Assembly: GCA_016187925.1 (NCBI GenBank)
Contig: JACPIS010000026.1
Span: forward strand, 1 to 64,000
Direction: 5' to 3'
Origin: Opitutia bacterium
GTDB taxonomy: Bacteria > Verrucomicrobiota > Verrucomicrobiia > Opitutales > Opitutaceae
Length of the DNA: 64,000 nt
In this document: in pieces, positions 1-64,000 of the stretch
Numbering within the stretch: position 1 is the first letter of the stretch
How the letters are laid out: the number at the start of each line of letters is the position of its first letter
Position numbers and translations under genes: made by a program
Notes under the pieces: generated by a model
Seen by the model: the letters and a program-made list of their open reading frames with translations, nothing else
The model's database searches: none
Told to the model about the DNA's origin: nothing

Positions 1-1
1 G

Positions 2-121
2 TTGAAGGAACGCTACGGCGCGCGCTGGGTGCGCGTGCGCGGCGGCGCCAAGGTGATGTGCCACCTGATGTTCGGCCTCATCGCGCCCACCGCTAGCGCG
101 CTGGTCGCGCGTCTGCTCTAG
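2..121 (+). pseudogene. C-terminal fragment, possibly transposase
   Basis: An open frame enters from the left edge and stops at TAG 119-121, giving about 39 residues. The tail reads like the end of a DDE transposase, with a VRVRGxAKVMCHLMFG-type stretch that I recall from IS transposase C-termini. I cannot name the IS family. Because the start lies outside the window, it may be the end of an intact gene rather than a fragment. No inverted repeat is visible immediately after the stop. Confidence 0.35.
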
Positions 122-402
122 GGCCGAGCGCGCCACGCGCCATCGAGCAAACGCCCCGCCTCCCTCGCGCGGCCCGCGACGGCGTGGCCACGCGCGACGA
201 AAAATCGCGCGCGGCCCTCGCCGCAGCCGTTTTCCTGTCGGACCCTTCCGCTCCGCCGCACTTTTCCCGCCGCGCCTAAAAAATCCGCGGAGGTTTTGAA
301 AGAGCCTCGTAAGTCTTAACTTTAACTACGAATTCCTGGCTGGCTTGCCGAGCCGTAGCTCGCTTCGTGGCTCAAAGCCGTCCGTCGCCAAGGCTTTGGA
401 CG
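122..402. other. non-coding GC-rich spacer with short palindromes
   Basis: I see no convincing gene in this stretch. It holds GC-rich runs rich in GCGCG and, near 345-402, several overlapping short palindromes: GAGCCGTAGCTC, and AAAGCC...GGCTTT overlapping CCGTCC...GGACGG. They lie beside the hairpin that follows tRNA-Ala. Confidence 0.4.
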
Positions 403-404
403 GC

Positions 405-431
405 AATTTCCATCTGCTTCAGATGGAAATT
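405..431 (-). terminator. perfect 12-bp hairpin after tRNA-Ala
   Basis: AATTTCCATCTG (405-416) and CAGATGGAAATT (420-431) are exact reverse complements separated by CTT. On the minus strand the hairpin starts at the tRNA CCA end. It lacks a clear T-run, so it could be a processing or mobile-element structure instead of a true intrinsic terminator. Confidence 0.45.
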
Positions 432-506
432 GGTGGAGCAGATCGGGATCAAACCGACGACCTCGTCGTTGCGAACGACGCGCTCTATCAACTGAGCTAC
501 TGCCCC
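431..506 (-). tRNA. tRNA-Ala (anticodon CGC)
   Basis: On the minus strand the sequence folds as a full cloverleaf. The acceptor GGGGCAG pairs with CTGCTCC, the D-arm contains AGCTCAGTTGATAGAGC, the anticodon stem CGTCG/CGACG encloses TTCGCAA (anticodon CGC, Ala), and the T-arm contains GGTTTGATCC. The 3' CCA is encoded at 431-433. Confidence 0.93.
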
Positions 507-691
507 GTAAAGTGGAGCGGGTTAATTGAAGGACGGCCCGGCCGGAGTAAACCAAAATTTTGTGCCCCGGCTACCGCCTTGACGGGAAAGATTTAACCCG
601 ACCGTCAAACTGGCCCTCAATTTGCTGTTGCACCCCAGCGGGACGGGTCAGAATCAAACCCTCGTCCCTTTCACTTCAACTCAACTTTGCC

Positions 692-1045
692 ATGAAAAAG
701 ACCACCAAGAAGACTGCCGCCCCGGCCAAGGCGGCTCCCGCCAAGAAAGTCGCCGCTCCGGCGAAGAAAAAGACCGTCATCACGGAGCCGCCCGCGACCT
801 TTATCACCGCGAAGGCGGATATCGGCTTCGGCAACCACCTCTACCTGCGCGGCGAAGGCCCCGGCCTGAGCTGGGATCGCGGCCTCGCCATGGACTGCAT
901 CGCCGCCGACCTCTGGGCCGCCACCGTCAAGGGCGCGACCTCGCCGGTCACCTTCAAGGTCCTCGTCAACGACCTGACCTGGAACGCCGGTAACGACTAC
1001 GTCGTCGTGGCCGGCCAGAGCGTGACCGTCGCGCCGACGTTCTAA
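692..1045 (+). CDS. small Lys/Ala-rich protein with starch-binding-like domain
   Basis: This 117-residue protein begins at the ATG at 692; the frame is open further upstream, but that part looks non-coding and Cys/Pro-rich. Residues 1-35 are a Lys/Ala/Pro tail like a histone H1 or linker tail. The rest (FGNHLYLRGEGPGLSWDRG ... VTFKVLVNDLTWNAG) resembles the beta-sandwich fold of CBM20/CBM48-type starch- or glycogen-binding modules, where an aromatic in a GxSWD context meets the glucan. No signal peptide is visible, so a cytoplasmic glycogen-associated or nucleoid-associated role is conceivable. The starch genes nearby support a glucan link, but the function is inferred. Confidence 0.7.
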   Translation: MKKTTKKTAAPAKAAPAKKVAAPAKKKTVITEPPATFITAKADIGFGNHLYLRGEGPGLSWDRGLAMDCIAADLWAATVKGATSPVTFKVLVNDLTWNAGNDYVVVAGQSVTVAPTF

Positions 1046-1743
1046 GCGTCGGCCGGGTCCGGATTGATCGCCTGCAGCGCCGCGCGCACGTCGTCGGCGC
1101 TGAGTTTCTCCCCTGCCCCGTCCTTGGGTTGCAGGAGCGTGCACCGCATCTTGATCCGCGTGAACGGCCAGGGCACGTAGAACTTGTCCCAGCTGCGCAG
1201 GCGCTTGGCGCGGCCGAATTCCGCGCCGAGCAGGACCATGGGCGCGTTGCGGCGGCGCGTCACCACGAGCACGCCCGGCTCGACGCTGTAAAGCGGCCCG
1301 CGCGGGCCGTCGGGCGTGATGCCGATGTCGTGCCCCTCGCCCATTTTCTCAATGAGCACGCGTGCGGCTTCGCGGCCGAAATTGCTGCTTGAGCCGCGCA
1401 CCGGCTGGATGCCGACCATGCGGTAGAACGCCGCCAGCCACGCGCCGTCCTTGCTCGCGCTCACGAGTCCGTAGACGTGGCGCTTCGTGCGGTAGCGGCG
1501 AAAAATCTCCGCGGACAGGAAAAGCCGGTTGTGCCACAGGACGATGGCCGCGGGCTCGGCGGAGAACGTCAGCCGGCGGAGCGTCTCCGCGTCCGCCTCG
1601 AAGCGCAAGGTGCGGCCCCAAGTGCGGACCAGCAGGGCGGCCAGCCAGAGCAGGAACCGCCGCCAGCCGCGCACTTCGTTGATGGAGTCTGAGGCCTCGG
1701 TTTGCAGGCCACCGTTATGCGCTGCGGACGGGCTGCTCGCCAA
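1042..1743 (-). CDS. DUF374-type lysophospholipid acyltransferase
   Basis: This 233-residue protein belongs by eye to the DUF374 branch of the LPLAT acyltransferases, which act on lysolipids or lipid A-like acceptors at the inner membrane. Visible signs are a hydrophobic N-terminal stretch (about 28-42), the catalytic-type His in WHNRLF at residue 71, and TPDGPRGP at 143-150, a hallmark of this subfamily. Its last codons overlap the end of the convergent small gene at 692-1045 by four bases. It is divergent from the unknown gene at 1785. The start at 1743 gives a short polar leader before the membrane segment, and a slightly downstream start is possible. Substrate is unknown. Confidence 0.8.
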   Translation of the reverse strand: MASSPSAAHNGGLQTEASDSINEVRGWRRFLLWLAALLVRTWGRTLRFEADAETLRRLTFSAEPAAIVLWHNRLFLSAEIFRRYRTKRHVYGLVSASKDGAWLAAFYRMVGIQPVRGSSSNFGREAARVLIEKMGEGHDIGITPDGPRGPLYSVEPGVLVVTRRRNAPMVLLGAEFGRAKRLRSWDKFYVPWPFTRIKMRCTLLQPKDGAGEKLSADDVRAALQAINPDPADA

Positions 1744-1784
1744 GATAAACTTGAGCCTGTTCGTGCCGCCGCCGACGCTGCCGC

Positions 1785-2309
1785 ATGCGCCTGCCGCCCT
1801 GCCCCCACCTGCCGCCCGCGCCCGCCGCGATGGACGCGGGGCACCTCACGGCGCACGGCACGGCGCGCGATGAAGCCTTCTACCTGACGGCCCTCACCTA
1901 CGGACAATATCTCTGGCAACGCGGCCTGGCCGCGCGGGCCATCCTGTGCGTCGATCGCGCGCTGGGGGCGGACTTGCGCGGCGGCGAGCCCGTGTTGCGC
2001 GATTGGCCGCTGCCCTACGCGACGCTCGGCTGGATGCTGCGGCATGTGCCGGCGGAGATTTTCATCGGCAACCCGCGCGTGCATTACCAGCACCTCGCCG
2101 ACCGGATGAACGAGCCCCGGCGCGAACAGCGCCGCTGGCGCGCGTGGGCGGCGTGGGCGATCACGCGCCGTTTCCGGCCGGAATTCGCCGCCGATCCCAA
2201 GCACGCCGTGATCGAACCGGACGAGGCGACCATCGCGCTGAAACTCACCACGCACGGCCTGCCGGGCGAAGCCACGCTCTGGCGCAACAGTTTGGAAGCG
2301 TCCCAGTGA
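1785..2309 (+). CDS. conserved protein of unknown function
   Basis: A 174-residue protein with no signal peptide or membrane segment. It is rich in Trp, Arg and Ala and has helical-looking segments (FYLTALTYGQYLWQRG, WRAWAAWAITRRFRPEF), suggesting an all-alpha fold, perhaps TPR-like. I do not recognise a named domain. The start at 1785 gives a Pro-rich leader of 15 residues; ATG at 1830 is the alternative. It is transcribed divergently from the acyltransferase and points toward the AraC gene with about 200 bases between. No function can be assigned. Confidence 0.6.
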   Translation: MRLPPCPHLPPAPAAMDAGHLTAHGTARDEAFYLTALTYGQYLWQRGLAARAILCVDRALGADLRGGEPVLRDWPLPYATLGWMLRHVPAEIFIGNPRVHYQHLADRMNEPRREQRRWRAWAAWAITRRFRPEFAADPKHAVIEPDEATIALKLTTHGLPGEATLWRNSLEASQ

Positions 2310-2518
2310 CCTCGCGCCGCACCGGACAGGTGTGTGCCGGCATCCGGCGCAGGGCATGGGGCGTTAATAGACTTGCTCCCGGACAGGCCCGGAAGTCAGG
2401 TTGCCTTTGCATTTGTCTAAGTGCTGTCAGGCGTCATAAAAACGCACCGACCCCACCCCTCCCCCGACCAAGCTGGACCCCCACCCCGGGCCGCGGACCC
2501 CGACCTACACCGCGAGCC

Positions 2519-3541
2519 ATGACCAATCTCTTTTCCGCCAAATCCCTCAGCCCGCAAAACCGCGCCGAGATGCGCGCGGTGCTCGATCAGGCCATCCGGC
2601 AGGCCGAGCGGGATCAGCTGCGGCTCAAGGTGCCGCGCGAGGTCAAGCCGGGCCCGCAGAAGCGGGGCATGCATTACCACTACCGGCCCGAGATCTTCCT
2701 CCAGATGCAGGGGCGCACGGACTTCCGGTTTCCGCGCGAGAACTTCGAGCTCGGCCCGGGCGACTTGTGCGTCATCCCCGCCGGCGTGCCGCACGGCGAA
2801 GCCGTTTACGCCGAGGCGGACCGCCCCTTCCGCAACCTCGTCGCGGGTTTCTACAACAACACGATCAGCCTGCACTTCGCCTACGAGGCCCAGCCCGGCC
2901 GGCCGGACATCGAGGTGATCGAGTTCTTCGACGCGCCCAATCTCGACGTATTCATCACGCTGGCGAACAGCCTGGCGCAGACGCATTTCATGCAGAGTCC
3001 CGCGCGCGACTCCGTGCTGAAGGGCCTGAAGATCGCCCTGCTCGGCATGTTCCGCAACATCGTGGAGACCGGCACCGGCAACCTGAACAACGACATCGGC
3101 AAGGTCTTCCAGGCGAAATGCCTCGTCCGCGAGCAATACGGCAACTCCGCCCTGAGCGTGCAAAAGATCGCCGAGATCCTCGGCTGCTCGGCCGACTACC
3201 TCTCGCACCTCTTCCACGTGGAGACGAAGGAGCGCCTCACGCACTACATCCAGCGCATCCGCATCCAGGGCGCCACGCTCGCGCTCGAGACCACGGCGCT
3301 CAACATCTCGGAGATCGCCTACGCCAGTGGCTTCGCCGACCCCGCCTACTTCGCCCGCGTCTTCAAGCAGCACAAGGGCATGACCCCGCAGGAATATCGC
3401 GTGCAGCTCGAAACCCAGCGCAACAAGCAGGAGGAGCAGCCGAAGACGGTCTATCACGACCGCCTCGACTACACCCACGGCGTGCCGAAGAAGAAAGCGG
3501 CGCCACCGGCCGAGTCGCCGACCGAGTCGGTCGGCGCGTGA
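2519..3541 (+). CDS. AraC-family transcriptional regulator with cupin domain
   Basis: A 340-residue regulator. Residues about 50-100 form a cupin-like sensor (MHYHYRPEIFLQMQG ... PGDLCVIPAGVPH) and residues about 200-298 a double helix-turn-helix AraC domain (VQKIAEILGCSADYLSHLF; ISEIAYASGFADPAYFARVFK). The C-terminus is a charged low-complexity tail. The ATG at 2519 was chosen because the longer open frame upstream has no protein-like sequence. AraC/XylS regulators with cupin sensors commonly control sugar utilisation, and the starch cluster starts 0.3 kb downstream on the other strand. It is a plausible but unproven regulator of that locus. Confidence 0.88.
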   Translation: MTNLFSAKSLSPQNRAEMRAVLDQAIRQAERDQLRLKVPREVKPGPQKRGMHYHYRPEIFLQMQGRTDFRFPRENFELGPGDLCVIPAGVPHGEAVYAEADRPFRNLVAGFYNNTISLHFAYEAQPGRPDIEVIEFFDAPNLDVFITLANSLAQTHFMQSPARDSVLKGLKIALLGMFRNIVETGTGNLNNDIGKVFQAKCLVREQYGNSALSVQKIAEILGCSADYLSHLFHVETKERLTHYIQRIRIQGATLALETTALNISEIAYASGFADPAYFARVFKQHKGMTPQEYRVQLETQRNKQEEQPKTVYHDRLDYTHGVPKKKAAPPAESPTESVGA

Positions 3542-3642
3542 GCGCTTTGTCCTCCGCGGTTTCTTGAGCGGCTCGTCATCAGGCCGGGAAAATCCCAGCC
3601 GTCGATCCGTCAGGCTCATAGCGGCATCCCTTTGCTTTGGAC

Positions 3643-3757
3643 TGTCATTGCGAGGAGCAATGCGACGAAGCAATCCAGCACTTCGACTGGCTCAGTGTCC
3701 CAAGCGCTGCCGAGGGACTGGATCGCCACGGCGCATTACGCACGCCTCGCGATGACA
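3643..3757. repeat. imperfect palindromic element of the GCGAGGAGC...GACGAAGCAATCC type
   Basis: The left arm begins TGTCATTGCGAGG and the right arm ends CCTCGCGATGACA, with one mismatch between the outer 13 bases. Inside are GACGAAGCAATCCAG and CTGGATCGCC. This matches a widespread bacterial intergenic repeat whose spurious translation reads CHCEExxDEAI. It lies between the convergent AraC and amylase genes. Confidence 0.7.
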
Positions 3758-3799
3758 ATGGCCAAATGCTACGGGCGATGGGTGTAATCCGTCTGCTTC

Positions 3800-5992
3800 T
3801 CAACGGTGCCTATCCCGTGAGCGCAGGCGCAGCCAGCCGACGACAGCCAAGGCCGCTACCAGCCACCAGCTGGGCGCACCGCCGCCACCGCCACCACCGC
3901 CCGAGGGCGCGCTGGGAGCCGGCGCGGGCGCCGGGGCTTTCGGCAGGGCACTGACCGACGCCGAGTCGGCGCTTTCGCCGAACGAATTGACCGCGGAGAC
4001 GGCATAGTAATACGTGGTGCCGTTGCTCACGAAGGTGTCGGTGTAGCGCGTGGTGTCAGGATTCGCGACCGTCGTGTAAGGTCCGCCGCTGACGGTGGCG
4101 CGCTTCACGTTGTAGCTGGTCGCGCCGGTCGCGGCCGTCCAACTCAACGCGACTTCGCCATTGCCCGCGGTCGCAGCCAGACCCGTCGGCGCGACGGCCG
4201 GTGAGGTGACATTCACCGAATAGACCGCATAGCCGCTCGGCGGCGCCTGCACGGTGACGACACCGCTGGCGCTGCACGCCACGCCCGCGGGCTGGACGTT
4301 TTGTCCGTTCGCATAGGAATACCAGGCATGGCTCAGCAACGTGGCGCCGCGCAACGCGGTGTCGCTCGTGGTGACCGTCGCGCTCTTCGCCGACGAAGGA
4401 TGCACGTTGATCGCCACGATGTAGCCCGGCGCGGAGGAAGTGCCGGCCTTCGTGCCGTAGACCAGCAGGTCCGGATCGCTGGTTTGCAACGGCTCGATCG
4501 ACGGCGCCCCGCCGCCGAGGGCGCCGCGCACCCAGACGAGCGCGTCGATTCCGTTGCCCGTCTGGCCGCCGAGCGTGGCGAGGTCGCGGTTGAAATAATC
4601 CGACCAGAACAGGCAGGGATAACCCTGGTACGTCAGGATGAACGCGTAGGCCAGCATCTTGTCGTTCGTGATCGTGTCGGTGTCGTGGTTGGCCACGAAC
4701 GTCACCGCATGCGCGGGATCCTTCGCCGCGTAAACACGGGTCGGATCGACCAAGGCCGCGACAGGGACGCTGCCGGCGTGGTTGAAAACATCGGCCATCG
4801 TGTAGTAGCCGGGAAAATCGAACGCCGCGGTGCCCCGGCTGTAGGTCACGTAGGCCTCCACGTTTCGGACTTCCCCGTCCCAGCATTCGAGCACGCCGAA
4901 GGCCGCGCCCGTGCCCGCGCGGAAATCCCCCACCATGGACGGCCGGAAACCCTTCACGAAATCGAAGCGCCAGCCGCCATCGAAACCGGCATTGGCGGCA
5001 TCCATCAGCCATTTGCCCCACTGGATCATGTCGTAGCGCGGCCAACCGGCGGAGTCGGGCGTATCCAGCGAGAGACAGAGATCGGGCATGTCGCCGAAGC
5101 GGCCCTCGTCGCTCCCCTCGTGCGTGGAGGGATGAAACTGGTTGTAGTGCCACGCGCACCGATTGCTCGCGACTCCGCTGAAATCCATAAACGTGCCCAT
5201 GCTGCCCAGGTTGGGATTCATTTCGCTCGCTCCGCCCGAGCGGTGGTTCAGCACGATGTCCGCCAGGCACACAATGCCCTGGGCGTGAAACGCCGCGATG
5301 GCGCCCTTCAATTCCGCCTGCGTCCCGAAATGCGTGGCCGTCGTCCCCTTCTGATTGTACGCGCCCACGTCGTAGTAATCGTAGGGATCGTAGCCCATGG
5401 AGCTGGCGCCGCTCTGGGCCTTGCTCGGTGGCGGAAACCAGATGCGATCGATGCCGTGTCCGCCACGCATGTTGCGCAACCGCCCGGCCTGCCCGGCCAT
5501 CGTGTTGTACCAGCCCGCCGGGCAGTCCCAATAAAAACCCTGCATCATCACGCGGGTCCGGCTGGCATTGGCCGGCAGGATGATCAACGGCGGCAGCGCC
5601 GCGGGTGCCGGGGCGGGTGTGACGGGAAAATTCCAGTCGGCCCGGTTGTTGTTGTCCCAAACGGCTGCGGCGGCGTCGTGAAAGACGCAGTTCACCTCGT
5701 AGGCGGCCTCGGGCACCGTGTAGGTGAACGTGTAGCGGCCGGTCGCCGCATCGCGCGTCATCGTCTGGTCGGGGCCGGCGATCTGCATCCAGCGGTTGAA
5801 CGAGCGGTAAATCTGGACCGTGCCCGCGCCCGCCAGCGGTCCACCCGCCGGGTCGTAAGTTACCGTGACGGTCTGGCCGGAGACGGGCACAGCCGGGCTG
5901 ATCGTGCAGGTCGAGGCCGCTCCGTCCGCCACCACTCCAAGCAGCAGCGCGACGAGAGACAGACATCGGCGCGCACCCGCGAGCGACCACAT
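3800..5992 (-). CDS. secreted GH13 alpha-amylase with starch-binding domain and C-terminal anchor
   Basis: A 730-residue exported enzyme starting at ATG 5992 (MWSLAGARRCLSLVALLLG signal peptide); a longer start would run into the transporter gene. Order: signal peptide; CBM25-like starch-binding domain (about 27-125, VWDNNNRADWNFPV); GH13 barrel with DIVLNH, nucleophile D344 in WRFDF, acid E369 in VLECWD and D437 in NHDTD; beta domain; fibronectin type III domain; a Ser/Gly-rich linker with eight consecutive Gly; one hydrophobic helix; a basic tail. That last tripartite end resembles GlyGly-CTERM-type sorting signals. Expected role: endo-hydrolysis of starch at the cell surface. It is the last gene of the inferred GH31-malQ-transporter-amylase run. 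Confidence 0.9.
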   Translation of the reverse strand: MWSLAGARRCLSLVALLLGVVADGAASTCTISPAVPVSGQTVTVTYDPAGGPLAGAGTVQIYRSFNRWMQIAGPDQTMTRDAATGRYTFTYTVPEAAYEVNCVFHDAAAAVWDNNNRADWNFPVTPAPAPAALPPLIILPANASRTRVMMQGFYWDCPAGWYNTMAGQAGRLRNMRGGHGIDRIWFPPPSKAQSGASSMGYDPYDYYDVGAYNQKGTTATHFGTQAELKGAIAAFHAQGIVCLADIVLNHRSGGASEMNPNLGSMGTFMDFSGVASNRCAWHYNQFHPSTHEGSDEGRFGDMPDLCLSLDTPDSAGWPRYDMIQWGKWLMDAANAGFDGGWRFDFVKGFRPSMVGDFRAGTGAAFGVLECWDGEVRNVEAYVTYSRGTAAFDFPGYYTMADVFNHAGSVPVAALVDPTRVYAAKDPAHAVTFVANHDTDTITNDKMLAYAFILTYQGYPCLFWSDYFNRDLATLGGQTGNGIDALVWVRGALGGGAPSIEPLQTSDPDLLVYGTKAGTSSAPGYIVAINVHPSSAKSATVTTSDTALRGATLLSHAWYSYANGQNVQPAGVACSASGVVTVQAPPSGYAVYSVNVTSPAVAPTGLAATAGNGEVALSWTAATGATSYNVKRATVSGGPYTTVANPDTTRYTDTFVSNGTTYYYAVSAVNSFGESADSASVSALPKAPAPAPAPSAPSGGGGGGGGAPSWWLVAALAVVGWLRLRSRDRHR

Positions 5993-6039
5993 CCTTTGAG
6001 GCAAGGAGACCGGCGTCGCCCGTCCTTGCCGGTCCGGGT

Positions 6040-7407
6040 TCACGCCGCCGCTGGCTTCGTTGCCCCGCCCTCGGCTGGTACCAGCGCGAGTGCGGCCGCG
6101 GCCACGAGCATGCATACGCCACCCGCCATGACGGCGTGGACGAGATTACCATGCAGGAAGTTCTTCACGAACGGACCAAAGAAGAGTGCCGCGAGGATCT
6201 CCGGCAGCACGATGAAGAAATTGAAGATGCCCATGTAGACGCCCATGCGGGCCGAAGGCAGCGCGCCGGCGAGGATGGCATACGGCATCGAGAGGATCGA
6301 CGCCCAGGCGACGCCGCCGAGGGCGAGTGCCGCGAGCAACAGATAGCGCTGCTCCTCGCCGTGGATAAAGCCGACCGCCAGCAGGCCGATCGCGCCCACC
6401 GTGAGGCAGACGCCGTGAATCAGACGGCGGTCGGCCCGGCGGGCCGCCGCCATCAGGGCAAAGGCGGCCAGGAACGTCACGGCATCCTTCACGGCGTAGC
6501 AGACGCCCGCCCACTCCGCGCCGCGCTTGAACAGGTCGGACGAGGGATCGTTGCTGCCGAAGATCACCGGCACGGCGTTCGAGAAATGCAGCCACATGCA
6601 GAACAGCCCGAGCCAGGTGAAGAACTGCACGAGCGCCAGCCGGCGCATCGTGCCGGGCATGTGCACGAGTGCATCGGGGATTTCCTTCAGCAGGTGCGCG
6701 AGGCCGCCGCTCTCGGCTTTCTTGCGGCGGAACTCCTCCAGGTTGTCCGGCGGATTTTCCTTCGACGAGATGACGGTCCAGAGGACGGCGCTGAGGAACG
6801 CCACGGCGCCGACGTAGAACGAGATTTTGACGTTGGTCGGCAAGGCGTTGGCGCCGTCCGCCTCGCTGCTCACCTGAAACCAGTTGCGCAACATGTAGGG
6901 CATCATGCCCGCGACCACCGCGCCGACGCCGATGAAGAAGCTCTGCATCGCGAAGCCCATGCCGCGCTGCTCCTCGGGCAGCTTGTCGGCCACGAAGGCG
7001 CGGAACGGCTCCATCGAGACGTTGATGGACGCATCGAGCACCCAGAGCAGGCCGGCGGCCATGTAGAACTTCGGCAAATGCGGGATGAGCCACTCGGCGA
7101 GCGAGCCGGAGTTCGGCATCAGCAGCAGCGCGAGCGAGCTGAGGATCGCGCCGACGAGGAAATACGGCCGGCGCCGGCCGAGCGGTCCCCAGGTCCGGTC
7201 GCTCATCGCGCCGATGAGCGGCTGCACGATGAAGCCCGTGAGCGGCGCGGCGAGCCAGAGCTTGGCGATCTGGTCGTCGGCGGCGCCGAGGTATTTGTAG
7301 ATCGGGCTCATGTTCGCCATCTGCAGACCCCAGCCGAATTGGATGCCGAGAAAGCCGAAGCTCATGTTCCAGATGGCCGGCAGGGAGAGGGGTCGCGGGG
7401 TGCTCAT
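6040..7407 (-). CDS. MFS sugar transporter, SLC45/GPH-like (maltose/sucrose type)
   Basis: A 455-residue membrane protein with about 12 hydrophobic segments. The N-terminal [20 protein letters not shown] and the loop motif [18 protein letters not shown] are typical of the SLC45/GPH sugar-proton symporters found beside bacterial maltodextrin genes. It probably imports maltose or short maltodextrins across the inner membrane. Its start is 10 bases after the malQ stop and its stop is 47 bases before the amylase start, so co-transcription is likely. Exact substrate is inferred from the neighbours. Confidence 0.87.
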
Positions 7408-7417
7408 GGGGTGAAGC

Positions 7418-8986
7418 TCAATGTTTCAGGGGCTCGCTGTATTCGACCAGGGCGCGGTCGCCACAGCGGTCGTAGAGTCTGATCCACTCCCGCAACGTAG
7501 CCAGCTTTTCTCCGTTCAGTCCGGCCAGTTGCTGTGCCGAAAAGCGCCACTGCCAATTGCCCCCGGAGGTGCCGGGGCGGTTGAAGGTCGCCCCCGCCGG
7601 CAGGTCCAGCAGGTCCTGCACGGGGATCACGGCCAGACGGGAGACAGTGGACAGGACGTGCCGGATAATCGGCCAGGCCGAGCGGCTGCCGCCAAGATGG
7701 AAATACGCGTCGATCTGCGCCGACGACGCGCCGGAGAGGCTCTCGAGCCAGCCGCGGGTGGTGATGTTGTCGTGCGTGCCCGTGTAGGCGACGCTGTCGG
7801 GCGGGTAGAAATGCGGCAGGTTGACGTTGTGCGCATCGTGGCCGTAGGCGAACTGCACGATCTTCATGCCGGGCAGGCCGGCCTTGCGGCGCAGTTCGAC
7901 GACGTCGGGGCCGATGTAGCCGAGGTCCTCGGCGATGATGCGCGCCTCGGGCAGTGCGTCGCTCACGACCTTGAAGAAAGCCGCGCCGGGGCCCTTGCGC
8001 CACCGTCCGCCACAGGCGTCGGTCGCGCCGGCCGGGATTTCCCAATAGGTGTCGAAACCGCGGAAGTGGTCGAGGCGGATGATGTCGTAGAGCTCGAAGG
8101 CCGCCTTCAGGCGGTCGATCCACCACGTGTAGCCCGTGCGCTGCAGGTGCTCCCAGTCGTAGAGCGGATTGCCCCACAGCTGCCCCTGCGCGGAGAAATA
8201 ATCCGGCGGCACGCCGGCGACCACCAGCGGCTGGCCCTGGGGATCGAGGCGGAAGACCGCGCGGTTCTGCCAGGTATCGGCACTGTCGAGCGCCACGAAG
8301 ATCGGCACGTCACCGATGACGCCCACGCCGCGCTCCTGCGCGTAGCGACGGAGCCGGCGCCACTGGCCGAAGAAAAGGTATTGGTAGAAGGCGTGGCGCT
8401 CGGCGTCGCGCTTCGCGGAGGCCGGGAGGGCCGCGCCGAGGCCCGGGCTCCACGTGCGGTACTGCTCGGGCCACATCGTCCACGGCCAGCCGCCGAAATG
8501 ATTCTTCAGCGCCATGAACTGCGTAAACGGCACCAGCCAGCTCTCCTCCTCCCGACGGAAATCGGCGAACGAACCCAGTCCGTCGACCTGGTCGGCCTTG
8601 GCCGTGGCGAACGCATCGTGCGCCTTGGCGAGCACGCCCCAGAAGGTCTCGTAGAGCCGGCCGTAATCGACCGTGTCCGCCGGCAGCTTGCGCAACCCGG
8701 CCACGTCGGCCTTCGTGAGGAAGCCGTCGGCGATCAACTCACCGAGATCGATGAAATACGGGTTGCCCGCCCGTCCCGAGAAAAGCTGGTAAGGCGAATC
8801 ACCGTAGCCGGTGGGACCGATCGGGCAGATCTGCCAGTAGCGCACGCCGGCCTCGCTGAGGAAATCGACGAAGCTCCGGGCGCCGCGGCCGAGATTGCCG
8901 ATACCGTATTCGCCCGGCAGTGTGCTGAGGTGCGCCAGCACGCCCGCCGTGCGGGTGTTCAACCAAGAGGTGGCCTTTGCTGCCAT
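7418..8986 (-). CDS. malQ: 4-alpha-glucanotransferase (GH77)
   Basis: A 522-residue amylomaltase, which transfers alpha-1,4-glucan segments between maltodextrins and releases glucose in the cytoplasm. GH77 features: N-terminal GVLAHLSTLPGEYGIGNLG, nucleophile D306 in RLDHFRGF, acid E353 in IIAEDLGYIGPD and D406 in GTHDN. The ATG at 8986 gives the usual family start; the frame continues upstream into GH31 coding sequence. It starts 14 bases after the GH31 stop and ends 10 bases before the transporter start. There is no signal peptide, consistent with action after import. Confidence 0.95.
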   Translation of the reverse strand: MAAKATSWLNTRTAGVLAHLSTLPGEYGIGNLGRGARSFVDFLSEAGVRYWQICPIGPTGYGDSPYQLFSGRAGNPYFIDLGELIADGFLTKADVAGLRKLPADTVDYGRLYETFWGVLAKAHDAFATAKADQVDGLGSFADFRREEESWLVPFTQFMALKNHFGGWPWTMWPEQYRTWSPGLGAALPASAKRDAERHAFYQYLFFGQWRRLRRYAQERGVGVIGDVPIFVALDSADTWQNRAVFRLDPQGQPLVVAGVPPDYFSAQGQLWGNPLYDWEHLQRTGYTWWIDRLKAAFELYDIIRLDHFRGFDTYWEIPAGATDACGGRWRKGPGAAFFKVVSDALPEARIIAEDLGYIGPDVVELRRKAGLPGMKIVQFAYGHDAHNVNLPHFYPPDSVAYTGTHDNITTRGWLESLSGASSAQIDAYFHLGGSRSAWPIIRHVLSTVSRLAVIPVQDLLDLPAGATFNRPGTSGGNWQWRFSAQQLAGLNGEKLATLREWIRLYDRCGDRALVEYSEPLKH

Positions 8987-9000
8987 GGGAGGGTGGGCTT

Positions 9001-11544
9001 TCAACGCAGCCGGATTTCGTGTGGTCGACCGTCGTCGACGAGGCGCAAGACGACGGTCCGCTCGTCCAGACGGTGCCAGCCGGGTCCGGTGGAGCCGGCG
9101 GGAGTTGGGGACAGTTCTGTGCCGTCCAGGTGCACCGTGGAGCAAGCCGGCAGGGCGTGAAGCTGCAGCTCGAAATTGCGGGCCGCGGGGCGATAGGCAC
9201 CCACGGGGGCTTCCAAGACGACGACCGTGGTGTCGTCCTCGCGGAAACTGCGGAGTTGTGTGCGCCGGCTCTGGCCGGAGAGGTAGGCCGGACTGAGGCC
9301 GTCGTCCTCGTAGAGCGAGCCGGCGGCGCGGCCCTCGGCATCGGGATAGACGCCGAAGCGCAGTGGATTCCACGGCTTCTCGCCCGTATGGCTCATGGGC
9401 TCGGTCGAGGGAATAATGCTGCCGCCGCGCACGTAGAGCGGCAGGTGGTCGAGGGGCACCTTCTCCGTGATGGTCTGTCCGCCGGGCACGGCGGCACCGG
9501 TCCAGTAGTTGAACCAGAGGCCGGCGGGCAGATAGAGATCGCGCTCGCGCTGCGCGGCGCGGGTGACGGGGGCGGCGAGCAGGGCGTCACCGACCATGAA
9601 CTCGTCGTCGATGGTGGTGGTGTTCTCGTCGTCCTGGAAATTGAGGACCAAGGGGCGGAAGAGCGGCACGCCCGTGCGGTGGGCCTCCTCGATGGTCGTG
9701 TAGAGGAAGGGCAGCAGCGCGTAGCGGAGCTTGATGAACTTGCGGACGATGTCCTCGTAATGGCGCCCGAAGCGCCACGGCTCCTTGTCGTAGGTGTCGA
9801 TGGCGGAGTGGTTGCGGAAGAACGGCGAGAACGCCGCGATCTGATACGAGCGGGCGAGCAGTTCGCCGTCGCCGCGGCCGATGAAGCCGGGGATGTCGGC
9901 GCCGACGAAGGTCTCGCCGCTGAGCCCGAGCGAGGCGAACATCGGGACGTTGAGCGCGAGCGCATCGAAGGTGGCGTTGTTGTCGCCCGTCCACTTGACG
10001 GCGTAGCGCTGGATGCCGGCGTAGCCGGCGCGGGTGATGACGAAGGGGCGGCGGTCGGGCTGGAGGCTCTGCAGGCCCTCGTAGGTGGCGCGGGCCATGT
10101 TCAGCGCGAAAGTGTTCCGCATGCCGTTGTAGGGGGTGTGCTGGCCGAGGTCGTCGAAGCGGATGTTTTCGTGGCGCTTGCCGGTGGGATCGAGGAAGTC
10201 GGCCGGCTCGTTCATGTCGGTCCAGATGCCGGCGATGCCGACGTCGGTGAGCGCGCGGTGTTGTTCGCCCCACCAGCGGCGGGCGGCTTCCTTCGTGTAG
10301 TCGACGAAGACGGCCTTGCCGGGCCAGACCTCGCCGACGTAGACGGACCCGTCGGCCTGGCGGAGGAAGTAATCCTTCGCGGCGCCTTCGTCGTAGACGG
10401 AGTAGCGCGCGGGGGCGGCGGCCGCGGGGGCGGCAGCGGGTGACGTGTTCGGCGGGCCCAGCGGTCCCGCCCTACCTTCCGCTGCCCGGCCGTCGGGCTC
10501 GTGCTTCACGCCGGGGTCAATGATGGTGACGACGCGGATACCTTTTTCGGCGAGGCGGCGGGTCAGACCGGCGGGGTCGGGGAAACGGGTCTTGTCCCAG
10601 GTGAAGACGCGGTAGCCGTCCATGTAGTGGATGTCGAGGTAGAGGACGTCGAGCGGCAGGTCATGGGCGCGGTATTGCTCGGCGATGTGCTCGACGAGTT
10701 TGTCGGGGTAATAGCTGTAGCGGCTCTGCTGGTGGCCGAGCGACCAGAGGGGCGGCAACGGGATGCGGCCGGTGAGCTCGGTGTAGCGGCTGACGACCTT
10801 CTTGAGCGAGGGGCCGGCGAAGAAATAGTAGTTCAGCTCACCGCCCGCGGCGGAGTATTCGACGGCCTCCTGCGTGAGGTGACCGAACTCGAAGGTGGAG
10901 CGCCAGGCGTTGTCGTAGAAGAGGCCGTAGGCGGTGCCGTGCTCGAGGCCGAGGTAGAACGGGATGCTCTGGTAGATCGGATCGGTGCCTTCGACGTAGC
11001 CGGGGGTGTCGGAGGTCCAGAGTTCGAACCGGCCGCGGCGGCGGTCGAGGCGGGCGGCCTTCTCGCCGAGGCCGTAGAAATGCTCTTCGTAGCCGGGCCG
11101 CTTGGCGGCGGCCACGCGGCCGGACCGAGGGTCGCGCGCCATGGGGCGCGCATCGGCGCTGAGGACGCGGCCGGTGGCGGCGTCGCGAAATTCAATGAGG
11201 AGCGGGTCGCGGGTGACGACGACTTTCAGCTCCGTGGTCGTGAGCGTGAGGGTGGCGGCGTCCTCGGCGATCTGGAAGGGCGCGGCGGGCCAGTCGGTCT
11301 GGGCGACAGCCCAGGAATGATCGAGTGCCGGCGGCTGGCCGGCGAACACGGTGCGCACCCGGATCAAATCCGGCGCGAGGACCGTGAGCTGGAGGGAATC
11401 GCCGCCCGCACAGGTGAGTTCGACGCCGCGGTCGCGGCGGGACACGAGGGTGACGGCTCCGGCCGGGCGGAGCCCGGACCAGTCGAGCGCCAGCGCCGGG
11501 GTCAGCAACCCCAGCAGCGCGAGCAATGAAACGTATTTACGCAC
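9001..11544 (-). CDS. GH31 alpha-glucosidase, exported
   Basis: An 847-residue enzyme with a clear signal peptide (MRKYVSLLALLGLLTPALA). N-terminal beta-sandwich, then the GH31 barrel with nucleophile about D443 in WTDMNEP and acid/base about D521 in WTGDNNA. Such enzymes release glucose from the non-reducing ends of maltodextrins; here probably in the periplasm. Residues about 348-385 are a low-complexity Gly/Pro/Ala insertion between the DPGVKHEP strand and ARYSVYDEG. It is encoded partly by a palindromic repeat, listed separately. The gene follows the TonB receptor after a strong hairpin and heads the minus-strand run to the amylase. Confidence 0.93.
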   Translation of the reverse strand: MRKYVSLLALLGLLTPALALDWSGLRPAGAVTLVSRRDRGVELTCAGGDSLQLTVLAPDLIRVRTVFAGQPPALDHSWAVAQTDWPAAPFQIAEDAATLTLTTTELKVVVTRDPLLIEFRDAATGRVLSADARPMARDPRSGRVAAAKRPGYEEHFYGLGEKAARLDRRRGRFELWTSDTPGYVEGTDPIYQSIPFYLGLEHGTAYGLFYDNAWRSTFEFGHLTQEAVEYSAAGGELNYYFFAGPSLKKVVSRYTELTGRIPLPPLWSLGHQQSRYSYYPDKLVEHIAEQYRAHDLPLDVLYLDIHYMDGYRVFTWDKTRFPDPAGLTRRLAEKGIRVVTIIDPGVKHEPDGRAAEGRAGPLGPPNTSPAAAPAAAAPARYSVYDEGAAKDYFLRQADGSVYVGEVWPGKAVFVDYTKEAARRWWGEQHRALTDVGIAGIWTDMNEPADFLDPTGKRHENIRFDDLGQHTPYNGMRNTFALNMARATYEGLQSLQPDRRPFVITRAGYAGIQRYAVKWTGDNNATFDALALNVPMFASLGLSGETFVGADIPGFIGRGDGELLARSYQIAAFSPFFRNHSAIDTYDKEPWRFGRHYEDIVRKFIKLRYALLPFLYTTIEEAHRTGVPLFRPLVLNFQDDENTTTIDDEFMVGDALLAAPVTRAAQRERDLYLPAGLWFNYWTGAAVPGGQTITEKVPLDHLPLYVRGGSIIPSTEPMSHTGEKPWNPLRFGVYPDAEGRAAGSLYEDDGLSPAYLSGQSRRTQLRSFREDDTTVVVLEAPVGAYRPAARNFELQLHALPACSTVHLDGTELSPTPAGSTGPGWHRLDERTVVLRLVDDGRPHEIRLR
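10440..10500. repeat. palindromic REP-like insertion inside the GH31 gene
   Basis: GGCGGG (10451-10456) and CCCGCC (10466-10471) flank CCCAGCGGT, followed by CTACCTTCC. Translated in the gene frame it gives GRAGPLGPP, a stretch unlike its GH31 surroundings and next to Ala-rich codons. It looks like a dispersed intergenic repeat that has entered a coding region in frame. Confidence 0.5.
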
Positions 11545-11592
11545 TGAAGAAAAAGTAAGCGGTCGCTGCGGTAGCCGCAGCCGCCGGAGAAA

Positions 11593-11625
11593 GTGCGGCC
11601 ATCAGAACCCGTCTGATGGCCGCAC
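11593..11625 (-). terminator. 13-bp hairpin after the large TonB receptor
   Basis: GTGCGGCCATCAG (11593-11605) and CTGATGGCCGCAC (11613-11625) are exact reverse complements around a 7-base loop. It sits between the receptor stop and the GH31 start, preceded by a smaller CCGGGTT/AACCCGG stem at 11638-11655. On the minus strand it is followed by TTTCTCC only, so termination may be partial, allowing read-through into GH31. Confidence 0.65.
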
Positions 11626-11660
11626 CGAAGTTGAACGCCGGGTTGATTAACCCGGGCGGA

Positions 11661-14471
11661 TCAGAACTTGTACGATGCGCCGATCGAGTAGGTGGCGCCG
11701 TACTTGTGGTAGTCCTGCACGAGACGCGTGTCCGGGCCGGAAGCGGCGAACAGCGGCTCATTGTTCAGGTTATAGCCCTGCGCGATCAGAGTCAGACCCT
11801 TGAGACTGCCCTTGTGGAACGCGTAGCTGACCTGAGCGTCGATATTCGTCTCGGCCTGCAGATTGCGGTAGTTCACACCGCGCGGACCGAAGGTCGAGAT
11901 GTCGCCGCGGAAGTCGGAGCGATAGCGGGCGCTGACGCGGGCCGCGAAACCGCTCTTGGCTTCGTAGTAGAACGTGGCCGAAGACACGCGATCCGACAGG
12001 CCGGGCAGCGGCTGGGACGGATTGCTCGGGTCGGGCTGGATCGAGCTCTTGAGGAACGAGGTGTTGCCGATGAAGCCGAAGCCCTTGAGCATCGGGGTGA
12101 TCATCTCACCCGCGATCGACAGGGTGAACTCGATACCGCGAACGTAGCCACCGTCGCCGTTGGCCGGAGCGTCGGAGCGACCGGTGAAGATCGCGGGCGT
12201 GGCGCCAGGATTACCGGGGGCAATGCCCGTGGGATAACCGACGAAGCTGACGATCTGCGTCTTGTTGAAGGTATAGGAAGTCAGCTGCTTGTTGAAGCCG
12301 GCGACCGCCCAGTAGCCCTTGCTGTCCTTGAAGTAGTGTTCGATGGACAGGTCGACCGAGTTGGCCCGGGTGGGTTCGATCCTCGGATTGCCACCGCTAC
12401 GGGACCAAGGACCGTTGAGCGGATCCGTGGAGCTCGCCAGCGTCTGGTTATAGTTGAACGTGTTGCCGGCGCGCATGTCGATCATGCGCGGACGGGCCAG
12501 CTGACGGGCGGCGCTGAAGCGCACGAGCGTCTGGTCGGTGACGTGGAACACGAGGTTCAGCGCGGGCACGAAGTCAGTGTATTTGTGGCTTTCGTGGACC
12601 GCGACGATCTCGTTGGCGCCGATCGCCTGTCCGGTGCTGCTCTGCTCGGTATTGACGATCTGAGCACCGATGTTGCCGGTGACGGGCACCGAACCGAGCT
12701 TGTGGTCGATGTCGAGATTGACGTAACCGTTCCAGATCTTCTCGGTCACCTCGAAGTTGTTCGCCCGGAGGGCCGGGTTGAGATTGGGCTTGGTCTCGTA
12801 GAAGCCGCTGTTGAAGAGTGCCAGCGGGTCATAGCTGTATTGGTTGCCCATGCCGATGAAGGACAGGTCGGTGAGACCGACGGAGGCCGGAAGCGGGGCG
12901 CTGGTGGCGCCGTTCTTGAAGCCGAGGAAGAAGCCTTCCGTGCCGCCGGGGCCGAGGTCGAATTCATACTTGGAGCGGCGCTTGGCGGTGAGGCCCGCCT
13001 CGAACTTGCTGAAGAAACCCGACAGCTCGTGCTGGGTCTTGAGCGTGTACTGGCTGATGAGGTCGCGGGCATACGGGCCCTTGACGAAACCGGCCTGGCC
13101 GCCAGGGAACTGGTCGTTGGCCCAGCCTTGCGGGCTCTGGAGGCGCATCAGATTACCGTCAGAGTAGTCGAGCAGGTGGCTGAACGTCGCGCCCGCACCG
13201 GTACCGTGCAGCGTGTAGGTGAGGGTCTCGGGCGTACCAACCTGGTTGGAGGCATAGCCGGAGTAGGTCTCGAGCACGAGATCGCGGCGCTTGACGCGCG
13301 AGTAGCTGAGGTCGAGGTCGGTTTTCCAACCGTTCTTGTTGCCGAGCTCGAGGCGCCAGCCGCCGGAGAAGAGATGGTCGTTGCGCTTGACGATGTCGTT
13401 ACGGACGACGCCGAAGACGTTCTTAAAGGTGCCCTGCGTGATCAGGCCGTTGCTCTCGGTGAAACCGGGCTGCAGCTGGGCCGAGCTCCACCAGAGCGGA
13501 ATCTCGATGCCACGGAGCAACTGGGTCTCCTCGAAATCGGAGTAGAAGAGGTCGATCGTGGAGTGGACGTTCTCGCTCGGGGCCAACTCGATGACGGCCG
13601 TGTGTCCGTCGCGGATGATCTCGCTGGAACGGACGAAGGGCTTCGCACCGCCGAGCACGAAGGGCTGGCTGGCGCTGGTGCCGGAATCGACGTTGGGGTA
13701 ACCCCAGGCGTTCCACTGCTCGCCCTGACCGGGGCGGTCGGAATGGGAGAAGCCGTAAGCGATGCCCACCTTGCCGTCGGCGAACTGATCGACATAGGTG
13801 AAGGTCTCGCGGTTGCCCGTGTCCTTGGAGCCGGCGTTGAGCGCGCCCATGCTGTTCCACTCGTAGAAAGCGTTGGCGGCGATGACGCGGCGACCCTGGC
13901 TGAGGGGGCGCACCGTCTGCATGTTGATGGTGCCGGCCAGACCCTGGCTGATGAGCGAAGCGTCCGTGGCCTTGTAAACCGTGACACCGCTCAGCAGTTC
14001 GGCGGGGTACTGGTCGTACTCGACGGAGCGGTTGGCGTTGGTGCTCACTTGCTCGCGGCCATTGAGCAGACCCACGCTGTAATCACCCTCGAGACCGCGG
14101 ATGACGATGGCTTGGGCGCGGCCGTTGAGGCGCTGCGTGGCCAGACCGGGCAGGCGGGTGAGTGACTCGGCGATGCTGATGTCGGGCAGCTTGCCGATGT
14201 CCTCGGCCGCGATGACTTCGGCGATCAGCGTTTGCTTTTGCTTGGTTTCCGCAGCGGCCGCCAAGCTGCCGGCGAAGCCGGCGGTGACCTTGAAGGTATC
14301 CAAGACCACGACTTTGTCGGAGGCATTGTCCTTCTTCTTGTCCTGCTCGGGATCCGGATTGGCGGAGGCCTGGGCGAACGCCGAAAGGGCCGGCTGGGTG
14401 AGCAGCAGGCCGGTGGCCAGTCCTCGGAGGAGGTACCGGCGCACGGTATCAGTTATTAGGTGGGTGTGCAT
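11661..14471 (-). CDS. TonB-dependent receptor, carbohydrate-uptake type
   Basis: A 936-residue outer-membrane receptor starting at ATG 14471 with signal peptide (LLRGLATGLLLTQPALSAFAQ). After a TonB-box-like region (VVVLDTFKVTAG) comes the plug (AEDIGKLPDISIAESLTRLPG, QAIVIRGLEGDYS), then a long beta-barrel ending in YKF, the aromatic C-terminus needed for outer-membrane insertion. The plug pattern fits the Xanthomonas/Caudobacter-type family that takes up oligosaccharides without a SusD partner. Genes around it point to maltodextrin import. It is divergent from the GH13-esterase fusion across a 417-base spacer. Confidence 0.93.
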   Translation of the reverse strand: MHTHLITDTVRRYLLRGLATGLLLTQPALSAFAQASANPDPEQDKKKDNASDKVVVLDTFKVTAGFAGSLAAAAETKQKQTLIAEVIAAEDIGKLPDISIAESLTRLPGLATQRLNGRAQAIVIRGLEGDYSVGLLNGREQVSTNANRSVEYDQYPAELLSGVTVYKATDASLISQGLAGTINMQTVRPLSQGRRVIAANAFYEWNSMGALNAGSKDTGNRETFTYVDQFADGKVGIAYGFSHSDRPGQGEQWNAWGYPNVDSGTSASQPFVLGGAKPFVRSSEIIRDGHTAVIELAPSENVHSTIDLFYSDFEETQLLRGIEIPLWWSSAQLQPGFTESNGLITQGTFKNVFGVVRNDIVKRNDHLFSGGWRLELGNKNGWKTDLDLSYSRVKRRDLVLETYSGYASNQVGTPETLTYTLHGTGAGATFSHLLDYSDGNLMRLQSPQGWANDQFPGGQAGFVKGPYARDLISQYTLKTQHELSGFFSKFEAGLTAKRRSKYEFDLGPGGTEGFFLGFKNGATSAPLPASVGLTDLSFIGMGNQYSYDPLALFNSGFYETKPNLNPALRANNFEVTEKIWNGYVNLDIDHKLGSVPVTGNIGAQIVNTEQSSTGQAIGANEIVAVHESHKYTDFVPALNLVFHVTDQTLVRFSAARQLARPRMIDMRAGNTFNYNQTLASSTDPLNGPWSRSGGNPRIEPTRANSVDLSIEHYFKDSKGYWAVAGFNKQLTSYTFNKTQIVSFVGYPTGIAPGNPGATPAIFTGRSDAPANGDGGYVRGIEFTLSIAGEMITPMLKGFGFIGNTSFLKSSIQPDPSNPSQPLPGLSDRVSSATFYYEAKSGFAARVSARYRSDFRGDISTFGPRGVNYRNLQAETNIDAQVSYAFHKGSLKGLTLIAQGYNLNNEPLFAASGPDTRLVQDYHKYGATYSIGASYKF

Positions 14472-14888
14472 GATGTTTCGGGGAGAGTCGAAAACCGGCC
14501 ATCGCGGCCAGAAATAGCAGGGGGAAAGTGTGGGGTGATGCCGGTCGGAAGCAGAGGGGGAACTCCGGCGGCGGGCCAAATCTGAGTGCCGCGGTTGCGC
14601 GCGGCGACCTGCAAACCGCTCAGAAAACCGAGATGACTCCGAAAAGTCTTAGGTTCGGGACGCGTTCGCGCGGAGCGGTTCCTCAGAATTTCATTTGGTC
14701 AATTTCTCGATTTTTCAGAGGAGAAACCACTCTTCCCCCTTCCCCGTCGCTTCGCTGCGCGAGGCCGCAGCAGTTCCAAGTTGGCTCCGGATGGGTGGAC
14801 TCAACCTAGGTTTTTTCCCGGCCTTGCAAGACTTCTCCCGCGTGACCCGTTTGACCGCGCGCCCTCGCCTCGCATCCTCTTACAGCCT
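14472..14888. promoter_or_regulatory. divergent regulatory region between receptor and GH13-esterase
   Basis: There is no gene in this 417-base stretch, so it must carry promoters for both flanking genes. It is locally AT-richer than the rest (TTTCATTTGGTCAATTTC near 14690). Half-site-like AACCGCTCAGA near 14617 and AGCGGTTCCTCAGA near 14677 could be operator elements, but the match is loose and no operator can be claimed. Confidence 0.4.
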
Positions 14889-17800
14889 ATGCCCCCTGTT
14901 ATCCGCCGTTTCTACCCCTTCCTCGTCGGCGTGGTTGCCGCCGTTGCCGTCCGAGCCGAGTCCGTCACTCCCGTCAGCGTCCCGCGTTTCACGCATCCCG
15001 GTGCCGGCCAGACCATCTATATCCTCATGCCCGACCGCTTCGCTAACGGCAGCAGGGACAACGACACCGGGCATCTGCCCGGCGGCCCCGAGGAAAACGG
15101 CTTCGATCCCACCCGCATCGGTTACTACCATGGCGGCGACTTCATCGGGCTGACCGAGAAGCTCGATTACATCAAGGGACTGAACGTCTCCACCGTCTGG
15201 ACCACTCCGCCGTACAAGAACAACCCCGTCCAGCCCCAAGACCGCTCCGCGGGCTACCACGGGTATTGGCCGGTCGACTTCCTGAACGTCGATCCGCATC
15301 TCGGCACCAACGACGAATACCGCGAGTTCATCCGCCAGGCCCACGCCCGCGGCCTCCATGTTTACCTCGACATCGTGGTCAACCACACCGGCGACATCAT
15401 CAAATACGCCGGCGGCAACTACGCCTACGTCGACACCAAGACCACGCCCACGCGCGATGCCGCCGGTCACCCGTTCGACGAGCGCGCCGTCGCCTTCAAC
15501 GGCCTCAACGACCCCGCCGCCTTCCCCACCCTGTCCGCCGAGCACAGCTTTCCTTACGTGCCCGTCCTGGCGCCCGGTCAGGAGCATCTCAAGAACCCCG
15601 CGTGGCTCAACGACGTCACGCTCTACCACAACCGCGGCAACAGCTCTTTCACCGGCGAAAGCGCCGTGCTGGGGGATTTCGTCGGCCTCGACGACATCAT
15701 GACGGAGCACCCGCGCGTCGTCCGCGGTTTCATCGACATTTTCGGCCAATGGCTCGGCTGGGGCGTCGACGGTTTCCGCATCGACACCATGCGCCACGCC
15801 GGCGCCGCCTTCTGGCAGGCCTTCAACCCCGCCATCCGCGCCCAAGCCCGCGGCCTCGGCCGTCCCGACTTTATCCAATTCGGCGAAGTCATGAACGAAG
15901 CCGGCGACGTCGCCTACCTCAGCGAGTTTTCCACCGGCACCATGCCCGCCGACTCCACCACCGACTTCGCCTTCGCGTTCGCCGCGCGCAAATACGTCTC
16001 CCAAGGCGGCCCCGCCGCCGCCCTCGATGAATTCTTCTTCCGCGACGACTACTACACCGACCACGACAGCAACGTCCACTCGACCATCACGCTCCTCGGC
16101 AACTACGACATCGGCCGCTGGGGCTACTTCCTCCTCCAGGACAACCCGGGCGCCTCCCTCTACCAGATCGCCGACCTCGCGCGCCTCGGCCACGGCCTGA
16201 TGTATCTCTCGCGCGGCATGCCGGTGCTCCACTACGGTGACGAGCAGGGCATGCTCGGCGCGGGCGGCAACGACCAGCAGGCACGCGAAGACATGTTCGC
16301 CCCGCAGGCACCCGTCTACCGGGACGCCAAGCTTCTCGCCACCACGCGCACCGGCGCCGACGACAAATTCGATCCGACGCACCCGTTCTACCACTTCTTC
16401 GGCCAACTCGGCGCACTCCGGCAACACCACGCCGCCCTCCGCACCGGCGCCATGCTCCTGCGCCCGACCGCCGAGCCCGGCCTCTTCGCCTTCTCCCGTA
16501 TCGAACGCGGCGAACACGTCGAGTACCTCGCCGTCTTCAACAACTCCCGCACCGCCACGCTCACCGCCAGCGTCCCCACGAGCCAGCCGGCCGGCGCGGT
16601 GCTCGCCCCGCTCTTCGACTCCCGCCACCCCGAGGCCGTCGGCGGCGACCGCCTCGCCGCGGATGCGGCCGGCACCGTGCGCGTGACGCTCGCCCCGCTG
16701 CAATTCGCGCTCTGGCGCGCGGAGGCGGCGCTGCCCGTGCCGGCGACGGCCCCGCAGATCGCGCTCGTCACGCCCGCCGCCGGCGCCGCGCTCACCTTCA
16801 ACTCGCGCGAGGTCGACAACATCGTCTTTCCGAGCCGCCGCGAGATCCGCGCCGAGGTCACCGGCAACGACGGCCTGGCCGAGGTGACGTTTGCCCTGAC
16901 CCGCTCGTCGCGCCCCGGCCAATACGAATTGCTCGGCACCGACGACGCTGCGCCCTACCGCGTGCTCTGGACGCCGCCCGCCGATCTCGCACCGGGCGAG
17001 GAAATCTCCTTCGTCGCCACGGTGAACGACCTCCGGGGCCACCGCACCGCCGCGCGGGTCGACCACGTCACCATCGCTCCGGGCAAGGCCGTTTTCGGCA
17101 TCCCGGGTTCGCAGACGCCCCGGCTCACGGCCTCCGCCCCCGCCTCCGTCACAGTCGCAGCCGGCGCTCCGCTTTCGCTCTCGGCGCAGGCCGAAGGCAC
17201 CGGCCCGCTCGAATACCAGTGGCTGCACGACGGCGAGAATATCCCCGGCGCCACTGCCGCAACCTACACTGTGCCGGAGGCGGCGGCCGCGCACGCCGGG
17301 CAGTATCGTGTGCTCGTGCACAATCTCGCCGGCACCACGCTCGGCTCCGAGACCACGGTCACCGTCACCGGAGCCGGCCGCATCGTGAAGCACCCCTCCT
17401 TCCCCTCGCAGTTCATCGCGGCGCGCAACGTCGACGTGTGGCTGCCGCCGGGCTACGACGCCAACTCGGGCGAACGCTACCCCGTCGTCTACCTGCACGA
17501 CGGGCAGAACATCTTCGACCCGGCCACCAGCTACGGCGGCGTCCCGTGGTCCGTGGACACCGCGATGCTCCGCCTCATCGCGGCGGGCAAGACCCGCGGC
17601 GCCATCATCGTCGGCGTCTGGAACAACGGCGAGCAACGCCTCGCCGAATACATGCCCCGCAAGGCCGTCACCGGCGACACGCTCCTGCTCTACCCCGGCG
17701 GACCGACCCTTGCCACCCACACGATCAAGTCCGACGGCTACCTCGAGTTTCTCGTCCGGGAGTTGAAGCCGTTCATCGACCGCACCTATCGCACCCTGCC

Positions 17801-18194
17801 CGACCGCGAGCACACCTCGGTCATGGGCTCGAGCATGGGCGGGCTCATCTCCGCCTACGCGCTCCTGGAATACCCGGACGTGTTCGGCGGCGCCGGCTGC
17901 GTCTCGACCCACTGGCCCGTCGGCGAAGGATGTGTCGTCGATTACATCGCGAAGCACTTGCCTGCGCCCGGCACGCACAAGATCTACTACGACTTCGGCA
18001 CCGCCACGCTCGACGCCCTCTACGAGCCCTTCCAGCTGCGCGTCGACGCCCTCATGCGCGCCGCTGGCTACACCGCCGGCCGCGACTGGCTCACCAAAAA
18101 ATTTCCCGGCGCCGAGCACTCGGAAAAATCCTGGCGCGTCCGCGTCGACCAGCCGCTGGAGTTCCTGCTCGCGCCCTTGCCCGCCAAATCGTGA
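14889..18194 (+). CDS. exported GH13 amylase-like / Ig-like / esterase fusion
   Basis: A 1101-residue multidomain protein. Signal peptide (FYPFLVGVVAAVAVRA), GH13 domain (about 30-640) with DIVVNHTGD, nucleophile D299 in GFRIDTM and acid E333 in FGEVMNEAG. At the fourth GH13 motif the usual NHD is NYD (Y406, D407). Then a beta-sandwich (about 660-770), an Ig-like domain (about 775-850, YQWLHDGENIPGAT ... HAGQYRVLV), and an alpha/beta-hydrolase of the PF00756 putative-esterase type (about 855-1101) with YLHDGQN and the nucleophile elbow GSSMGG (Ser about 982). The combination suggests removal of ester groups from a decorated alpha-glucan or maltodextrin ester. The substrate is unknown. Confidence 0.88.
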   Translation: MPPVIRRFYPFLVGVVAAVAVRAESVTPVSVPRFTHPGAGQTIYILMPDRFANGSRDNDTGHLPGGPEENGFDPTRIGYYHGGDFIGLTEKLDYIKGLNVSTVWTTPPYKNNPVQPQDRSAGYHGYWPVDFLNVDPHLGTNDEYREFIRQAHARGLHVYLDIVVNHTGDIIKYAGGNYAYVDTKTTPTRDAAGHPFDERAVAFNGLNDPAAFPTLSAEHSFPYVPVLAPGQEHLKNPAWLNDVTLYHNRGNSSFTGESAVLGDFVGLDDIMTEHPRVVRGFIDIFGQWLGWGVDGFRIDTMRHAGAAFWQAFNPAIRAQARGLGRPDFIQFGEVMNEAGDVAYLSEFSTGTMPADSTTDFAFAFAARKYVSQGGPAAALDEFFFRDDYYTDHDSNVHSTITLLGNYDIGRWGYFLLQDNPGASLYQIADLARLGHGLMYLSRGMPVLHYGDEQGMLGAGGNDQQAREDMFAPQAPVYRDAKLLATTRTGADDKFDPTHPFYHFFGQLGALRQHHAALRTGAMLLRPTAEPGLFAFSRIERGEHVEYLAVFNNSRTATLTASVPTSQPAGAVLAPLFDSRHPEAVGGDRLAADAAGTVRVTLAPLQFALWRAEAALPVPATAPQIALVTPAAGAALTFNSREVDNIVFPSRREIRAEVTGNDGLAEVTFALTRSSRPGQYELLGTDDAAPYRVLWTPPADLAPGEEISFVATVNDLRGHRTAARVDHVTIAPGKAVFGIPGSQTPRLTASAPASVTVAAGAPLSLSAQAEGTGPLEYQWLHDGENIPGATAATYTVPEAAAAHAGQYRVLVHNLAGTTLGSETTVTVTGAGRIVKHPSFPSQFIAARNVDVWLPPGYDANSGERYPVVYLHDGQNIFDPATSYGGVPWSVDTAMLRLIAAGKTRGAIIVGVWNNGEQRLAEYMPRKAVTGDTLLLYPGGPTLATHTIKSDGYLEFLVRELKPFIDRTYRTLPDREHTSVMGSSMGGLISAYALLEYPDVFGGAGCVSTHWPVGEGCVVDYIAKHLPAPGTHKIYYDFGTATLDALYEPFQLRVDALMRAAGYTAGRDWLTKKFPGAEHSEKSWRVRVDQPLEFLLAPLPAKS

Positions 18195-18224
18195 GGCCGA
18201 CGGCCTTGCCCCGCTGCATGAAAA

Positions 18225-18251
18225 AGGCCGGAACGTAAGTCGTTCCGGCCT
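18225..18251 (-). terminator. bidirectional hairpin terminator
   Basis: AGGCCGGAACG and CGTTCCGGCCT pair perfectly around TAAGT. On the minus strand a TTTTT run follows directly, terminating the tRNA-Asp transcript; on the plus strand it is followed by AATTATAAA and may end the fusion gene transcript. Confidence 0.85.
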
Positions 18252-18262
18252 AATTATAAAAC

Positions 18263-18339
18263 TGGCGGGATGGACGGGACTCGAACCCGCGACCTTCTGC
18301 GTGACAGGCAGACGCTCTAACCAGCTGAGCTACCACCCC
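18263..18339 (-). tRNA. tRNA-Asp (anticodon GTC)
   Basis: Complete minus-strand cloverleaf: acceptor GGGGTGG with CCATCCC, D-arm AGCTCAGCTGGTTAGAGC, anticodon stem TCTGC/GCAGA around CTGTCAC (anticodon GTC), T-arm CGGGTTCGAGTCCCG, and encoded CCA at 18263-18265. Confidence 0.95.
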
Positions 18340-18381
18340 GTGTGGGAAAGAGGCCGCAAAGTAGATTCCGACTAAGTCAAG

Positions 18382-19350
18382 TCAAGCGCTCTTTGGGGGT
18401 TCTTGCGGAGAAAGATTGGGCAGCGCCGCGCGGGCGTTTTCCCGGTCGATTTCGATCTGCGCCCGCAGCTCCTCCACCCCGCCAAACTTCCGTTCCGGGC
18501 GCAGGAAACGCAGCCATTGCACGGTCACCTTGTCGCCATAAGCGAGGCTCGTCTCGGCAAGCACATGGACTTCCAACAGCGGCCGCTGCGTGAGCTCCAC
18601 GGTCGGCCGCAGACCGTAGTTGGCCACACCGGGCAGCTTGCGTCCGCCGGGCTCGGTCACGCTCACCGCGTAAACGCCGTAGCGCGGCGCCAACGTCGGC
18701 TCCCAGCGCAGGTTCAGGGTGGGAAAACCGATGGTGCGTCCGAGCTTCCGGCCCGGCTCGATCACGGCCTCGCAAAAATAAGAATACCCGAGCAGCGCGT
18801 TGGCCTGCTCGATCTCGCCGGCCGCCACAAGTTCGCGGACGCGTGAGCTGCTGATCGGAGCGCCGTTGTGGTTCAAACGCGGGGCACTGTAGACCGCGAA
18901 GCCCGCAGCGCGCGCCTCGGCGATCAAAGTCGCGACATCGCCCTCGCGTCCGCGGCCGAAGCGGAAATTTTCGCCGACGTAGACCGCCTCCAGCGCGGGC
19001 AGGTGGGTCTTGAGCAATTGCACGAATTCGCGCGCGGTTGTCCGGGCGAAGCTCGCCGTGAACTCCTGCTCGACGAGAAAATCCAGTCCGAGTCCGCCCA
19101 GCACCTGGCGCTTCATCGCCTGCGGCATGAGCATCCGCGCCGGCTGCTCCGGGCGCAGGATGGCGCTGGGATGCGGCCAAAACGTCAGCACGCCGGCCAG
19201 CCCGCCGCTACGCCGGGCCGAGTGGATGGCCGACTCGATGACGGACTGGTGGCCGAGGTGCACGCCGTCGAACATGCCGATCGCCAGATGAACCGGGCGC
19301 GCGGGCAGCGTCACCCGCGCGAGACCGTCGAACTGGCGCGTCGTGCTCAC
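18382..19350 (-). CDS. ribF: bifunctional riboflavin kinase / FAD synthetase
   Basis: A 322-residue enzyme that phosphorylates riboflavin to FMN and adenylylates FMN to FAD. The N-terminal nucleotidyltransferase motif [11 protein letters not shown] lies near residue 25, ISSSRVRE in the middle, and the kinase motif [11 protein letters not shown] around 205. The start is GTG at 19350, overlapping the truB stop (GTGA), so translation is likely coupled. It is the last gene of the nusA-infB operon. No FMN riboswitch is seen upstream, as expected for an internal operon gene. Confidence 0.95.
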
Positions 19351-20075
19351 AGCGCCACGCTCGGCGCCGCCTGATAGACCGGGATCAGCCGTTTCTCGAT
19401 CTCCGGCAGCGGCAGTTCCTGGATCTCAGCCAGCGGCGTGCATTGCCCGATGCTGAACTTGCCGCTGACCGTGCGGCGCAAAGCCGAGAGATGCGCGCCG
19501 CAACCGAGCTTTTGCCCGAGGTCGTGCGCGATGGTGCGCACGTAGGTGCCTTTCGAACAGGCGAGGCGGAAGGTGAGCTTGGGCGAACTGAACGACAGCA
19601 GCTCGAACACCGCCACGCGGATGAAGCGCGGCTCGCGCTCCACTTCCTCGCCCTGCCGCGCCTTCTTGTAGAGCGGCACGCCCCCGATCTTCACCGCCGA
19701 GAACATCGGCGGCGTCTGGTACTGGTCGCCGAGAAAACCCTTCATGGCCTCGTGCACCTGCGCCTCGGTGAGTTCCGGAACCGGGCGCGTCTCCATCACC
19801 TCGCCCTCGGCGTCCTGCGAATTCGTGGTGCTGCCGAGCGTGATCTCGCCTTCGTAAACCTTGTCCTCGCTGATGAGGTATTGGGAGATGCGCGTGGCCT
19901 TGCCGATGAGCATGACGAGCAGGCCGGTGGCCATCGGGTCGAGCGTGCCGGCGTGGCCGATGCGCTGCATCGCCAGCTTGCGGCGCAGGCGGTAGACGAC
20001 GTCGTGCGAGGTCATGCCCGTCGGCTTGTCGACGAGCAGGACACCTTCCATCTCCTTGGCGGGCTTCAAACTCAT
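19347..20075 (-). CDS. truB: tRNA pseudouridine-55 synthase
   Basis: A 242-residue protein that makes pseudouridine 55 in the T-loop of tRNAs. It opens with [17 protein letters not shown], and carries the catalytic Asp46 in [11 protein letters not shown], plus [13 protein letters not shown]. The length is short for TruB, ending shortly after the catalytic fold without a long PUA domain. ATG at 20075 overlaps the nrnA stop by ATGA, and its own stop overlaps the ribF start. Confidence 0.95.
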
Positions 20076-21073
20076 TTCGGTTGGACCGCATCGTAGGCGG
20101 CCAGTCGCTGAGTGATGGCCGCGAGGAGTTTCGGATAGAAACCGGCCAGCGTGTCGGGAAAATTGAGGCCGGCGGCGCTGGCGTGACCACCGCCGTTGAA
20201 CTGGGCGGCGATCAGGTCCACGCGGTAGGCGGCGTGCTTGGCCCGGAGGCTGGCCTTGATGATGCCCGCCCGCTCCTCGATCAGGACGCCGATCTCGACC
20301 CCATCGACCGAGCGGGAGTAATCGACCAGGCCCTCGGTGTCCTCGACGCTGGCGCCGAGCTGTTCGAAGATGCCGTTGGGCAGCACGCCGATGCAGGCGC
20401 GGCCGCCGCACTCGAACTTGAGCGAGCCGATGTAGTGCTGGAGGAGCTTCAGCTTGCCGGGCGACTCGCGCTCGTAGAGCTCCATGCCGGCCAGCGCCGG
20501 GTCGGCCCCCTGCCCCACGAGATCCGCGCACAGGCTGAAGACGCGGCGCGTGGTGGACGGAAAGCGGAACTGCCCGGTATCGGTCATCAGGCCGGTGTAG
20601 AGCGCCTGCGCCGTGACCGCATCGACCGGCAGGCCGGCATCGAAGAACAAACCGGCCAGCACCTCGGCGGTCGCCGCCGACTTGGTGTCGACGAAGTTGT
20701 GCTTGGCGAAGCCGTCGTTCGACAGGTGGTGGTCGAAACAGCCGAAAGGTTTCGGGTACATCGCCTGGATCTTGTCGCCCGCCCGGCCGTGGTCGGCGCA
20801 GTCGGTGAACAGCGCGATGCGATCGCCATGCTCCATGTCGTCGCGCCGGAAGAAAGGCGTGTCCGCGACCAGAAACTTGATGCGGCGCGGGACGGGATCG
20901 GGATTCATGCACACGGCGTCGATGCTCAACGCGCGCAACACGCGGCAGAGCGCCACCTGCGAACCGATGCAGTCGCCGTCGGGCCGCTGATGACCGATGA
21001 CGATCACGCGCTTGCCTTCGAGCTCATGGAGCAGGACCGCAAAACGCCCGGCGAATTTCGGGTAGTAATTCAT
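20072..21073 (-). CDS. nrnA: DHH-family bifunctional oligoribonuclease / PAP phosphatase
   Basis: A 333-residue DHH/DHHA1 phosphoesterase. Motifs: [20 protein letters not shown], the DHH motif in CFDHHLSND, and C-terminal GGGHASAAG. NrnA enzymes degrade short RNA oligonucleotides and convert pAp to AMP. The gene sits between rbfA and truB, a common arrangement in bacteria lacking the Orn-type nuclease. ATG at 21073 overlaps the rbfA stop, and its stop overlaps truB. Confidence 0.9.
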
Positions 21074-21420
21074 GCCTTCTTGTCGCCCCCGTCGATCTCG
21101 TCGAGCAGCCGCTCGATGCGCAGCGCGCGGGCGCTGGAAGCATCGTGGTGGACCGTCAGCAAGGGCACGTGGCGGATGACGACGTTCTTGGCCACGACCG
21201 AGCGGAGTTCGCTCAACTTGCTGCGCAGCCATTTGCCGGCGCGCTCGGCCGCCTCGGCATCGCCGACGGCCGAAAAGAAAATCTTCGCCTCGCGAAGGTC
21301 GCCGGTGATCTCGACCCCGGAGATGGTGATGGCGGTCGCCTCGCTCGTGTAGCGCTTGCGCAGGTAGGCGCTGATTTCGCGCTGCATCAGCTCATTGACG
21401 CGGAGAAGGCGGTTGCTCAT
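21070..21420 (-). CDS. rbfA: 30S ribosome-binding factor A
   Basis: A 116-residue protein that binds immature 30S subunits and promotes 16S rRNA 5' end maturation. The family pattern is clear: [17 protein letters not shown] at the start, [20 protein letters not shown] in the KH-like fold, and [16 protein letters not shown] near the end. ATG 21420 was chosen over the longer frame, which overlaps infB. It lies 49 bases after the infB stop and overlaps nrnA by ATGA. Confidence 0.93.
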
Positions 21421-21469
21421 GGGAGGCTGGCGGGATGGGACCGAGAGCCGGAGAAAAGTGCGGCCGCGC

Positions 21470-23950
21470 TCAGAGCGAGGCGCGCACCTTCTGGATCTCG
21501 AAGCACTCGATCTTGTCGCCGGGCTTGTAGTCGTCGAAGCCGTCGAGGCGGATGCCGCATTCGAGGCCGGCCCGGACCTCGTTGGCGTCATCCTTGAAGC
21601 GACGAAGTGTGCCGACCTTGCCCTCGTAGAGCGAGTCCTTGCCGCGGCGGACGCGCGCGGTGACGCCGCGGTTGATCTTGCCCTCGGTGACGAGACAGCC
21701 GGCCACGAAACCCTTCGAAACGGGGAAAACCTGGCGCACGTCGGCGACGCCGAGCTTGAGCTCCTTGAGGTCGGGCTCGAGCAGGTCGGCCATCATCTCC
21801 TTCACGCGGTCGCCCAGCTCGTAGATGATCTCGAAGCTCTCGATCGTCACGCCGTGGTGCTTGGCGAGGGCGGAGACGCCGTTCTCCTGCTTGGTGTTGA
21901 AACCGATGAGGACGGCCTTCGAGGCGCTGGCCATGAGGACGTCGTTCTTGCTGATGATGCCCACGTCGGCGGCGACGATATCGAGCTTCACCTTGGCGCT
22001 CTTGATGCCTTCGAGGACGTTGCGCACGGCCTCGACGGAGCCGAACACGTCGGACTTGAGGACGACGCGGAGCACCTTCTCCTGCGTGGCGGCGATGTTG
22101 GCGAAGAGTGCGTCGAGCGAGGTATCCTTCGGCACGGCGGCGGCGGTGACCGCCTCCTTCTTGACGCGGTGCTCCTCGTCCTCGGCGAGGTTTTCCGCCT
22201 CGCGGGCGTTCTTGACCGCCTGGAACTTGGCGCCGGAGTCCGGCGTGCCGGACCAGCCGATGACGCGCACCGGCATGGAAGGCGGGGCCTCCTTGAGGTT
22301 CTGGCCCTGGTCGTCGAACATCGCGCGCACCTTGGCCCAGTGCGGGCCGCACACGATGGCGTCGCCGACGCGGAGCGTGCCGCGCTGGACGATGACGGTG
22401 GCCAGCGGACCGCGGCCCACGTCGACCTGCGACTCGATGACGATGCCGCTGGCCTCGGCCTTCGGGTTGGCCTTGAGCTCCAGCACGTCGGCCTGGAGGA
22501 GAATCATTTCGAGGAGCTCGGTGATGCCCTGCCCCTTGATCGCCGCCACCGGCACGGTGACGGTCTCGCCGCCCCAGTCTTCGGGCGCGATCTGGCGCTC
22601 CTGCATCTGGGTCTTCACGCGATCGAGGTTGGCGCCCTTCACGTCCATCTTGTTGACGGCGACCATGAGCGCGACCTTCGCGTCCTTGGCGTGCTGCAGG
22701 GCCTCGTCGGTCTGCGGCATGAAGCCGTCGTCCGCCGCGACCACAAGGACCGCGATGTCGGTGACGTTGGCGCCGCGGGCGCGCATCTTGGAGAATGCCG
22801 CGTGGCCGGGGGTGTCGAGGAAAGTGATCTTCCGGCCGTTGTGCTCGACCTGGTAGGCGCCGATGTGCTGTGTGATGCCGCCCGCCTCGCCGGCGGCGAC
22901 GTTGGCCTTGCGGATGGCGTCGAGCAGCGAGGTCTTGCCGTGGTCGACGTGACCGAGAATGCAGACGACCGGCGGACGCGGCGCGAGATTCTTAAGGTCT
23001 TCCTCGCGCGCCTTGTCCTCCTTGCTCTTCTTCGCGTCCTCCTTCTTGGCGGCGACGGTGGCGGCGGGCTGGGCCTCGCCGCGATGCTTGATATCGAGCA
23101 GGAAGCCGTGTTTCTCGGCGAGCTTGGTGGCAACCGTCTCGTCGATGGACTGGTTCATCGACGCGAAGATGCTCATCTCCATGAGCTCGGAGATCAGCTT
23201 GAAGGGCTTCAGGCCCAGCGCGACGGCGAAGTCGCGCACGATGATCGGCGGCTTGGCATGGATGATCTTCACCCCGCCTTCTTCCGTCACCGTGACAGAC
23301 GACGGCGCAGGCGCCATCGGGGGAGTCGGCGGAGCCTTGACCGAAGGACTGGGCGGAACGCCCGGAGCCGGGCGCGCGGCCGGAGCGGGGACCGGCGGTG
23401 GCGCGAGCGGCGCCTTGGCCATGGGGGCCGGAGGCGGCAGCGGGGCCGACTTCACGACCGCGGCGGGAGCCGGAGCCGGCTTGGGCGCGGGAAGGGGGGC
23501 CGGCGCAACGACGCGGGCGGCGAGCGGCGGAGGTGGCGGAGCGGACTTCACCACCGGAGCGGGCGGCGGAGGCTTGGGCGCGGCCACGACGGCCGGCGCA
23601 GGAGCCGGGGCCGGCGCAATCGCAGCGGAAGCCGCCGCACGCGCGGCGGCAGCGACCTTGGCCGCCTCTTCCTTCTCGCGCACGACGTCCTGAGCGGACT
23701 TCACGAACACCCCGGCGGGCAATCTGACCTGCGAAACCTCGGGCACAGCGGGAGACGGCTCGGCGGCCGGCACGGCGACGGGCGCCTTGGCGGCGAATTC
23801 CTTGTCGATCTCATCGACGTAGATGTTGGCGACGGTACTCGAGACCGACTTGGTGTCCGCGGACACGTAGCCACGCTCCTTGAGCAAGGTCAGCATGTCC
23901 TTGCCCTCCATGTTATGGCGCTTGGCGAGTTCGTGGATGCGGATGCTCAT
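21470..23950 (-). CDS. infB: translation initiation factor IF-2
   Basis: An 826-residue GTPase that delivers initiator tRNA to the 30S subunit. N-terminal IF2_N-like helices ([18 protein letters not shown]), a long Ala/Pro-rich linker (about 60-230), a second N-domain around 245-320, then the G domain with GHVDHGKTS (about 332), DTPGHAAF and NKMD, and the C-terminal domains II-IV. The Ala/Pro linker is typical for GC-rich genomes. It lies 33 bases downstream of nusA. Confidence 0.97.
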
Positions 23951-23983
23951 TCAGTGGTGTCGGATGTGTAGGTGATAAAATTC

Positions 23984-25216
23984 TCAGGCCTGGGCGCCGG
24001 AGACCTTGGCGATGACGCCGTCGGCCTCTTCCTGCGTGAAGCCGGCCTCGACGAGATCGCCCGCCTCGACGCCCTCGAAGGCGCCTGGCGAGTTGATGCC
24101 GTGCGCGACGAGGCGCTCGGCGATGGATTTGTCGAAACCGAAAGCGGAAACGAGCGCACCGATGGCCTGCGCCCGCGGGTCGGAGGCGGTGGCCTTCCAC
24201 TCCTCGATGTCGAGGCGCCAGCCGACGAGGCGCGAGGTGAGGCGCGCGTTCTGGCCCTTGCGGCCGATGGCGACCGCGAGGTCCTCGTTGGCCACCCGCA
24301 CGAGCATGCGCTTGTTCTTTTCGTCGAGCACGATTTCGCGCGGGACGGCGGGCTTGAGCGCCTCGACGAGCATCTCCTTCGGGTCGGCGTGATACGGAAT
24401 GATGTCGATCTTCTCGCCGCCGAGCTCGCGCACGATGCTCTTCACGCGGGCGCCACGGGCGCCGACGCACGCGCCGACCGGATCGACCTTGGAGTCGGTG
24501 CTGGTGACGGCGATCTTGGTGCGGTAGCCGGGCTCGCGGGCAAAGGCCTCGATCTTGACGGTGCCGTCGGCGATCTCGGTGACCTCGAGTTCAAACAGGC
24601 GGCGGACAAACTTGGGGGTCGCGCGGCTGAGGATGACCTCGGGGCCGCGGCTGCTGTTCTCGATCTCGAGCAGCAGGCAGCGGATGCGCTCGCCGGGGGC
24701 GTACTCCTCGCCGGGAACCTGTTCCTTGCCGGGCATGACGGCCTCGGCCTTGCCGAGGTCGATGAAGAGGTCGTTGCGCTCGCGACGGCGGACGGTGCCG
24801 CTGACGATGTCGCCCACGGAGTCCTTGAAGTCGTCGTAGATGCGCTCCTTCTCGAACTGCCGGAGTTTTTGCATGATCGCCTGGCGGGCGGTCTGCGCGG
24901 CGATGCGTCCGAGATAGGACGGATCGATCTCCTTTTCGATGAGTTCACCGAGCGCGGCCCCGTGCTTGAAGACCTGCGCCTTCTCGATGTGGATCTCCTT
25001 CTTCGGATCGGAAACGGAATCGACCACCTTCATGATGGCCCAGGCCTTGAGCTGGCCGTTCTTGGGGTTGATCTCGATCTTGAGCTCCTGACCCGAATTC
25101 ACGCCCTTCAACGCGGCCGTTTTGATCGCGTTGACGATGGCGGAGATCATATCGGCACGGGGAATGCCTTTCTCCTTCTCCATGTATTCGAGGACGGACA
25201 GGATTTCGCTGCTCAT
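23984..25216 (-). CDS. nusA: transcription termination/antitermination protein NusA
   Basis: A 410-residue protein that binds RNA polymerase and nascent RNA. The N-terminal domain is followed by an S1 domain ([21 protein letters not shown]), then KH domains ([42 protein letters not shown]) and one short C-terminal helix-hairpin-helix (ITLQEE-type pattern [14 protein letters not shown]). ATG at 25216 fits the family start. The rimP gene, usually just upstream, is absent here; the next gene upstream encodes a DUF2851 protein. Confidence 0.96.
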
Positions 25217-25351
25217 GATGTGTGTAGAATTGTGAGGAAAAAAAAAGCGGACCCGAGGGCCCACTTCTAATAGGAAAGTGAACTTTGACTGGGGGACAAA
25301 ATTAGGGTGCGGCGCAAACGCTTGTCAAGCCCCGCGCCAGACCCCACGAAA

Positions 25352-26557
25352 TCAGGAACTTGCGCGCGCCTCGCGATCCAATACCCACCCCAGCAAACCC
25401 TGGCCCAAACCATGGCAAAGCGGGTGTTCCCGGTCGTCCGCCAACCCCAGCCGCCGCAGCGCCCGCCTAATGGCATCGGGCACGTCCCCTAGGTACCAGT
25501 GGAACCAGTGCGCGGACAAGTCGCGGCCGGTCTCGGCTGCGGCCAGGGGCAACAGACCGTCACAAGCCAAAGTATCGAGTCGCGAGCCGCCCACGGCGCC
25601 ACCGCAAACTTCTCGGAGCAATCGGTCGCGCAGCGACGGCAGTTGCAGCGCGAGGCGCGAGGCCTTGGTGGCATCCGTCGAGGGCGGCACCGGCATGGTT
25701 TCCGCCATTGAGCGCCAGCGCTCGGGCCAGTCCGGGCACGCGCGAGCCCACCGCTGGTATTGGCGCAGCCGGGTCAGGGGTTGGTTGGCGGGCCGCACGC
25801 CGTGCATGAGCCAGCGGTCCCGGCCCTCGGCCCAAAGCACAGCGGCATCGGCCGATTCGCCCCAGTCACCCAACGGATGGCGCGCGGCGATCTCCAGCAT
25901 GGGAGCCCGGTTGTGTCGGTAACCGAGAATCTCCAGCGCCGTATGATGCGCTGCATCGGACCAACCTAGTTTGTTGATCCGCCGCCGGGCAAAATGCAGC
26001 TTCTGTCTCCACCGAGCACGAGCCCGGGCATCCAAGGCCTCACGAATTTCCGAGAGCGGTTGCGCCGAAAGTTCGGCGAATTGACGCCAGTCGTCCCGCG
26101 CCGTGAGCGTCTCCAACGCATCGTCGGCTGCGTATTCCTCCAAGTCGCGATGCAGCAGCGGCAGGAGAATCAGCGTCGGCAACTCGGCTCCGTCGGCCCG
26201 ACGCGCCGGAGTCGCTTGATCAGGCGGAAAGAGCACGACATGCAGGACCACGTTGGCGTAGGTCGGGTTGGTGGCATGACCATGGGCCGTCCAATCCGAG
26301 GCGTGAAAATGGACCTCGACCTCTCCCCTCACCTCGCGACCAGCGATCCGGAGGTGCGCCTCGCGGAAATCCGGGCCGCCGAGGAGATTCCACGCGCCCG
26401 GCGACACAATCTCCAAGGACCGCCCATCGGCGAGTCGGGCGCCGGTTTGCACGAAGTCGCCGTGCAGCCAGATTTTCTGCAGGACCTTTTCGGCAATCGT
26501 GAACGGGCCGTACAGGCCCTGGAACTCGGCAACAGCGGTGGATTTGGAAGGAGCCAT
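25352..26557 (-). CDS. DUF2851 family protein
   Basis: A protein of about 401 residues matching, by eye, the DUF2851 family of unknown function: VLQKIWLHGDFVQTGARLADGR at the N-terminus, SPGAWNLLGGPDFREAHLRI, EVHFHASDW and NVVLHVV. No signal peptide or membrane segment. I chose the ATG at 26557 because the N-terminal family region starts just after it; ATG 26605 would add 16 residues. It is divergent from tRNA-Ser and lies 135 bases upstream of nusA. Confidence 0.8.
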   Translation of the reverse strand: MAPSKSTAVAEFQGLYGPFTIAEKVLQKIWLHGDFVQTGARLADGRSLEIVSPGAWNLLGGPDFREAHLRIAGREVRGEVEVHFHASDWTAHGHATNPTYANVVLHVVLFPPDQATPARRADGAELPTLILLPLLHRDLEEYAADDALETLTARDDWRQFAELSAQPLSEIREALDARARARWRQKLHFARRRINKLGWSDAAHHTALEILGYRHNRAPMLEIAARHPLGDWGESADAAVLWAEGRDRWLMHGVRPANQPLTRLRQYQRWARACPDWPERWRSMAETMPVPPSTDATKASRLALQLPSLRDRLLREVCGGAVGGSRLDTLACDGLLPLAAAETGRDLSAHWFHWYLGDVPDAIRRALRRLGLADDREHPLCHGLGQGLLGWVLDREARASS

Positions 26558-26660
26558 GGCGGGATTGCGCCGCTGGCCCGCGCGGCTGATTTGCTGACTC
26601 GACACTTGGCAAACTCCGCCCAGCCTGCGAGGAGAAACAACGGCCGAGCGTTTCGTTCAC

Positions 26661-26748
26661 GGAAGGGTGGCAGAGTGGTCTATCGCGGCGGTCTTGAAAA
26701 CCGCTGAGCCGCAAGGCTCCGGGGGTTCGAATCCCTCCCCTTCCGCCA
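26661..26748 (+). tRNA. tRNA-Ser (anticodon TGA)
   Basis: An 88-base class II tRNA. Acceptor GGAAGGG pairs with CCCTTCC, the anticodon stem GCGGT/ACCGC encloses CTTGAAA (anticodon TGA, Ser), the long variable arm GAGCCGCAAGGCTC is self-complementary, the T-arm is GGGGGTTCGAATCCCTC, and CCA is encoded. Confidence 0.95.
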
Positions 26749-26770
26749 CTTCTGCTTTCACGACGGAAAC

Positions 26771-26806
26771 AAAAAAGCCCTCCGCGCCTTGGGCGCAGGA
26801 GGGCAA
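26771..26806 (-). terminator. intrinsic terminator of the zinc-peptidase gene
   Basis: GCCCTCCGCGCC pairs with GGCGCAGGAGGGC with a single-base bulge, and on the minus strand the stem is followed by TTTTTT. It lies just after the stop of the YugP-like gene and also closes the region behind tRNA-Ser. Confidence 0.8.
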
Positions 26807-26831
26807 AGAATGCCCGGGGCTGACGCCCCGC

Positions 26832-27563
26832 TCAATCGTCGCGGCGGCCGCCGGTCAGGATGAGCAGCAGGTAGAGCAAATTACCGAGGGTGGAGACAAA
26901 GGCGGCCACGTAGGTCAGGGCCGCTGCGTCCAGCGTCTCGTTCACTCCGTGCATCTCGTCGGCGTCCACGATGCCGAGATTCACGAGCTGCGCCTTTGCG
27001 CGGGAGGAGGCGTCGAACTCGACCGGAAGAGTCACCAATTGAAAGAGCGCGATAACCACCAGGGCGACAACGCCCAGCTGAAGGATCATAATGCCGAGGG
27101 CCTTCGCACCGAGGAGCGAAGCCAGCAGGATGCCGAAACTCAACACGCCCCACGCAACCGGCGACGCGATCTGCACCGCCGGCACCATGACTTGGCGGAA
27201 TTTCATCATGGAGTAACCGACCTTTTGCTGGATGGCGTGGCCGGCCTCGTGTGCGGAGACCCCGAGCGCGGCGAGGCTCGTGCCATTGTAGTTGTGCTCC
27301 GAAAGAGCCAGGCGCTTGTGCGTCGGGTCAAAGTGGTCCGTGAGCTGCCCCTCGACCGGGACGATTTCCACATCGTGGATGCCGGCGCTTTCGAGCACGG
27401 CCTGAGCCGCCTCGCGGCCGGTGATGCCGCCGCGCGACGGAATTTGGACATTCTTGTTGTAGGTGCTCGAAACGCGCATCTGCGCATAGAGGCCGAAGAG
27501 CAAGGGAACGATGATAAGGATGATCCAGATGAGCATGGTGAAAAGGGTGAGTTGAACTGCCAT
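26832..27563 (-). CDS. YugP-type zinc metallopeptidase (PF04298)
   Basis: A 243-residue membrane protein with one N-terminal hydrophobic segment ([22 protein letters not shown]), the zinc-binding motif HEAGH in [13 protein letters not shown], and further membrane helices in the C-terminal half. The pattern [20 protein letters not shown] and [17 protein letters not shown] is typical of the YugP/DUF-like neutral zinc metallopeptidases. Role unknown; probably membrane protein quality control. ATG 27563 was chosen because it directly precedes the membrane helix. It follows the TonB receptor gene by 86 bases. Confidence 0.88.
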
Positions 27564-27649
27564 CAAAGTCCGACTGTTGTCCGTTTTTTCCAGCGAAAAA
27601 CACGCGGCTGGAAACGGCCAGACTGCTTGTAAGGTGACTCTCTCTTCTT

Positions 27650-29503
27650 CTACCAACGCCAAGCTACACCCAGCGCAACCTGCCGACGACCGGCGGGTAC
27701 CGCCGGCACGTCCTGATAGTCGCTGTCCCACAGGTTGTCCACCTGGAGGGAAAACTCCCAGCCCCGCAGCTGCGGAGGCAGGTAATACAGGCCGAGCGAG
27801 GAAAGAATCGCGCTGTCCCCGCCAACGGTACGCAACGGGTTCTCCTGTTGAACACGGAATTCGTTGTCCGAGCGAAGCTCCAGTCCTCTCCCCAAGCGCA
27901 AAGTCACCGCCGCCGTCAGACGATGCCGGGCGAAGTTCAGGGCGTAGAAACTGGCATCGACCGCCGCCGGCCCGTAGTCGGCGTCCTTGTGCAGCCAGGT
28001 GTAGCCGAGCACCACGTCGTAGCGGCGCGTGCGGCGGCTGGCGACGAACTCGAAACCCATCGTGCGGACGTTCACCGGATTGGCGGTACGGGCGGTGACT
28101 CCGCGACGGAATGTCCAATCCACGAGATCATCGTCCCAGCGATGGAAAACCGCCGCCTCGACATTCCAGTCTCCGGCCTTGCGCCTGGAGCCGAGTTCAA
28201 GGTTGCGGCTGGTTTCACGACCCAGACTTTGATTGCCGCGGAAGAGGCCGGACGTCGCACTCGACTTCAAGGCCGTATACGTCGGCAGCTGGGTGCTCTC
28301 GGCGTACTCCAAGTAGTACTGCTCCTGCGAACTGCGCTGCCAAATCGCAGCCAACACAGGTGAGACCGCCGCCTTGGCTTCATCGGAATCGTCGTAGGCC
28401 GCGCCGCCGCGGAGCGTCAGGCTGCCTTGCGCGAGGGCAAAGGTGCGCTCGGGAACAAGCGAGAACTTGTAGTAACTGCGCGCATTGAACGGCCCGTACG
28501 TCAGCGAGGTGGAGCGCAGCCCATCGCGCATGTATTGCGCCGAAAAGGCCACGGCACCCGAGTCGAACTGCCGCCAGCCGTTCACAGCCCCGCCCCGGAC
28601 CCAGGTTGAGTGCTGGAAGGGATTCGAGGCCCCGGGTACGGCGCGGTTGAACTCGTAGTCGTCTTTGTTCCGCCGGTAATAGGCGCCTGCCTCCAGGCGA
28701 TTGCCCGCACCATCCGCCCAACGATGATTGGCCGCGATCAGAACCGTCTGGAGGTTCTCGCTCTCATTGAAACCGAACGGCGTGTAGAGATTGGGCCAGC
28801 CGAAGAATTTGTGCTGATAACCGGCGTACAGATCCGTCTGCGTACGGTCGCCGCGCAACTGCACCCGCCCGCCAATGCGCTGAAAATCCTGATCACCGAA
28901 CGGCCGCGAGCCATCCGACGCGGAGCGCGCCCATTCGACGTCTCCCGCGAGGGTCAGATCCGCCAGCTTCGCCGGAGCAAGCCCACCTTGGTAGTAGCTC
29001 TGCCGGTTGTAACCGTAATCGCCAGCCGCCAAGGCCAGCTCGCTGCGTGCGTCGATGGCGCCCCATCCATAGCTCACCGTGCCTACGCCGGCATTGAACC
29101 CTGCGAGGGCGTTGGCCGTCCCGGTCAGCACCTTGGACGCAGACAACATCGCGGGAGCGATCGGAAGCTCGGCGAAATAGTGCCCGGTTTGCGGATCGTA
29201 GAGGGCAAACGCACCCACTTTGAAGCCAGTGCTCTCAAAGATTCCCCCGCGGATGGTAACATCTGCCTGGGCCTCGGCGAGATTGCGGGACTGCACGTCG
29301 ACCCGCGGCTCGAAGCGCAGACCTGAGATCGCCATGGGGATCGAACCGACCGGCTCCTGATTCGCCACCTGTTGGGACAGCACATGATAGTCCGGCAGTG
29401 AGACGATCCCCTCGTCGGTCTGGGCCTGCAGCGGAGTAGCCGTGCTGGCGCCGGCCAACGCGGTCGAGATCAGGAAAGTCTTCACGGTATTCAAGCGACG
29501 CAT
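27650..29503 (-). CDS. TonB-dependent receptor, BtuB-like size
   Basis: A 617-residue receptor with signal peptide (FLISTALAGASTATPLQAQ), a compact plug (DVTIRGGIFESTGFKVGAF; VLTGTANALAGFNAGVGTVSYGW) and a barrel ending in GVAWRW, a terminal aromatic. Size and plug order resemble vitamin- or metal-chelate receptors more than the 936-residue carbohydrate receptor at 11.6-14.5 kb. No cobalamin riboswitch fits in the 82-base gap upstream; there is only a 9-bp inverted repeat next to the start. Substrate cannot be assigned. Confidence 0.85.
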   Translation of the reverse strand: MRRLNTVKTFLISTALAGASTATPLQAQTDEGIVSLPDYHVLSQQVANQEPVGSIPMAISGLRFEPRVDVQSRNLAEAQADVTIRGGIFESTGFKVGAFALYDPQTGHYFAELPIAPAMLSASKVLTGTANALAGFNAGVGTVSYGWGAIDARSELALAAGDYGYNRQSYYQGGLAPAKLADLTLAGDVEWARSASDGSRPFGDQDFQRIGGRVQLRGDRTQTDLYAGYQHKFFGWPNLYTPFGFNESENLQTVLIAANHRWADGAGNRLEAGAYYRRNKDDYEFNRAVPGASNPFQHSTWVRGGAVNGWRQFDSGAVAFSAQYMRDGLRSTSLTYGPFNARSYYKFSLVPERTFALAQGSLTLRGGAAYDDSDEAKAAVSPVLAAIWQRSSQEQYYLEYAESTQLPTYTALKSSATSGLFRGNQSLGRETSRNLELGSRRKAGDWNVEAAVFHRWDDDLVDWTFRRGVTARTANPVNVRTMGFEFVASRRTRRYDVVLGYTWLHKDADYGPAAVDASFYALNFARHRLTAAVTLRLGRGLELRSDNEFRVQQENPLRTVGGDSAILSSLGLYYLPPQLRGWEFSLQVDNLWDSDYQDVPAVPAGRRQVALGVAWRW

Positions 29504-29505
29504 AA

Positions 29506-29533
29506 GTTAAGCTGTCAGTGAAACCAGCTTAAC
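29506..29533. promoter_or_regulatory. 9-bp inverted repeat next to TonB-receptor start
   Basis: GTTAAGCTG (29506-29514) and CAGCTTAAC (29525-29533) are exact reverse complements around 10 bases, three bases upstream of the receptor start codon. It could be an operator or a translation-blocking hairpin. Confidence 0.4.
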
Positions 29534-29540
29534 CTGCGAG

Positions 29541-29573
29541 TAAAACAAAAACCCGCCGAATTTTGCCGGCGGG
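29541..29573 (-). terminator. intrinsic terminator after ferredoxin gene
   Basis: CCCGCCG and CGGCGGG pair around an AT-rich loop, and on the minus strand the stem is followed by TTTTTGTTTTA. It lies 12 bases after the ferredoxin stop. Confidence 0.85.
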
Positions 29574-29584
29574 CTTTCTGGACG

Positions 29585-29821
29585 TTACTCTTCGCCGTCG
29601 TTGCCGATGGCCTCGACGGGGCAACCCTCGAGGGCTTCCGTGCAAAGCTGGATCTCTTCCTCCGTCGTGGGCTGCTTGTGCACGTAGGAGTAGCCGCCCT
29701 CGTCATGACGGGTAAAGAAGGCCGGGGCCGTCTCACGGCACAGGTCGCAATCGATGCATTGCTGGTCGACGTAAAACTTGCCGGCCACGTTGTCTTTCCA
29801 TTTGTCAGCTTTGTTAGCCAT
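29585..29821 (-). CDS. 4Fe-4S ferredoxin
   Basis: A 78-residue small electron carrier. The cluster ligands are visible as C-x2-C-x2-C in QCIDCDLCRE and a distal Cys in GCPVEAI, giving a single [4Fe-4S] site. The sequence KWKDNVAGKFYVDQQCIDC resembles ferredoxins of Verrucomicrobiota and Bacteroidota. ATG 29821 was preferred to 29836 because family members begin MANK. Monocistronic, divergent from the rhomboid gene, with its own terminator. Confidence 0.92.
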   Translation of the reverse strand: MANKADKWKDNVAGKFYVDQQCIDCDLCRETAPAFFTRHDEGGYSYVHKQPTTEEEIQLCTEALEGCPVEAIGNDGEE

Positions 29822-29937
29822 CGTCGCGTCACTCAAAACTTATCCAAACGCCTGTCAAGAAGTGGAAGTGGCTTTCCCGCGTCATCCGGCCAGACGTGGG
29901 CTTGTATTTGACGGGTCCCGGCGTAGGTTCGCCCCAG

Positions 29938-30822
29938 ATGCTCTCTGATCGCGCCTACATGCGCTCCGACTATCCCCGGCAGACCACGTCGATGCTGACG
30001 TGGATAATCTGTGCGCTTGTCGCCGCCTTCGTCATGCAGTTCACCTTCGAGCGCTGGCTTCACAGTAACATTGTTACCGCCTTCTTCGCGCTCAGTCCGT
30101 ACGCTCTGGCCAAGTGGCATATCTGGACATTTGTCACCTATGCCTTCCTGCACGCCGACGTGCTGCATCTGCTGCTCAACGGACTGGGGCTTTACCTGAT
30201 CGGCCGCGAGCTGGCGCCGTTGCTCGGCTCCCGACGCTTTCTGAGTTTCTATGCCGCCGCCGCAATCGGCGGCGGGTTGCTGTGGATCGCGGTGCATGCC
30301 GCCGCCGGAGGTGGAACGGTCCTCATGGGCGCATCGAGCGCCGTAGCGGCGCTGTTTATCCTGTTCGCCTGCATCTACCCCGAGAGGGAGGTTACGTTCC
30401 TGCTGTTCTTCGTGGTGCCGATCACGCTCAAGCCCAAGCTGCTGGCCTGGATATTGGTGGGCATGGAGACGCTCGGATTTCTGTTCAGCGAGCTGCCGGG
30501 CGGCTCGTTCGATACGGGCATCGCCCACTCGGCCCACTTGGGTGGCATGCTCACCGGATGGCTTTACCACCGGCTCTTCCACGCCAACAACGGCTGGGAT
30601 CGTGCCGCTTCTCCGGTCATCCAATTGCCCGCCTGGTTGCGCAAGCGCCAGAAGAGCAAGGCTTCGCAGCCAGCCTTTAAGATCGACCTCAAGGGCCCCA
30701 GCAACTTGCGCTCGGAGGTCGACCGCATCCTCGACAAGATCAACAGCGAGGGCTTCGGCTCCTTGACCGAACAGGAAAAGCGCCTGCTCGACGAAGCCCG
30801 TGATTTGCTCTCCCGCCACTAG
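29938..30822 (+). CDS. rhomboid-family intramembrane serine protease
   Basis: A 294-residue membrane protein with six hydrophobic helices. The catalytic dyad is Ser133 in MGASSAV and His200 in HSAHLGGM, and the family Asn is in HLLLNGLG. The usual GxSG reads GASS here, a tolerated variant. The cytoplasmic tail (about 230-294) is charged. ATG 29938 gives a short polar leader before the first helix; earlier ATG 29896 is less likely. Rhomboids cleave membrane-anchored substrates; one candidate is the GlyGly-type tail of the amylase, which is an inference only. Confidence 0.9.
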   Translation: MLSDRAYMRSDYPRQTTSMLTWIICALVAAFVMQFTFERWLHSNIVTAFFALSPYALAKWHIWTFVTYAFLHADVLHLLLNGLGLYLIGRELAPLLGSRRFLSFYAAAAIGGGLLWIAVHAAAGGGTVLMGASSAVAALFILFACIYPEREVTFLLFFVVPITLKPKLLAWILVGMETLGFLFSELPGGSFDTGIAHSAHLGGMLTGWLYHRLFHANNGWDRAASPVIQLPAWLRKRQKSKASQPAFKIDLKGPSNLRSEVDRILDKINSEGFGSLTEQEKRLLDEARDLLSRH

Positions 30823-30834
30823 TACTTGGAGGCG

Positions 30835-30886
30835 GCCGACTTCTCCTTGGGTCCACCGCAGGAAACCCTGCGTTTGTCGGCTTTTT
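30835..30886 (+). terminator. nested hairpin terminator after the rhomboid gene
   Basis: GCCGAC (30835-30840) pairs with GTCGGC (30876-30881) followed by TTTTT, with an inner CGCAGG/CCTGCG stem. It lies just after the rhomboid stop on the same strand. Confidence 0.55.
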
Positions 30887-30977
30887 CGATCAGCCTGAAC
30901 AAATGAGCTGGTTTATTGACGCTTTCTGGAAACATTTCCCCCGGTCCAGCCACTAAAAACGTGCCGATATACCTCTC

Positions 30978-33188
30978 GTGAAAAACTCCCCGCTTCACCG
31001 CTTTCGCCTCGTTCTCCTGTTCTTGGTCGCCTGGACCGCTGGCCTCGCCGCCACCGACCGTAACTACTCGACCACGCCGCTCATGAGCAATGAGACGCGC
31101 ACCCTGGTCCAGATGCTCGAGTACTTTCACTACAACAAGGACGCCGTCAGCTCCACCGACTACAACCAACTCGTCACGGAATACATGGGCGACCTCGACC
31201 CGCAGCGGCTGTTCTTCTCCGCCCAGGACGAGCAAACCCTCCGCCAGCAATACGGCCCGCGGCTCATGACCGACCTGGCCTACCTCGGCAACATCGACGC
31301 CGCCTTCGCCATCTTCCGGCTCTATGAGCAACGCGTCCAATCCCGCACCTCTTGGATCTTCGATCAGCTCGGCAAGGATTTCGATTTCGGCGCCAAGGAG
31401 GCCTATACGCCCGATCGCAGCAAGAGTCCCTGGCCGGTGACCGCCGCTGAAGCCGACGATCTCTGGCACAAGCGGCTGAAATACGAGATGCTCCCCCAGC
31501 TACTCGACGGCAAAACGGTGGACGAGGCCAAGGCCACCGTGCGCAAACGCCATGAGCGACTGCTCAAGAACCTCGGCGATATCGACGCCAACGACATCCA
31601 GGAGGCCTACCTGACCAGCCTCACCAAGATGTACGACCCCCACTCCTCCTATTTCTCCGCCGACACCCTCGAGGACTTCAGCATCCAGATGCGCCTGTCG
31701 CTCGTCGGCATCGGCGCCGTGCTCGGCTTGGACGACGACGGTTACTGCGTCGTTCGCGAGATCGTTCCCGGCGGCCCCGCCGACTTGAGCGGCCTGATCA
31801 AGGTCAACGACAAGATCACCTTCGTCCAGCAACCCGGTGCCGAGTCCGTCGAGCTCATCGGCATGAAGCTCCGCCGCATCGTCGAGATGATCCGCGGCCA
31901 AAAGGGCACCAAGGTCATCCTCTCCATCCAGCCGCATACGCCGGACGCCAAAACCCGCGAGGTCGCCATCACCCGCGACGTCATCAAGCTCAACTCCGCC
32001 CGCGCCACCGCCTCCATCCACGAAGTGCCCGACGCCTCCGGCGTCATCGTGCCCGTCGGCGTCATCGCGCTGAACTCCTTCTACGGCCCCTCCGCCCCCG
32101 ACGATTCCAACTCACCCGCAGCCGAAGCGAGCGCCACGAAGGACGTCGCCGAACTCGTCGGCAAGCTCAAGCAGGCCGGCGCCAAGGCCCTCGTGATCGA
32201 CCTGCGCCGCAACGGCGGCGGTCTCCTCTCCGAAGCCGTTAACATGACCGGCCTCTTCATCGGCAAGGGCCCCGTCGTCCAGGTCCGCGACTCCCTCGGC
32301 CGCCTCGTGGTCGACAACAACACCGAGACCCCCATCGCGTACGACGGTCCGCTCGCCGTCCTCACTTCGCGCTTCAGCGCCTCCGCCTCCGAGATTTTCG
32401 CCGGCGCGCTCCAGAACTATGGCCGCGCCGTCATCGTCGGCGACAGCTCCACGCACGGCAAGGGCACCGTCCAAGCCGTGCTGGAAATGAAAAACTACTT
32501 GCCGCGCATCGCCCAGAACACCGCCAACCGCACCGGCGCCGCCAAGCTCACCATTCAGAAATTCTACCTGCCCAACGGCTCTTCGACCCAGAAGAAGGGC
32601 GTCACCCCCGACATCGCCCTGCCCTCGATCGACGACTATCTGCCCTACGTCGGCGAATCCAATCTTCCGCACGCCCTCGTCTGGGACGAGATCAACAACG
32701 CCAACGCCTTCGAGGGCAAACCTCTCGCCAAGGCCTTCGTACAGCCGCTCGCCCAAGCTAGCCACGAGCGCCAGCAGTCCCTCGAGGAATTCTCCTACCT
32801 CATCGAGAGCGTCTCCCACTTCAAGCAGCAGATGGAGCAGAAAGTCGTCTCCCTTAATCTCGACGAGCGCCGCACCCAGAAGCAGTCCGACGCCGACTTC
32901 AAGAAACACATGGACGCCGAGGTCGCCAAGCTCGCCAAAACCAACTTCGTGCATCGTGAGATCAAACTCGCCGCCGTGATCACGGCCGAGGCCGCCGGGC
33001 AAAAACCCGCCGCCACCAACGCGGATGACGGCGATACCGATGCGCTCGACGCCGACACCGCGGCCAAGCTCGACATCCATCTCCGCGAGACCCTCCGCGT
33101 CGTGCTCGACGCGGCCAATCTGGCCAAGGACACCCAATTCTGGGCCAACGGTACCGTGCCTGCTGCCAGCTTAAACCGTGGCGAGTAA
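30978..33188 (+). CDS. carboxy-terminal processing peptidase (S41, Tsp/Prc)
   Basis: A 736-residue periplasmic protease with signal peptide (RLVLLFLVAWTAGLAA). A PDZ domain (about 240-310, GVGAVLGL-type IGAVLGLDDDGYCVVREIVPGG) precedes the S41 core with the Ser motif FSASASEIFAGAL (about 467-474) and Lys495 in HGKGTVQ. A C-terminal helical extension of about 200 residues is typical of Tsp/Prc. Role: degradation of periplasmic proteins and control of cell-wall hydrolases. Its stop overlaps the convergent prmC gene by 18 bases. Confidence 0.93.
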   Translation: MKNSPLHRFRLVLLFLVAWTAGLAATDRNYSTTPLMSNETRTLVQMLEYFHYNKDAVSSTDYNQLVTEYMGDLDPQRLFFSAQDEQTLRQQYGPRLMTDLAYLGNIDAAFAIFRLYEQRVQSRTSWIFDQLGKDFDFGAKEAYTPDRSKSPWPVTAAEADDLWHKRLKYEMLPQLLDGKTVDEAKATVRKRHERLLKNLGDIDANDIQEAYLTSLTKMYDPHSSYFSADTLEDFSIQMRLSLVGIGAVLGLDDDGYCVVREIVPGGPADLSGLIKVNDKITFVQQPGAESVELIGMKLRRIVEMIRGQKGTKVILSIQPHTPDAKTREVAITRDVIKLNSARATASIHEVPDASGVIVPVGVIALNSFYGPSAPDDSNSPAAEASATKDVAELVGKLKQAGAKALVIDLRRNGGGLLSEAVNMTGLFIGKGPVVQVRDSLGRLVVDNNTETPIAYDGPLAVLTSRFSASASEIFAGALQNYGRAVIVGDSSTHGKGTVQAVLEMKNYLPRIAQNTANRTGAAKLTIQKFYLPNGSSTQKKGVTPDIALPSIDDYLPYVGESNLPHALVWDEINNANAFEGKPLAKAFVQPLAQASHERQQSLEEFSYLIESVSHFKQQMEQKVVSLNLDERRTQKQSDADFKKHMDAEVAKLAKTNFVHREIKLAAVITAEAAGQKPAATNADDGDTDALDADTAAKLDIHLRETLRVVLDAANLAKDTQFWANGTVPAASLNRGE

Positions 33189-34019
33189 GTAGCGGTCGCG
33201 TCCGGTGAGGTCGCGCAGCGACTCCGCCTGCGCATAACCGGCCGCCTTGGCCAGCGCGAGCAGCCGCGTGTGCTGATCGATGCCCGTTTCCAAGGCGAGC
33301 AGACCGCCAGATTGCAACCGACCGCGCGCTTCGCGAATGATGTGCTCCAGCGCCACCGCACTGTCCGGGCCGGCCGAAAGCGCCACCCACGGCTCAAAAT
33401 CCTTCACCTCCGGCTGAGTCGCCTTCGTTTCCTCGTCGGAGAGGTACGGCGGGTTGCTCACGATGAGGGCGAAGCTTTCCCCGGCCGGCAGCGCCGCAAA
33501 CCAATCCGATTGCAGCAACCGCATCCGGGCATCCAGGCCCGACGCCAGCGCATTCTCCCGCGCCAGCGCCAGCGCGTCGGGGCTTCTGTCCACCGCAGTG
33601 ACGGTCGCCTGAGCAAAAGCCTTGGCCAGCGCCAGGGCGATGGCTCCGGTCCCTGTTCCCAAGTCGAGGACACTGGTCGGAGGCGCGGCGATGAACCGCT
33701 CGTGCAGCACGCCGACCAAGTGTTCCGTTTCCGGCCGGGGAATCAACGCCCGGCGATCCACCTTCAACGTCAGCCCGTGAAACTCGGTCGAGCCGATGAT
33801 GTATTGCAACGGCTCGCGCTCACCGCGCCGCTTCACGAGCGGCCGGATCTTCACCAACTCCGGCTCGGCCAACGGCCGCTCGAACTGCAGGTAAAGCTGC
33901 ATGCGCTTCAAGCCGAGCGCATGGCCGATGAGCTGTTCCGCATTCAGCCGCGGGTTTTCGATGCCGCGTTTCTCGAAAAACTCAGTCGTGCGTTTGATGA
34001 TCTCGAGCAGCGTCAGCAT
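33171..34019 (-). CDS. prmC: release factor glutamine N5-methyltransferase
   Basis: A 282-residue SAM-dependent methyltransferase that methylates the GGQ glutamine of release factors RF1 and RF2. The N-terminal helical domain is followed by the Rossmann core with DLGTGTGAIALALA and the catalytic NPPY in VSNPPYLSDEE. It lies directly downstream of prfA, its substrate gene, separated by two bases. Confidence 0.95.
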   Translation of the reverse strand: MLTLLEIIKRTTEFFEKRGIENPRLNAEQLIGHALGLKRMQLYLQFERPLAEPELVKIRPLVKRRGEREPLQYIIGSTEFHGLTLKVDRRALIPRPETEHLVGVLHERFIAAPPTSVLDLGTGTGAIALALAKAFAQATVTAVDRSPDALALARENALASGLDARMRLLQSDWFAALPAGESFALIVSNPPYLSDEETKATQPEVKDFEPWVALSAGPDSAVALEHIIREARGRLQSGGLLALETGIDQHTRLLALAKAAGYAQAESLRDLTGRDRYLLATV

Positions 34020-34021
34020 GG

Positions 34022-35140
34022 TCAGTCCTCGTCGCCCGCCGTGCGCCGCACCGGCAGCGGCCCACCGGTCAGTTCCGCCAGCTTTTCCTCGAACTCCGCG
34101 CGCTGCAGCGCCTCGATCAAGGCAGCGATGTTGCCCTCCATCACCTGCGGCAGGCTGTAGAGCGTGAGGCCGATGCGATGGTCGGTGACCCGGTTTTGCG
34201 GGAAATTATACGTGCGGATGCGCTCGCTGCGGTCGCCGGTGCCGATCTGGCTCTTGCGCTGGGCGGCGTATTTGGAGCGTTCCTCCTCCTCCTTCAGCTT
34301 GAGGAGGCGCGAGCGGAGCACGGCCATCGCACGGGCCTTGTTCTTCTGCTGCGAGCGGTCGTCAGCGCAATAGACCAGCAGCCCTGTCGGTTTATGGATG
34401 ATGCGCACCGCCGAGTCGGTCGTGTTCACGCCCTGCCCGCCCGGCCCGCTGGCGCGCTGCACGGTGATTTCCAAGTCCTGCGGATCGATCTGCACGTCCA
34501 CCTCCTCGGCCTCGGGCAGCACGGCCACCGTGACGGTCGAGGTGTGGATGCGGCCGTTCGCCTCGTTGACCGGAATGCGCTGCACGCGGTGCACGCCGCT
34601 CTCGTATTTGAGCTGCTTGTAGACCTGGCTGCCGGTGATGAGGAAAATGACTTCCTTCAATCCGCCGCGGTCGGAAGCACTGGAGCTCATCGGCTGCACC
34701 TTCCAGCCGCGCCCCTCGGCGTATTTCACGAACATCCGGTAGAGATCGGCCGCGAACAGGCTGGCTTCGTCGCCGCCCGCGCCGGCGCGGATTTCCATGA
34801 CGGTGTTGCGCGAGTCCGACGGCTCCGGCGGGATCATCGCCTGCAGCACGGCCGTGTGCAGCGACCCGCGCTTGCGCAACAACTCGGGCAGCTCCAGCTC
34901 GGCCAGGTTGCGCAATTCGGCATCGGCGGCGTTGTCCTTGAGCAACGCCGTGTGCTCGGCGATCTCGCGCCCGGCGGCCTCGTAGGCGCGGTGGTTCTCC
35001 ACCAGCTGCCGCAGCTGCTGCTGCTCGCGCGTGACCTCGGCGGCGCGCCGCGGATTGGCGTAGAACGACGGCTCCGCCATCTGCGCGTCGAGCTCGTCGA
35101 GGCGGTGCTGAAACGGGGTGATGTCGGGCAGTTGGTCCAT
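34022..35140 (-). CDS. prfA: peptide chain release factor 1
   Basis: A 372-residue class I release factor recognising UAA and UAG. The GGQ motif lies in SGPGGQGVNTTDSAVR, preceded by MEIRAGAGGDEASLFAADLYRM, and the C-terminal RIRTYNFPQNRVTDHRIG is typical of RF1. The gene forms a two-gene operon with prmC, and diverges from the HAD hydrolase gene with a 104-base spacer. Confidence 0.96.
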   Translation of the reverse strand: MDQLPDITPFQHRLDELDAQMAEPSFYANPRRAAEVTREQQQLRQLVENHRAYEAAGREIAEHTALLKDNAADAELRNLAELELPELLRKRGSLHTAVLQAMIPPEPSDSRNTVMEIRAGAGGDEASLFAADLYRMFVKYAEGRGWKVQPMSSSASDRGGLKEVIFLITGSQVYKQLKYESGVHRVQRIPVNEANGRIHTSTVTVAVLPEAEEVDVQIDPQDLEITVQRASGPGGQGVNTTDSAVRIIHKPTGLLVYCADDRSQQKNKARAMAVLRSRLLKLKEEEERSKYAAQRKSQIGTGDRSERIRTYNFPQNRVTDHRIGLTLYSLPQVMEGNIAALIEALQRAEFEEKLAELTGGPLPVRRTAGDED

Positions 35141-35244
35141 GCGGTGGCGCAGGAGAGAAATTGCGAATTGCGTCAGCCGCGGCGAGCGGCTTTGGTGCGA
35201 GCCAATCTTCGGCGGCTCCCGCCGCCTAGTAGAAAATTTCCGCG

Positions 35245-36273
35245 ATGGCTTCGACGCTCTTCACTCAAAACATCATCGCCTGCATCTGGGACTTCGACAA
35301 GACTCTTATTCCCGCGTACATGCAGGCGCCGCTCTTCCGCCGCTTCGGCGTGGACGAGGCGAGTTTTTGGACCGAGACCAACGCGCTGGCGGAAAACTAC
35401 CGGCGCCGCGGCTACAATATCGCGCCCGAGATCAGCTACCTCAACCATCTGCTGACGTACGTGCTCGCCGGCCCGATGGGCGGACTGAACAACAAGATCC
35501 TGCGCGAGTGTGGCGGGGAGATTAAATTTTATCCCGGCCTGCCGAAGTTCTTCGAGCAATCCCGCACCTGGGCGAAGGCCAAGCCCGAATACCAGAAGCA
35601 CGAGATCGAGCTGGAGCACTACATCGTCAGCACCGGCCTCGCCGAGATGATCCGCGGCAGCGCCATCGCCCCGTTCGTCGACGGCATCTGGGGCTGCGAG
35701 TTCATCGAGAACCCGCTCCGCCCCGGCTTCCTCAAGCAAAAGGAGTTCGGCCTCGAGGCCGCCGCCGAGATCGCGCAGATCGGCGTCATGATCGACAACA
35801 CCACGAAGACGCGCGCCATTTTCGAGATCAACAAGGGCACGAACCGCAACCCGGCCATCGACGTCAACGCCAAGGTCACGCCCGAAGACCGCCGCATACC
35901 GGTCCAAAACATGATCTACATCGCCGACGGTCCGAGCGATGTCCCGAGTTTCTCCGTCGTCAAAAAAGGCGGCGGCAGGACCTACGCCGTCTACAATCCG
36001 GCCGTGCGCGCCGAATTCGAGCAGAACGACCGCCTGCGCCAGACCGGCCGCATCGACCATTACGGCCCGGCCGATTACACGGAGAACGGTCCCACGGCCA
36101 ACTGGCTGCACCTGCAGGTGGAGAAGATTTGCGATCGCATCGTCGCCGACCGCGAGGCGGCGGTGGCGTCGCGCGTCGCGCGCCCGCCCCGCCATCTCAA
36201 CGCCACGCCCGAGGAAGAGGCGGCCGCGCGCAAAAGCGCCAAGCCGCCCAAGCAGACGACATTCCTCGAATAA
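35245..36273 (+). CDS. HAD-family hydrolase
   Basis: A 342-residue protein with the HAD nucleophile motif DFDKTL at residues 16-21, and a later acidic motif YIADGPSDVPSFSVVK, which places it among haloacid dehalogenase-like phosphatases. The cap between them is long (about 150 residues). The C-terminus is a Lys/Ala/Pro-rich tail. No signal peptide. Substrate cannot be read from context; its neighbours are translation-termination genes and a lysozyme-like gene. Confidence 0.85.
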   Translation: MASTLFTQNIIACIWDFDKTLIPAYMQAPLFRRFGVDEASFWTETNALAENYRRRGYNIAPEISYLNHLLTYVLAGPMGGLNNKILRECGGEIKFYPGLPKFFEQSRTWAKAKPEYQKHEIELEHYIVSTGLAEMIRGSAIAPFVDGIWGCEFIENPLRPGFLKQKEFGLEAAAEIAQIGVMIDNTTKTRAIFEINKGTNRNPAIDVNAKVTPEDRRIPVQNMIYIADGPSDVPSFSVVKKGGGRTYAVYNPAVRAEFEQNDRLRQTGRIDHYGPADYTENGPTANWLHLQVEKICDRIVADREAAVASRVARPPRHLNATPEEEAAARKSAKPPKQTTFLE

Positions 36274-36311
36274 GGCGTCGGCCGGACCGGGCGGCGGCGG
36301 GAGCCGGCGGG

Positions 36312-36962
36312 TTATTCCAGGGTAACGGCCAAGCGCTGCGGCTGGCTTTCGAGCGTGAGCAGCGGAGCCTGCTCCGTGAGCACGTAGCGCGGCTTTTCGC
36401 TGGCAACCACAAACGTGGTCGCACCCGGCGTCAGCACGAACCGGAGCGGAGCCGGTTGGACGGCAAATTCCACCTTGGCACCGGACACCTGCTCCGCGGG
36501 GGTTGCCACCCGGGCAAGACGCTCGGCCCGCCCACGGCTTTGAAACGATTCGACCAGATTGGTCACCTGCTCGGCATAGCGATAGGAGACGGTGGGCGCG
36601 CGGCCCGAGATCACGGCGTTTACACCGCAGTTCCAGGCCATGGCGATGTTGAAGGCGGTCGGCTCGACCCCGGCGTCGGCCAGCTGGCGCTTGAGCCATT
36701 CGTAGTGAATGACGGCCACTTCGTCGGCTGTCGCCCGGTCGGTCGCCAGCGTGAAGGGCTTGCGGGTATGCATGCGCCAGGTATCACGCCGGAATTGGTA
36801 CGGCCCGAGTTCGCCCTTGGACCCGTAATGGGTGTGGTTGGTGGGGTTTTCCACCCAGTTGATGGCTCGCAGAGTCTCCCAGCGCTCGGACGCCACCGCG
36901 CACGGCAGCAGGCCGGACACGAAGGTGACGAGCAGGAGGATGAGTTGGAGTCGGCTTTTCAT
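36312..36962 (-). CDS. exported lysozyme-like (transglycosylase-like) protein
   Basis: A 216-residue protein with signal peptide (LQLILLLVTFVSGLLPCAVA). The motif INWVENPTNHTHYGSKGELGPYQFRRDTW, a Glu followed by G-x-GPYQF, is the arrangement of lysozyme-fold transglycosylases, and YNIAMAWNCG-like FNIAMAWNCG follows. A C-terminal beta-rich region ends the protein. It probably acts on peptidoglycan in the periplasm. ATG 36962 was chosen because the signal peptide begins there. Confidence 0.7.
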   Translation of the reverse strand: MKSRLQLILLLVTFVSGLLPCAVASERWETLRAINWVENPTNHTHYGSKGELGPYQFRRDTWRMHTRKPFTLATDRATADEVAVIHYEWLKRQLADAGVEPTAFNIAMAWNCGVNAVISGRAPTVSYRYAEQVTNLVESFQSRGRAERLARVATPAEQVSGAKVEFAVQPAPLRFVLTPGATTFVVASEKPRYVLTEQAPLLTLESQPQRLAVTLE

Positions 36963-37029
36963 GGAAAAGGAGCGCGCACTGATGCGTTCCTTTTCAGAGT
37001 AGTAAAGCGGGTTTTTTGCTCCCAAATTT

Positions 37030-37048
37030 ACAATGCGAGCCGCATTGT
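37030..37048. promoter_or_regulatory. 8-bp inverted repeat upstream of the lysozyme-like gene
   Basis: ACAATGCG and CGCATTGT are exact reverse complements around AGC, in an AT-richer spacer between the lysozyme-like gene and the end of the glucosidase gene. It may be an operator or part of a terminator region; a TTTTTTT run occurs downstream on the plus strand near 37130. Confidence 0.35.
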
Positions 37049-37125
37049 CCCGATCTTTACAACCACCCGCGCAAGTCGCGATTTCATCGCGCCCGATATG
37101 CGCCTTTTTAGCCTAAACGGCCTTG

Positions 37126-39810
37126 TTATTTTTTTGCTCTGTCTGAGGAGAAATCCTCAATCAAACGAGCCACCAGCGCGGTCCACCCGGTTTGATGACT
37201 GGCACCCAGTCCCCGGCCTGTCTCGCCATGGAAGTATTCGTGGAAAAGCACATGCCCGTCCTGCCCGAGCTGGCGCAGGTATTCCCATTCCGGACCGTGG
37301 CAGGGGCGGTCGCCGTTCGACCCCGGCAGGAAGAGCTTGATGAGGCGCTGCGCGAGTTCCTCAGCCGCAGCCTGCAACGTGATGCGCCGCCCGCTGCCGG
37401 TCGGGAATTCCACCAGAAACGTGTCGCCGTAGAAGTGGTGGTATCGCTCCAGCGCCTCGATCAGCAGGAAGTTCATCGGCAACCAGACCGGACCGCGCCA
37501 GTTGGAGTTGCCGCCGAACAGCCACGAATCCGATTCACCGGGCACGTAATTTACTTGGTAGTGCTCGCCGCCCGCCTCGATGGTAAACGGCGCCTCGCCG
37601 TAGATGCGGGAAAGCGAGCGCACGCCGTAGGGCGAGAGAAACTCCTTTTCGTCGAATACGTAGCGCAGCATGCGCGCAAGCCGGTCGCGTGACGGGATGG
37701 CCAGCAGCTGCCGGCCGGCATGCCCGCCGCGGGCCATGTAGGAGATGTGCGCCGCGAGGTCCTTGCGGTTCTCGAGAAACCAGCGGGTGCGCTTGGCAAA
37801 GCCCGGCAGCTGGTCCAACCGCGACTCCTCGATGAACTCCACGGCGAAAAGCGGGATGATGCCCACCAGCGAACGCAGCCGCAACGGGAACGTGCCGCCA
37901 TCGAGCATGAGCTGATCGTAGTAGAAACCGTCCTCCTCGTGCCAGAGCCCCGTGCCGCCGAGCCGGTTCATGGCGTCGGCGATGGCCACGAAGTGCTCGA
38001 AGAACTTCGAGGCAATGTCCTCGTAGGTCGGATCGTGCTCCGCCAGCTCCAGCGCCATGGCCAGCATGGTGCTGCAGTAAAATGCCATCCACGCCGTGCC
38101 GTCGGCCTGCTCGAGATGCCCGCCGGTCGGCAGCGGCTTCGAGCGGTCGAACACGCCGATGTTGTCCAAACCGAGGAAGCCGCCGGCAAACAGGTGTCGT
38201 CCGTTCGGATCCTTGCGGTTCACCCACCATGTGAAGTTGACCAGCAATTTCTGGAAAACGCGCGCCAGGAACAGCCGGTCGCGGCCGCCGCGCGCCCCGG
38301 TGAGCTTGTAGACGCGCCAGCACGCCCAGGCGTGCACCGGCGGGTTCACGTCGGAAAAATTCCACTCGTAGGCCGGGATCTGGCCGTTCGGGTGCATGTA
38401 CCACTCGCGCAACAGCAGGTTCAGCTGGTCCTTGGCGAAATGCGGATCGATCCGCGCCATCGGGATCATGTGAAACGCCAGGTCCCACGCCGCGAACCAC
38501 GGATACTCCCACTTGTCGGGCATCGAGAGGATGTCGCGGTTGAAAAGATGCGGCCAGTCGCTGTTGCGGCCCTTGCGGCGCGCCGCGGGCGGATGCGGTT
38601 GGGCCGGGTCGCCCTCGATCCAATCCTGCACGGCGTAATGGTAGAATTGCTTGGACCAAAGCAGCCCCGCGAAGGCCTGCTTGGCGACATTGCGCTGCTC
38701 CGCGGGGATGCCCGCCGGCAGCACCACCGCGTAGAACTCCTCCGCCTCGCGCCGGCGCTCCGCCACCGCCGTGGCGAAATCCTCGCCGAATACTTTCTTC
38801 GGCGCCTCGTCCTCGGCATAGAGCCGGGCACGGATGACCCGGCTCTCACCCGGGCCGAGTTCAAACCGGCAGAGTGCGGCGGCCTTGGTGCCGGTGCGCT
38901 TGGGATTCACGACCTCCGGTCGCTGGTGGACCACGTATTCGTGAAACGCGTCCTTCACGAACGGACTTGGGTTTTCGCTGCTGAAAAGTTTGCGGGCGTT
39001 CGTCTCGTTTTCCGTGAAGAGAAAAGGCGGGTAGCCGCCCGGCTGCCGCTCGATATCGAAGAAGTATCGCCCCAGCGTCTCGTGGTGCGTGACGAGGCGG
39101 TCCATGCCCACCGGCTGGATGCGCGGCTTGAGCGTGCAGCCTTCGTGCGTACAACCCCACGACCAGGTGTTGCGGTACCACAGCGTCGGCAGCACGTGCA
39201 GTGGCGCGGGCTCCGGCCCGCGGTTCGTTGCGGTGATTTCGATCAGGATGTCGTTCGGACCAGCCTTGGCGTATTCGACCGTGATCTCGAAAAACCGATT
39301 CTCCGCGAACGCCCCCGCATCCGTCAGTTCAAACTCGGGTTGGCTGCGATCGCGCCGGGCGTTTTCCTCCCGCAGCCGTTCATAGGGAAACTCGGCCTGC
39401 GGGTAATGGTAGACCGCGCGCAGATGACTGTGGGTCGGCGTGGCCGCCGAGTAGAAATACGCCTCCTTCACGTCCTCGCCGTGGTTGCCCTCCGGTCCGC
39501 TGAGGCCGAACAGCCGCTCCTTCAGGATTGGGTCGCGGCCGTTCCAGAGCGCGATGGCAAAGCACAGGCGGCACTCGCGATCGGTGATGCCGAGCAGGCC
39601 GTCCTCGCCCCAGCGGTAGGCACGTGACGCCGCCTGCTCGAAGGGGAAATACGTCCATGCCTCTCCCTCGGCCGAGTAATCCTCGCGCACCGTGCCCCAG
39701 TGCCGCTCGGCCAGGTACGGGCCCCAGCGTTTCCAGTTCTTGTGCCGCCGCGCATCCTCAGCGAGACGCGCATGCTCGGCGGTGTGATGGGCCTGGGTCA
39801 CGCGCGGCAT
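37126..39810 (-). CDS. GH63-like (MGH1-like) glucosidase, copy 1
   Basis: An 894-residue (alpha/alpha)6-barrel hydrolase like the bacterial GH63-type glucosidases. Conserved blocks include RWGPYLAERHWGTVREDYS near the N-terminus, [53 protein letters not shown] and C-terminal ASHQTGWTALV. No signal peptide, so it is probably cytoplasmic, releasing glucose from alpha-linked glucosides. A close paralogue lies at 50221-52950 on the other strand. It stands apart from other sugar genes here, next to an anti-sigma gene. Confidence 0.87.
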   Translation of the reverse strand: MPRVTQAHHTAEHARLAEDARRHKNWKRWGPYLAERHWGTVREDYSAEGEAWTYFPFEQAASRAYRWGEDGLLGITDRECRLCFAIALWNGRDPILKERLFGLSGPEGNHGEDVKEAYFYSAATPTHSHLRAVYHYPQAEFPYERLREENARRDRSQPEFELTDAGAFAENRFFEITVEYAKAGPNDILIEITATNRGPEPAPLHVLPTLWYRNTWSWGCTHEGCTLKPRIQPVGMDRLVTHHETLGRYFFDIERQPGGYPPFLFTENETNARKLFSSENPSPFVKDAFHEYVVHQRPEVVNPKRTGTKAAALCRFELGPGESRVIRARLYAEDEAPKKVFGEDFATAVAERRREAEEFYAVVLPAGIPAEQRNVAKQAFAGLLWSKQFYHYAVQDWIEGDPAQPHPPAARRKGRNSDWPHLFNRDILSMPDKWEYPWFAAWDLAFHMIPMARIDPHFAKDQLNLLLREWYMHPNGQIPAYEWNFSDVNPPVHAWACWRVYKLTGARGGRDRLFLARVFQKLLVNFTWWVNRKDPNGRHLFAGGFLGLDNIGVFDRSKPLPTGGHLEQADGTAWMAFYCSTMLAMALELAEHDPTYEDIASKFFEHFVAIADAMNRLGGTGLWHEEDGFYYDQLMLDGGTFPLRLRSLVGIIPLFAVEFIEESRLDQLPGFAKRTRWFLENRKDLAAHISYMARGGHAGRQLLAIPSRDRLARMLRYVFDEKEFLSPYGVRSLSRIYGEAPFTIEAGGEHYQVNYVPGESDSWLFGGNSNWRGPVWLPMNFLLIEALERYHHFYGDTFLVEFPTGSGRRITLQAAAEELAQRLIKLFLPGSNGDRPCHGPEWEYLRQLGQDGHVLFHEYFHGETGRGLGASHQTGWTALVARLIEDFSSDRAKK

Positions 39811-39860
39811 GCTAGGCGCACCCCGCGTGGCTTGGCACGGCTAAAGTGCCGCGCCCTCGC

Positions 39861-40604
39861 TCAGATCACGTTTTGCAGCGCGGCATGGCCGGCGCGGCTG
39901 GCGACGACGTAGATATGCTCGCCGTCGGACCACGCCGCGGCGCTGGCGCCCGGCTTGTCTTTGAACGTCGGCGCGAGTTTCTTCGCCAGCGCGGGGAAAT
40001 CCGCACAGCGGGCGACGTAGCAGTGAAACCACGTCCCGTCGCGCTCGAAGCAGACTTCCAGCAGATCGTGACCCTTGAAGCTGACCGTGCGGCAGCCGTT
40101 GCTGCGCAATTTCTCGAAGGCAACGGGCAGACCCGCGCTGAGCCGCTTGTTGGTCTTCGTCAGCATCGCTTCGAAGGCCGCGGCATCAGCGCCGTGCTCG
40201 CCGTCGTGATTGCCATGCAGCGTGTCACCGATGGCAAAGGCGGCCAGCTCCTCACTGGCCAAGGCCTGCTTGGGCCAGAGGGCGAGGCCCGCCGCGGTGA
40301 GCAGCAGCGCGACGCTGGCCGCCGCGGCCATCCAGACCGGCTGCTGCCACCAGGAGCGCGCGGTGCTGCCGGACTGGCTGAACTTGGCGCCGGTGAGAAT
40401 GGACTCCCGCAGGCCCGCGGGCGGCTGCACACTGCCGAGCTTGGCGGACAGCGCGCGGTCGAAGGCCTGCTGCGCCTCGAACCAGCGGTTCAGGACGGGG
40501 TCCTGCTTGGCCTGCTCGATGGCTGCGCAAAAGGTCGCGTCGCCGGCATCGGCGCCGCTGGGACGGTAGGCGTGGAGAACGAACTTGGCCTCCTGGTTGT
40601 TCAT
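39861..40604 (-). CDS. membrane anti-sigma factor-like protein
   Basis: A 247-residue protein with a soluble N-terminal region, a single membrane helix (about 91-110, WMAAAASVALLLTAAGLAL) and a periplasmic C-terminal domain. Its start overlaps the stop of an ECF sigma factor gene (ATGA), the usual organisation of a sigma/anti-sigma pair. No HxxxCxxC zinc motif is visible, so it is not a classical ZAS anti-sigma factor. The periplasmic part probably senses the signal, which is unknown. Confidence 0.75.
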   Translation of the reverse strand: MNNQEAKFVLHAYRPSGADAGDATFCAAIEQAKQDPVLNRWFEAQQAFDRALSAKLGSVQPPAGLRESILTGAKFSQSGSTARSWWQQPVWMAAAASVALLLTAAGLALWPKQALASEELAAFAIGDTLHGNHDGEHGADAAAFEAMLTKTNKRLSAGLPVAFEKLRSNGCRTVSFKGHDLLEVCFERDGTWFHCYVARCADFPALAKKLAPTFKDKPGASAAAWSDGEHIYVVASRAGHAALQNVI

Positions 40605-41152
40605 GAGAGTTTCCTCGTTGGTGCGCCCTCAAAGGGCACGACTTTGTTACGGACCCCGGCTTCCTTGCGCGCCAGCGCCGTGCGGAGCTGGGATTTGCCG
40701 CGCGAGAGGCGCGACATGACTGTGCCGATGGGGACGCCGAGCGTGTCGGCGATTTCCTTGTATGAAAGATCTTCCAAGTAAAAGAGCGTGAGGGGCACGC
40801 GGTACACCTCGTCCACTTCCTGCAGCGCCTCCACCACGAGGCCGGCGTCCATGCCCGTGACCAAGTCGACTTCGGGCGCGGCAGGATCGGACTCGCCCGG
40901 CGGCAGGTCCTCCAGCGCGGTCATGTGGTCCGCCCGGCGGCGGCCGCGGAGAAACTCGCGGTAGAGCGTGGTGAACAGCCAGGACTTGGCCTTGTCGGCC
41001 TCCCGGAGCTGCTCGCCCTTGCGGGCCCAGATAAAGAACGTCTGCTGGGTGAGGTCGCACGCATCCGACGAGTTTTTCGTCAGGCTCAAGGCGAAGCGGT
41101 AGAGGGGCGCGTAGTGCGCATCCACCAATTGCGTGAAAACATCACTGGGCAT
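40601..41152 (-). CDS. ECF RNA polymerase sigma factor
   Basis: A 183-residue sigma-70 family protein with region 2 (YAPLYRFALSLTKNSSDACDLTQQTFF ... LFTTLYREFLRGRR) and region 4 helix-turn-helix (LSYKEIADTLGVPIGTVMSRLSRGK). ATG 41152 was chosen because the longer frame upstream is the antisense of the fRMsr gene. Co-transcribed with the anti-sigma gene. The regulon is not visible. Confidence 0.92.
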   Translation of the reverse strand: MPSDVFTQLVDAHYAPLYRFALSLTKNSSDACDLTQQTFFIWARKGEQLREADKAKSWLFTTLYREFLRGRRRADHMTALEDLPPGESDPAAPEVDLVTGMDAGLVVEALQEVDEVYRVPLTLFYLEDLSYKEIADTLGVPIGTVMSRLSRGKSQLRTALARKEAGVRNKVVPFEGAPTRKLS

Positions 41153-41263
41153 GCACTGGTAGGAGACCCGTTCCCGGGCTTTATTCCAAGCTTTTCGCGG
41201 ACCCGCTTCTCGCGCCTCGCTTGCTTTCTGCCGGGCGCTGTCTTCTGTTTCCGCCCAGCCGCC

Positions 41264-41758
41264 ATGTCCCACGCCGTCACCGCCATCCACGCCGCCAGCA
41301 AGCCGGAGTTCTACGCCTCCTTCAACCGCCAGCTCGAGGCCGTGCTGCACGGCGAGCGCGACTGGGTGTGCAACCTGGCGCAGACCTCCGCCCTGCTGAT
41401 GCAGATGCTGCCCGACCTGAACTGGGCCGGCTTCTACCTGCTGCGCGGTGGCGAACTCGTGCTCGGGCCTTTCCAAGGCAGGATCGCCTGCATGCGTATC
41501 AAGGTCGGCGCCGGTGTCTGCGGCACCGCCGCCGCGAAGCAGCAGAGCGTCGTCGTGTCCAACGTCCACGATTTTCCCGGCCACATCGCGTGCGACAGCG
41601 CCTCGAATTCCGAGGTGGTCGTTCCCCTGCTCCACCACGGCCGCCTGCTCGGCGTGCTCGACCTCGACAGCCCGCGGCTCAACCGCTTCGACGCCGAGGA
41701 CGCCCGCGGCTTGGAGCGCTCGGCCGCGATCCTGCTCGCCGCCTCCGACATCGCCTGA
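41264..41758 (+). CDS. free methionine-(R)-sulfoxide reductase (GAF domain)
   Basis: A 164-residue single-GAF-domain protein of the fRMsr (YebR/MsrC) type, which reduces free methionine-R-sulfoxide. The three conserved cysteines are Cys76 in RIACMRI, Cys86 in GVCGTA and Cys110 in HIACDSAS, in the family context GPFQGRIAC and NVHDFPGHIACDSASNSE. It diverges from the ECF sigma gene with 111 bases between. A stress link with the sigma factor is possible but unproven. Confidence 0.92.
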   Translation: MSHAVTAIHAASKPEFYASFNRQLEAVLHGERDWVCNLAQTSALLMQMLPDLNWAGFYLLRGGELVLGPFQGRIACMRIKVGAGVCGTAAAKQQSVVVSNVHDFPGHIACDSASNSEVVVPLLHHGRLLGVLDLDSPRLNRFDAEDARGLERSAAILLAASDIA

Positions 41759-41916
41759 GTCGCGCCGTTCGCGGCCGCCGCGCCTGGCCGAGAATTCTTC
41801 ACGGCGTTGGAATAGAAACGCCCCCTGGCTCATCTAGCAGCCACAACACTCCTCTTTAGGCGCCTTCGCACGTTCTGCGGCCGTTGCGTATGCGTCGGAT
41901 CACCGACCATACCCTC

Positions 41917-43503
41917 ATGGAATCGCATTACGACATCATCATCATCGGCAGCGGCGCCGGCGGCGGCACGCTCACCTGGAAACTCGCCTCCACCGGCAAG
42001 CGCATCCTCCTCATCGAGCGCGGCCCCTACGTCCCGCGCGAGAAGGACAACTGGAGCACTCGCGCCGTCAACGTCGAGGCGCGCTACAACACCAAGGAGG
42101 AGTGGTTCACCGCCGACGGTGCCAAGCTCCACCCGCACACCAACTACTACGTCGGCGGCAACACGAAGTTCTACGGCGCCGCGCTCTTCCGCCTGCGCGA
42201 GCAGGATTTCGGCGAACTCCGCCACCACGGCGGCGTCTCCCCGGCCTGGCCGGTCACCTACCGCGAGCTCGAACCCTACTACTCCGCGGCGGAAAAACTT
42301 TACCACGTCCATGGCGCCTCGGGCGAGGATCCCACCGACCCGTGGCGCAGTTCGCCCTTCCCGTACGAGGCCATCAGCCACGAGCCGCGCATCCAGCAGC
42401 TTCACGACGACCTCGCGCGTCTCGGCCACCGGCCGTTCCACACGCCGCTCGGCGTGAAGCTCAACGAGCGCGACCCGCGCCGCAGCCCCTGCATCCGCTG
42501 CAACACCTGCGACGGCTTCCCCTGCCTCATCAACGCCAAGGCCGACGCGCAGACCTGCGCCGTCGACCCCGCCCTCGAGTTCCCGAACGTCACGCTCATG
42601 CCGGAGACGCTCGTCACGCGGCTGGAGACGGACGCCTCGGGTCGCAACGTCCGCAAGGTCCACGCCTACCGCCACGGCGCCCTGCACACGCTTTCGGCCG
42701 ACCTCGTCGTCGTCTCCGCCGGCGCCATCAACTCCGCCGCGCTGCTTCTCCGCTCCGCCAACGACCGCCACCCACGCGGCCTTGCCAACGGCTCCGACCT
42801 CGTCGGCCGCCACTACATGGGCCACATCAACTCCGTCATGCTCGCCATTTCCCGCGAGCCGAACCCGACGCAGTTCCAAAAGACGCTTTCGCTGAACGAT
42901 TATTATTTCGCCACGAAGGAATGGGAGTTCCCGATGGGCCACATCTCCTTCGTCGGCAAGACGGACGGCGTCACGCTCTCCGCCGGCGCGCCGCCGCTCG
43001 TGCCGGGCATGACGCTCGACCTGATGGCCAAGCACTCGCTCGATTTCTGGCTCACCTCCGAGGACCTGCCCGACCCCGACAACCGCGTCACCCTCAACCG
43101 CGACGGCCAGATCGTGCTCGCCTACAAGCCGAACAACGAGGAAGGCCACCGGCGCCTCGTCGCCAAGCTCAAGAGCCTCCTGCGCGAGATCGACTGCACC
43201 GCCATCGTCCCGCGCCAGCTCTGGGTCGGCCAGCGCATTCCGCTCGCCGGCGTCGCCCACCAGAACGGCACGCTGCGCTTCGGCCACGACCCGAAGACCT
43301 CCGTGCTCGACGCCCATTGCCGCACGCACGAGGTGGACAATCTCTACGTCGTCGACGGCAGCTTCTTCCCGTCGAGCTCCGCGGTGAATCCCGCGCTCAC
43401 GATCATGGCCAACGCCCTCCGCGTCGGCGATCACCTCATCGAGCGTCTCGGCGTCCGCGCCGATCAATCGCCCGACCGGAGTGAACTCGCCGCCACCCGC
43501 TGA
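41917..43503 (+). CDS. GMC-family FAD-dependent oxidoreductase
   Basis: A 528-residue flavoprotein with the N-terminal FAD motif IIIIGSGAGGGTLTWKLA, a Cys-rich segment (CIRCNTCDGFPC) and the C-terminal GMC pattern [24 protein letters not shown]. Such enzymes oxidise alcohols or sugars. ATG 41917 begins four residues before the Rossmann strand; a TTG at 41884 would add 11. It leads a plus-strand run of sugar/oxidation genes with the VOC gene 11 bases later. No signal peptide. Substrate unknown; a sugar or polyol would fit the neighbours. Confidence 0.88.
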   Translation: MESHYDIIIIGSGAGGGTLTWKLASTGKRILLIERGPYVPREKDNWSTRAVNVEARYNTKEEWFTADGAKLHPHTNYYVGGNTKFYGAALFRLREQDFGELRHHGGVSPAWPVTYRELEPYYSAAEKLYHVHGASGEDPTDPWRSSPFPYEAISHEPRIQQLHDDLARLGHRPFHTPLGVKLNERDPRRSPCIRCNTCDGFPCLINAKADAQTCAVDPALEFPNVTLMPETLVTRLETDASGRNVRKVHAYRHGALHTLSADLVVVSAGAINSAALLLRSANDRHPRGLANGSDLVGRHYMGHINSVMLAISREPNPTQFQKTLSLNDYYFATKEWEFPMGHISFVGKTDGVTLSAGAPPLVPGMTLDLMAKHSLDFWLTSEDLPDPDNRVTLNRDGQIVLAYKPNNEEGHRRLVAKLKSLLREIDCTAIVPRQLWVGQRIPLAGVAHQNGTLRFGHDPKTSVLDAHCRTHEVDNLYVVDGSFFPSSSAVNPALTIMANALRVGDHLIERLGVRADQSPDRSELAATR

Positions 43504-43514
43504 CCCTCGCCGCC

Positions 43515-44540
43515 ATGTTCCTGTCCTTGTTCCGCGTGCGGCTCTCCCCCGCCTCCGCACTCCTGCTGGCTGCGCTCGTGCTCGGCGGCGCGCTGGCCCC
43601 GCTGCTCCACGCCCAGGCGCAGCGGGTCGGACCGGTGGTCATCACCGTGTCCGACCTCGCCCGCGCCACGGCGTTCTACTCGGAGGTTCTCACCTTCGAA
43701 AAGGTCGCCGGCTCGGAGCACGAGGTACTCGGTGACGCACTCGAACGCTCCACCGGCGTCTTCGGCGCGCACATCCGTTCCGCCCGGCTCCGGCTGGGTG
43801 CCGAGGAGATCGAACTCGTCGAGTTCCTCACGCCGGAGGGCGCGCCTTTCCCCGCCGGCACGCGGAGCAACGACCGCTGGTTTCAACACATCGCCATCGT
43901 TGTGTCCGACATGGCCGCGGCCTACGAACGCCTGCGCGCCCACCACGTCCGCCACGCCTCGACCGCTCCGCAACGCCTGCCCGACTGGAATCCCAACGCC
44001 GGCGGCATCGAGGCGTTCTACTTCCGCGATCCGGACGGCCATCACCTCGAGGTGATCCATTTCCCCGTCGGCAAGGGCGACCCGCGCTGGCAGCAGCCCG
44101 CCGGCAGACTCTTCCTCGGCATCGACCACACCGCCATCGTCATTGGCGCGACCGAGAAGAGTTTCGCCTTCTACCGCGAAGCCCTCGGCTTGAAAGTCGC
44201 CGGCGGGGCCGACAACTACGGCACCGAGCAGGAGCATCTCAACAATGTCTTCGGCGCGCACCTGCGCATCACCGCGCTGCGCGCCCCGGGCGGGCCGGGT
44301 GTGGAGTTTCTCGAATACCTCGCTCCGGCCGGCGGTCGGCCGCTGTCCGCGGATGCCCGCACCAATGACCTGCTCGCCTGGCGCACCACCGTCGTGGTGG
44401 CCGATCCTGTCGCAGTCGCCACCAAGCTCGTGCAGGCGGGCGGCCGGCTGGTCTCTCTGTCCAACCCCGGCGACAAACCCGCCCGCCTGCTCGTCCGCGA
44501 TCCGGACGGTCATCTCGTCGAACTGGCCGCGCAGCCATGA
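43515..44540 (+). CDS. exported protein with two VOC (glyoxalase-like) domains
   Basis: A 341-residue protein with a signal-peptide-like N-terminus (ASALLLAALVLGGALAPLLHAQA). Two vicinal-oxygen-chelate modules follow: about 38-195 (VVITVSDLARATAFYSEVL ... FYFRDPDGHHLEVIHFP) and about 205-340 (DHTAIVIGATEKSFAFYREALG ... LLVRDPDGHLVEL). Both keep the metal-ligand-type Glu before the end of the domain. Periplasmic location is unusual for this family. Its stop overlaps the MFS gene start (ATGA). Reaction unknown. Confidence 0.82.
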   Translation: MFLSLFRVRLSPASALLLAALVLGGALAPLLHAQAQRVGPVVITVSDLARATAFYSEVLTFEKVAGSEHEVLGDALERSTGVFGAHIRSARLRLGAEEIELVEFLTPEGAPFPAGTRSNDRWFQHIAIVVSDMAAAYERLRAHHVRHASTAPQRLPDWNPNAGGIEAFYFRDPDGHHLEVIHFPVGKGDPRWQQPAGRLFLGIDHTAIVIGATEKSFAFYREALGLKVAGGADNYGTEQEHLNNVFGAHLRITALRAPGGPGVEFLEYLAPAGGRPLSADARTNDLLAWRTTVVVADPVAVATKLVQAGGRLVSLSNPGDKPARLLVRDPDGHLVELAAQP

Positions 44541-45730
44541 AGTACTCCCTCCGCTCCTTCGTGACGGCGTTGGCCATCGTCTACGGCACGGCATTTCTGC
44601 AAGGTCTGATGCTGGTCAGTTATCCGGCCAGCTCGACCTTCCTCAAGTCGATGCGCGGACTGTCCGACCAGCAATACGGCCTCGTCTTCCTGCCGCAGCT
44701 CGCCCTCGCCGTGGTTGGAGCTGCCGCCGGTGGCTGGCTCGCCCGCCGGCTCGGATTGCGCCTGCTGCTCGCACTCGCCCTGCTGGGCACCGGACTTTCG
44801 CAGCTCGCGCTCGCCATTGCGGGCCGGATGCCGGGCGAGTGGGTTTTCCCGCTGTCGGCGGTGAGCGCAGGCTTCACCGGACTCGCCTTCGGGCTCGGCG
44901 CCGCACCGCTCAACGCCCTGCCGGCACTCCTGCTGCCCGAGCGCGCGCAAGCCGCCCTCGTCGCGCTGCACACGGGCATCGGCGCGGGACTCGCCCTCGG
45001 TCCGCTGCTCGTGGCCCGGGCGCTCGAGGCGGAGCATTGGCCCTGGTTTTCGCTGGCGGTCGCCTTGGCCGCGGGCGCCCTGCTCATCGCCACGCTGCTG
45101 GTGCGGCTGCCGGAGCCGGCCAAAAACCTGGCCCGTGCCGGCGCCACCCGCACGGACTCGCCGCTGGGTGCGCCGGTGTTCTGGGGGTTTGCCGCGGTCG
45201 CGGTGCTTTATTCGTTCGCCGAGGGAATTTTCGCCAACTGGTCCGTCATCTATCTGCACGAGGAGCGTGGTGTGTCGGGGATGACGGCCAGTCTGGCGCT
45301 CTCGGCCTTCTGGGCGGCCATCGCCGTCGGCCGGCTCGTGAGCTCCGCGCTGTTGCTGCGCGTGCGGGCGGTCACGCTCTGGCGGGCGCTGCCCTTGCTC
45401 ATGATCGCAGCCTGCCTGCTGCTGCCGGCCGTGCGCGGCGCCACCAGCGGCATCGCCCTTTTCGCCCTGGCCGGGTTGGGCTGCTCCGCATTTTTTCCGC
45501 TGACCATCGGGCTCGCCTCGGACCGTTTTGCGGCGAGCGCCGCACTTGTCTCGTCGGCCCTGATCGCCGCGCTGATGATCGGCAACGGCCTCGGCTCCTT
45601 CGTGCTCGGGCCGTTGCGCGAAGGCCGGTCGCTGGCGGTGCTGTACGCCGCGGCGGCGGTGTTTCCCGCCGGCGCGCTGCTCGTCGGCTGGCGGCTGGCG
45701 CGCCCGGCGCCGGCCCAGACCGTGACCTGA
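44537..45730 (+). CDS. MFS transporter
   Basis: A 397-residue membrane protein with about 12 hydrophobic segments and an MFS loop after helix 2-3 (GWLARRLGLRLLL). The second half begins around FWGFAAVAVLYSFAEGIFANWSVIYLHEE, a pattern of the FucP/sugar-like or YbjJ-like MFS families. It overlaps the VOC gene and ends the GMC-VOC-MFS run. Substrate and direction are unknown. Confidence 0.85.
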   Translation: MKYSLRSFVTALAIVYGTAFLQGLMLVSYPASSTFLKSMRGLSDQQYGLVFLPQLALAVVGAAAGGWLARRLGLRLLLALALLGTGLSQLALAIAGRMPGEWVFPLSAVSAGFTGLAFGLGAAPLNALPALLLPERAQAALVALHTGIGAGLALGPLLVARALEAEHWPWFSLAVALAAGALLIATLLVRLPEPAKNLARAGATRTDSPLGAPVFWGFAAVAVLYSFAEGIFANWSVIYLHEERGVSGMTASLALSAFWAAIAVGRLVSSALLLRVRAVTLWRALPLLMIAACLLLPAVRGATSGIALFALAGLGCSAFFPLTIGLASDRFAASAALVSSALIAALMIGNGLGSFVLGPLREGRSLAVLYAAAAVFPAGALLVGWRLARPAPAQTVT

Positions 45731-45843
45731 CGGAAATTATTCCCGGGAAAAACTCGGGAAAATTCCTGCGCGGATGAAATACCCGCGGGGCTCCGCGTAT
45801 CCATTTCTCCGTAACCACCACGACAACCCCTCCTCCACGCCCA

Positions 45844-46716
<873 letters not shown>

Positions 46717-46735
46717 TTCCACGCGAAAACTTTTC

Positions 46736-46790
46736 GCGCAGCGCCCGCTTTTGGGCGCACCGCAGATGCGGCCGATACCGGGCGCTGCGC
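46736..46790 (+). promoter_or_regulatory. 12-bp stem-loop between SDR and debranching genes
   Basis: GCGCAGCGCCCG (46736-46747) and CGGGCGCTGCGC (46779-46790) are exact reverse complements with a 31-base loop; an alternative inner stem GCGCCC/GGGCGC (46741-46758) competes with it. An 8-bp palindrome CGCGAAAA/TTTTCGCG lies just upstream at 46722-46738. It could tune expression of the downstream genes or protect mRNA ends. No T-run follows. Confidence 0.5.
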
Positions 46791-46823
46791 GAGCTATTTC
46801 CCTACCCAACCCCATCACGCTCC

Positions 46824-48809
46824 ATGTCCTCCCACCTTGAATGGCTCGAGACCGACGGCCTCGGCGGTTTTGCCTCCGGCGGCGCCGGCCTCGTCCGCAC
46901 GCGCCGTTACCACGCGCTGCTCATGCGCACCATCACGCCCTCGCAACGCTTCGTGCTCGTCAACGGCTTCGACGCCCATGTGACCACGCCCGACGACCGC
47001 TACGCTCTCAGCGCGCAGCGCTACCAACCCGGCGTCACCGCGCCCAACGGCATCGCCCGGCTCGAATCCTTCACCGCCGAGCCGTGGCCGACCTGGGTTT
47101 TCCGCCTGCCCTGCGGCCGCGCCGTCCGCCAGGAAATCTTCGTCCCGCACGGCCGTGCGGCCACCGTCGTCACCTTCCGGCTCGAGGGCAACCCGGCCGG
47201 CTGCTCGCTCGAGGTCCGGCCGTTTCTCTCGGGCCGCGATCCGCACGCGCTGCAGCGCGAGAACGGCGCCTTCAACTTCACGCCCGACCGCTCCGGCCGC
47301 CCGCTGCTCTGGTCCGCCTACGAGGGCGTGCCGCCCGTCGCCGTGAACACCAACGCCGACTACCGCCACGACCCGGCCTGGTACCGCAACTTCCTCTACG
47401 AAACCGAGCGCGCCCGCGGGCTCGACGACACGGAGGACCTCGCCTCGCCCGGCGTGTTCACCTGGGACTTCTCCGAGCCCGAGGCCGTGCTCGTCTTCGC
47501 CTCGCCCACGCCGCAGGAGGACTACAACGGCTTCTTCATGGACAAGGCGCGCGACGTCGCCGCGCACTTCCGCGCCCTCGAGACCAAGCGCCGTGCCGGC
47601 TTCGCCAGCCCGCTGCACCGCGCCGCCGACGACTACCTCGTCCGCCGCGGCCTCGGCCACACCATCATCGCGGGTTACCCGTGGTTCACGGACTGGGGAC
47701 GCGACACCTTCATCGCGCTGCGCGGGCTCTGCCTCGCCACCGGGCGGCTCGATCTCGCGCGCTCCATCCTGCTCGAGTGGTCGGGCGCCGTTTCCGAGGG
47801 CATGCTGCCCAATTTCTTCCCCGAGGGCGCGCGCGAGCCGGAGTACAACTCCGTCGACGCCTCGCTCTGGTACGTCGTGGCGGTCCACGACTATTTCGAG
47901 GCGGTCGCCGCGACGGGCAAAAAAGTGCCGGCCGCCGACCGCAAGCGTCTCGCCGCGGCGGTCAACGCCATCCTCCTCGGCTACGCCGAGGGCACGCGCT
48001 TCGGCATCCGCGCCGATACCGACGGCCTGCTCTTCGCCGGCCAGCCGGGCGTGCAGCTGACGTGGATGGATGCGAAGGTGGGCGACTGGGTCGTCACGCC
48101 GCGCATCGGCAAACCGGTCGAGATTCAGGCTCTCTGGATCAATGCCCTGCGCGCCGGCGCCCGCTTCGAGGAGCGCTGGAACGACCTCGCCGCGCTCGCG
48201 CAGGAAAACTTCGCGCGCGTGTTCTGGGACGAGGCGCGCGGCTGCCTCTTCGATGTCGTCGACGTCGACTTTGTCGCCGGCCGGAACGACACGAGCCTGC
48301 GACCCAACCAGATCTTCGCCGTCGGTGGCCTGCCGTTCCAGGTGCTGGCCGGCTCGCAAGCCGCGCGCGTGGTGCAGGCGGTCGAGCAGCACCTGCTCAC
48401 GCCACTCGGGCTGCGTTCGCTCTCGCCCGACCATCCCGACTTCCAGGCGCGCTACGCCGGCGGCGTGCGCGAGCGCGACGGCGCCTATCATCAAGGTACA
48501 GTCTGGCCGTGGCTCATCGGCCCGTTCGTCGAGGCGTGGCTCCGTACGCACGGCAACACCCGCGCGGCTCACACCGAGGCCCGCGAGCGCTTCCTCGCGC
48601 CGCTGCAGGCGCATCTGCGCGAGGCCGGCCTCGGCCACATCAGCGAAGTCGCCGATGCCACCGCTCCGCACACACCCGGCGGCTGCCCGTTTCAAGCCTG
48701 GTCGCTCGGCGAACTGCTGCGCCTCGAACTGCAGGTGCTCCAACCCGCCCTTGCCGCTCCGCGCCCGCGGAGCGCCGCCCCTTCCCAACCCGAACCCGTT
48801 CTCGCATGA
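46824..48809 (+). CDS. glycogen debranching enzyme, amylo-alpha-1,6-glucosidase (GH133)
   Basis: A 661-residue enzyme that removes alpha-1,6 branches from glycogen-type glucans. N-terminal ETDGLGGFASGGAGLVRTRRYHALL and NGFDAHV mark the bacterial GDE N-domain; the C-terminal barrel carries GYPWFTDWGRDTFIALRGL, NSVDASLWY and GAYHQGTVWPWL. The ATG at 46824 was preferred to longer upstream frames, which are shadows of the SDR gene. The stop overlaps the next start (ATGA). No signal peptide, so it acts on cytoplasmic glucan. Confidence 0.93.
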   Translation: MSSHLEWLETDGLGGFASGGAGLVRTRRYHALLMRTITPSQRFVLVNGFDAHVTTPDDRYALSAQRYQPGVTAPNGIARLESFTAEPWPTWVFRLPCGRAVRQEIFVPHGRAATVVTFRLEGNPAGCSLEVRPFLSGRDPHALQRENGAFNFTPDRSGRPLLWSAYEGVPPVAVNTNADYRHDPAWYRNFLYETERARGLDDTEDLASPGVFTWDFSEPEAVLVFASPTPQEDYNGFFMDKARDVAAHFRALETKRRAGFASPLHRAADDYLVRRGLGHTIIAGYPWFTDWGRDTFIALRGLCLATGRLDLARSILLEWSGAVSEGMLPNFFPEGAREPEYNSVDASLWYVVAVHDYFEAVAATGKKVPAADRKRLAAAVNAILLGYAEGTRFGIRADTDGLLFAGQPGVQLTWMDAKVGDWVVTPRIGKPVEIQALWINALRAGARFEERWNDLAALAQENFARVFWDEARGCLFDVVDVDFVAGRNDTSLRPNQIFAVGGLPFQVLAGSQAARVVQAVEQHLLTPLGLRSLSPDHPDFQARYAGGVRERDGAYHQGTVWPWLIGPFVEAWLRTHGNTRAAHTEARERFLAPLQAHLREAGLGHISEVADATAPHTPGGCPFQAWSLGELLRLELQVLQPALAAPRPRSAAPSQPEPVLA

Positions 48810-50220
48810 AAAAGACCCGCGTCCTCATCCTCGGTGGCGGCTTCGGCGGCCTCTATGCCGCCCTCGAACTCGAAAGCCGCCGCGACCCCACGGTCGAGGT
48901 GACCCTCGTCACGCAGGAGAATTTCTTCCTGTTCACCCCGATGCTGCACGAAGTGGCGGCCAGCGACCTCGACCTGACCAACATCGTCAGCCCGCTGCGC
49001 AAGCTGCTGCGCCACGTCCGCACCTTCGTCGGCGAGGTGCAGTCCGTCGATCTGACGGCGAAGAAGGTCACGGTGGTCCACGGCTTCACCAAGCACGCCC
49101 ACGCGCTCGACTACGATCACCTGGTGCTCGGGCTCGGCTCCGTGACGAACTTCTACGGCATCCCCGGCCTGGCGGAGCGCGCGCTGACGATGAAGACGCT
49201 GCACGACGCCATCACGCTGCGCAACCGGCTCATCGCCCATCTCGAGGAGGCGGACACCGAGTGCGCCAAGAGCGACCGCGTGCCGCTGCTGACGTTCACC
49301 GTGGCGGGCGGCGGTTTTGCCGGCGTCGAGACGATGGGCAGCATCAACGATTTCATCCACGAAGCGCTGCCGTTCTACCCGAACCTCAAGCCCGCGATGA
49401 TCCGCATGGTGCTGGTGCACCCCGGCGAGCACGTGCTGCCCGAACTCGGGCCCGAGCTCGGCCGCTACGCCGACGGCGTGCTCAAGTCGCGCGGCATCGA
49501 GATCCACGCGAAGAGCAAGGTCACCGCGGTCACGCCGCGCACGGTCACGCTGAGCGACGGCACGACCATCGAACGCTTCACGCTCATCTGGACGGCCGGC
49601 ACGGCACCGAACCCGATCCTCGAAAAAGTCGCGCTGCCCAAGGAGCGCGGCAAGCTGAAGGTCCAGTCCACGCTCGAAGTCGCGGACGCGCCCGGCGTGT
49701 GGGCGGTGGGAGATTGCGCGCTCATTCCCGACGTCCGCCAGCCCGGCGCGTTCCACCCGCCGACCGCGCAACATGCTTCGCGCGAGGGCGCGGTGCTCGC
49801 GCGCAACCTCCTCGCGTCCATCCACGGCCGCCCGCGCGAGGATTTCTCGTTCAAGACCCTCGGTCTGCTCGCCTCCATCGGGCGCCGCACGGGCGTGGCC
49901 CGCGTGTTCGGCTTCAACTTCTCCGGATTCCTCGCCTGGTGGATGTGGCGCACGATCTACCTCAGCAAGCTGCCGCGGCTGGAGAAGAAGGTCAGCGTCG
50001 CGCTCGACTGGACGCTCGATCTGTTTTTCCCGAAGGACTTCGTCCAATACCTCCGCATCGACGGGGAGCCGCAGACTGCCTCCGTCCGTCCCGCGCCTGA
50101 ATACATCCCGCTGCGCGAGGCCTGCGAAACCAAGGCCCCGGCCATCGCTTCCCCCGAGCGCGCCGCCGCGCCCGTCTCCCTCTCGTTCTCCTCCGCCGAC
50201 GTGCCCGACTACAACCGCCT

Positions 50221-50224
<4 letters not shown>
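48806..50224 (+). CDS. type II NADH dehydrogenase (NDH-2)
   Basis: A 472-residue FAD protein with two dinucleotide motifs, ILGGGFGGLYAALEL at the start and VAGGGFAGVETMG in the middle, the FAD motif GVWAVGDCA, and the membrane-associating C-terminal region SGFLAWWMWRTIYLSKLPRLEKK ending with WTLDLFFPKDFVQYL. It oxidises NADH and reduces quinone without pumping protons. A 40-residue extra tail is present. Its start and stop both overlap neighbouring genes (ATGA), so it is translationally coupled to GH133 and the glucosidase. Confidence 0.9.
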
Positions 50225-52950
<2,726 letters not shown>

Positions 52951-52962
52951 TCTGCGCTCCGC

Positions 52963-53292
52963 ATGAACAACCCGTTCCAGACCATCTCGACACCCGGGCG
53001 CCGGCCCGCGCCGTCGTTCGTCCGGCGCGACATCCCCGTGCGCGCCTCCGGGGTGAAGTTCTACCAACTCGTCCTGCCGGCGCAGGACGGCCTGCACCAA
53101 CGCTGGGTCGTGGAGCTGTCCGGCGCGTTCACCCGCGCCCGGCCCATCACGCGGCATTTCACCGACGAGCTGCCCGCGCGGGACTGGCTGACCGAGGTGC
53201 TCGCCACGCCCCACCCGCGAGCCGGAGGGCTGGCCTATTTTCTCTCCGAGGAATTCAAGCCGGCGCGCCACCCAAGCGCCTGCCGCGGATGA
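52963..53292 (+). CDS. small protein of unknown function
   Basis: A 109-residue protein 12 bases downstream of the glucosidase, likely last gene of the operon. It has an Arg-rich polar composition (VVELSGAFTRARPITRHF; LAYFLSEEF), no signal peptide and no domain I recognise. Its last residues overlap an IS66-like transposase remnant in another frame, so the original C-terminus may have been replaced by the insertion. Confidence 0.6.
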   Translation: MNNPFQTISTPGRRPAPSFVRRDIPVRASGVKFYQLVLPAQDGLHQRWVVELSGAFTRARPITRHFTDELPARDWLTEVLATPHPRAGGLAYFLSEEFKPARHPSACRG

Positions 53293-53369
53293 CCAATCGG
53301 GACGACCTCGCGGCTCTGACTCCGGCTCGTTGGCGCGAAGTGCGCGAGCCTTCGCGGTCTGCCTCGTAA
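53274..53369 (+). pseudogene. IS66-type transposase C-terminal remnant 1
   Basis: In this frame the stretch reads KRLPRMTNRDDLAALTPARW before a short tail and TAA. This is the usual end of IS66-family TnpC transposases (a LPxMTxxDDLxxLTPxxW pattern). Only about 32 codons remain, overlapping the end of the small upstream gene in another frame. Confidence 0.65.
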
Positions 53370-53451
53370 TGGTGGCTACTACGAAAACGACTCGTAGGCA
53401 CTAGCCACCATCCCCAACAGAACCTCTGTCAGATTAGTGGCTACTACGAAC
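53370..53451. repeat. inverted and direct repeats at an IS junction
   Basis: TGGTGGCTACTACGA (53370-53384) faces TCGTAGGCACTAGCCACCA (53392-53411), an imperfect inverted repeat. The 14-base string GTGGCTACTACGAA occurs at 53372-53385 and again at 53438-53451. The second copy ends just before the end of the IS1182/IS5-like fragment, suggesting element ends or a recombination scar. Confidence 0.55.
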
Positions 53452-53453
53452 CG

Positions 53454-53894
53454 TCAATGGGGACGCCCATCGGACGCATACCGCACGAACAGGGATTCGA
53501 AGATTTCCTGACCCCAGCGGGCCCGGGCCTTGGACAGCACGCTGTGGTCGGGGATCTCGTCATCGAGGCCAAACCCGAGGAACCACAGATAATCCAGCCG
53601 CTCCGGCAGCATCCGCATCAACTCCCGCTCGCTCTTCACGTTGTCGAGAAAGAGCAGGAACATGAGCTTGAGGATCACCTCTGGATCAACCGAGACCTGT
53701 CCGTTGTAGCCGTAGCAATGCGCCACCTCCTGGCGTACGAAGCGGAAATCGATCGTCGCACGGATCGCCCGCAACGGATGATCGGCCCGCACCCGCCGGT
53801 CCAGATCAACCTGATAACTGAACATCTCCTTCTGCCCTTCTTGTATGCCCATCATATTGCCGAAGTCAGACGCGCCCGCTCGCTCCGTGTTCAA
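53454..53894 (-). pseudogene. N-terminal fragment of IS1182/IS5-like transposase
   Basis: The 146-codon frame reads as the N-terminal DUF772-type part of an IS1182/IS5-group transposase: YQVDLDRRVRADHPLR, YNGQVSVDPEVILKLMFLL, ERLDYLWFLGFGLDDEIPDHSVLSKARARWG. It stops at TGA after ASDGRPH, before any DDE catalytic domain, so the element is truncated. The likely original start is one of the internal Met codons (MMGIQEG). Confidence 0.85.
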
Positions 53895-53948
53895 TCAGTA
53901 ACGCGATTTGGGCAACACGCCCCCGCAGCCTGACCCTTTTCTGCCTTT

Positions 53949-54026
53949 TACTTGAAGGATGTCCTCACCCGCCTGCCGGCGATGACCACCAAGGACGACC
54001 TCACCCCGCGGCTGCCCGCCCATTGA
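53949..54026 (+). pseudogene. IS66-type transposase C-terminal remnant 2
   Basis: The frame reads YLKDVLTRLPAMTTKDDLTP and ends at TGA 54024-54026, again the C-terminus of an IS66-family transposase but different in detail from the copy at 53274. Together the two remnants bracket the IS1182/IS5-like fragment. Confidence 0.7.
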
Positions 54027-54043
54027 GATGCTCTAGGTTGGGT

Positions 54044-54397
54044 CTAATTAGTCAGTACTCTCACCACGCAGATAACCACAATGATTTGTCCTATCAATGC
54101 GCCTGCTTGCCATAGGACTCTTTGAGTAAAGGACGGCTGGTTAATCACGCGCTTGATCACTCGCTCAGCAGACCAGCCAACGGCTAGCTGGACACATACT
54201 GATACAATACAAAGAACCACAAAAAATGATGTTATGGGACCGTCAAATCCTTTCCCCATCATAATGTATGTTGGGGCCACATAGAGCGCGGGCAGCGCAA
54301 GCCAACCCCCACTAGGACTGACTATCGAGAGCACAATTTCCCCTAATGCCCAGGCGATTAGAAATGATAAGACAAATATTTTGAAATTTCGATTCAT
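54044..54397 (-). CDS. putative immunity protein, four-helix membrane protein
   Basis: A 117-residue protein with four hydrophobic segments (about 5-26, 32-48, 55-75, 94-115). No domain is recognised. It starts 5 bases after the stop of the Rhs gene on the same strand, where the cognate immunity gene of a polymorphic toxin is normally found. Its DNA is AT-richer than most of the window, like the Rhs tip, which suggests the two arrived together. The immunity role is inference. Confidence 0.6.
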   Translation of the reverse strand: MNRNFKIFVLSFLIAWALGEIVLSIVSPSGGWLALPALYVAPTYIMMGKGFDGPITSFFVVLCIVSVCVQLAVGWSAERVIKRVINQPSFTQRVLWQAGALIGQIIVVICVVRVLTN

Positions 54398-54402
54398 GCA
54401 AA

Positions 54403-54800
54403 TTAAGCGGCGGGTTTCAGCTTCTTTTGTTCTTCCTTCAGTTTCTGCTGCTTCAGTAACTTCTCTCTTTGCAGGCGGAAATATTCATCGACTACTCTTT
54501 GAACGAAATCTTGGCAATTATCGCTCGGCGTCCAGTGGGTGCCATGTGCCTTTTTAACGTTTTCAACAGACTGTCTCATGGTGGCATCATCAAATCCTTG
54601 GTTAATTCTCTCATATTTCTCCTGCAGCTTTATTGGGGCATCGTCTGGACGAACGCTATTATCGTCAAAGAGGCCCAGATTTGAGGGCTGTTTACCATCT
54701 TCGAAGAATATTTGGTGATGTTTGCCCTCATATCCTTTCCCAATGAATGGGGAGACCACACCGCCCAATGAATTTTGGAGAGGACGCGCAGCTGTATATG
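54403..54800 (-). other. AT-rich exchangeable toxin tip of the Rhs gene
   Basis: Immediately after the codons for DPLGL the DNA switches from GC-rich to visibly AT-rich (for example GGTTAATTCTCTCATATTTC near 54600), up to the stop. Such a composition break at the Rhs core boundary is what tip replacement by recombination produces. The tip and the following membrane-protein gene share this composition. Confidence 0.65.
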
Positions 54801-57800
54801 CCAACCCGAGCGGGTCGATGAAGCTGATCGGATTATTGCCGACATAAGCAAACTGATTCAGCGAAGCTGAATCGTCGATGTCTCCCAGCAGTATATCTTG
54901 ATTCAGGAACCGTCTCAACTGGGGGTGGTAGTAGCGAGCGCGGTGGTAGTAGAGGCCGTTGGCGTCGGTCTGCACGCCCCAGCGGCCGTTGAAGCGGAAG
55001 GGTGTGTTGGTGGTACCGGTGCGAGAAAGGAGTTCACCATAGACGCCATAGCTGGCGCGGTCGGTGACGGCGCCGGTGCCATCGGTAAGCGCAATGGTGT
55101 CGCCGCGGCGGTCGCAGTGATAATAGCGCACAGCCGTGCCGGATTCCTCGTGCAGCAGGCCGAGGCCGTAAACATAGAAGGTCTTTGTGCCGTCCGGCGC
55201 GATGCGAACCAGTACTTGGTCGAGTGCGGCATTGGGGTTCACGACAAACGAAGTCGTGCCCGATGAATCCGTCACTGATACCCGCCTATTCTCGGCGTTG
55301 TAGCCATAACTCAATCCATCGGCGCTGGTCAGTCGATTGCGGGCGTCGTAGCTATAAGCACTAGGCGTTAAGCCCGAAGCCACCGAGAGCAAATTCCCGT
55401 CGGCATCAAAGGTCGTGGCGGCGCCATTATGCGTGAGCAGCCGGTTATCCCGGTCGAAGGTTTGGGAAAAATTCACCGCTTGCGGTGTGATACCGGGCAG
55501 CAGGGTCTCGCCCGTCAGCTGGCCAGCCGCGTCGTAACTGTGCGTGCCGGAGTAGATCACCGTGACGCCATCTGATGCCAGCTCCGTAAGCTGAGTCAAC
55601 TGCCCCGCGGCATCGTAGGTCCGCACCTGTTTCGTGCCATTCGGCCGAAAGAGCTGCGTCATCCGGCCGACAGCATCGTAGCTGTAGGTCGTGACGCGCG
55701 CGGCCCAGTCCGTGACCGTGCTGAGCCGACCGGCGATGTCGTAAGCGTAAGCGACCAGCTTGCCATCGGGGTAAGTGAGTTTCGTGAGCCGGCCAAGGTC
55801 GTCGTATTGGTAGCCGATCACGTTGCCATCGCCATCGGTGTAGGAAGTGAGCCGGCCTAGCAAATCGTAAGCCCGGGTGAGCGTCTTGCCATTTTCGCTG
55901 ACGGTCAGCACGCGGCCGGCGGCATCGCGGGTGAGCGCGATGGTGCCAACGGGGTCAAGCGTGCTGGTGAGGCGCTGGGCGTCATCGTAGCTGAACGAGG
56001 TCGTCTGGCCGGAAGGCTCGACGGCGGAGGCCACGAGGCCGCGGCTGTTGTACGTGTAGGAGCTGACACGGCCTTCCGGAGTAGTCGCGGTAGTGAGTCG
56101 GCCGCCGGCATCGTACGCGAAGGCGGTCGCATTGGCCGCGGGGTTGGTGAGCGAGGTGCGATTGCCATCGGCATCGAAGCCTTGTTGGGCAACCAAGCTG
56201 CCGGGGTCGGTGACCTGCTTAAGACGGTTCAAGGCGTCGTACTGGAAGGCGGTGATCCGGTTGAGCGGGTCTTTGGCCGTGAGCCGACGGCCGAGGTCGT
56301 CGTAAGTGAATTGCGAGGTGCGGGCCAGCGGATCCGTGACGCCGGTGAGCAACCCGCGGGCATCATAGCCGCTGGTGGTGCGCCGGCCGAGAGCATCGAC
56401 CACGGCGGTGAGCTGGCCGGCGGCATCGTATTCGTAGCCGGTGGTGTTGCCGGCAGGATCGACCACGGAAACAAGCCGACCGACATCGTCGTAATTGTAG
56501 GTCGTGGTGAGGTTGAGTGCATCCTTCACCGTCTTGAGCCGGTCCTCGCCATCGTAGGTGTAGGTGGTGATCTTGCCGAGAGCGTCGGTCGTGGTAAGGA
56601 TGTTGCTGTTGTTATCGTAAGTGTAGGTGGTGACAGCGCCGGTCGGGTCCGTCAGGCTGGTGACGCGGTTGCGGTGATCGTAGGCGTAGGTGGTAACAAG
56701 TGGCGAGAGGCCAGGGGCGGGCGGCGAGAGCGTGACGGTGAGGACGTTGCCGATGGCGTCGTAGGTGTAGGTGACGCGCTTACCGAGCGCGTCCTCGCGG
56801 TAGAGCAACCGGCCGTTGGCCTCGTAGCCGAAATTGGTGACCACGCCGTTGGGATCAGTGGCGGTGGTGAGCCGGCCGGCCGTGTAGGTGTAGTGGTAGA
56901 TGCCGCCACCGGGGAGCGTCATCGTGAGCGGCAGCGAATTAGCATCGTAAGTCCAGGTGGTGACGCGGCCAAGGGCGTCGGTGACCGTAAGCAGGTTGTT
57001 ATTCGCGTCGTAAGTGCGGGTGGTCACCTGGTTCGCCGCATCGGTGGTGGTCAAAAGGTTGTTGCGAGAGTCGTAAGTGTAGGTGGTCGCCTTGCCGGCA
57101 GGGTCGGTGGCGGTGAGCAGATTGCCTCGGGCATCGTAGGTATAGTTGGTGACCCGGCCGAGTGGGTCGGTGGCCGAGGTGATGTGGTTGGCGTTGTCGT
57201 AAGTGTATCTCTTGATGTGACCCAAGGCGTCTGTTTCAGACACCATGTTGTAATTGCCATCAAAGGCGTGAACCGCCGGCTTGCCGTTTCGATCGGTGTA
57301 GGTGGTCGTCGATCCGGTGTAGCCAAAACCATGATTCAGGTGGCCCACTATTCCGTCACCCTGGGTTGCCACCCGATGACTGTTGTCATAGACATTTGTG
57401 ACAATCGCCTGATTGAGGTGGTCCTTTACCACCGTCATCTGGGCCGAAGCATCGTATTCGAAACCCGTCGTCTTGCCATTCTGGTTGGTGATTTGGGTGA
57501 GGGTTACGGCGGCTGAAACCGTGAAACCCACCGTGGCACCGGAAGTATCTGTCACACTCGACAGAGCCCCGGCAGCATCGTAAGCGAAGGTCAAACCGGT
57601 ACCAGAAATCGGCTCGGTGATGTTCGCCAAGCGTCCATTGGCATCGTAGGCCAACAGCAGCTTCCTTCCTTGAGGATCTCGATCTTCAATCAGCTTTCCC
57701 GAAGCATCGAACAGGAGAGAGGACTGATCTCGACGAGTCAGGAGCCAAGTTCCATCGGGGGAATGCACCAGCTTGTCGAATTTCCCAATGTCCCCCGCTA

Positions 57801-58581
57801 GTACGTAGCCCCCCGAAGGGAGTGCGGCTCCGAAGGTATAGTGGTAGCGATCCCAATAAATGAACGGACCCGATTGCGGATTAACAAAAATATGGGCTTC
57901 AAAATTATGAGTCCATCCACGGCCTAATGGAGTCTGCACGGCTGTGCTGGGGGTATTGGCAAAACGGGAGTTGTAGGAGGCAATGAACTCCCCGTTCCGC
58001 GCTCCTTGCAGGCGGAAGAGGGTTGTCTGCCTCGCCTCGACACCCGTCGCCAATTGCACCGGGTCGCCCTTCGTGGGAAGCTTCTTGTCATCCAGTATTT
58101 CCAAGGCACCGGGAACAAGGAAGTAAGTCGGCTGCCCGAGCGTTGCTTCTGGATTAACACCTGACGTTTTCCAGTAATACAGACCATATTTATACCCTCG
58201 CCGGAAAGCATGCTTTTGCCCATCCCGCAAAAACCCACTGTCACCGCCACCATTGTCATAACTGATGAGTCCAGGAAAGTATGTCGTGTCTCCATAGAAT
58301 TCATATTGCCATGTTCCTACTGCAACTTGGTATTCAACCGTAGAGCTGTCGTACACTCCCGTCATATGGAGAGATGAATCCGCCCAGCGAAAGACACCTG
58401 GATACCCTCCGATGTTGCCTGAGCCACCGGCTACGTCCTGACCATGGAGACATAGGGGAGCGATTGCCATGGCTGCCAATGCGAGGAATGGCGGGAGGGC
58501 TGCTTTGCATCGATAACGACGAAGACTCGCTTGACCGCGCAACCGGGCTGCAACCCACGAGTAGAGACTCTGAAAATTCAT
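54403..58581 (-). CDS. Rhs/YD-repeat protein with C-terminal putative toxin tip
   Basis: A 1392-residue secreted protein with signal peptide (ALPPFLALAAMAIAPLCLHG). The middle (about 300-1200) has dozens of YD repeats of the type YTYDAxGNLLTxTDPxG, followed by the Rhs core signature YYHRARYYHPQLRRFLNQD and ending in DPLGL around 1256-1260. Residues 1261-1392 are a variable tip: His1288-His1289 in KHHQIFFEDG and Cys1356 in DNCQDFV, the His-then-Asn-Cys order of circularly permuted papain-fold (LRAT/NlpC-like) domains, with a Lys/Gln-rich tail. ATG 58581 is set by the signal peptide. Repeats wrap a cocoon that encloses the tip. Confidence 0.88.
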   Translation of the reverse strand: MNFQSLYSWVAARLRGQASLRRYRCKAALPPFLALAAMAIAPLCLHGQDVAGGSGNIGGYPGVFRWADSSLHMTGVYDSSTVEYQVAVGTWQYEFYGDTTYFPGLISYDNGGGDSGFLRDGQKHAFRRGYKYGLYYWKTSGVNPEATLGQPTYFLVPGALEILDDKKLPTKGDPVQLATGVEARQTTLFRLQGARNGEFIASYNSRFANTPSTAVQTPLGRGWTHNFEAHIFVNPQSGPFIYWDRYHYTFGAALPSGGYVLAGDIGKFDKLVHSPDGTWLLTRRDQSSLLFDASGKLIEDRDPQGRKLLLAYDANGRLANITEPISGTGLTFAYDAAGALSSVTDTSGATVGFTVSAAVTLTQITNQNGKTTGFEYDASAQMTVVKDHLNQAIVTNVYDNSHRVATQGDGIVGHLNHGFGYTGSTTTYTDRNGKPAVHAFDGNYNMVSETDALGHIKRYTYDNANHITSATDPLGRVTNYTYDARGNLLTATDPAGKATTYTYDSRNNLLTTTDAANQVTTRTYDANNNLLTVTDALGRVTTWTYDANSLPLTMTLPGGGIYHYTYTAGRLTTATDPNGVVTNFGYEANGRLLYREDALGKRVTYTYDAIGNVLTVTLSPPAPGLSPLVTTYAYDHRNRVTSLTDPTGAVTTYTYDNNSNILTTTDALGKITTYTYDGEDRLKTVKDALNLTTTYNYDDVGRLVSVVDPAGNTTGYEYDAAGQLTAVVDALGRRTTSGYDARGLLTGVTDPLARTSQFTYDDLGRRLTAKDPLNRITAFQYDALNRLKQVTDPGSLVAQQGFDADGNRTSLTNPAANATAFAYDAGGRLTTATTPEGRVSSYTYNSRGLVASAVEPSGQTTSFSYDDAQRLTSTLDPVGTIALTRDAAGRVLTVSENGKTLTRAYDLLGRLTSYTDGDGNVIGYQYDDLGRLTKLTYPDGKLVAYAYDIAGRLSTVTDWAARVTTYSYDAVGRMTQLFRPNGTKQVRTYDAAGQLTQLTELASDGVTVIYSGTHSYDAAGQLTGETLLPGITPQAVNFSQTFDRDNRLLTHNGAATTFDADGNLLSVASGLTPSAYSYDARNRLTSADGLSYGYNAENRRVSVTDSSGTTSFVVNPNAALDQVLVRIAPDGTKTFYVYGLGLLHEESGTAVRYYHCDRRGDTIALTDGTGAVTDRASYGVYGELLSRTGTTNTPFRFNGRWGVQTDANGLYYHRARYYHPQLRRFLNQDILLGDIDDSASLNQFAYVGNNPISFIDPLGLAYTAARPLQNSLGGVVSPFIGKGYEGKHHQIFFEDGKQPSNLGLFDDNSVRPDDAPIKLQEKYERINQGFDDATMRQSVENVKKAHGTHWTPSDNCQDFVQRVVDEYFRLQREKLLKQQKLKEEQKKLKPAA

Positions 58582-58585
58582 AGGA

Positions 58586-59464
58586 TTACTTTCTCTCAAT
58601 GAAAAGTGCGATGCGGCGGCCAAAATTCGGCGAACCCACAGGTGTGGAATCGCGCACCACAATGGTCGCGACACCACCGACTGTGGTGGCGCTGACCTCA
58701 ACCGTCGCGCCTGCTCCCGAAGACCAGGTGGCCCCATTGTTCCCCGAAACTTGTACTGTGTAAGTCAAATCGGTGGCCACAGGATCGGGGCGCACATAAG
58801 TGAGCGTGAGATAATCACTGCCACCGACATTCATTAGTTTGACCGAAGGATATTCGCCCACGATCGCGGCGTGTGGATCCAATCCCAAGGCATATTTGGC
58901 GAGATTGGGCAGGCCATCGTTGGCGAGTATCGCCGAGTCTGCGCCATCACCCGTGCCGTCTGCAGGCAGACTATTGGCCGCGCGCCATTGGGCAATCGGC
59001 GTTGTTCCGACACCGGACGTGGCCACCGCAGTCAGATTGCTCGCCGAATCATGGGTGAATTGCTGGACACCGTCACCGCCATAATCCGCCCGAATCACCC
59101 GGCCCGATGCATCATAAGCGTAGGTTGCCGCTCGCGGGATCGCGTTGAGCACGAGAGCGCGGCCTTGATAGAAGTCGACCGGATTTGAACCCGCGGCATA
59201 TTCTTGAGCGTTGGAACGCCCATCGCCGTCAGCGTCTGCCAAGGGATCAACGCCAAGCCGGCCGAAGTATTGCTGCTCCCACGCGTCAGGCAGGCCGTTG
59301 TGATTGGTATCAGCCGGGCCGGGCGGCTGATGGTTGATGGTGAGCGTCTTTGTCTGGGCACCGCTGACGATCTCCGCTTGGGTGACGTTCTGCGCGTGGA
59401 GCGCGGCTCCAGTGAACAACCACAGAGCCAAAAGGCAGAGTGAGGAGAAACGGATGATTTTCAT
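58586..59464 (-). CDS. secreted protein with thrombospondin-3-like Ca-binding and one YD-like repeat
   Basis: A 292-residue protein with signal peptide (LCLLALWLFTGAALHAQ). Ca-binding-type acidic loops follow (DTNHNGLPDAWEQQYFG, DADGDGRSNAQEYAAG), then a single YD-like unit (YAYDASGRVIRADYGGDG) and a C-terminal beta-rich domain (YLTLTYVRPDPVATDLTYTV). It sits one base after the upstream gene and four bases before the Rhs start, so it is surely co-transcribed. It may present or stabilise the Rhs protein outside the cell. Confidence 0.75.
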   Translation of the reverse strand: MKIIRFSSLCLLALWLFTGAALHAQNVTQAEIVSGAQTKTLTINHQPPGPADTNHNGLPDAWEQQYFGRLGVDPLADADGDGRSNAQEYAAGSNPVDFYQGRALVLNAIPRAATYAYDASGRVIRADYGGDGVQQFTHDSASNLTAVATSGVGTTPIAQWRAANSLPADGTGDGADSAILANDGLPNLAKYALGLDPHAAIVGEYPSVKLMNVGGSDYLTLTYVRPDPVATDLTYTVQVSGNNGATWSSGAGATVEVSATTVGGVATIVVRDSTPVGSPNFGRRIALFIERK

Positions 59465-59465
59465 G

Positions 59466-62400
59466 TCAATTGCTCCCCGCTTTCACATAGACGATTGCCA
59501 CCCCGTCCTGTCCTGAGCGTACCGTCACGGTTGGCAGTGCCGTGCCCTCGGATGTAGCAGCCAGCAAGTGTCCACCCACCGTGGCCGTAAATTTCACCGG
59601 CGCGTTGGCCAACGGCTGTCCGGCCGAATCGGTGACAAGGAGCCTGAGGATGTCGCCGAACCCGAGAGCACCATCGGGAGCAACCAGTGACGTGATTTGC
59701 GGCAATACTCCGTTGTAATAATCCTGTGGATCGGCGCCTTGCTGGTACTCTTGGAGATTCGTGAGGCCGTCGCCGTCGGAATCGAGCGCAGCGTCGGCGG
59801 CGGAGAGGGGGTTGAGTCCATGTTGCTTTTCCCAGCCATCGGGCAGGCCGTCGCCGTCGGTGTCGGCCAATTGGGGATCGGTGCCGGCGGCGTATTCTTC
59901 GGCGTTGGTGAGGCCATCGCCATCCGGATCGAGCGCGGCGTCGGCAACCATGGGATTGGTGTGATGCGCGACTTCCCAAGCGTCAGGAAGCCCGTCTCCA
60001 TCGCTGTCTACGGCGGAAGGGTTTGTTCCGCGGATGAACTCTTGGATGTTCGTCAGGCCGTCACCGTCCAAGTCGCCGGTGCGGTCGTCGCGGGTGGGGT
60101 CGAGGCCGTGGGCGGTTTCCCAGGCGTCGTCCATGCCGTCGTGGTCGGCGTCGACGAAGAGAGGGCTGTCGTAGGCGGCGAGGAAGTCGTCGAAGAGCGT
60201 GGCGACCGTGGCGTGTCCGGTGGCGGTAAAGCGGCCGATGCTAGTGCGGGTGGAATCAGCGAAGGGAATGTCGGCGGCGATCATGGCCGCGCCCACGTAG
60301 ACATCATAGGTCTTGGCGGAAAAATCCTCGCGCAGGGTGATGCGCTGTCCGGTCTGAGCGAAGCCCTCGGGGGTGAGCGGAGTCTTGTAACCGGAAGCCA
60401 CCCAACTCCCGCCGCCAGCCGAATCACCGGCGTAATAGAAAAACTCCCCTTGGGGGCCGGATTGCACGAAAGCCAGTCGCGCCTCGGTGGTGCGGTACTG
60501 GGAGGAAGTGTCGGGCTGCAGACCCGCCGCCGGCCTTCCGTAGAAATCAACCCACACCACGGGGGTGCCGTTGGCGGAAAGCTGGCGAGTGACTTCAGTC
60601 GGCGGCTGGGAGGGGCCCAGCAGAATCGTCTGCGTGCCCTGGAGTAGAGGTGCGTTAACGATGTCCCCCGGACCAGTGCCGGTCCAGCCAGCCTGGCCGT
60701 TCAGGGAACCGAGCTGATAACCCTCGGAGGGTTCAAAATTGGCGAAGAGCGGCAGGTCGTTGCTCGGCGCCTGGACCGTGATCGTGATGGGCGCAGAGGA
60801 GGCCGTGGCGCCGGCGTTGTCGGTGGCACGGGCGGTGAGGCTGTAGGTGCCGGCGTTGACCCAAGCCCAGGTGAAGCGATACGGAGCACTGGTGCTTTGC
60901 CCGAGCTTGGTGGCGCCGTTGTAGAACTCGATGAGAGTGACCGCCCCGTCGGAATCGGATGCAGTGGCGGTCAGCTCGATGCTGGCGGGCGCGGTAAAGA
61001 CGGTGCCGTCAACGGGAGCCGTAAGCGCGGCGGTCGGAGCCTGATTGGGACTCACCACGGTAATCTTGACGGCGGCGGAATCGGTGGAGGCTCCGGTGTT
61101 GTCAGTGGCGCGGGCGAGGTAGTTGTGGCTGCCGGCGGAAACGCTCGTGAGCGTGAACGAATACGGGGCGGTGGTGGCCTCGCCGAGCTTGGCCGCTCCC
61201 TCGAAGTACTCGACCTTGGCAATGCTTCCGTCGGGGTCCGAGGCGGTGGCGGTAAACGTGAGCGTGGCCGGGGCCTCGTAAGTGACGCCGTCGGCCGGTG
61301 TGGCGATGGCGACCGAGGGAAGTTGGTTGGGCGCGACGACCGTGGCGGTGACGACCGTGGAGTCGGTAGCCGCGCCGGCATTGTCGATCGCGCGGGCGGT
61401 GAAGGCGTAAGTGCCGGGCGTCAGGCCGGTGACGGTCTGGGCATACGGTGGCGCGGTCGCTTCGCCGAGAAGCGTGATCCCCTGGTAGAATTGGACCCGG
61501 GCAATGGAGCCGTCGGAGTCCGCGGCGTCGGCCGTGAGCGCAAAGGTGGCGGGAGCGGTGAAGAGCGCACCGTCGGGCGGCGCGGTGAGCGCGACGGTCG
61601 GTGGCTGGTTGGGACTTTGCACCGTAATCGAAACCGAACTGGAATCGGTGGCGGCGCCGAGGTTGTCGACGGCGCGGGCGTGATAGCTGTACGTGCCGGC
61701 GGCGAGGTTGGAGAGGGCGAACTCGTACGGCGCAGCGAGGGTCTCGCCGAGCTTGGTGGCGCCTTGGTAATACTCGACGCGGGCGATGGAGCCGTCGGAG
61801 TCGGTGGCGGCGGCCTTGAGTTGCAGGCTGGCGGGGGCGGTGTAGGTGGCGCCATCGACCGGCGCGGTGAGCGCGACCGCCGGCGGCTGGTTGACGGCGA
61901 CTGGGGCGACGAGCCGGAGCGTGGAACCGCCGTTGACGGTGAGCTGATCGGCGGAGACACGGCCGGCGAAGAGGGAATTGCCGTTGAGCGTGAGCGTACC
62001 GGCGGGGAGTTCGGCGTGCGCGTAGACGGTGGCGCCGCCGTTAAGGGTGAGTGAGCCCGCGGAGAGGCGGAGGGCGAGCCACTCGGGATGCGCGGATGCG
62101 CCGATGACGCCCGTGGTCGTGAGGTCCTCGCGGACGGTGATGAGGACTGGTCCGACCACCTGCAGCGTGGCGTTGCTGTCGATGTTCAAGCGCTGGAAAT
62201 GATAGACGGACGGCGCGGTGACCCCGGGGATGCCGAGAACAAACCCGGTGGTCTGCCGGGCGCTGAAACTGCCGTAGGCTCCGGGCGGCACGGTGACTTG
62301 GCCGGCTCCGGCGTTGAGCGTGAGATCGCGGAGCGTGGTGTAATCACCGGGAGTTTGGGTGGTACTGTTCAACGTGACAGAGCGCGTGCCGGCGGGTGAT

Positions 62401-62759
62401 TGCGGTGGCGCGACGGTCGGCAGGGGAACGGGATCTGTGCGCCGGATGACGTGACCGAGCTTGGCATTGCCGTTGAGCGTGACCCGGTGATTGGTCGGAG
62501 TCGCAGAGCCGGTGCCGTCGAGCGTGCCGCCGTAAACGGGATTGCCGTTGAGGCGCACAGAGGGAGTGCCGGGGAGGAGGAGATTGCCCGTGACCTGAGC
62601 GCCACCGTTGAGCGTGACATCCTCGGCGGTCATCACCTGCACGGAGCCCTCGATCTTGGCGTTGATCGCCAAGCCGTGGCGAACCTGGGCCTCTTGGGCG
62701 AGGAGAGGAGCGACGGCGAGGAGTGACGCCAACGCGAGGGCGATGGAAATTTTTTTCAT
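59466..62759 (-). CDS. large secreted Ig/thrombospondin-3 adhesin-like protein
   Basis: A 1097-residue protein: signal peptide (IALALASLLAVAPLLAQ); an N-terminal repeat region with many LTLNGG-type turns (about 40-290), probably a beta-helix; four tandem Ig-like PF17957-type repeats of about 93 residues (starting near 293, each with NQPPxVALTAPxDG and DSDGSIARVEYY patterns); a LamG-like segment (about 680-870); thrombospondin-3-type Ca loops (DADHDGMDDAWE, DSDGDGLPDAWE and others); and a C-terminal Ig/invasin-like domain. Adhesin-like architecture, first gene of the four-gene cassette ending in the putative immunity gene. Confidence 0.8.
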   Translation of the reverse strand: MKKISIALALASLLAVAPLLAQEAQVRHGLAINAKIEGSVQVMTAEDVTLNGGAQVTGNLLLPGTPSVRLNGNPVYGGTLDGTGSATPTNHRVTLNGNAKLGHVIRRTDPVPLPTVAPPQSPAGTRSVTLNSTTQTPGDYTTLRDLTLNAGAGQVTVPPGAYGSFSARQTTGFVLGIPGVTAPSVYHFQRLNIDSNATLQVVGPVLITVREDLTTTGVIGASAHPEWLALRLSAGSLTLNGGATVYAHAELPAGTLTLNGNSLFAGRVSADQLTVNGGSTLRLVAPVAVNQPPAVALTAPVDGATYTAPASLQLKAAATDSDGSIARVEYYQGATKLGETLAAPYEFALSNLAAGTYSYHARAVDNLGAATDSSSVSITVQSPNQPPTVALTAPPDGALFTAPATFALTADAADSDGSIARVQFYQGITLLGEATAPPYAQTVTGLTPGTYAFTARAIDNAGAATDSTVVTATVVAPNQLPSVAIATPADGVTYEAPATLTFTATASDPDGSIAKVEYFEGAAKLGEATTAPYSFTLTSVSAGSHNYLARATDNTGASTDSAAVKITVVSPNQAPTAALTAPVDGTVFTAPASIELTATASDSDGAVTLIEFYNGATKLGQSTSAPYRFTWAWVNAGTYSLTARATDNAGATASSAPITITVQAPSNDLPLFANFEPSEGYQLGSLNGQAGWTGTGPGDIVNAPLLQGTQTILLGPSQPPTEVTRQLSANGTPVVWVDFYGRPAAGLQPDTSSQYRTTEARLAFVQSGPQGEFFYYAGDSAGGGSWVASGYKTPLTPEGFAQTGQRITLREDFSAKTYDVYVGAAMIAADIPFADSTRTSIGRFTATGHATVATLFDDFLAAYDSPLFVDADHDGMDDAWETAHGLDPTRDDRTGDLDGDGLTNIQEFIRGTNPSAVDSDGDGLPDAWEVAHHTNPMVADAALDPDGDGLTNAEEYAAGTDPQLADTDGDGLPDGWEKQHGLNPLSAADAALDSDGDGLTNLQEYQQGADPQDYYNGVLPQITSLVAPDGALGFGDILRLLVTDSAGQPLANAPVKFTATVGGHLLAATSEGTALPTVTVRSGQDGVAIVYVKAGSN
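60765..61895. repeat. four tandem Ig-domain repeats in the coding region
   Basis: Four direct repeats of about 280 bases each encode the Ig-like units of the large secreted protein. The repeated cores read as ATDSDGSIARVEYYQGATKLGE, AADSDGSIARVQFYQG and two further variants, so the copies have diverged but keep phase. Confidence 0.75.
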
Positions 62760-63196
62760 GGATTACGAATGTCCGGGGCGGACAAAACCAAGTCCTGTCA
62801 CTGCGATTCGTGTTACGACTAAGTGAAGCTTCAGGCGCGTAGCAGACAATTGTGTCGAGACACGGCCCCGCCCTAAGCCGGACGCAGAGCAATTAGGATT
62901 GGGCCAATAAAAATACACGCGATTGGGATACCCCCGCTTCGCGCTGCATGGCCCCACATCGCTCGGCAAGTGCGCGAGAGAAAGTCCGCAGGCCTTCTTC
63001 GCGTCAAGATTTTCGCTGTGAGGTTGTCACCTCATCTTGCTGCAAGAGTTGAACGACGCGCATTCGGGCACTTTTCCTTCCGCATACATACGCGCACATC
63101 GCACAAGCCGACGAAGCGTAGCCCTAACAGGTAACCCGTGCTTGATCCGCGCACGCTAAAAACAGGACAATAACCGGGCAGATAAAATTCCTACAA
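62760..63196. promoter_or_regulatory. AT-richer spacer upstream of the toxin cassette
   Basis: This 437-base stretch has no gene I can support. It is less GC-rich than the flanks (CAATTAGGATTGGGCCAATAAAAATA near 62900) and must hold the promoter of the four-gene minus-strand cassette. No clear -35/-10 pair or operator stands out. Confidence 0.4.
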
Positions 63197-63231
63197 AAAA
63201 GGCCGCAACCCCTGGGGGTTGCGGCCTTTTA
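63197..63231 (-). terminator. bidirectional terminator behind tRNA-Phe
   Basis: AAAAGGCCGCAACCC and GGGTTGCGGCCTTTT form a perfect hairpin with T-runs in both directions. It lies just after the tRNA-Phe 3' end on the minus strand. Confidence 0.88.
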
Positions 63232-63234
63232 AAG

Positions 63235-63310
<76 letters not shown>

Positions 63311-63397
63311 ACGGGAGATAGAACGGCGAGTAAAGAGGGCTTCGCGACGGCCCGTCAACGGGAATTTCTCAAATTTGGAAATGCCTCTGCCGCACGC

Positions 63398-64000
63398 TCA
63401 ACGACCGGCCTCGAGGGTGTTCTTGAAGAGCTTTCCGTCCTTCATGATGAGGGCCAGGCTCGACTCGGGTTTCTCCAGGATCGAAATGTCCTTCAGGGGG
63501 TCGCCGTTGATGAGCAACAGGTCGGCCAGCGCGCCTTCCTCGATGACGCCGAACTTCCCGTAGCGGTTCAACGGGCCGCACATCGCGATGACCTGATAGC
63601 CTTCGCTGGTGGCCTGGCGGAGCACCTCGGCGGGCGTGAAGTGCGCGGCGCGCAGCGCGAACTCCTTGTTCTGATAATGCTGGTTGCCCACGAGGTCGGT
63701 GCCGAAGCCGGTGAGCACATGGTATTTCTTGATGTAGCCGGTGAGGTTGTTCATGCCGCGCTTCACCTCGAGCACCTTGGCGAGGTTCGCCTCGGAGAGG
63801 CCCTTGGACTTGCCGTATTCCTCCTCTTCCCAAACCCAGACGAGCTCGAACTCGATGACCGCGCCCTTCTCGGCGGCGAGTTTCACGGTGTCCTCGTCGA
63901 GCAGGTGGCCGTGCATGATCTGCTTCACGCCGTTCTCGAGCAGGCGGCGCACCGACTTCACGTTATAGGCGTGCGCCATCACGTAGGTGCCCCAGTCGCC
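63398..64000 (-). CDS. amidohydrolase family protein (3' part)
   Basis: The last 200 codons of a gene running off the right edge. The visible part contains metal-ligand-type His in MAHAYNVKSV and MHGHLLDEDT, TGFGTDLVGN with the catalytic-type Asp, and the C-terminal EGALADLLLINGDPLKDI of imidazolonepropionase-like/prolidase-like amidohydrolases (PF01979). The N-terminal HxH motif and any signal peptide lie outside the window. Substrate unknown. Confidence 0.85.
   Translation of the reverse strand, partial: GDWGTYVMAHAYNVKSVRRLLENGVKQIMHGHLLDEDTVKLAAEKGAVIEFELVWVWEEEEYGKSKGLSEANLAKVLEVKRGMNNLTGYIKKYHVLTGFGTDLVGNQHYQNKEFALRAAHFTPAEVLRQATSEGYQVIAMCGPLNRYGKFGVIEEGALADLLLINGDPLKDISILEKPESSLALIMKDGKLFKNTLEAGR

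Follow-up and report, generated by a model that had tools for sequence, protein, structure and literature searches.

A tyrosine in conserved region IV and a labile CE1-type domain in an alpha-amylase-type protein of an Opitutaceae maltodextrin locus

What does an alpha-amylase-type protein do when a tyrosine stands in place of the histidine of conserved region IV, and is that change connected with the esterase domain fused to its C-terminus? Few GH13 residues are as well conserved as the region IV histidine, whose contribution to catalysis has been studied mainly through laboratory mutants. The question is raised by a gene in a 64,000-nucleotide stretch of an Opitutia bacterium contig (JACPIS010000026.1, assembly GCA_016187925.1), hereafter the window. 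On balance, we favour a working but retuned alpha-glucan enzyme, with a compensated rebuild of subsite -1, joined to a labile CE1-type esterase.

Gene layout and locus context

The frame is open throughout from the ATG at 14889 to 18194 and encodes 1101 aa. The AlphaFold2 model of the whole protein has a mean pLDDT of 90.4. The gene is laid out as follows.

14889..18194, + strand: whole gene, with signal peptide, GH13, two Ig-like domains and PF00756 esterase; 1101 aa (translation, Pfam, AlphaFold2 model)
14889..14957, + strand: predicted N-terminal signal peptide, about aa 1-23 (MPPVIRRFYPFLVGVVAAVAVRA; sequence reading, helix 5-19 in the model)
15024..16295, + strand: GH13 catalytic (beta/alpha)8 barrel, aa 46-469 (PF00128, 169 bits)
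16326..16721, + strand: all-beta domain C after the barrel, about aa 480-611 (model secondary structure; fold alignments reach about residue 613)
16752..16997, + strand: Ig-like domain Big_7, aa 622-703 (Pfam, 34.6 bits, cut-off 24.1)
17118..17324, + strand: second Ig-like domain, aa 744-812 (Ig_3, 26.6 bits, slightly below the cut-off of 30; beta-rich in the model)
17364..18182, + strand: PF00756/CE1-type alpha/beta hydrolase domain, about aa 826-1098 (Pfam, PDB sequence matches)

The first-pass annotation had described an exported chain of GH13, Ig-like modules and a PF00756 esterase with GSSMGG, and Pfam and the translation agree on this order: the Alpha-amylase match at aa 46-469 scores 169 bits against a cut-off of 22, and the Esterase match at aa 846-1008 scores 79.4 bits against a curated cut-off of 22. 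The positions it gave for D299, E333, Y406 and S982 all proved correct when checked in the sequence. Export and the cleavage site are predicted from the N-terminal sequence, which on reading carries no lipobox cysteine in the signal peptide region. The surrounding genes, including the divergent TonB receptor that had also been pointed out, are those of a maltodextrin locus.

11661..14579, - strand: TonB-dependent receptor, divergent (TIGR01782, 498 bits, cut-off 310; true start probably inside the frame)
9001..11544, - strand: GH31 enzyme, closest to the alpha-glucosidase MalA (537 bits, below the cut-off of 800)
7418..9373, - strand: GH77 4-alpha-glucanotransferase MalQ (TIGR00217, 330 bits, cut-off 206; longest frame, true start later)
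6040..7407, - strand: MFS sugar transporter
3800..6115, - strand: second GH13 alpha-amylase, longest frame (PRK09441-like, under cut-off; weak CBM53)
1946..3541, + strand: AraC-type regulator, longest frame

The second amylase has a normal NHD motif and a hydrophobic, export-like segment. In this setting the fusion protein would be an exported alpha-amylase-type enzyme whose barrel acts on alpha-1,4-glucan chains by cleavage, with or without transfer; the pieces would be taken in by the TonB receptor, and the GH31 enzyme, MalQ and the MFS transporter would complete their processing.

Membership of GH13 was examined residue by residue.

15783..15785, + strand: nucleophile D299 (Asp codon GAC in 7/7 NYD rows)
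15885..15887, + strand: acid/base E333 (alignment)
16107..16109, + strand: D407, third acid of the triad, retained (alignment)
16104..16106, + strand: Y406 for the His of NHD, conserved region IV, just after beta7 (codon TAC in 7/7 NYD rows)
16230..16232, + strand: H448 for a near-invariant Tyr, in conserved region VII as the final residue of beta8 (codon CAC in 6/7 NYD rows)

The Asp nucleophile, Glu acid/base and Asp stabiliser of the family are present as D299, E333 and D407, and all three are retained in every one of the seven NYD rows, as is the region I His. On the predicted model, the (beta/alpha)8 barrel with domain C aligns to 5a2c with a VIA-align Z of 35.8 (440 residues over model positions 35-613) and to TAKA 6taa with a Z of 32.4 (446 residues); these alignments span mainly model residues 31-616, and the Ig and esterase parts are barely compared by fold. 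Region IV closes with NYD instead of NHD, an ending described as typical for most GH13 subfamilies but not strictly defining (PMC11239784). Since profile, fold and triad all agree, the GH13 assignment is kept despite NYD. Membership of the MalS/PRK09505 alpha-amylases (NCBIfam) was not found, the best score being 116 bits against a cut-off of 790.

The histidine-tyrosine exchange at residues 406 and 448

Among the fetched relatives, N405-Y406-D407 is found as NYD in 7 of 81 distinct GH13 rows, as NHD in 73 and as SHD in one (rows aligned over 405-407 and made distinct by the stretch around the motif, distant rows included). NYD is a genuine change with the catalytic residues retained, as had been proposed, and is uncommon among these relatives. 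In the GH13 domain tree, which left out identical domains, fragments of less than 450 aligned positions and L025, L027, L046 and L125 (fragments or duplicates) and so holds 62 rows, the NYD rows of seven genomes form one clade with a support of 100/100. NYD therefore arose once; codon 406 is CAC or CAT in all 55 non-NYD rows of the tree. Sequencing error or a pseudogene as the origin of NYD was ruled out by its presence in seven genomes, the open frames and a low omega.

A partner change, Y448H, was absent from the first-pass annotation. Residue 448 is His in six of the seven NYD proteins and Tyr in 74 of the 75 remaining rows; none of the 55 NHD tree rows (Tyr in 55/55) and none of the 73 NHD rows of the 81-row set has H448. 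Strands in the confident model end at 402 and 448, with beta8 at 444-448. Residue 406 stands at the end of beta7 and 448 at that of its neighbour beta8, so that Tyr and His have changed places between adjacent strands, and the two side chains probably lie close together in space. By a count from the glycine of region VII, Arg337 of human salivary amylase would align with V446, which lies two positions ahead of 448; this count suggests that 448 may face the barrel interior. Arg337 is a chloride ligand of animal amylases and sits on strand beta8 (PMC8467227).

The NYD clade also differs elsewhere in the domain. Ten of 284 conserved columns are fixed differently in it, and five of these ten fall in the beta7 and beta8 stretches, to which 23 of the conserved columns belong (stretches 400-415 and 440-452, chosen by hand; Fisher p = 0.0004). 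Four control clades, likewise hand-picked, have 0, 1, 1 and 3 differently fixed columns over the whole domain. The excess is in part explained by longer stems, since the stem branches measure 0.094 for the NYD clade and 0.11 for its six-row part, against 0.037-0.063 for the controls. Changes at 47, 48, 358, 402, 406, 444 and 448 lie on or near four neighbouring strands.

The seven-genome sub-lineage has thus replaced the region IV His, after beta7, by Tyr, and six of the seven have in addition replaced the Tyr at the beta8 end by His, together with other changes on or near beta6, beta7, beta8 and beta1. In our preferred reading, the wall around subsite -1 would have been rebuilt through these compensating changes, with retaining catalysis by D299, E333 and D407 preserved. 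The NYD enzyme would then be catalytically active, and its rebuilt site would have an altered rate, pH response or balance between hydrolysis and transfer.

A bolder version, which we put forward tentatively and consider doubtful, is that what the region IV His once did has been taken over by the new His at the end of beta8, with Tyr in the old place, by way of a Tyr/Tyr intermediate as in genome G375. The basal NYD protein of that genome (L142) has Tyr at both 406 and 448, and His at 448 is therefore unnecessary for retaining NYD, a point against the preferred reading. If true, the relocation would mean that evolution has moved a catalytic-shell residue to a new position in an enzyme family that is among the most thoroughly studied. 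In either case, one bacterial family holds a natural series of His/Tyr (the usual state), Tyr/Tyr (in G375) and Tyr/His (in six genomes). With the acids intact, this series allows a direct test of losing and replacing the region IV His, and the exchange is a natural experiment on rebuilding an active site.

The changed His is a subsite -1 residue important in catalysis, which would suit a different reading, namely that the NYD GH13 half is weak or inactive and mainly holds alpha-glucan for the esterase, leaving the cutting to the NHD paralogue and the second amylase. Pairwise Nei-Gojobori dN/dS is raised within the NYD clade (21 pairs, 0.24-0.53, against 0.05-0.19 over 11 hand-picked NHD pairs) and could reflect relaxed constraint, but the codon model shows no such effect: the NYD GH13 domain has an omega of 0.054, within the 0.033-0.075 of seven NHD sets (clades hand-picked), and is under purifying selection. 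One further omega set, B_181_386 for the Ig part, had zero shared columns and gave no value. NHD paralogues, as this reading would require, also occur in the genome of the window and in G196, G202 and G311; in G154 and G375, however, the NYD protein is the sole match at E <= 1e-100. Since further exported-looking NHD amylases are present in the window's genome, G154 and G375, a loss of NYD activity could be tolerated. The retention of all three catalytic acids nevertheless argues against an inactive barrel, as does G375, which retains NYD in a protein that has no esterase to serve and around whose gene no esterase remnant was found in the stretch examined. We therefore regard a weak or inactive GH13 half as unlikely. 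A stronger shift of specificity, to transglycosylation or another alpha-glucosidic linkage, would agree with the changes on four neighbouring strands and with glucanotransferases (CldA, CGTases) among the close structural neighbours, but is quite improbable given that plain alpha-amylases reach equal or better Z in the same comparison and that a GH77 glucanotransferase is encoded nearby in any case.

The esterase domain and its distribution

The C-terminal domain carries a predicted catalytic triad.

17832..17834, + strand: S982, predicted nucleophile in GSSMGG (Ser in 28/28 esterase rows)
17991..17993, + strand: D1035, predicted triad Asp (Asp in 28/28 esterase rows)
18117..18119, + strand: H1077, predicted triad His (His in 28/28 esterase rows)

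The Ser-Asp-His triad expected of PF00756/CE1-type enzymes was assigned to these residues from motif and conservation; L121, a 29th row spanning the triad columns, has other residues there and no esterase match. PDB sequence matches of the domain are CE1 and feruloyl esterases, with a best E of 4.2e-12, and the domain is probably an active serine esterase of CE1 type. A single-sequence model of the domain reached a mean pLDDT of only 36.

Of 252 Opitutaceae genomes, 27 carry a GH13-Ig-esterase fusion, at a maltodextrin locus; the layout is a known arrangement within the family. A linkage between NYD and the esterase was rejected: 21 of the 27 fusions have NHD, one NYD protein (L142) has no esterase, and the two characters are separate on the tree. 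Presence of the esterase changes 13 times among the 62 rows (12 under a label that leaves the NYD rows out), at least 11 of these changes being forced by well supported branches, and the esterase is thus an evolutionarily labile, separate domain. Among loci in which the TonB receptor and MalQ are both covered, drawn from 40 hand-picked stretches, a GH31 gene accompanies the amylase in 9 of the 11 fused cases and in 1 of the 13 unfused ones (Fisher p = 0.0005, kinship uncorrected). The idea that the locus is alike with or without the esterase was dropped, as fused loci contain GH31 far more often, and given this association the esterase is more than a chance addition. Our preferred reading would treat S982-D1035-H1077 as the centre of a separate, labile serine esterase that tends to accompany the GH31 gene.

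The first-pass annotation had gone further and taken the one-chain layout beside the TonB receptor to suggest an esterified or otherwise decorated glucan as substrate. Read together with NYD, this gives two activities matched to a decorated alpha-glucan and a GH13 site adapted to it by NYD. One-chain GH13 and esterase at a TonB locus did hold up; the joint argument from NYD and fusion did not, the two being separate on the tree. The fused esterase has an intact predicted triad, and of 30 stretches whose amylase is unfused, 3 contain a related separate esterase gene near it (at least one locus, that of L060 and L142, being counted twice). Because the esterase goes with the GH31 gene, as expected of a matched module, a matched substrate keeps some plausibility. 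However, the many changes of esterase presence, the separate travel of NYD and esterase, the retention of NYD both in L126, without GH31, and in L142, and the distant likeness to the nearest solved esterases make a decorated glucan behind NYD very doubtful. The esterase finding, a labile accessory domain accompanying a GH31 gene, is of less weight than the exchange, and its distribution cautions against taking NYD and the fusion for a single adaptation.

Comparison with known systems

Among the open-literature matches listed, none named a GH13-esterase fusion of this kind or the His/Tyr exchange in title or abstract (NYD itself lay outside the search wording). The closest relatives are the Opitutaceae NHD homologues (such as the paralogue C44:292914, L002, and the fusions of G268, G181 and G396), which have the same GH13 and Ig layout, 63-70% identity over the match and an adjoining TonB receptor, but NHD at 405-407 and Tyr at 448. 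In the three fusions the esterase is identical in kind to that of the window protein, whereas the paralogue from its own genome has none. Chloroflexota and other Opitutales relatives (L072, L021-L023) have about 43-45% identity in the GH13 domain, with NHD and a C-terminal PUD in place of Ig and esterase; L072 has X25 and pullulanase domains besides.

Among solved structures, the Anoxybacillus/Geobacillus-type alpha-amylases (5a2a, 5a2c, 4e2o) share the barrel, domain C and triad at Z 35.6-35.8, with 27-29% identity in the structural alignments. The best PDB sequence match is 43wj (E 2.2e-41), which in the sequence alignments, like 5a2b and 5a2a and unlike the window protein, shows NHD for region IV and a Tyr in region VII. 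The feruloyl-type CE1/PF00756 esterases (7b5v, 6rzn, 1jjf) have the alpha/beta hydrolase fold, GxSMGG and a predicted Ser-Asp-His triad in common with the C-terminal domain, which matches them at best at the E value given above and is itself joined to an amylase. The aberrant triad of BmaN1, with Lys and His for the nucleophile and stabiliser Asp, is absent here, where D299 and D407 are present. BmaN1 nevertheless provides a precedent for an active GH13 enzyme with an altered region IV; its acids themselves are replaced (Lys202, His294), whereas in the window protein only the His before D407 has changed (PMC5347038).

The fusion gene and its neighbourhood

The fusion gene is a single uninterrupted frame (14889–18194, + strand) whose translation of 1101 residues starts with what reads as a signal peptide and continues with the following domains:

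aa 46–469, + strand: GH13 barrel (PF00128, Pfam profile)
aa 622–703, + strand: Big_7 Ig-like domain (Pfam profile)
aa 744–812, + strand: second Ig-like domain (Ig_3, slightly below the cut-off)
aa 846–1008, + strand: PF00756 esterase (Pfam profile)

Our sequence check agreed with the first-pass annotation on the domains and the positions of D299, E333, Y406 and S982. Profile and predicted fold both place the protein in GH13: in the AlphaFold2 model (mean pLDDT 90.4, pTM 0.87), the amylase part is matched by solved alpha-amylases, the best being 5a2c (Z 35.8, 2.4 angstrom rmsd, 440 residues). The esterase part is assigned to PF00756 by profile and showed only distant likeness, to CE1 and feruloyl esterases (best E 4.2e-12). 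Its predicted triad (S982, D1035, H1077) is conserved in 28/28 esterase rows; L121, the 29th row to cover these columns, has other residues there and lacks an esterase match. Just 3′ of the gene lie a terminator-like hairpin (18225–18251), of a kind that is not commoner here than in shuffled sequence, and a tRNA-Asp gene (18263–18339, − strand).

Opitutus, Lacunisphaera and Candidatus Didemnitutus, together with bins named Opitutaceae, Opitutia, Opitutae or Verrucomicrobia, are the named relatives with an identity of at least 54%; the window therefore represents an Opitutaceae genome (Verrucomicrobiota). The genes around the fusion are:

upstream of the fusion gene, − strand: TonB-dependent receptor (TIGR01782)
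9001–11544, − strand: GH31 gene, between the TonB receptor and MalQ
upstream of the fusion gene, − strand: GH77/MalQ
upstream of the fusion gene, − strand: MFS transporter
3800–6115, − strand: second GH13 alpha-amylase, with NHD
beyond the second amylase, + strand: AraC-type regulator

Of 40 stretches that carry a relative of this gene, at least 31 show the TonB receptor, at least 26 MalQ, at least 16 the MFS transporter, at least 10 GH31 and at least 8 AraC, all lower limits because flank lengths differ among stretches. This gene content points to a locus for maltodextrin utilisation, in which the second amylase may be a backup for the NYD enzyme. This second amylase has an export-like hydrophobic segment and weak matches to CBM53 and fn3. 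Elsewhere in the window, two long genes (37126–39810, − strand; 50221–52950, + strand) encode proteins that resemble each other over 21 residues at the N terminus and are apparent paralogues about 10 kb apart.

Distribution of the esterase, the NYD motif and GH31

The amylase is found in 49 of the 252 genomes of the family (E <= 1e-100) and is joined to the esterase in a single gene in 27, counting G202 and G310, where the matches fall in two pieces of one frame, and G317, where the gene is broken into two frames. In a phylum-wide sample, 9/387 genomes carry the amylase at E <= 1e-60, all from the same order. A search with the esterase only returned 36/252 genomes (E <= 1e-60), with a separate gene in several. 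Of 30 stretches whose amylase is unfused, 3 contain a related esterase gene; the remaining 27 showed no remnant of an esterase at E <= 0.01. In G417 (stretch L113), a separate esterase gene (7452–8549, − strand; 61% identical) is convergent with the adjoining unfused amylase gene (4871–7426, + strand), and this pair is an unfused counterpart of our fusion. The C-terminal partner varies within this GH13 group: L021, L022, L023 and L072 carry PUD domains in place of Ig and esterase, and L072 (Chloroflexota) has pullulanase domains as well. The G202 NYD fusion (L129, C12:616755-620147) contains 99 extra in-frame bases between the positions that match residues 585 and 586 of the query, close to where domain C ends; the G317 gene (L109, C80:281-3524) is split into two overlapping frames, through a frameshift or an error in the assembly.

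The first-pass annotation had noted NYD in this fusion and had taken the one-chain depolymerase and de-esterase, divergent from a TonB receptor, as suggesting an esterified or otherwise decorated glucan. NYD and the esterase are independent and have separate stories. A maximum-likelihood tree of 62 GH13 domains groups the seven NYD rows into a single clade (support 100/100) explained by one change, and presence of the fused esterase (25 rows vs 37) requires 13 changes, gains and losses pooled, of which at least 11 are forced by well supported branches. The basal NYD row, G375, is without the esterase. Thus, NYD arose once within a group that gains and loses the esterase easily. A linked trait is ruled out by the tree, the G375 row and the fusions themselves, which carry NHD in 21 of 27 cases and NYD in six.

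That the locus is identical with or without the esterase is contradicted by GH31: among the 24 of 40 stretches with both TonB receptor and MalQ, it is present in 9/11 fused vs 1/13 unfused loci (Fisher p = 0.0005, which takes no account of kinship). The window and L127, L128, L129, L131, L132, L135, L136, L137 and L139 are the loci in which this pairing of GH31 with the fusion was noted; L126 (G154) and L133 (G395) are the two fused loci without GH31. The only unfused locus with GH31 in this set is that of G375, where absence of the esterase could be a recent loss. Given their co-occurrence, esterase and GH31 may share one class of substrate. The association with GH31 speaks in favour of the first-pass annotation; its decorated-glucan reading is unproven and may still hold for the esterase with GH31.

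A reciprocal exchange at residues 406 and 448

When the seven NYD rows were compared with 47 nearer and 8 more distant NHD rows, ten of 284 conserved columns were fixed differently (47, 48, 112, 307, 358, 402, 406, 411, 444, 448). Among these, 406 and 448 are a reciprocal pair: residue 406 is Tyr in 7/7 NYD and His in 55/55 NHD rows, and residue 448 is His in 6/7 NYD and Tyr in 55/55 NHD rows. When distant relatives are included (81 distinct rows), region IV reads NHD in 73, NYD in 7 and SHD in one, and residue 448 is Tyr in 74, His in 6 and Phe in one; none of the 73 NHD rows has His at 448. In the model, beta8 (444–448) ends with residue 448, and residue 406 comes after the end of beta7 (400–402), so that both lie on the catalytic side of adjacent strands. 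Of the ten columns, seven are located on beta6 (358), beta7 (402, 406), beta8 (444, 448) or beta1 (47, 48) or at most four residues away, and 411 is at the start of the helix after beta7. Two stretches at beta7 and beta8, chosen after the columns were seen, hold 5/10 changed vs 23/284 conserved columns (Fisher p = 0.0004). Four control clades gave 0, 1, 1 and 3 such columns by the same procedure; part of the NYD excess is expected, since its stem branches (0.094, then 0.11) are longer than theirs (0.037–0.063). Because Tyr occupies both 406 and 448 in the protein of G375, with Met at 444, the changes at 406 and 444 probably preceded those at 448 and 411.

Codon-model omega in the NYD clade is 0.054 for GH13, 0.089 for Ig and 0.079 for the esterase, and 0.033–0.075 for GH13 of seven NHD sets (two overlapping). 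Pairwise Nei-Gojobori values point the opposite way (0.24–0.53 in 21 NYD pairs vs 0.05–0.19 in 11 chosen NHD pairs); we gave more weight to the codon model because it takes the strongly biased codon usage of these genomes into account. By either measure the NYD GH13 domain is under purifying selection, and some relaxation of constraint in the clade is conceivable.

Predicted activity and known amylases

Since D299, E333, D407 and other conserved barrel residues are retained, our best guess from the sequence is retaining cleavage of alpha-1,4-glucans. The region IV His sits at subsite −1, contacts the sugar and helps to stabilise the transition state. Its replacement by Tyr should lower activity unless repaired; one candidate, as repair or as substitute, is the new His that ends the following strand. 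By a count along the human sequence, the third chloride ligand of animal amylases presumably corresponds to residue 446; by this analogy, which gives a hint, 448 would have the same orientation, into the interior. Neither a GH13-esterase fusion of this kind nor the His/Tyr exchange was found in titles and abstracts among the open-literature matches listed. The feature that merits an experiment is the partner change at residue 448. Published work describes NHD as the typical end of region IV in most GH13 subfamilies (PMC11239784) and places the third ligand of the animal chloride site on strand beta8, in region VII (PMC8467227), and BmaN1 provides a precedent for an active GH13 enzyme with an altered region IV (PMC5347038).
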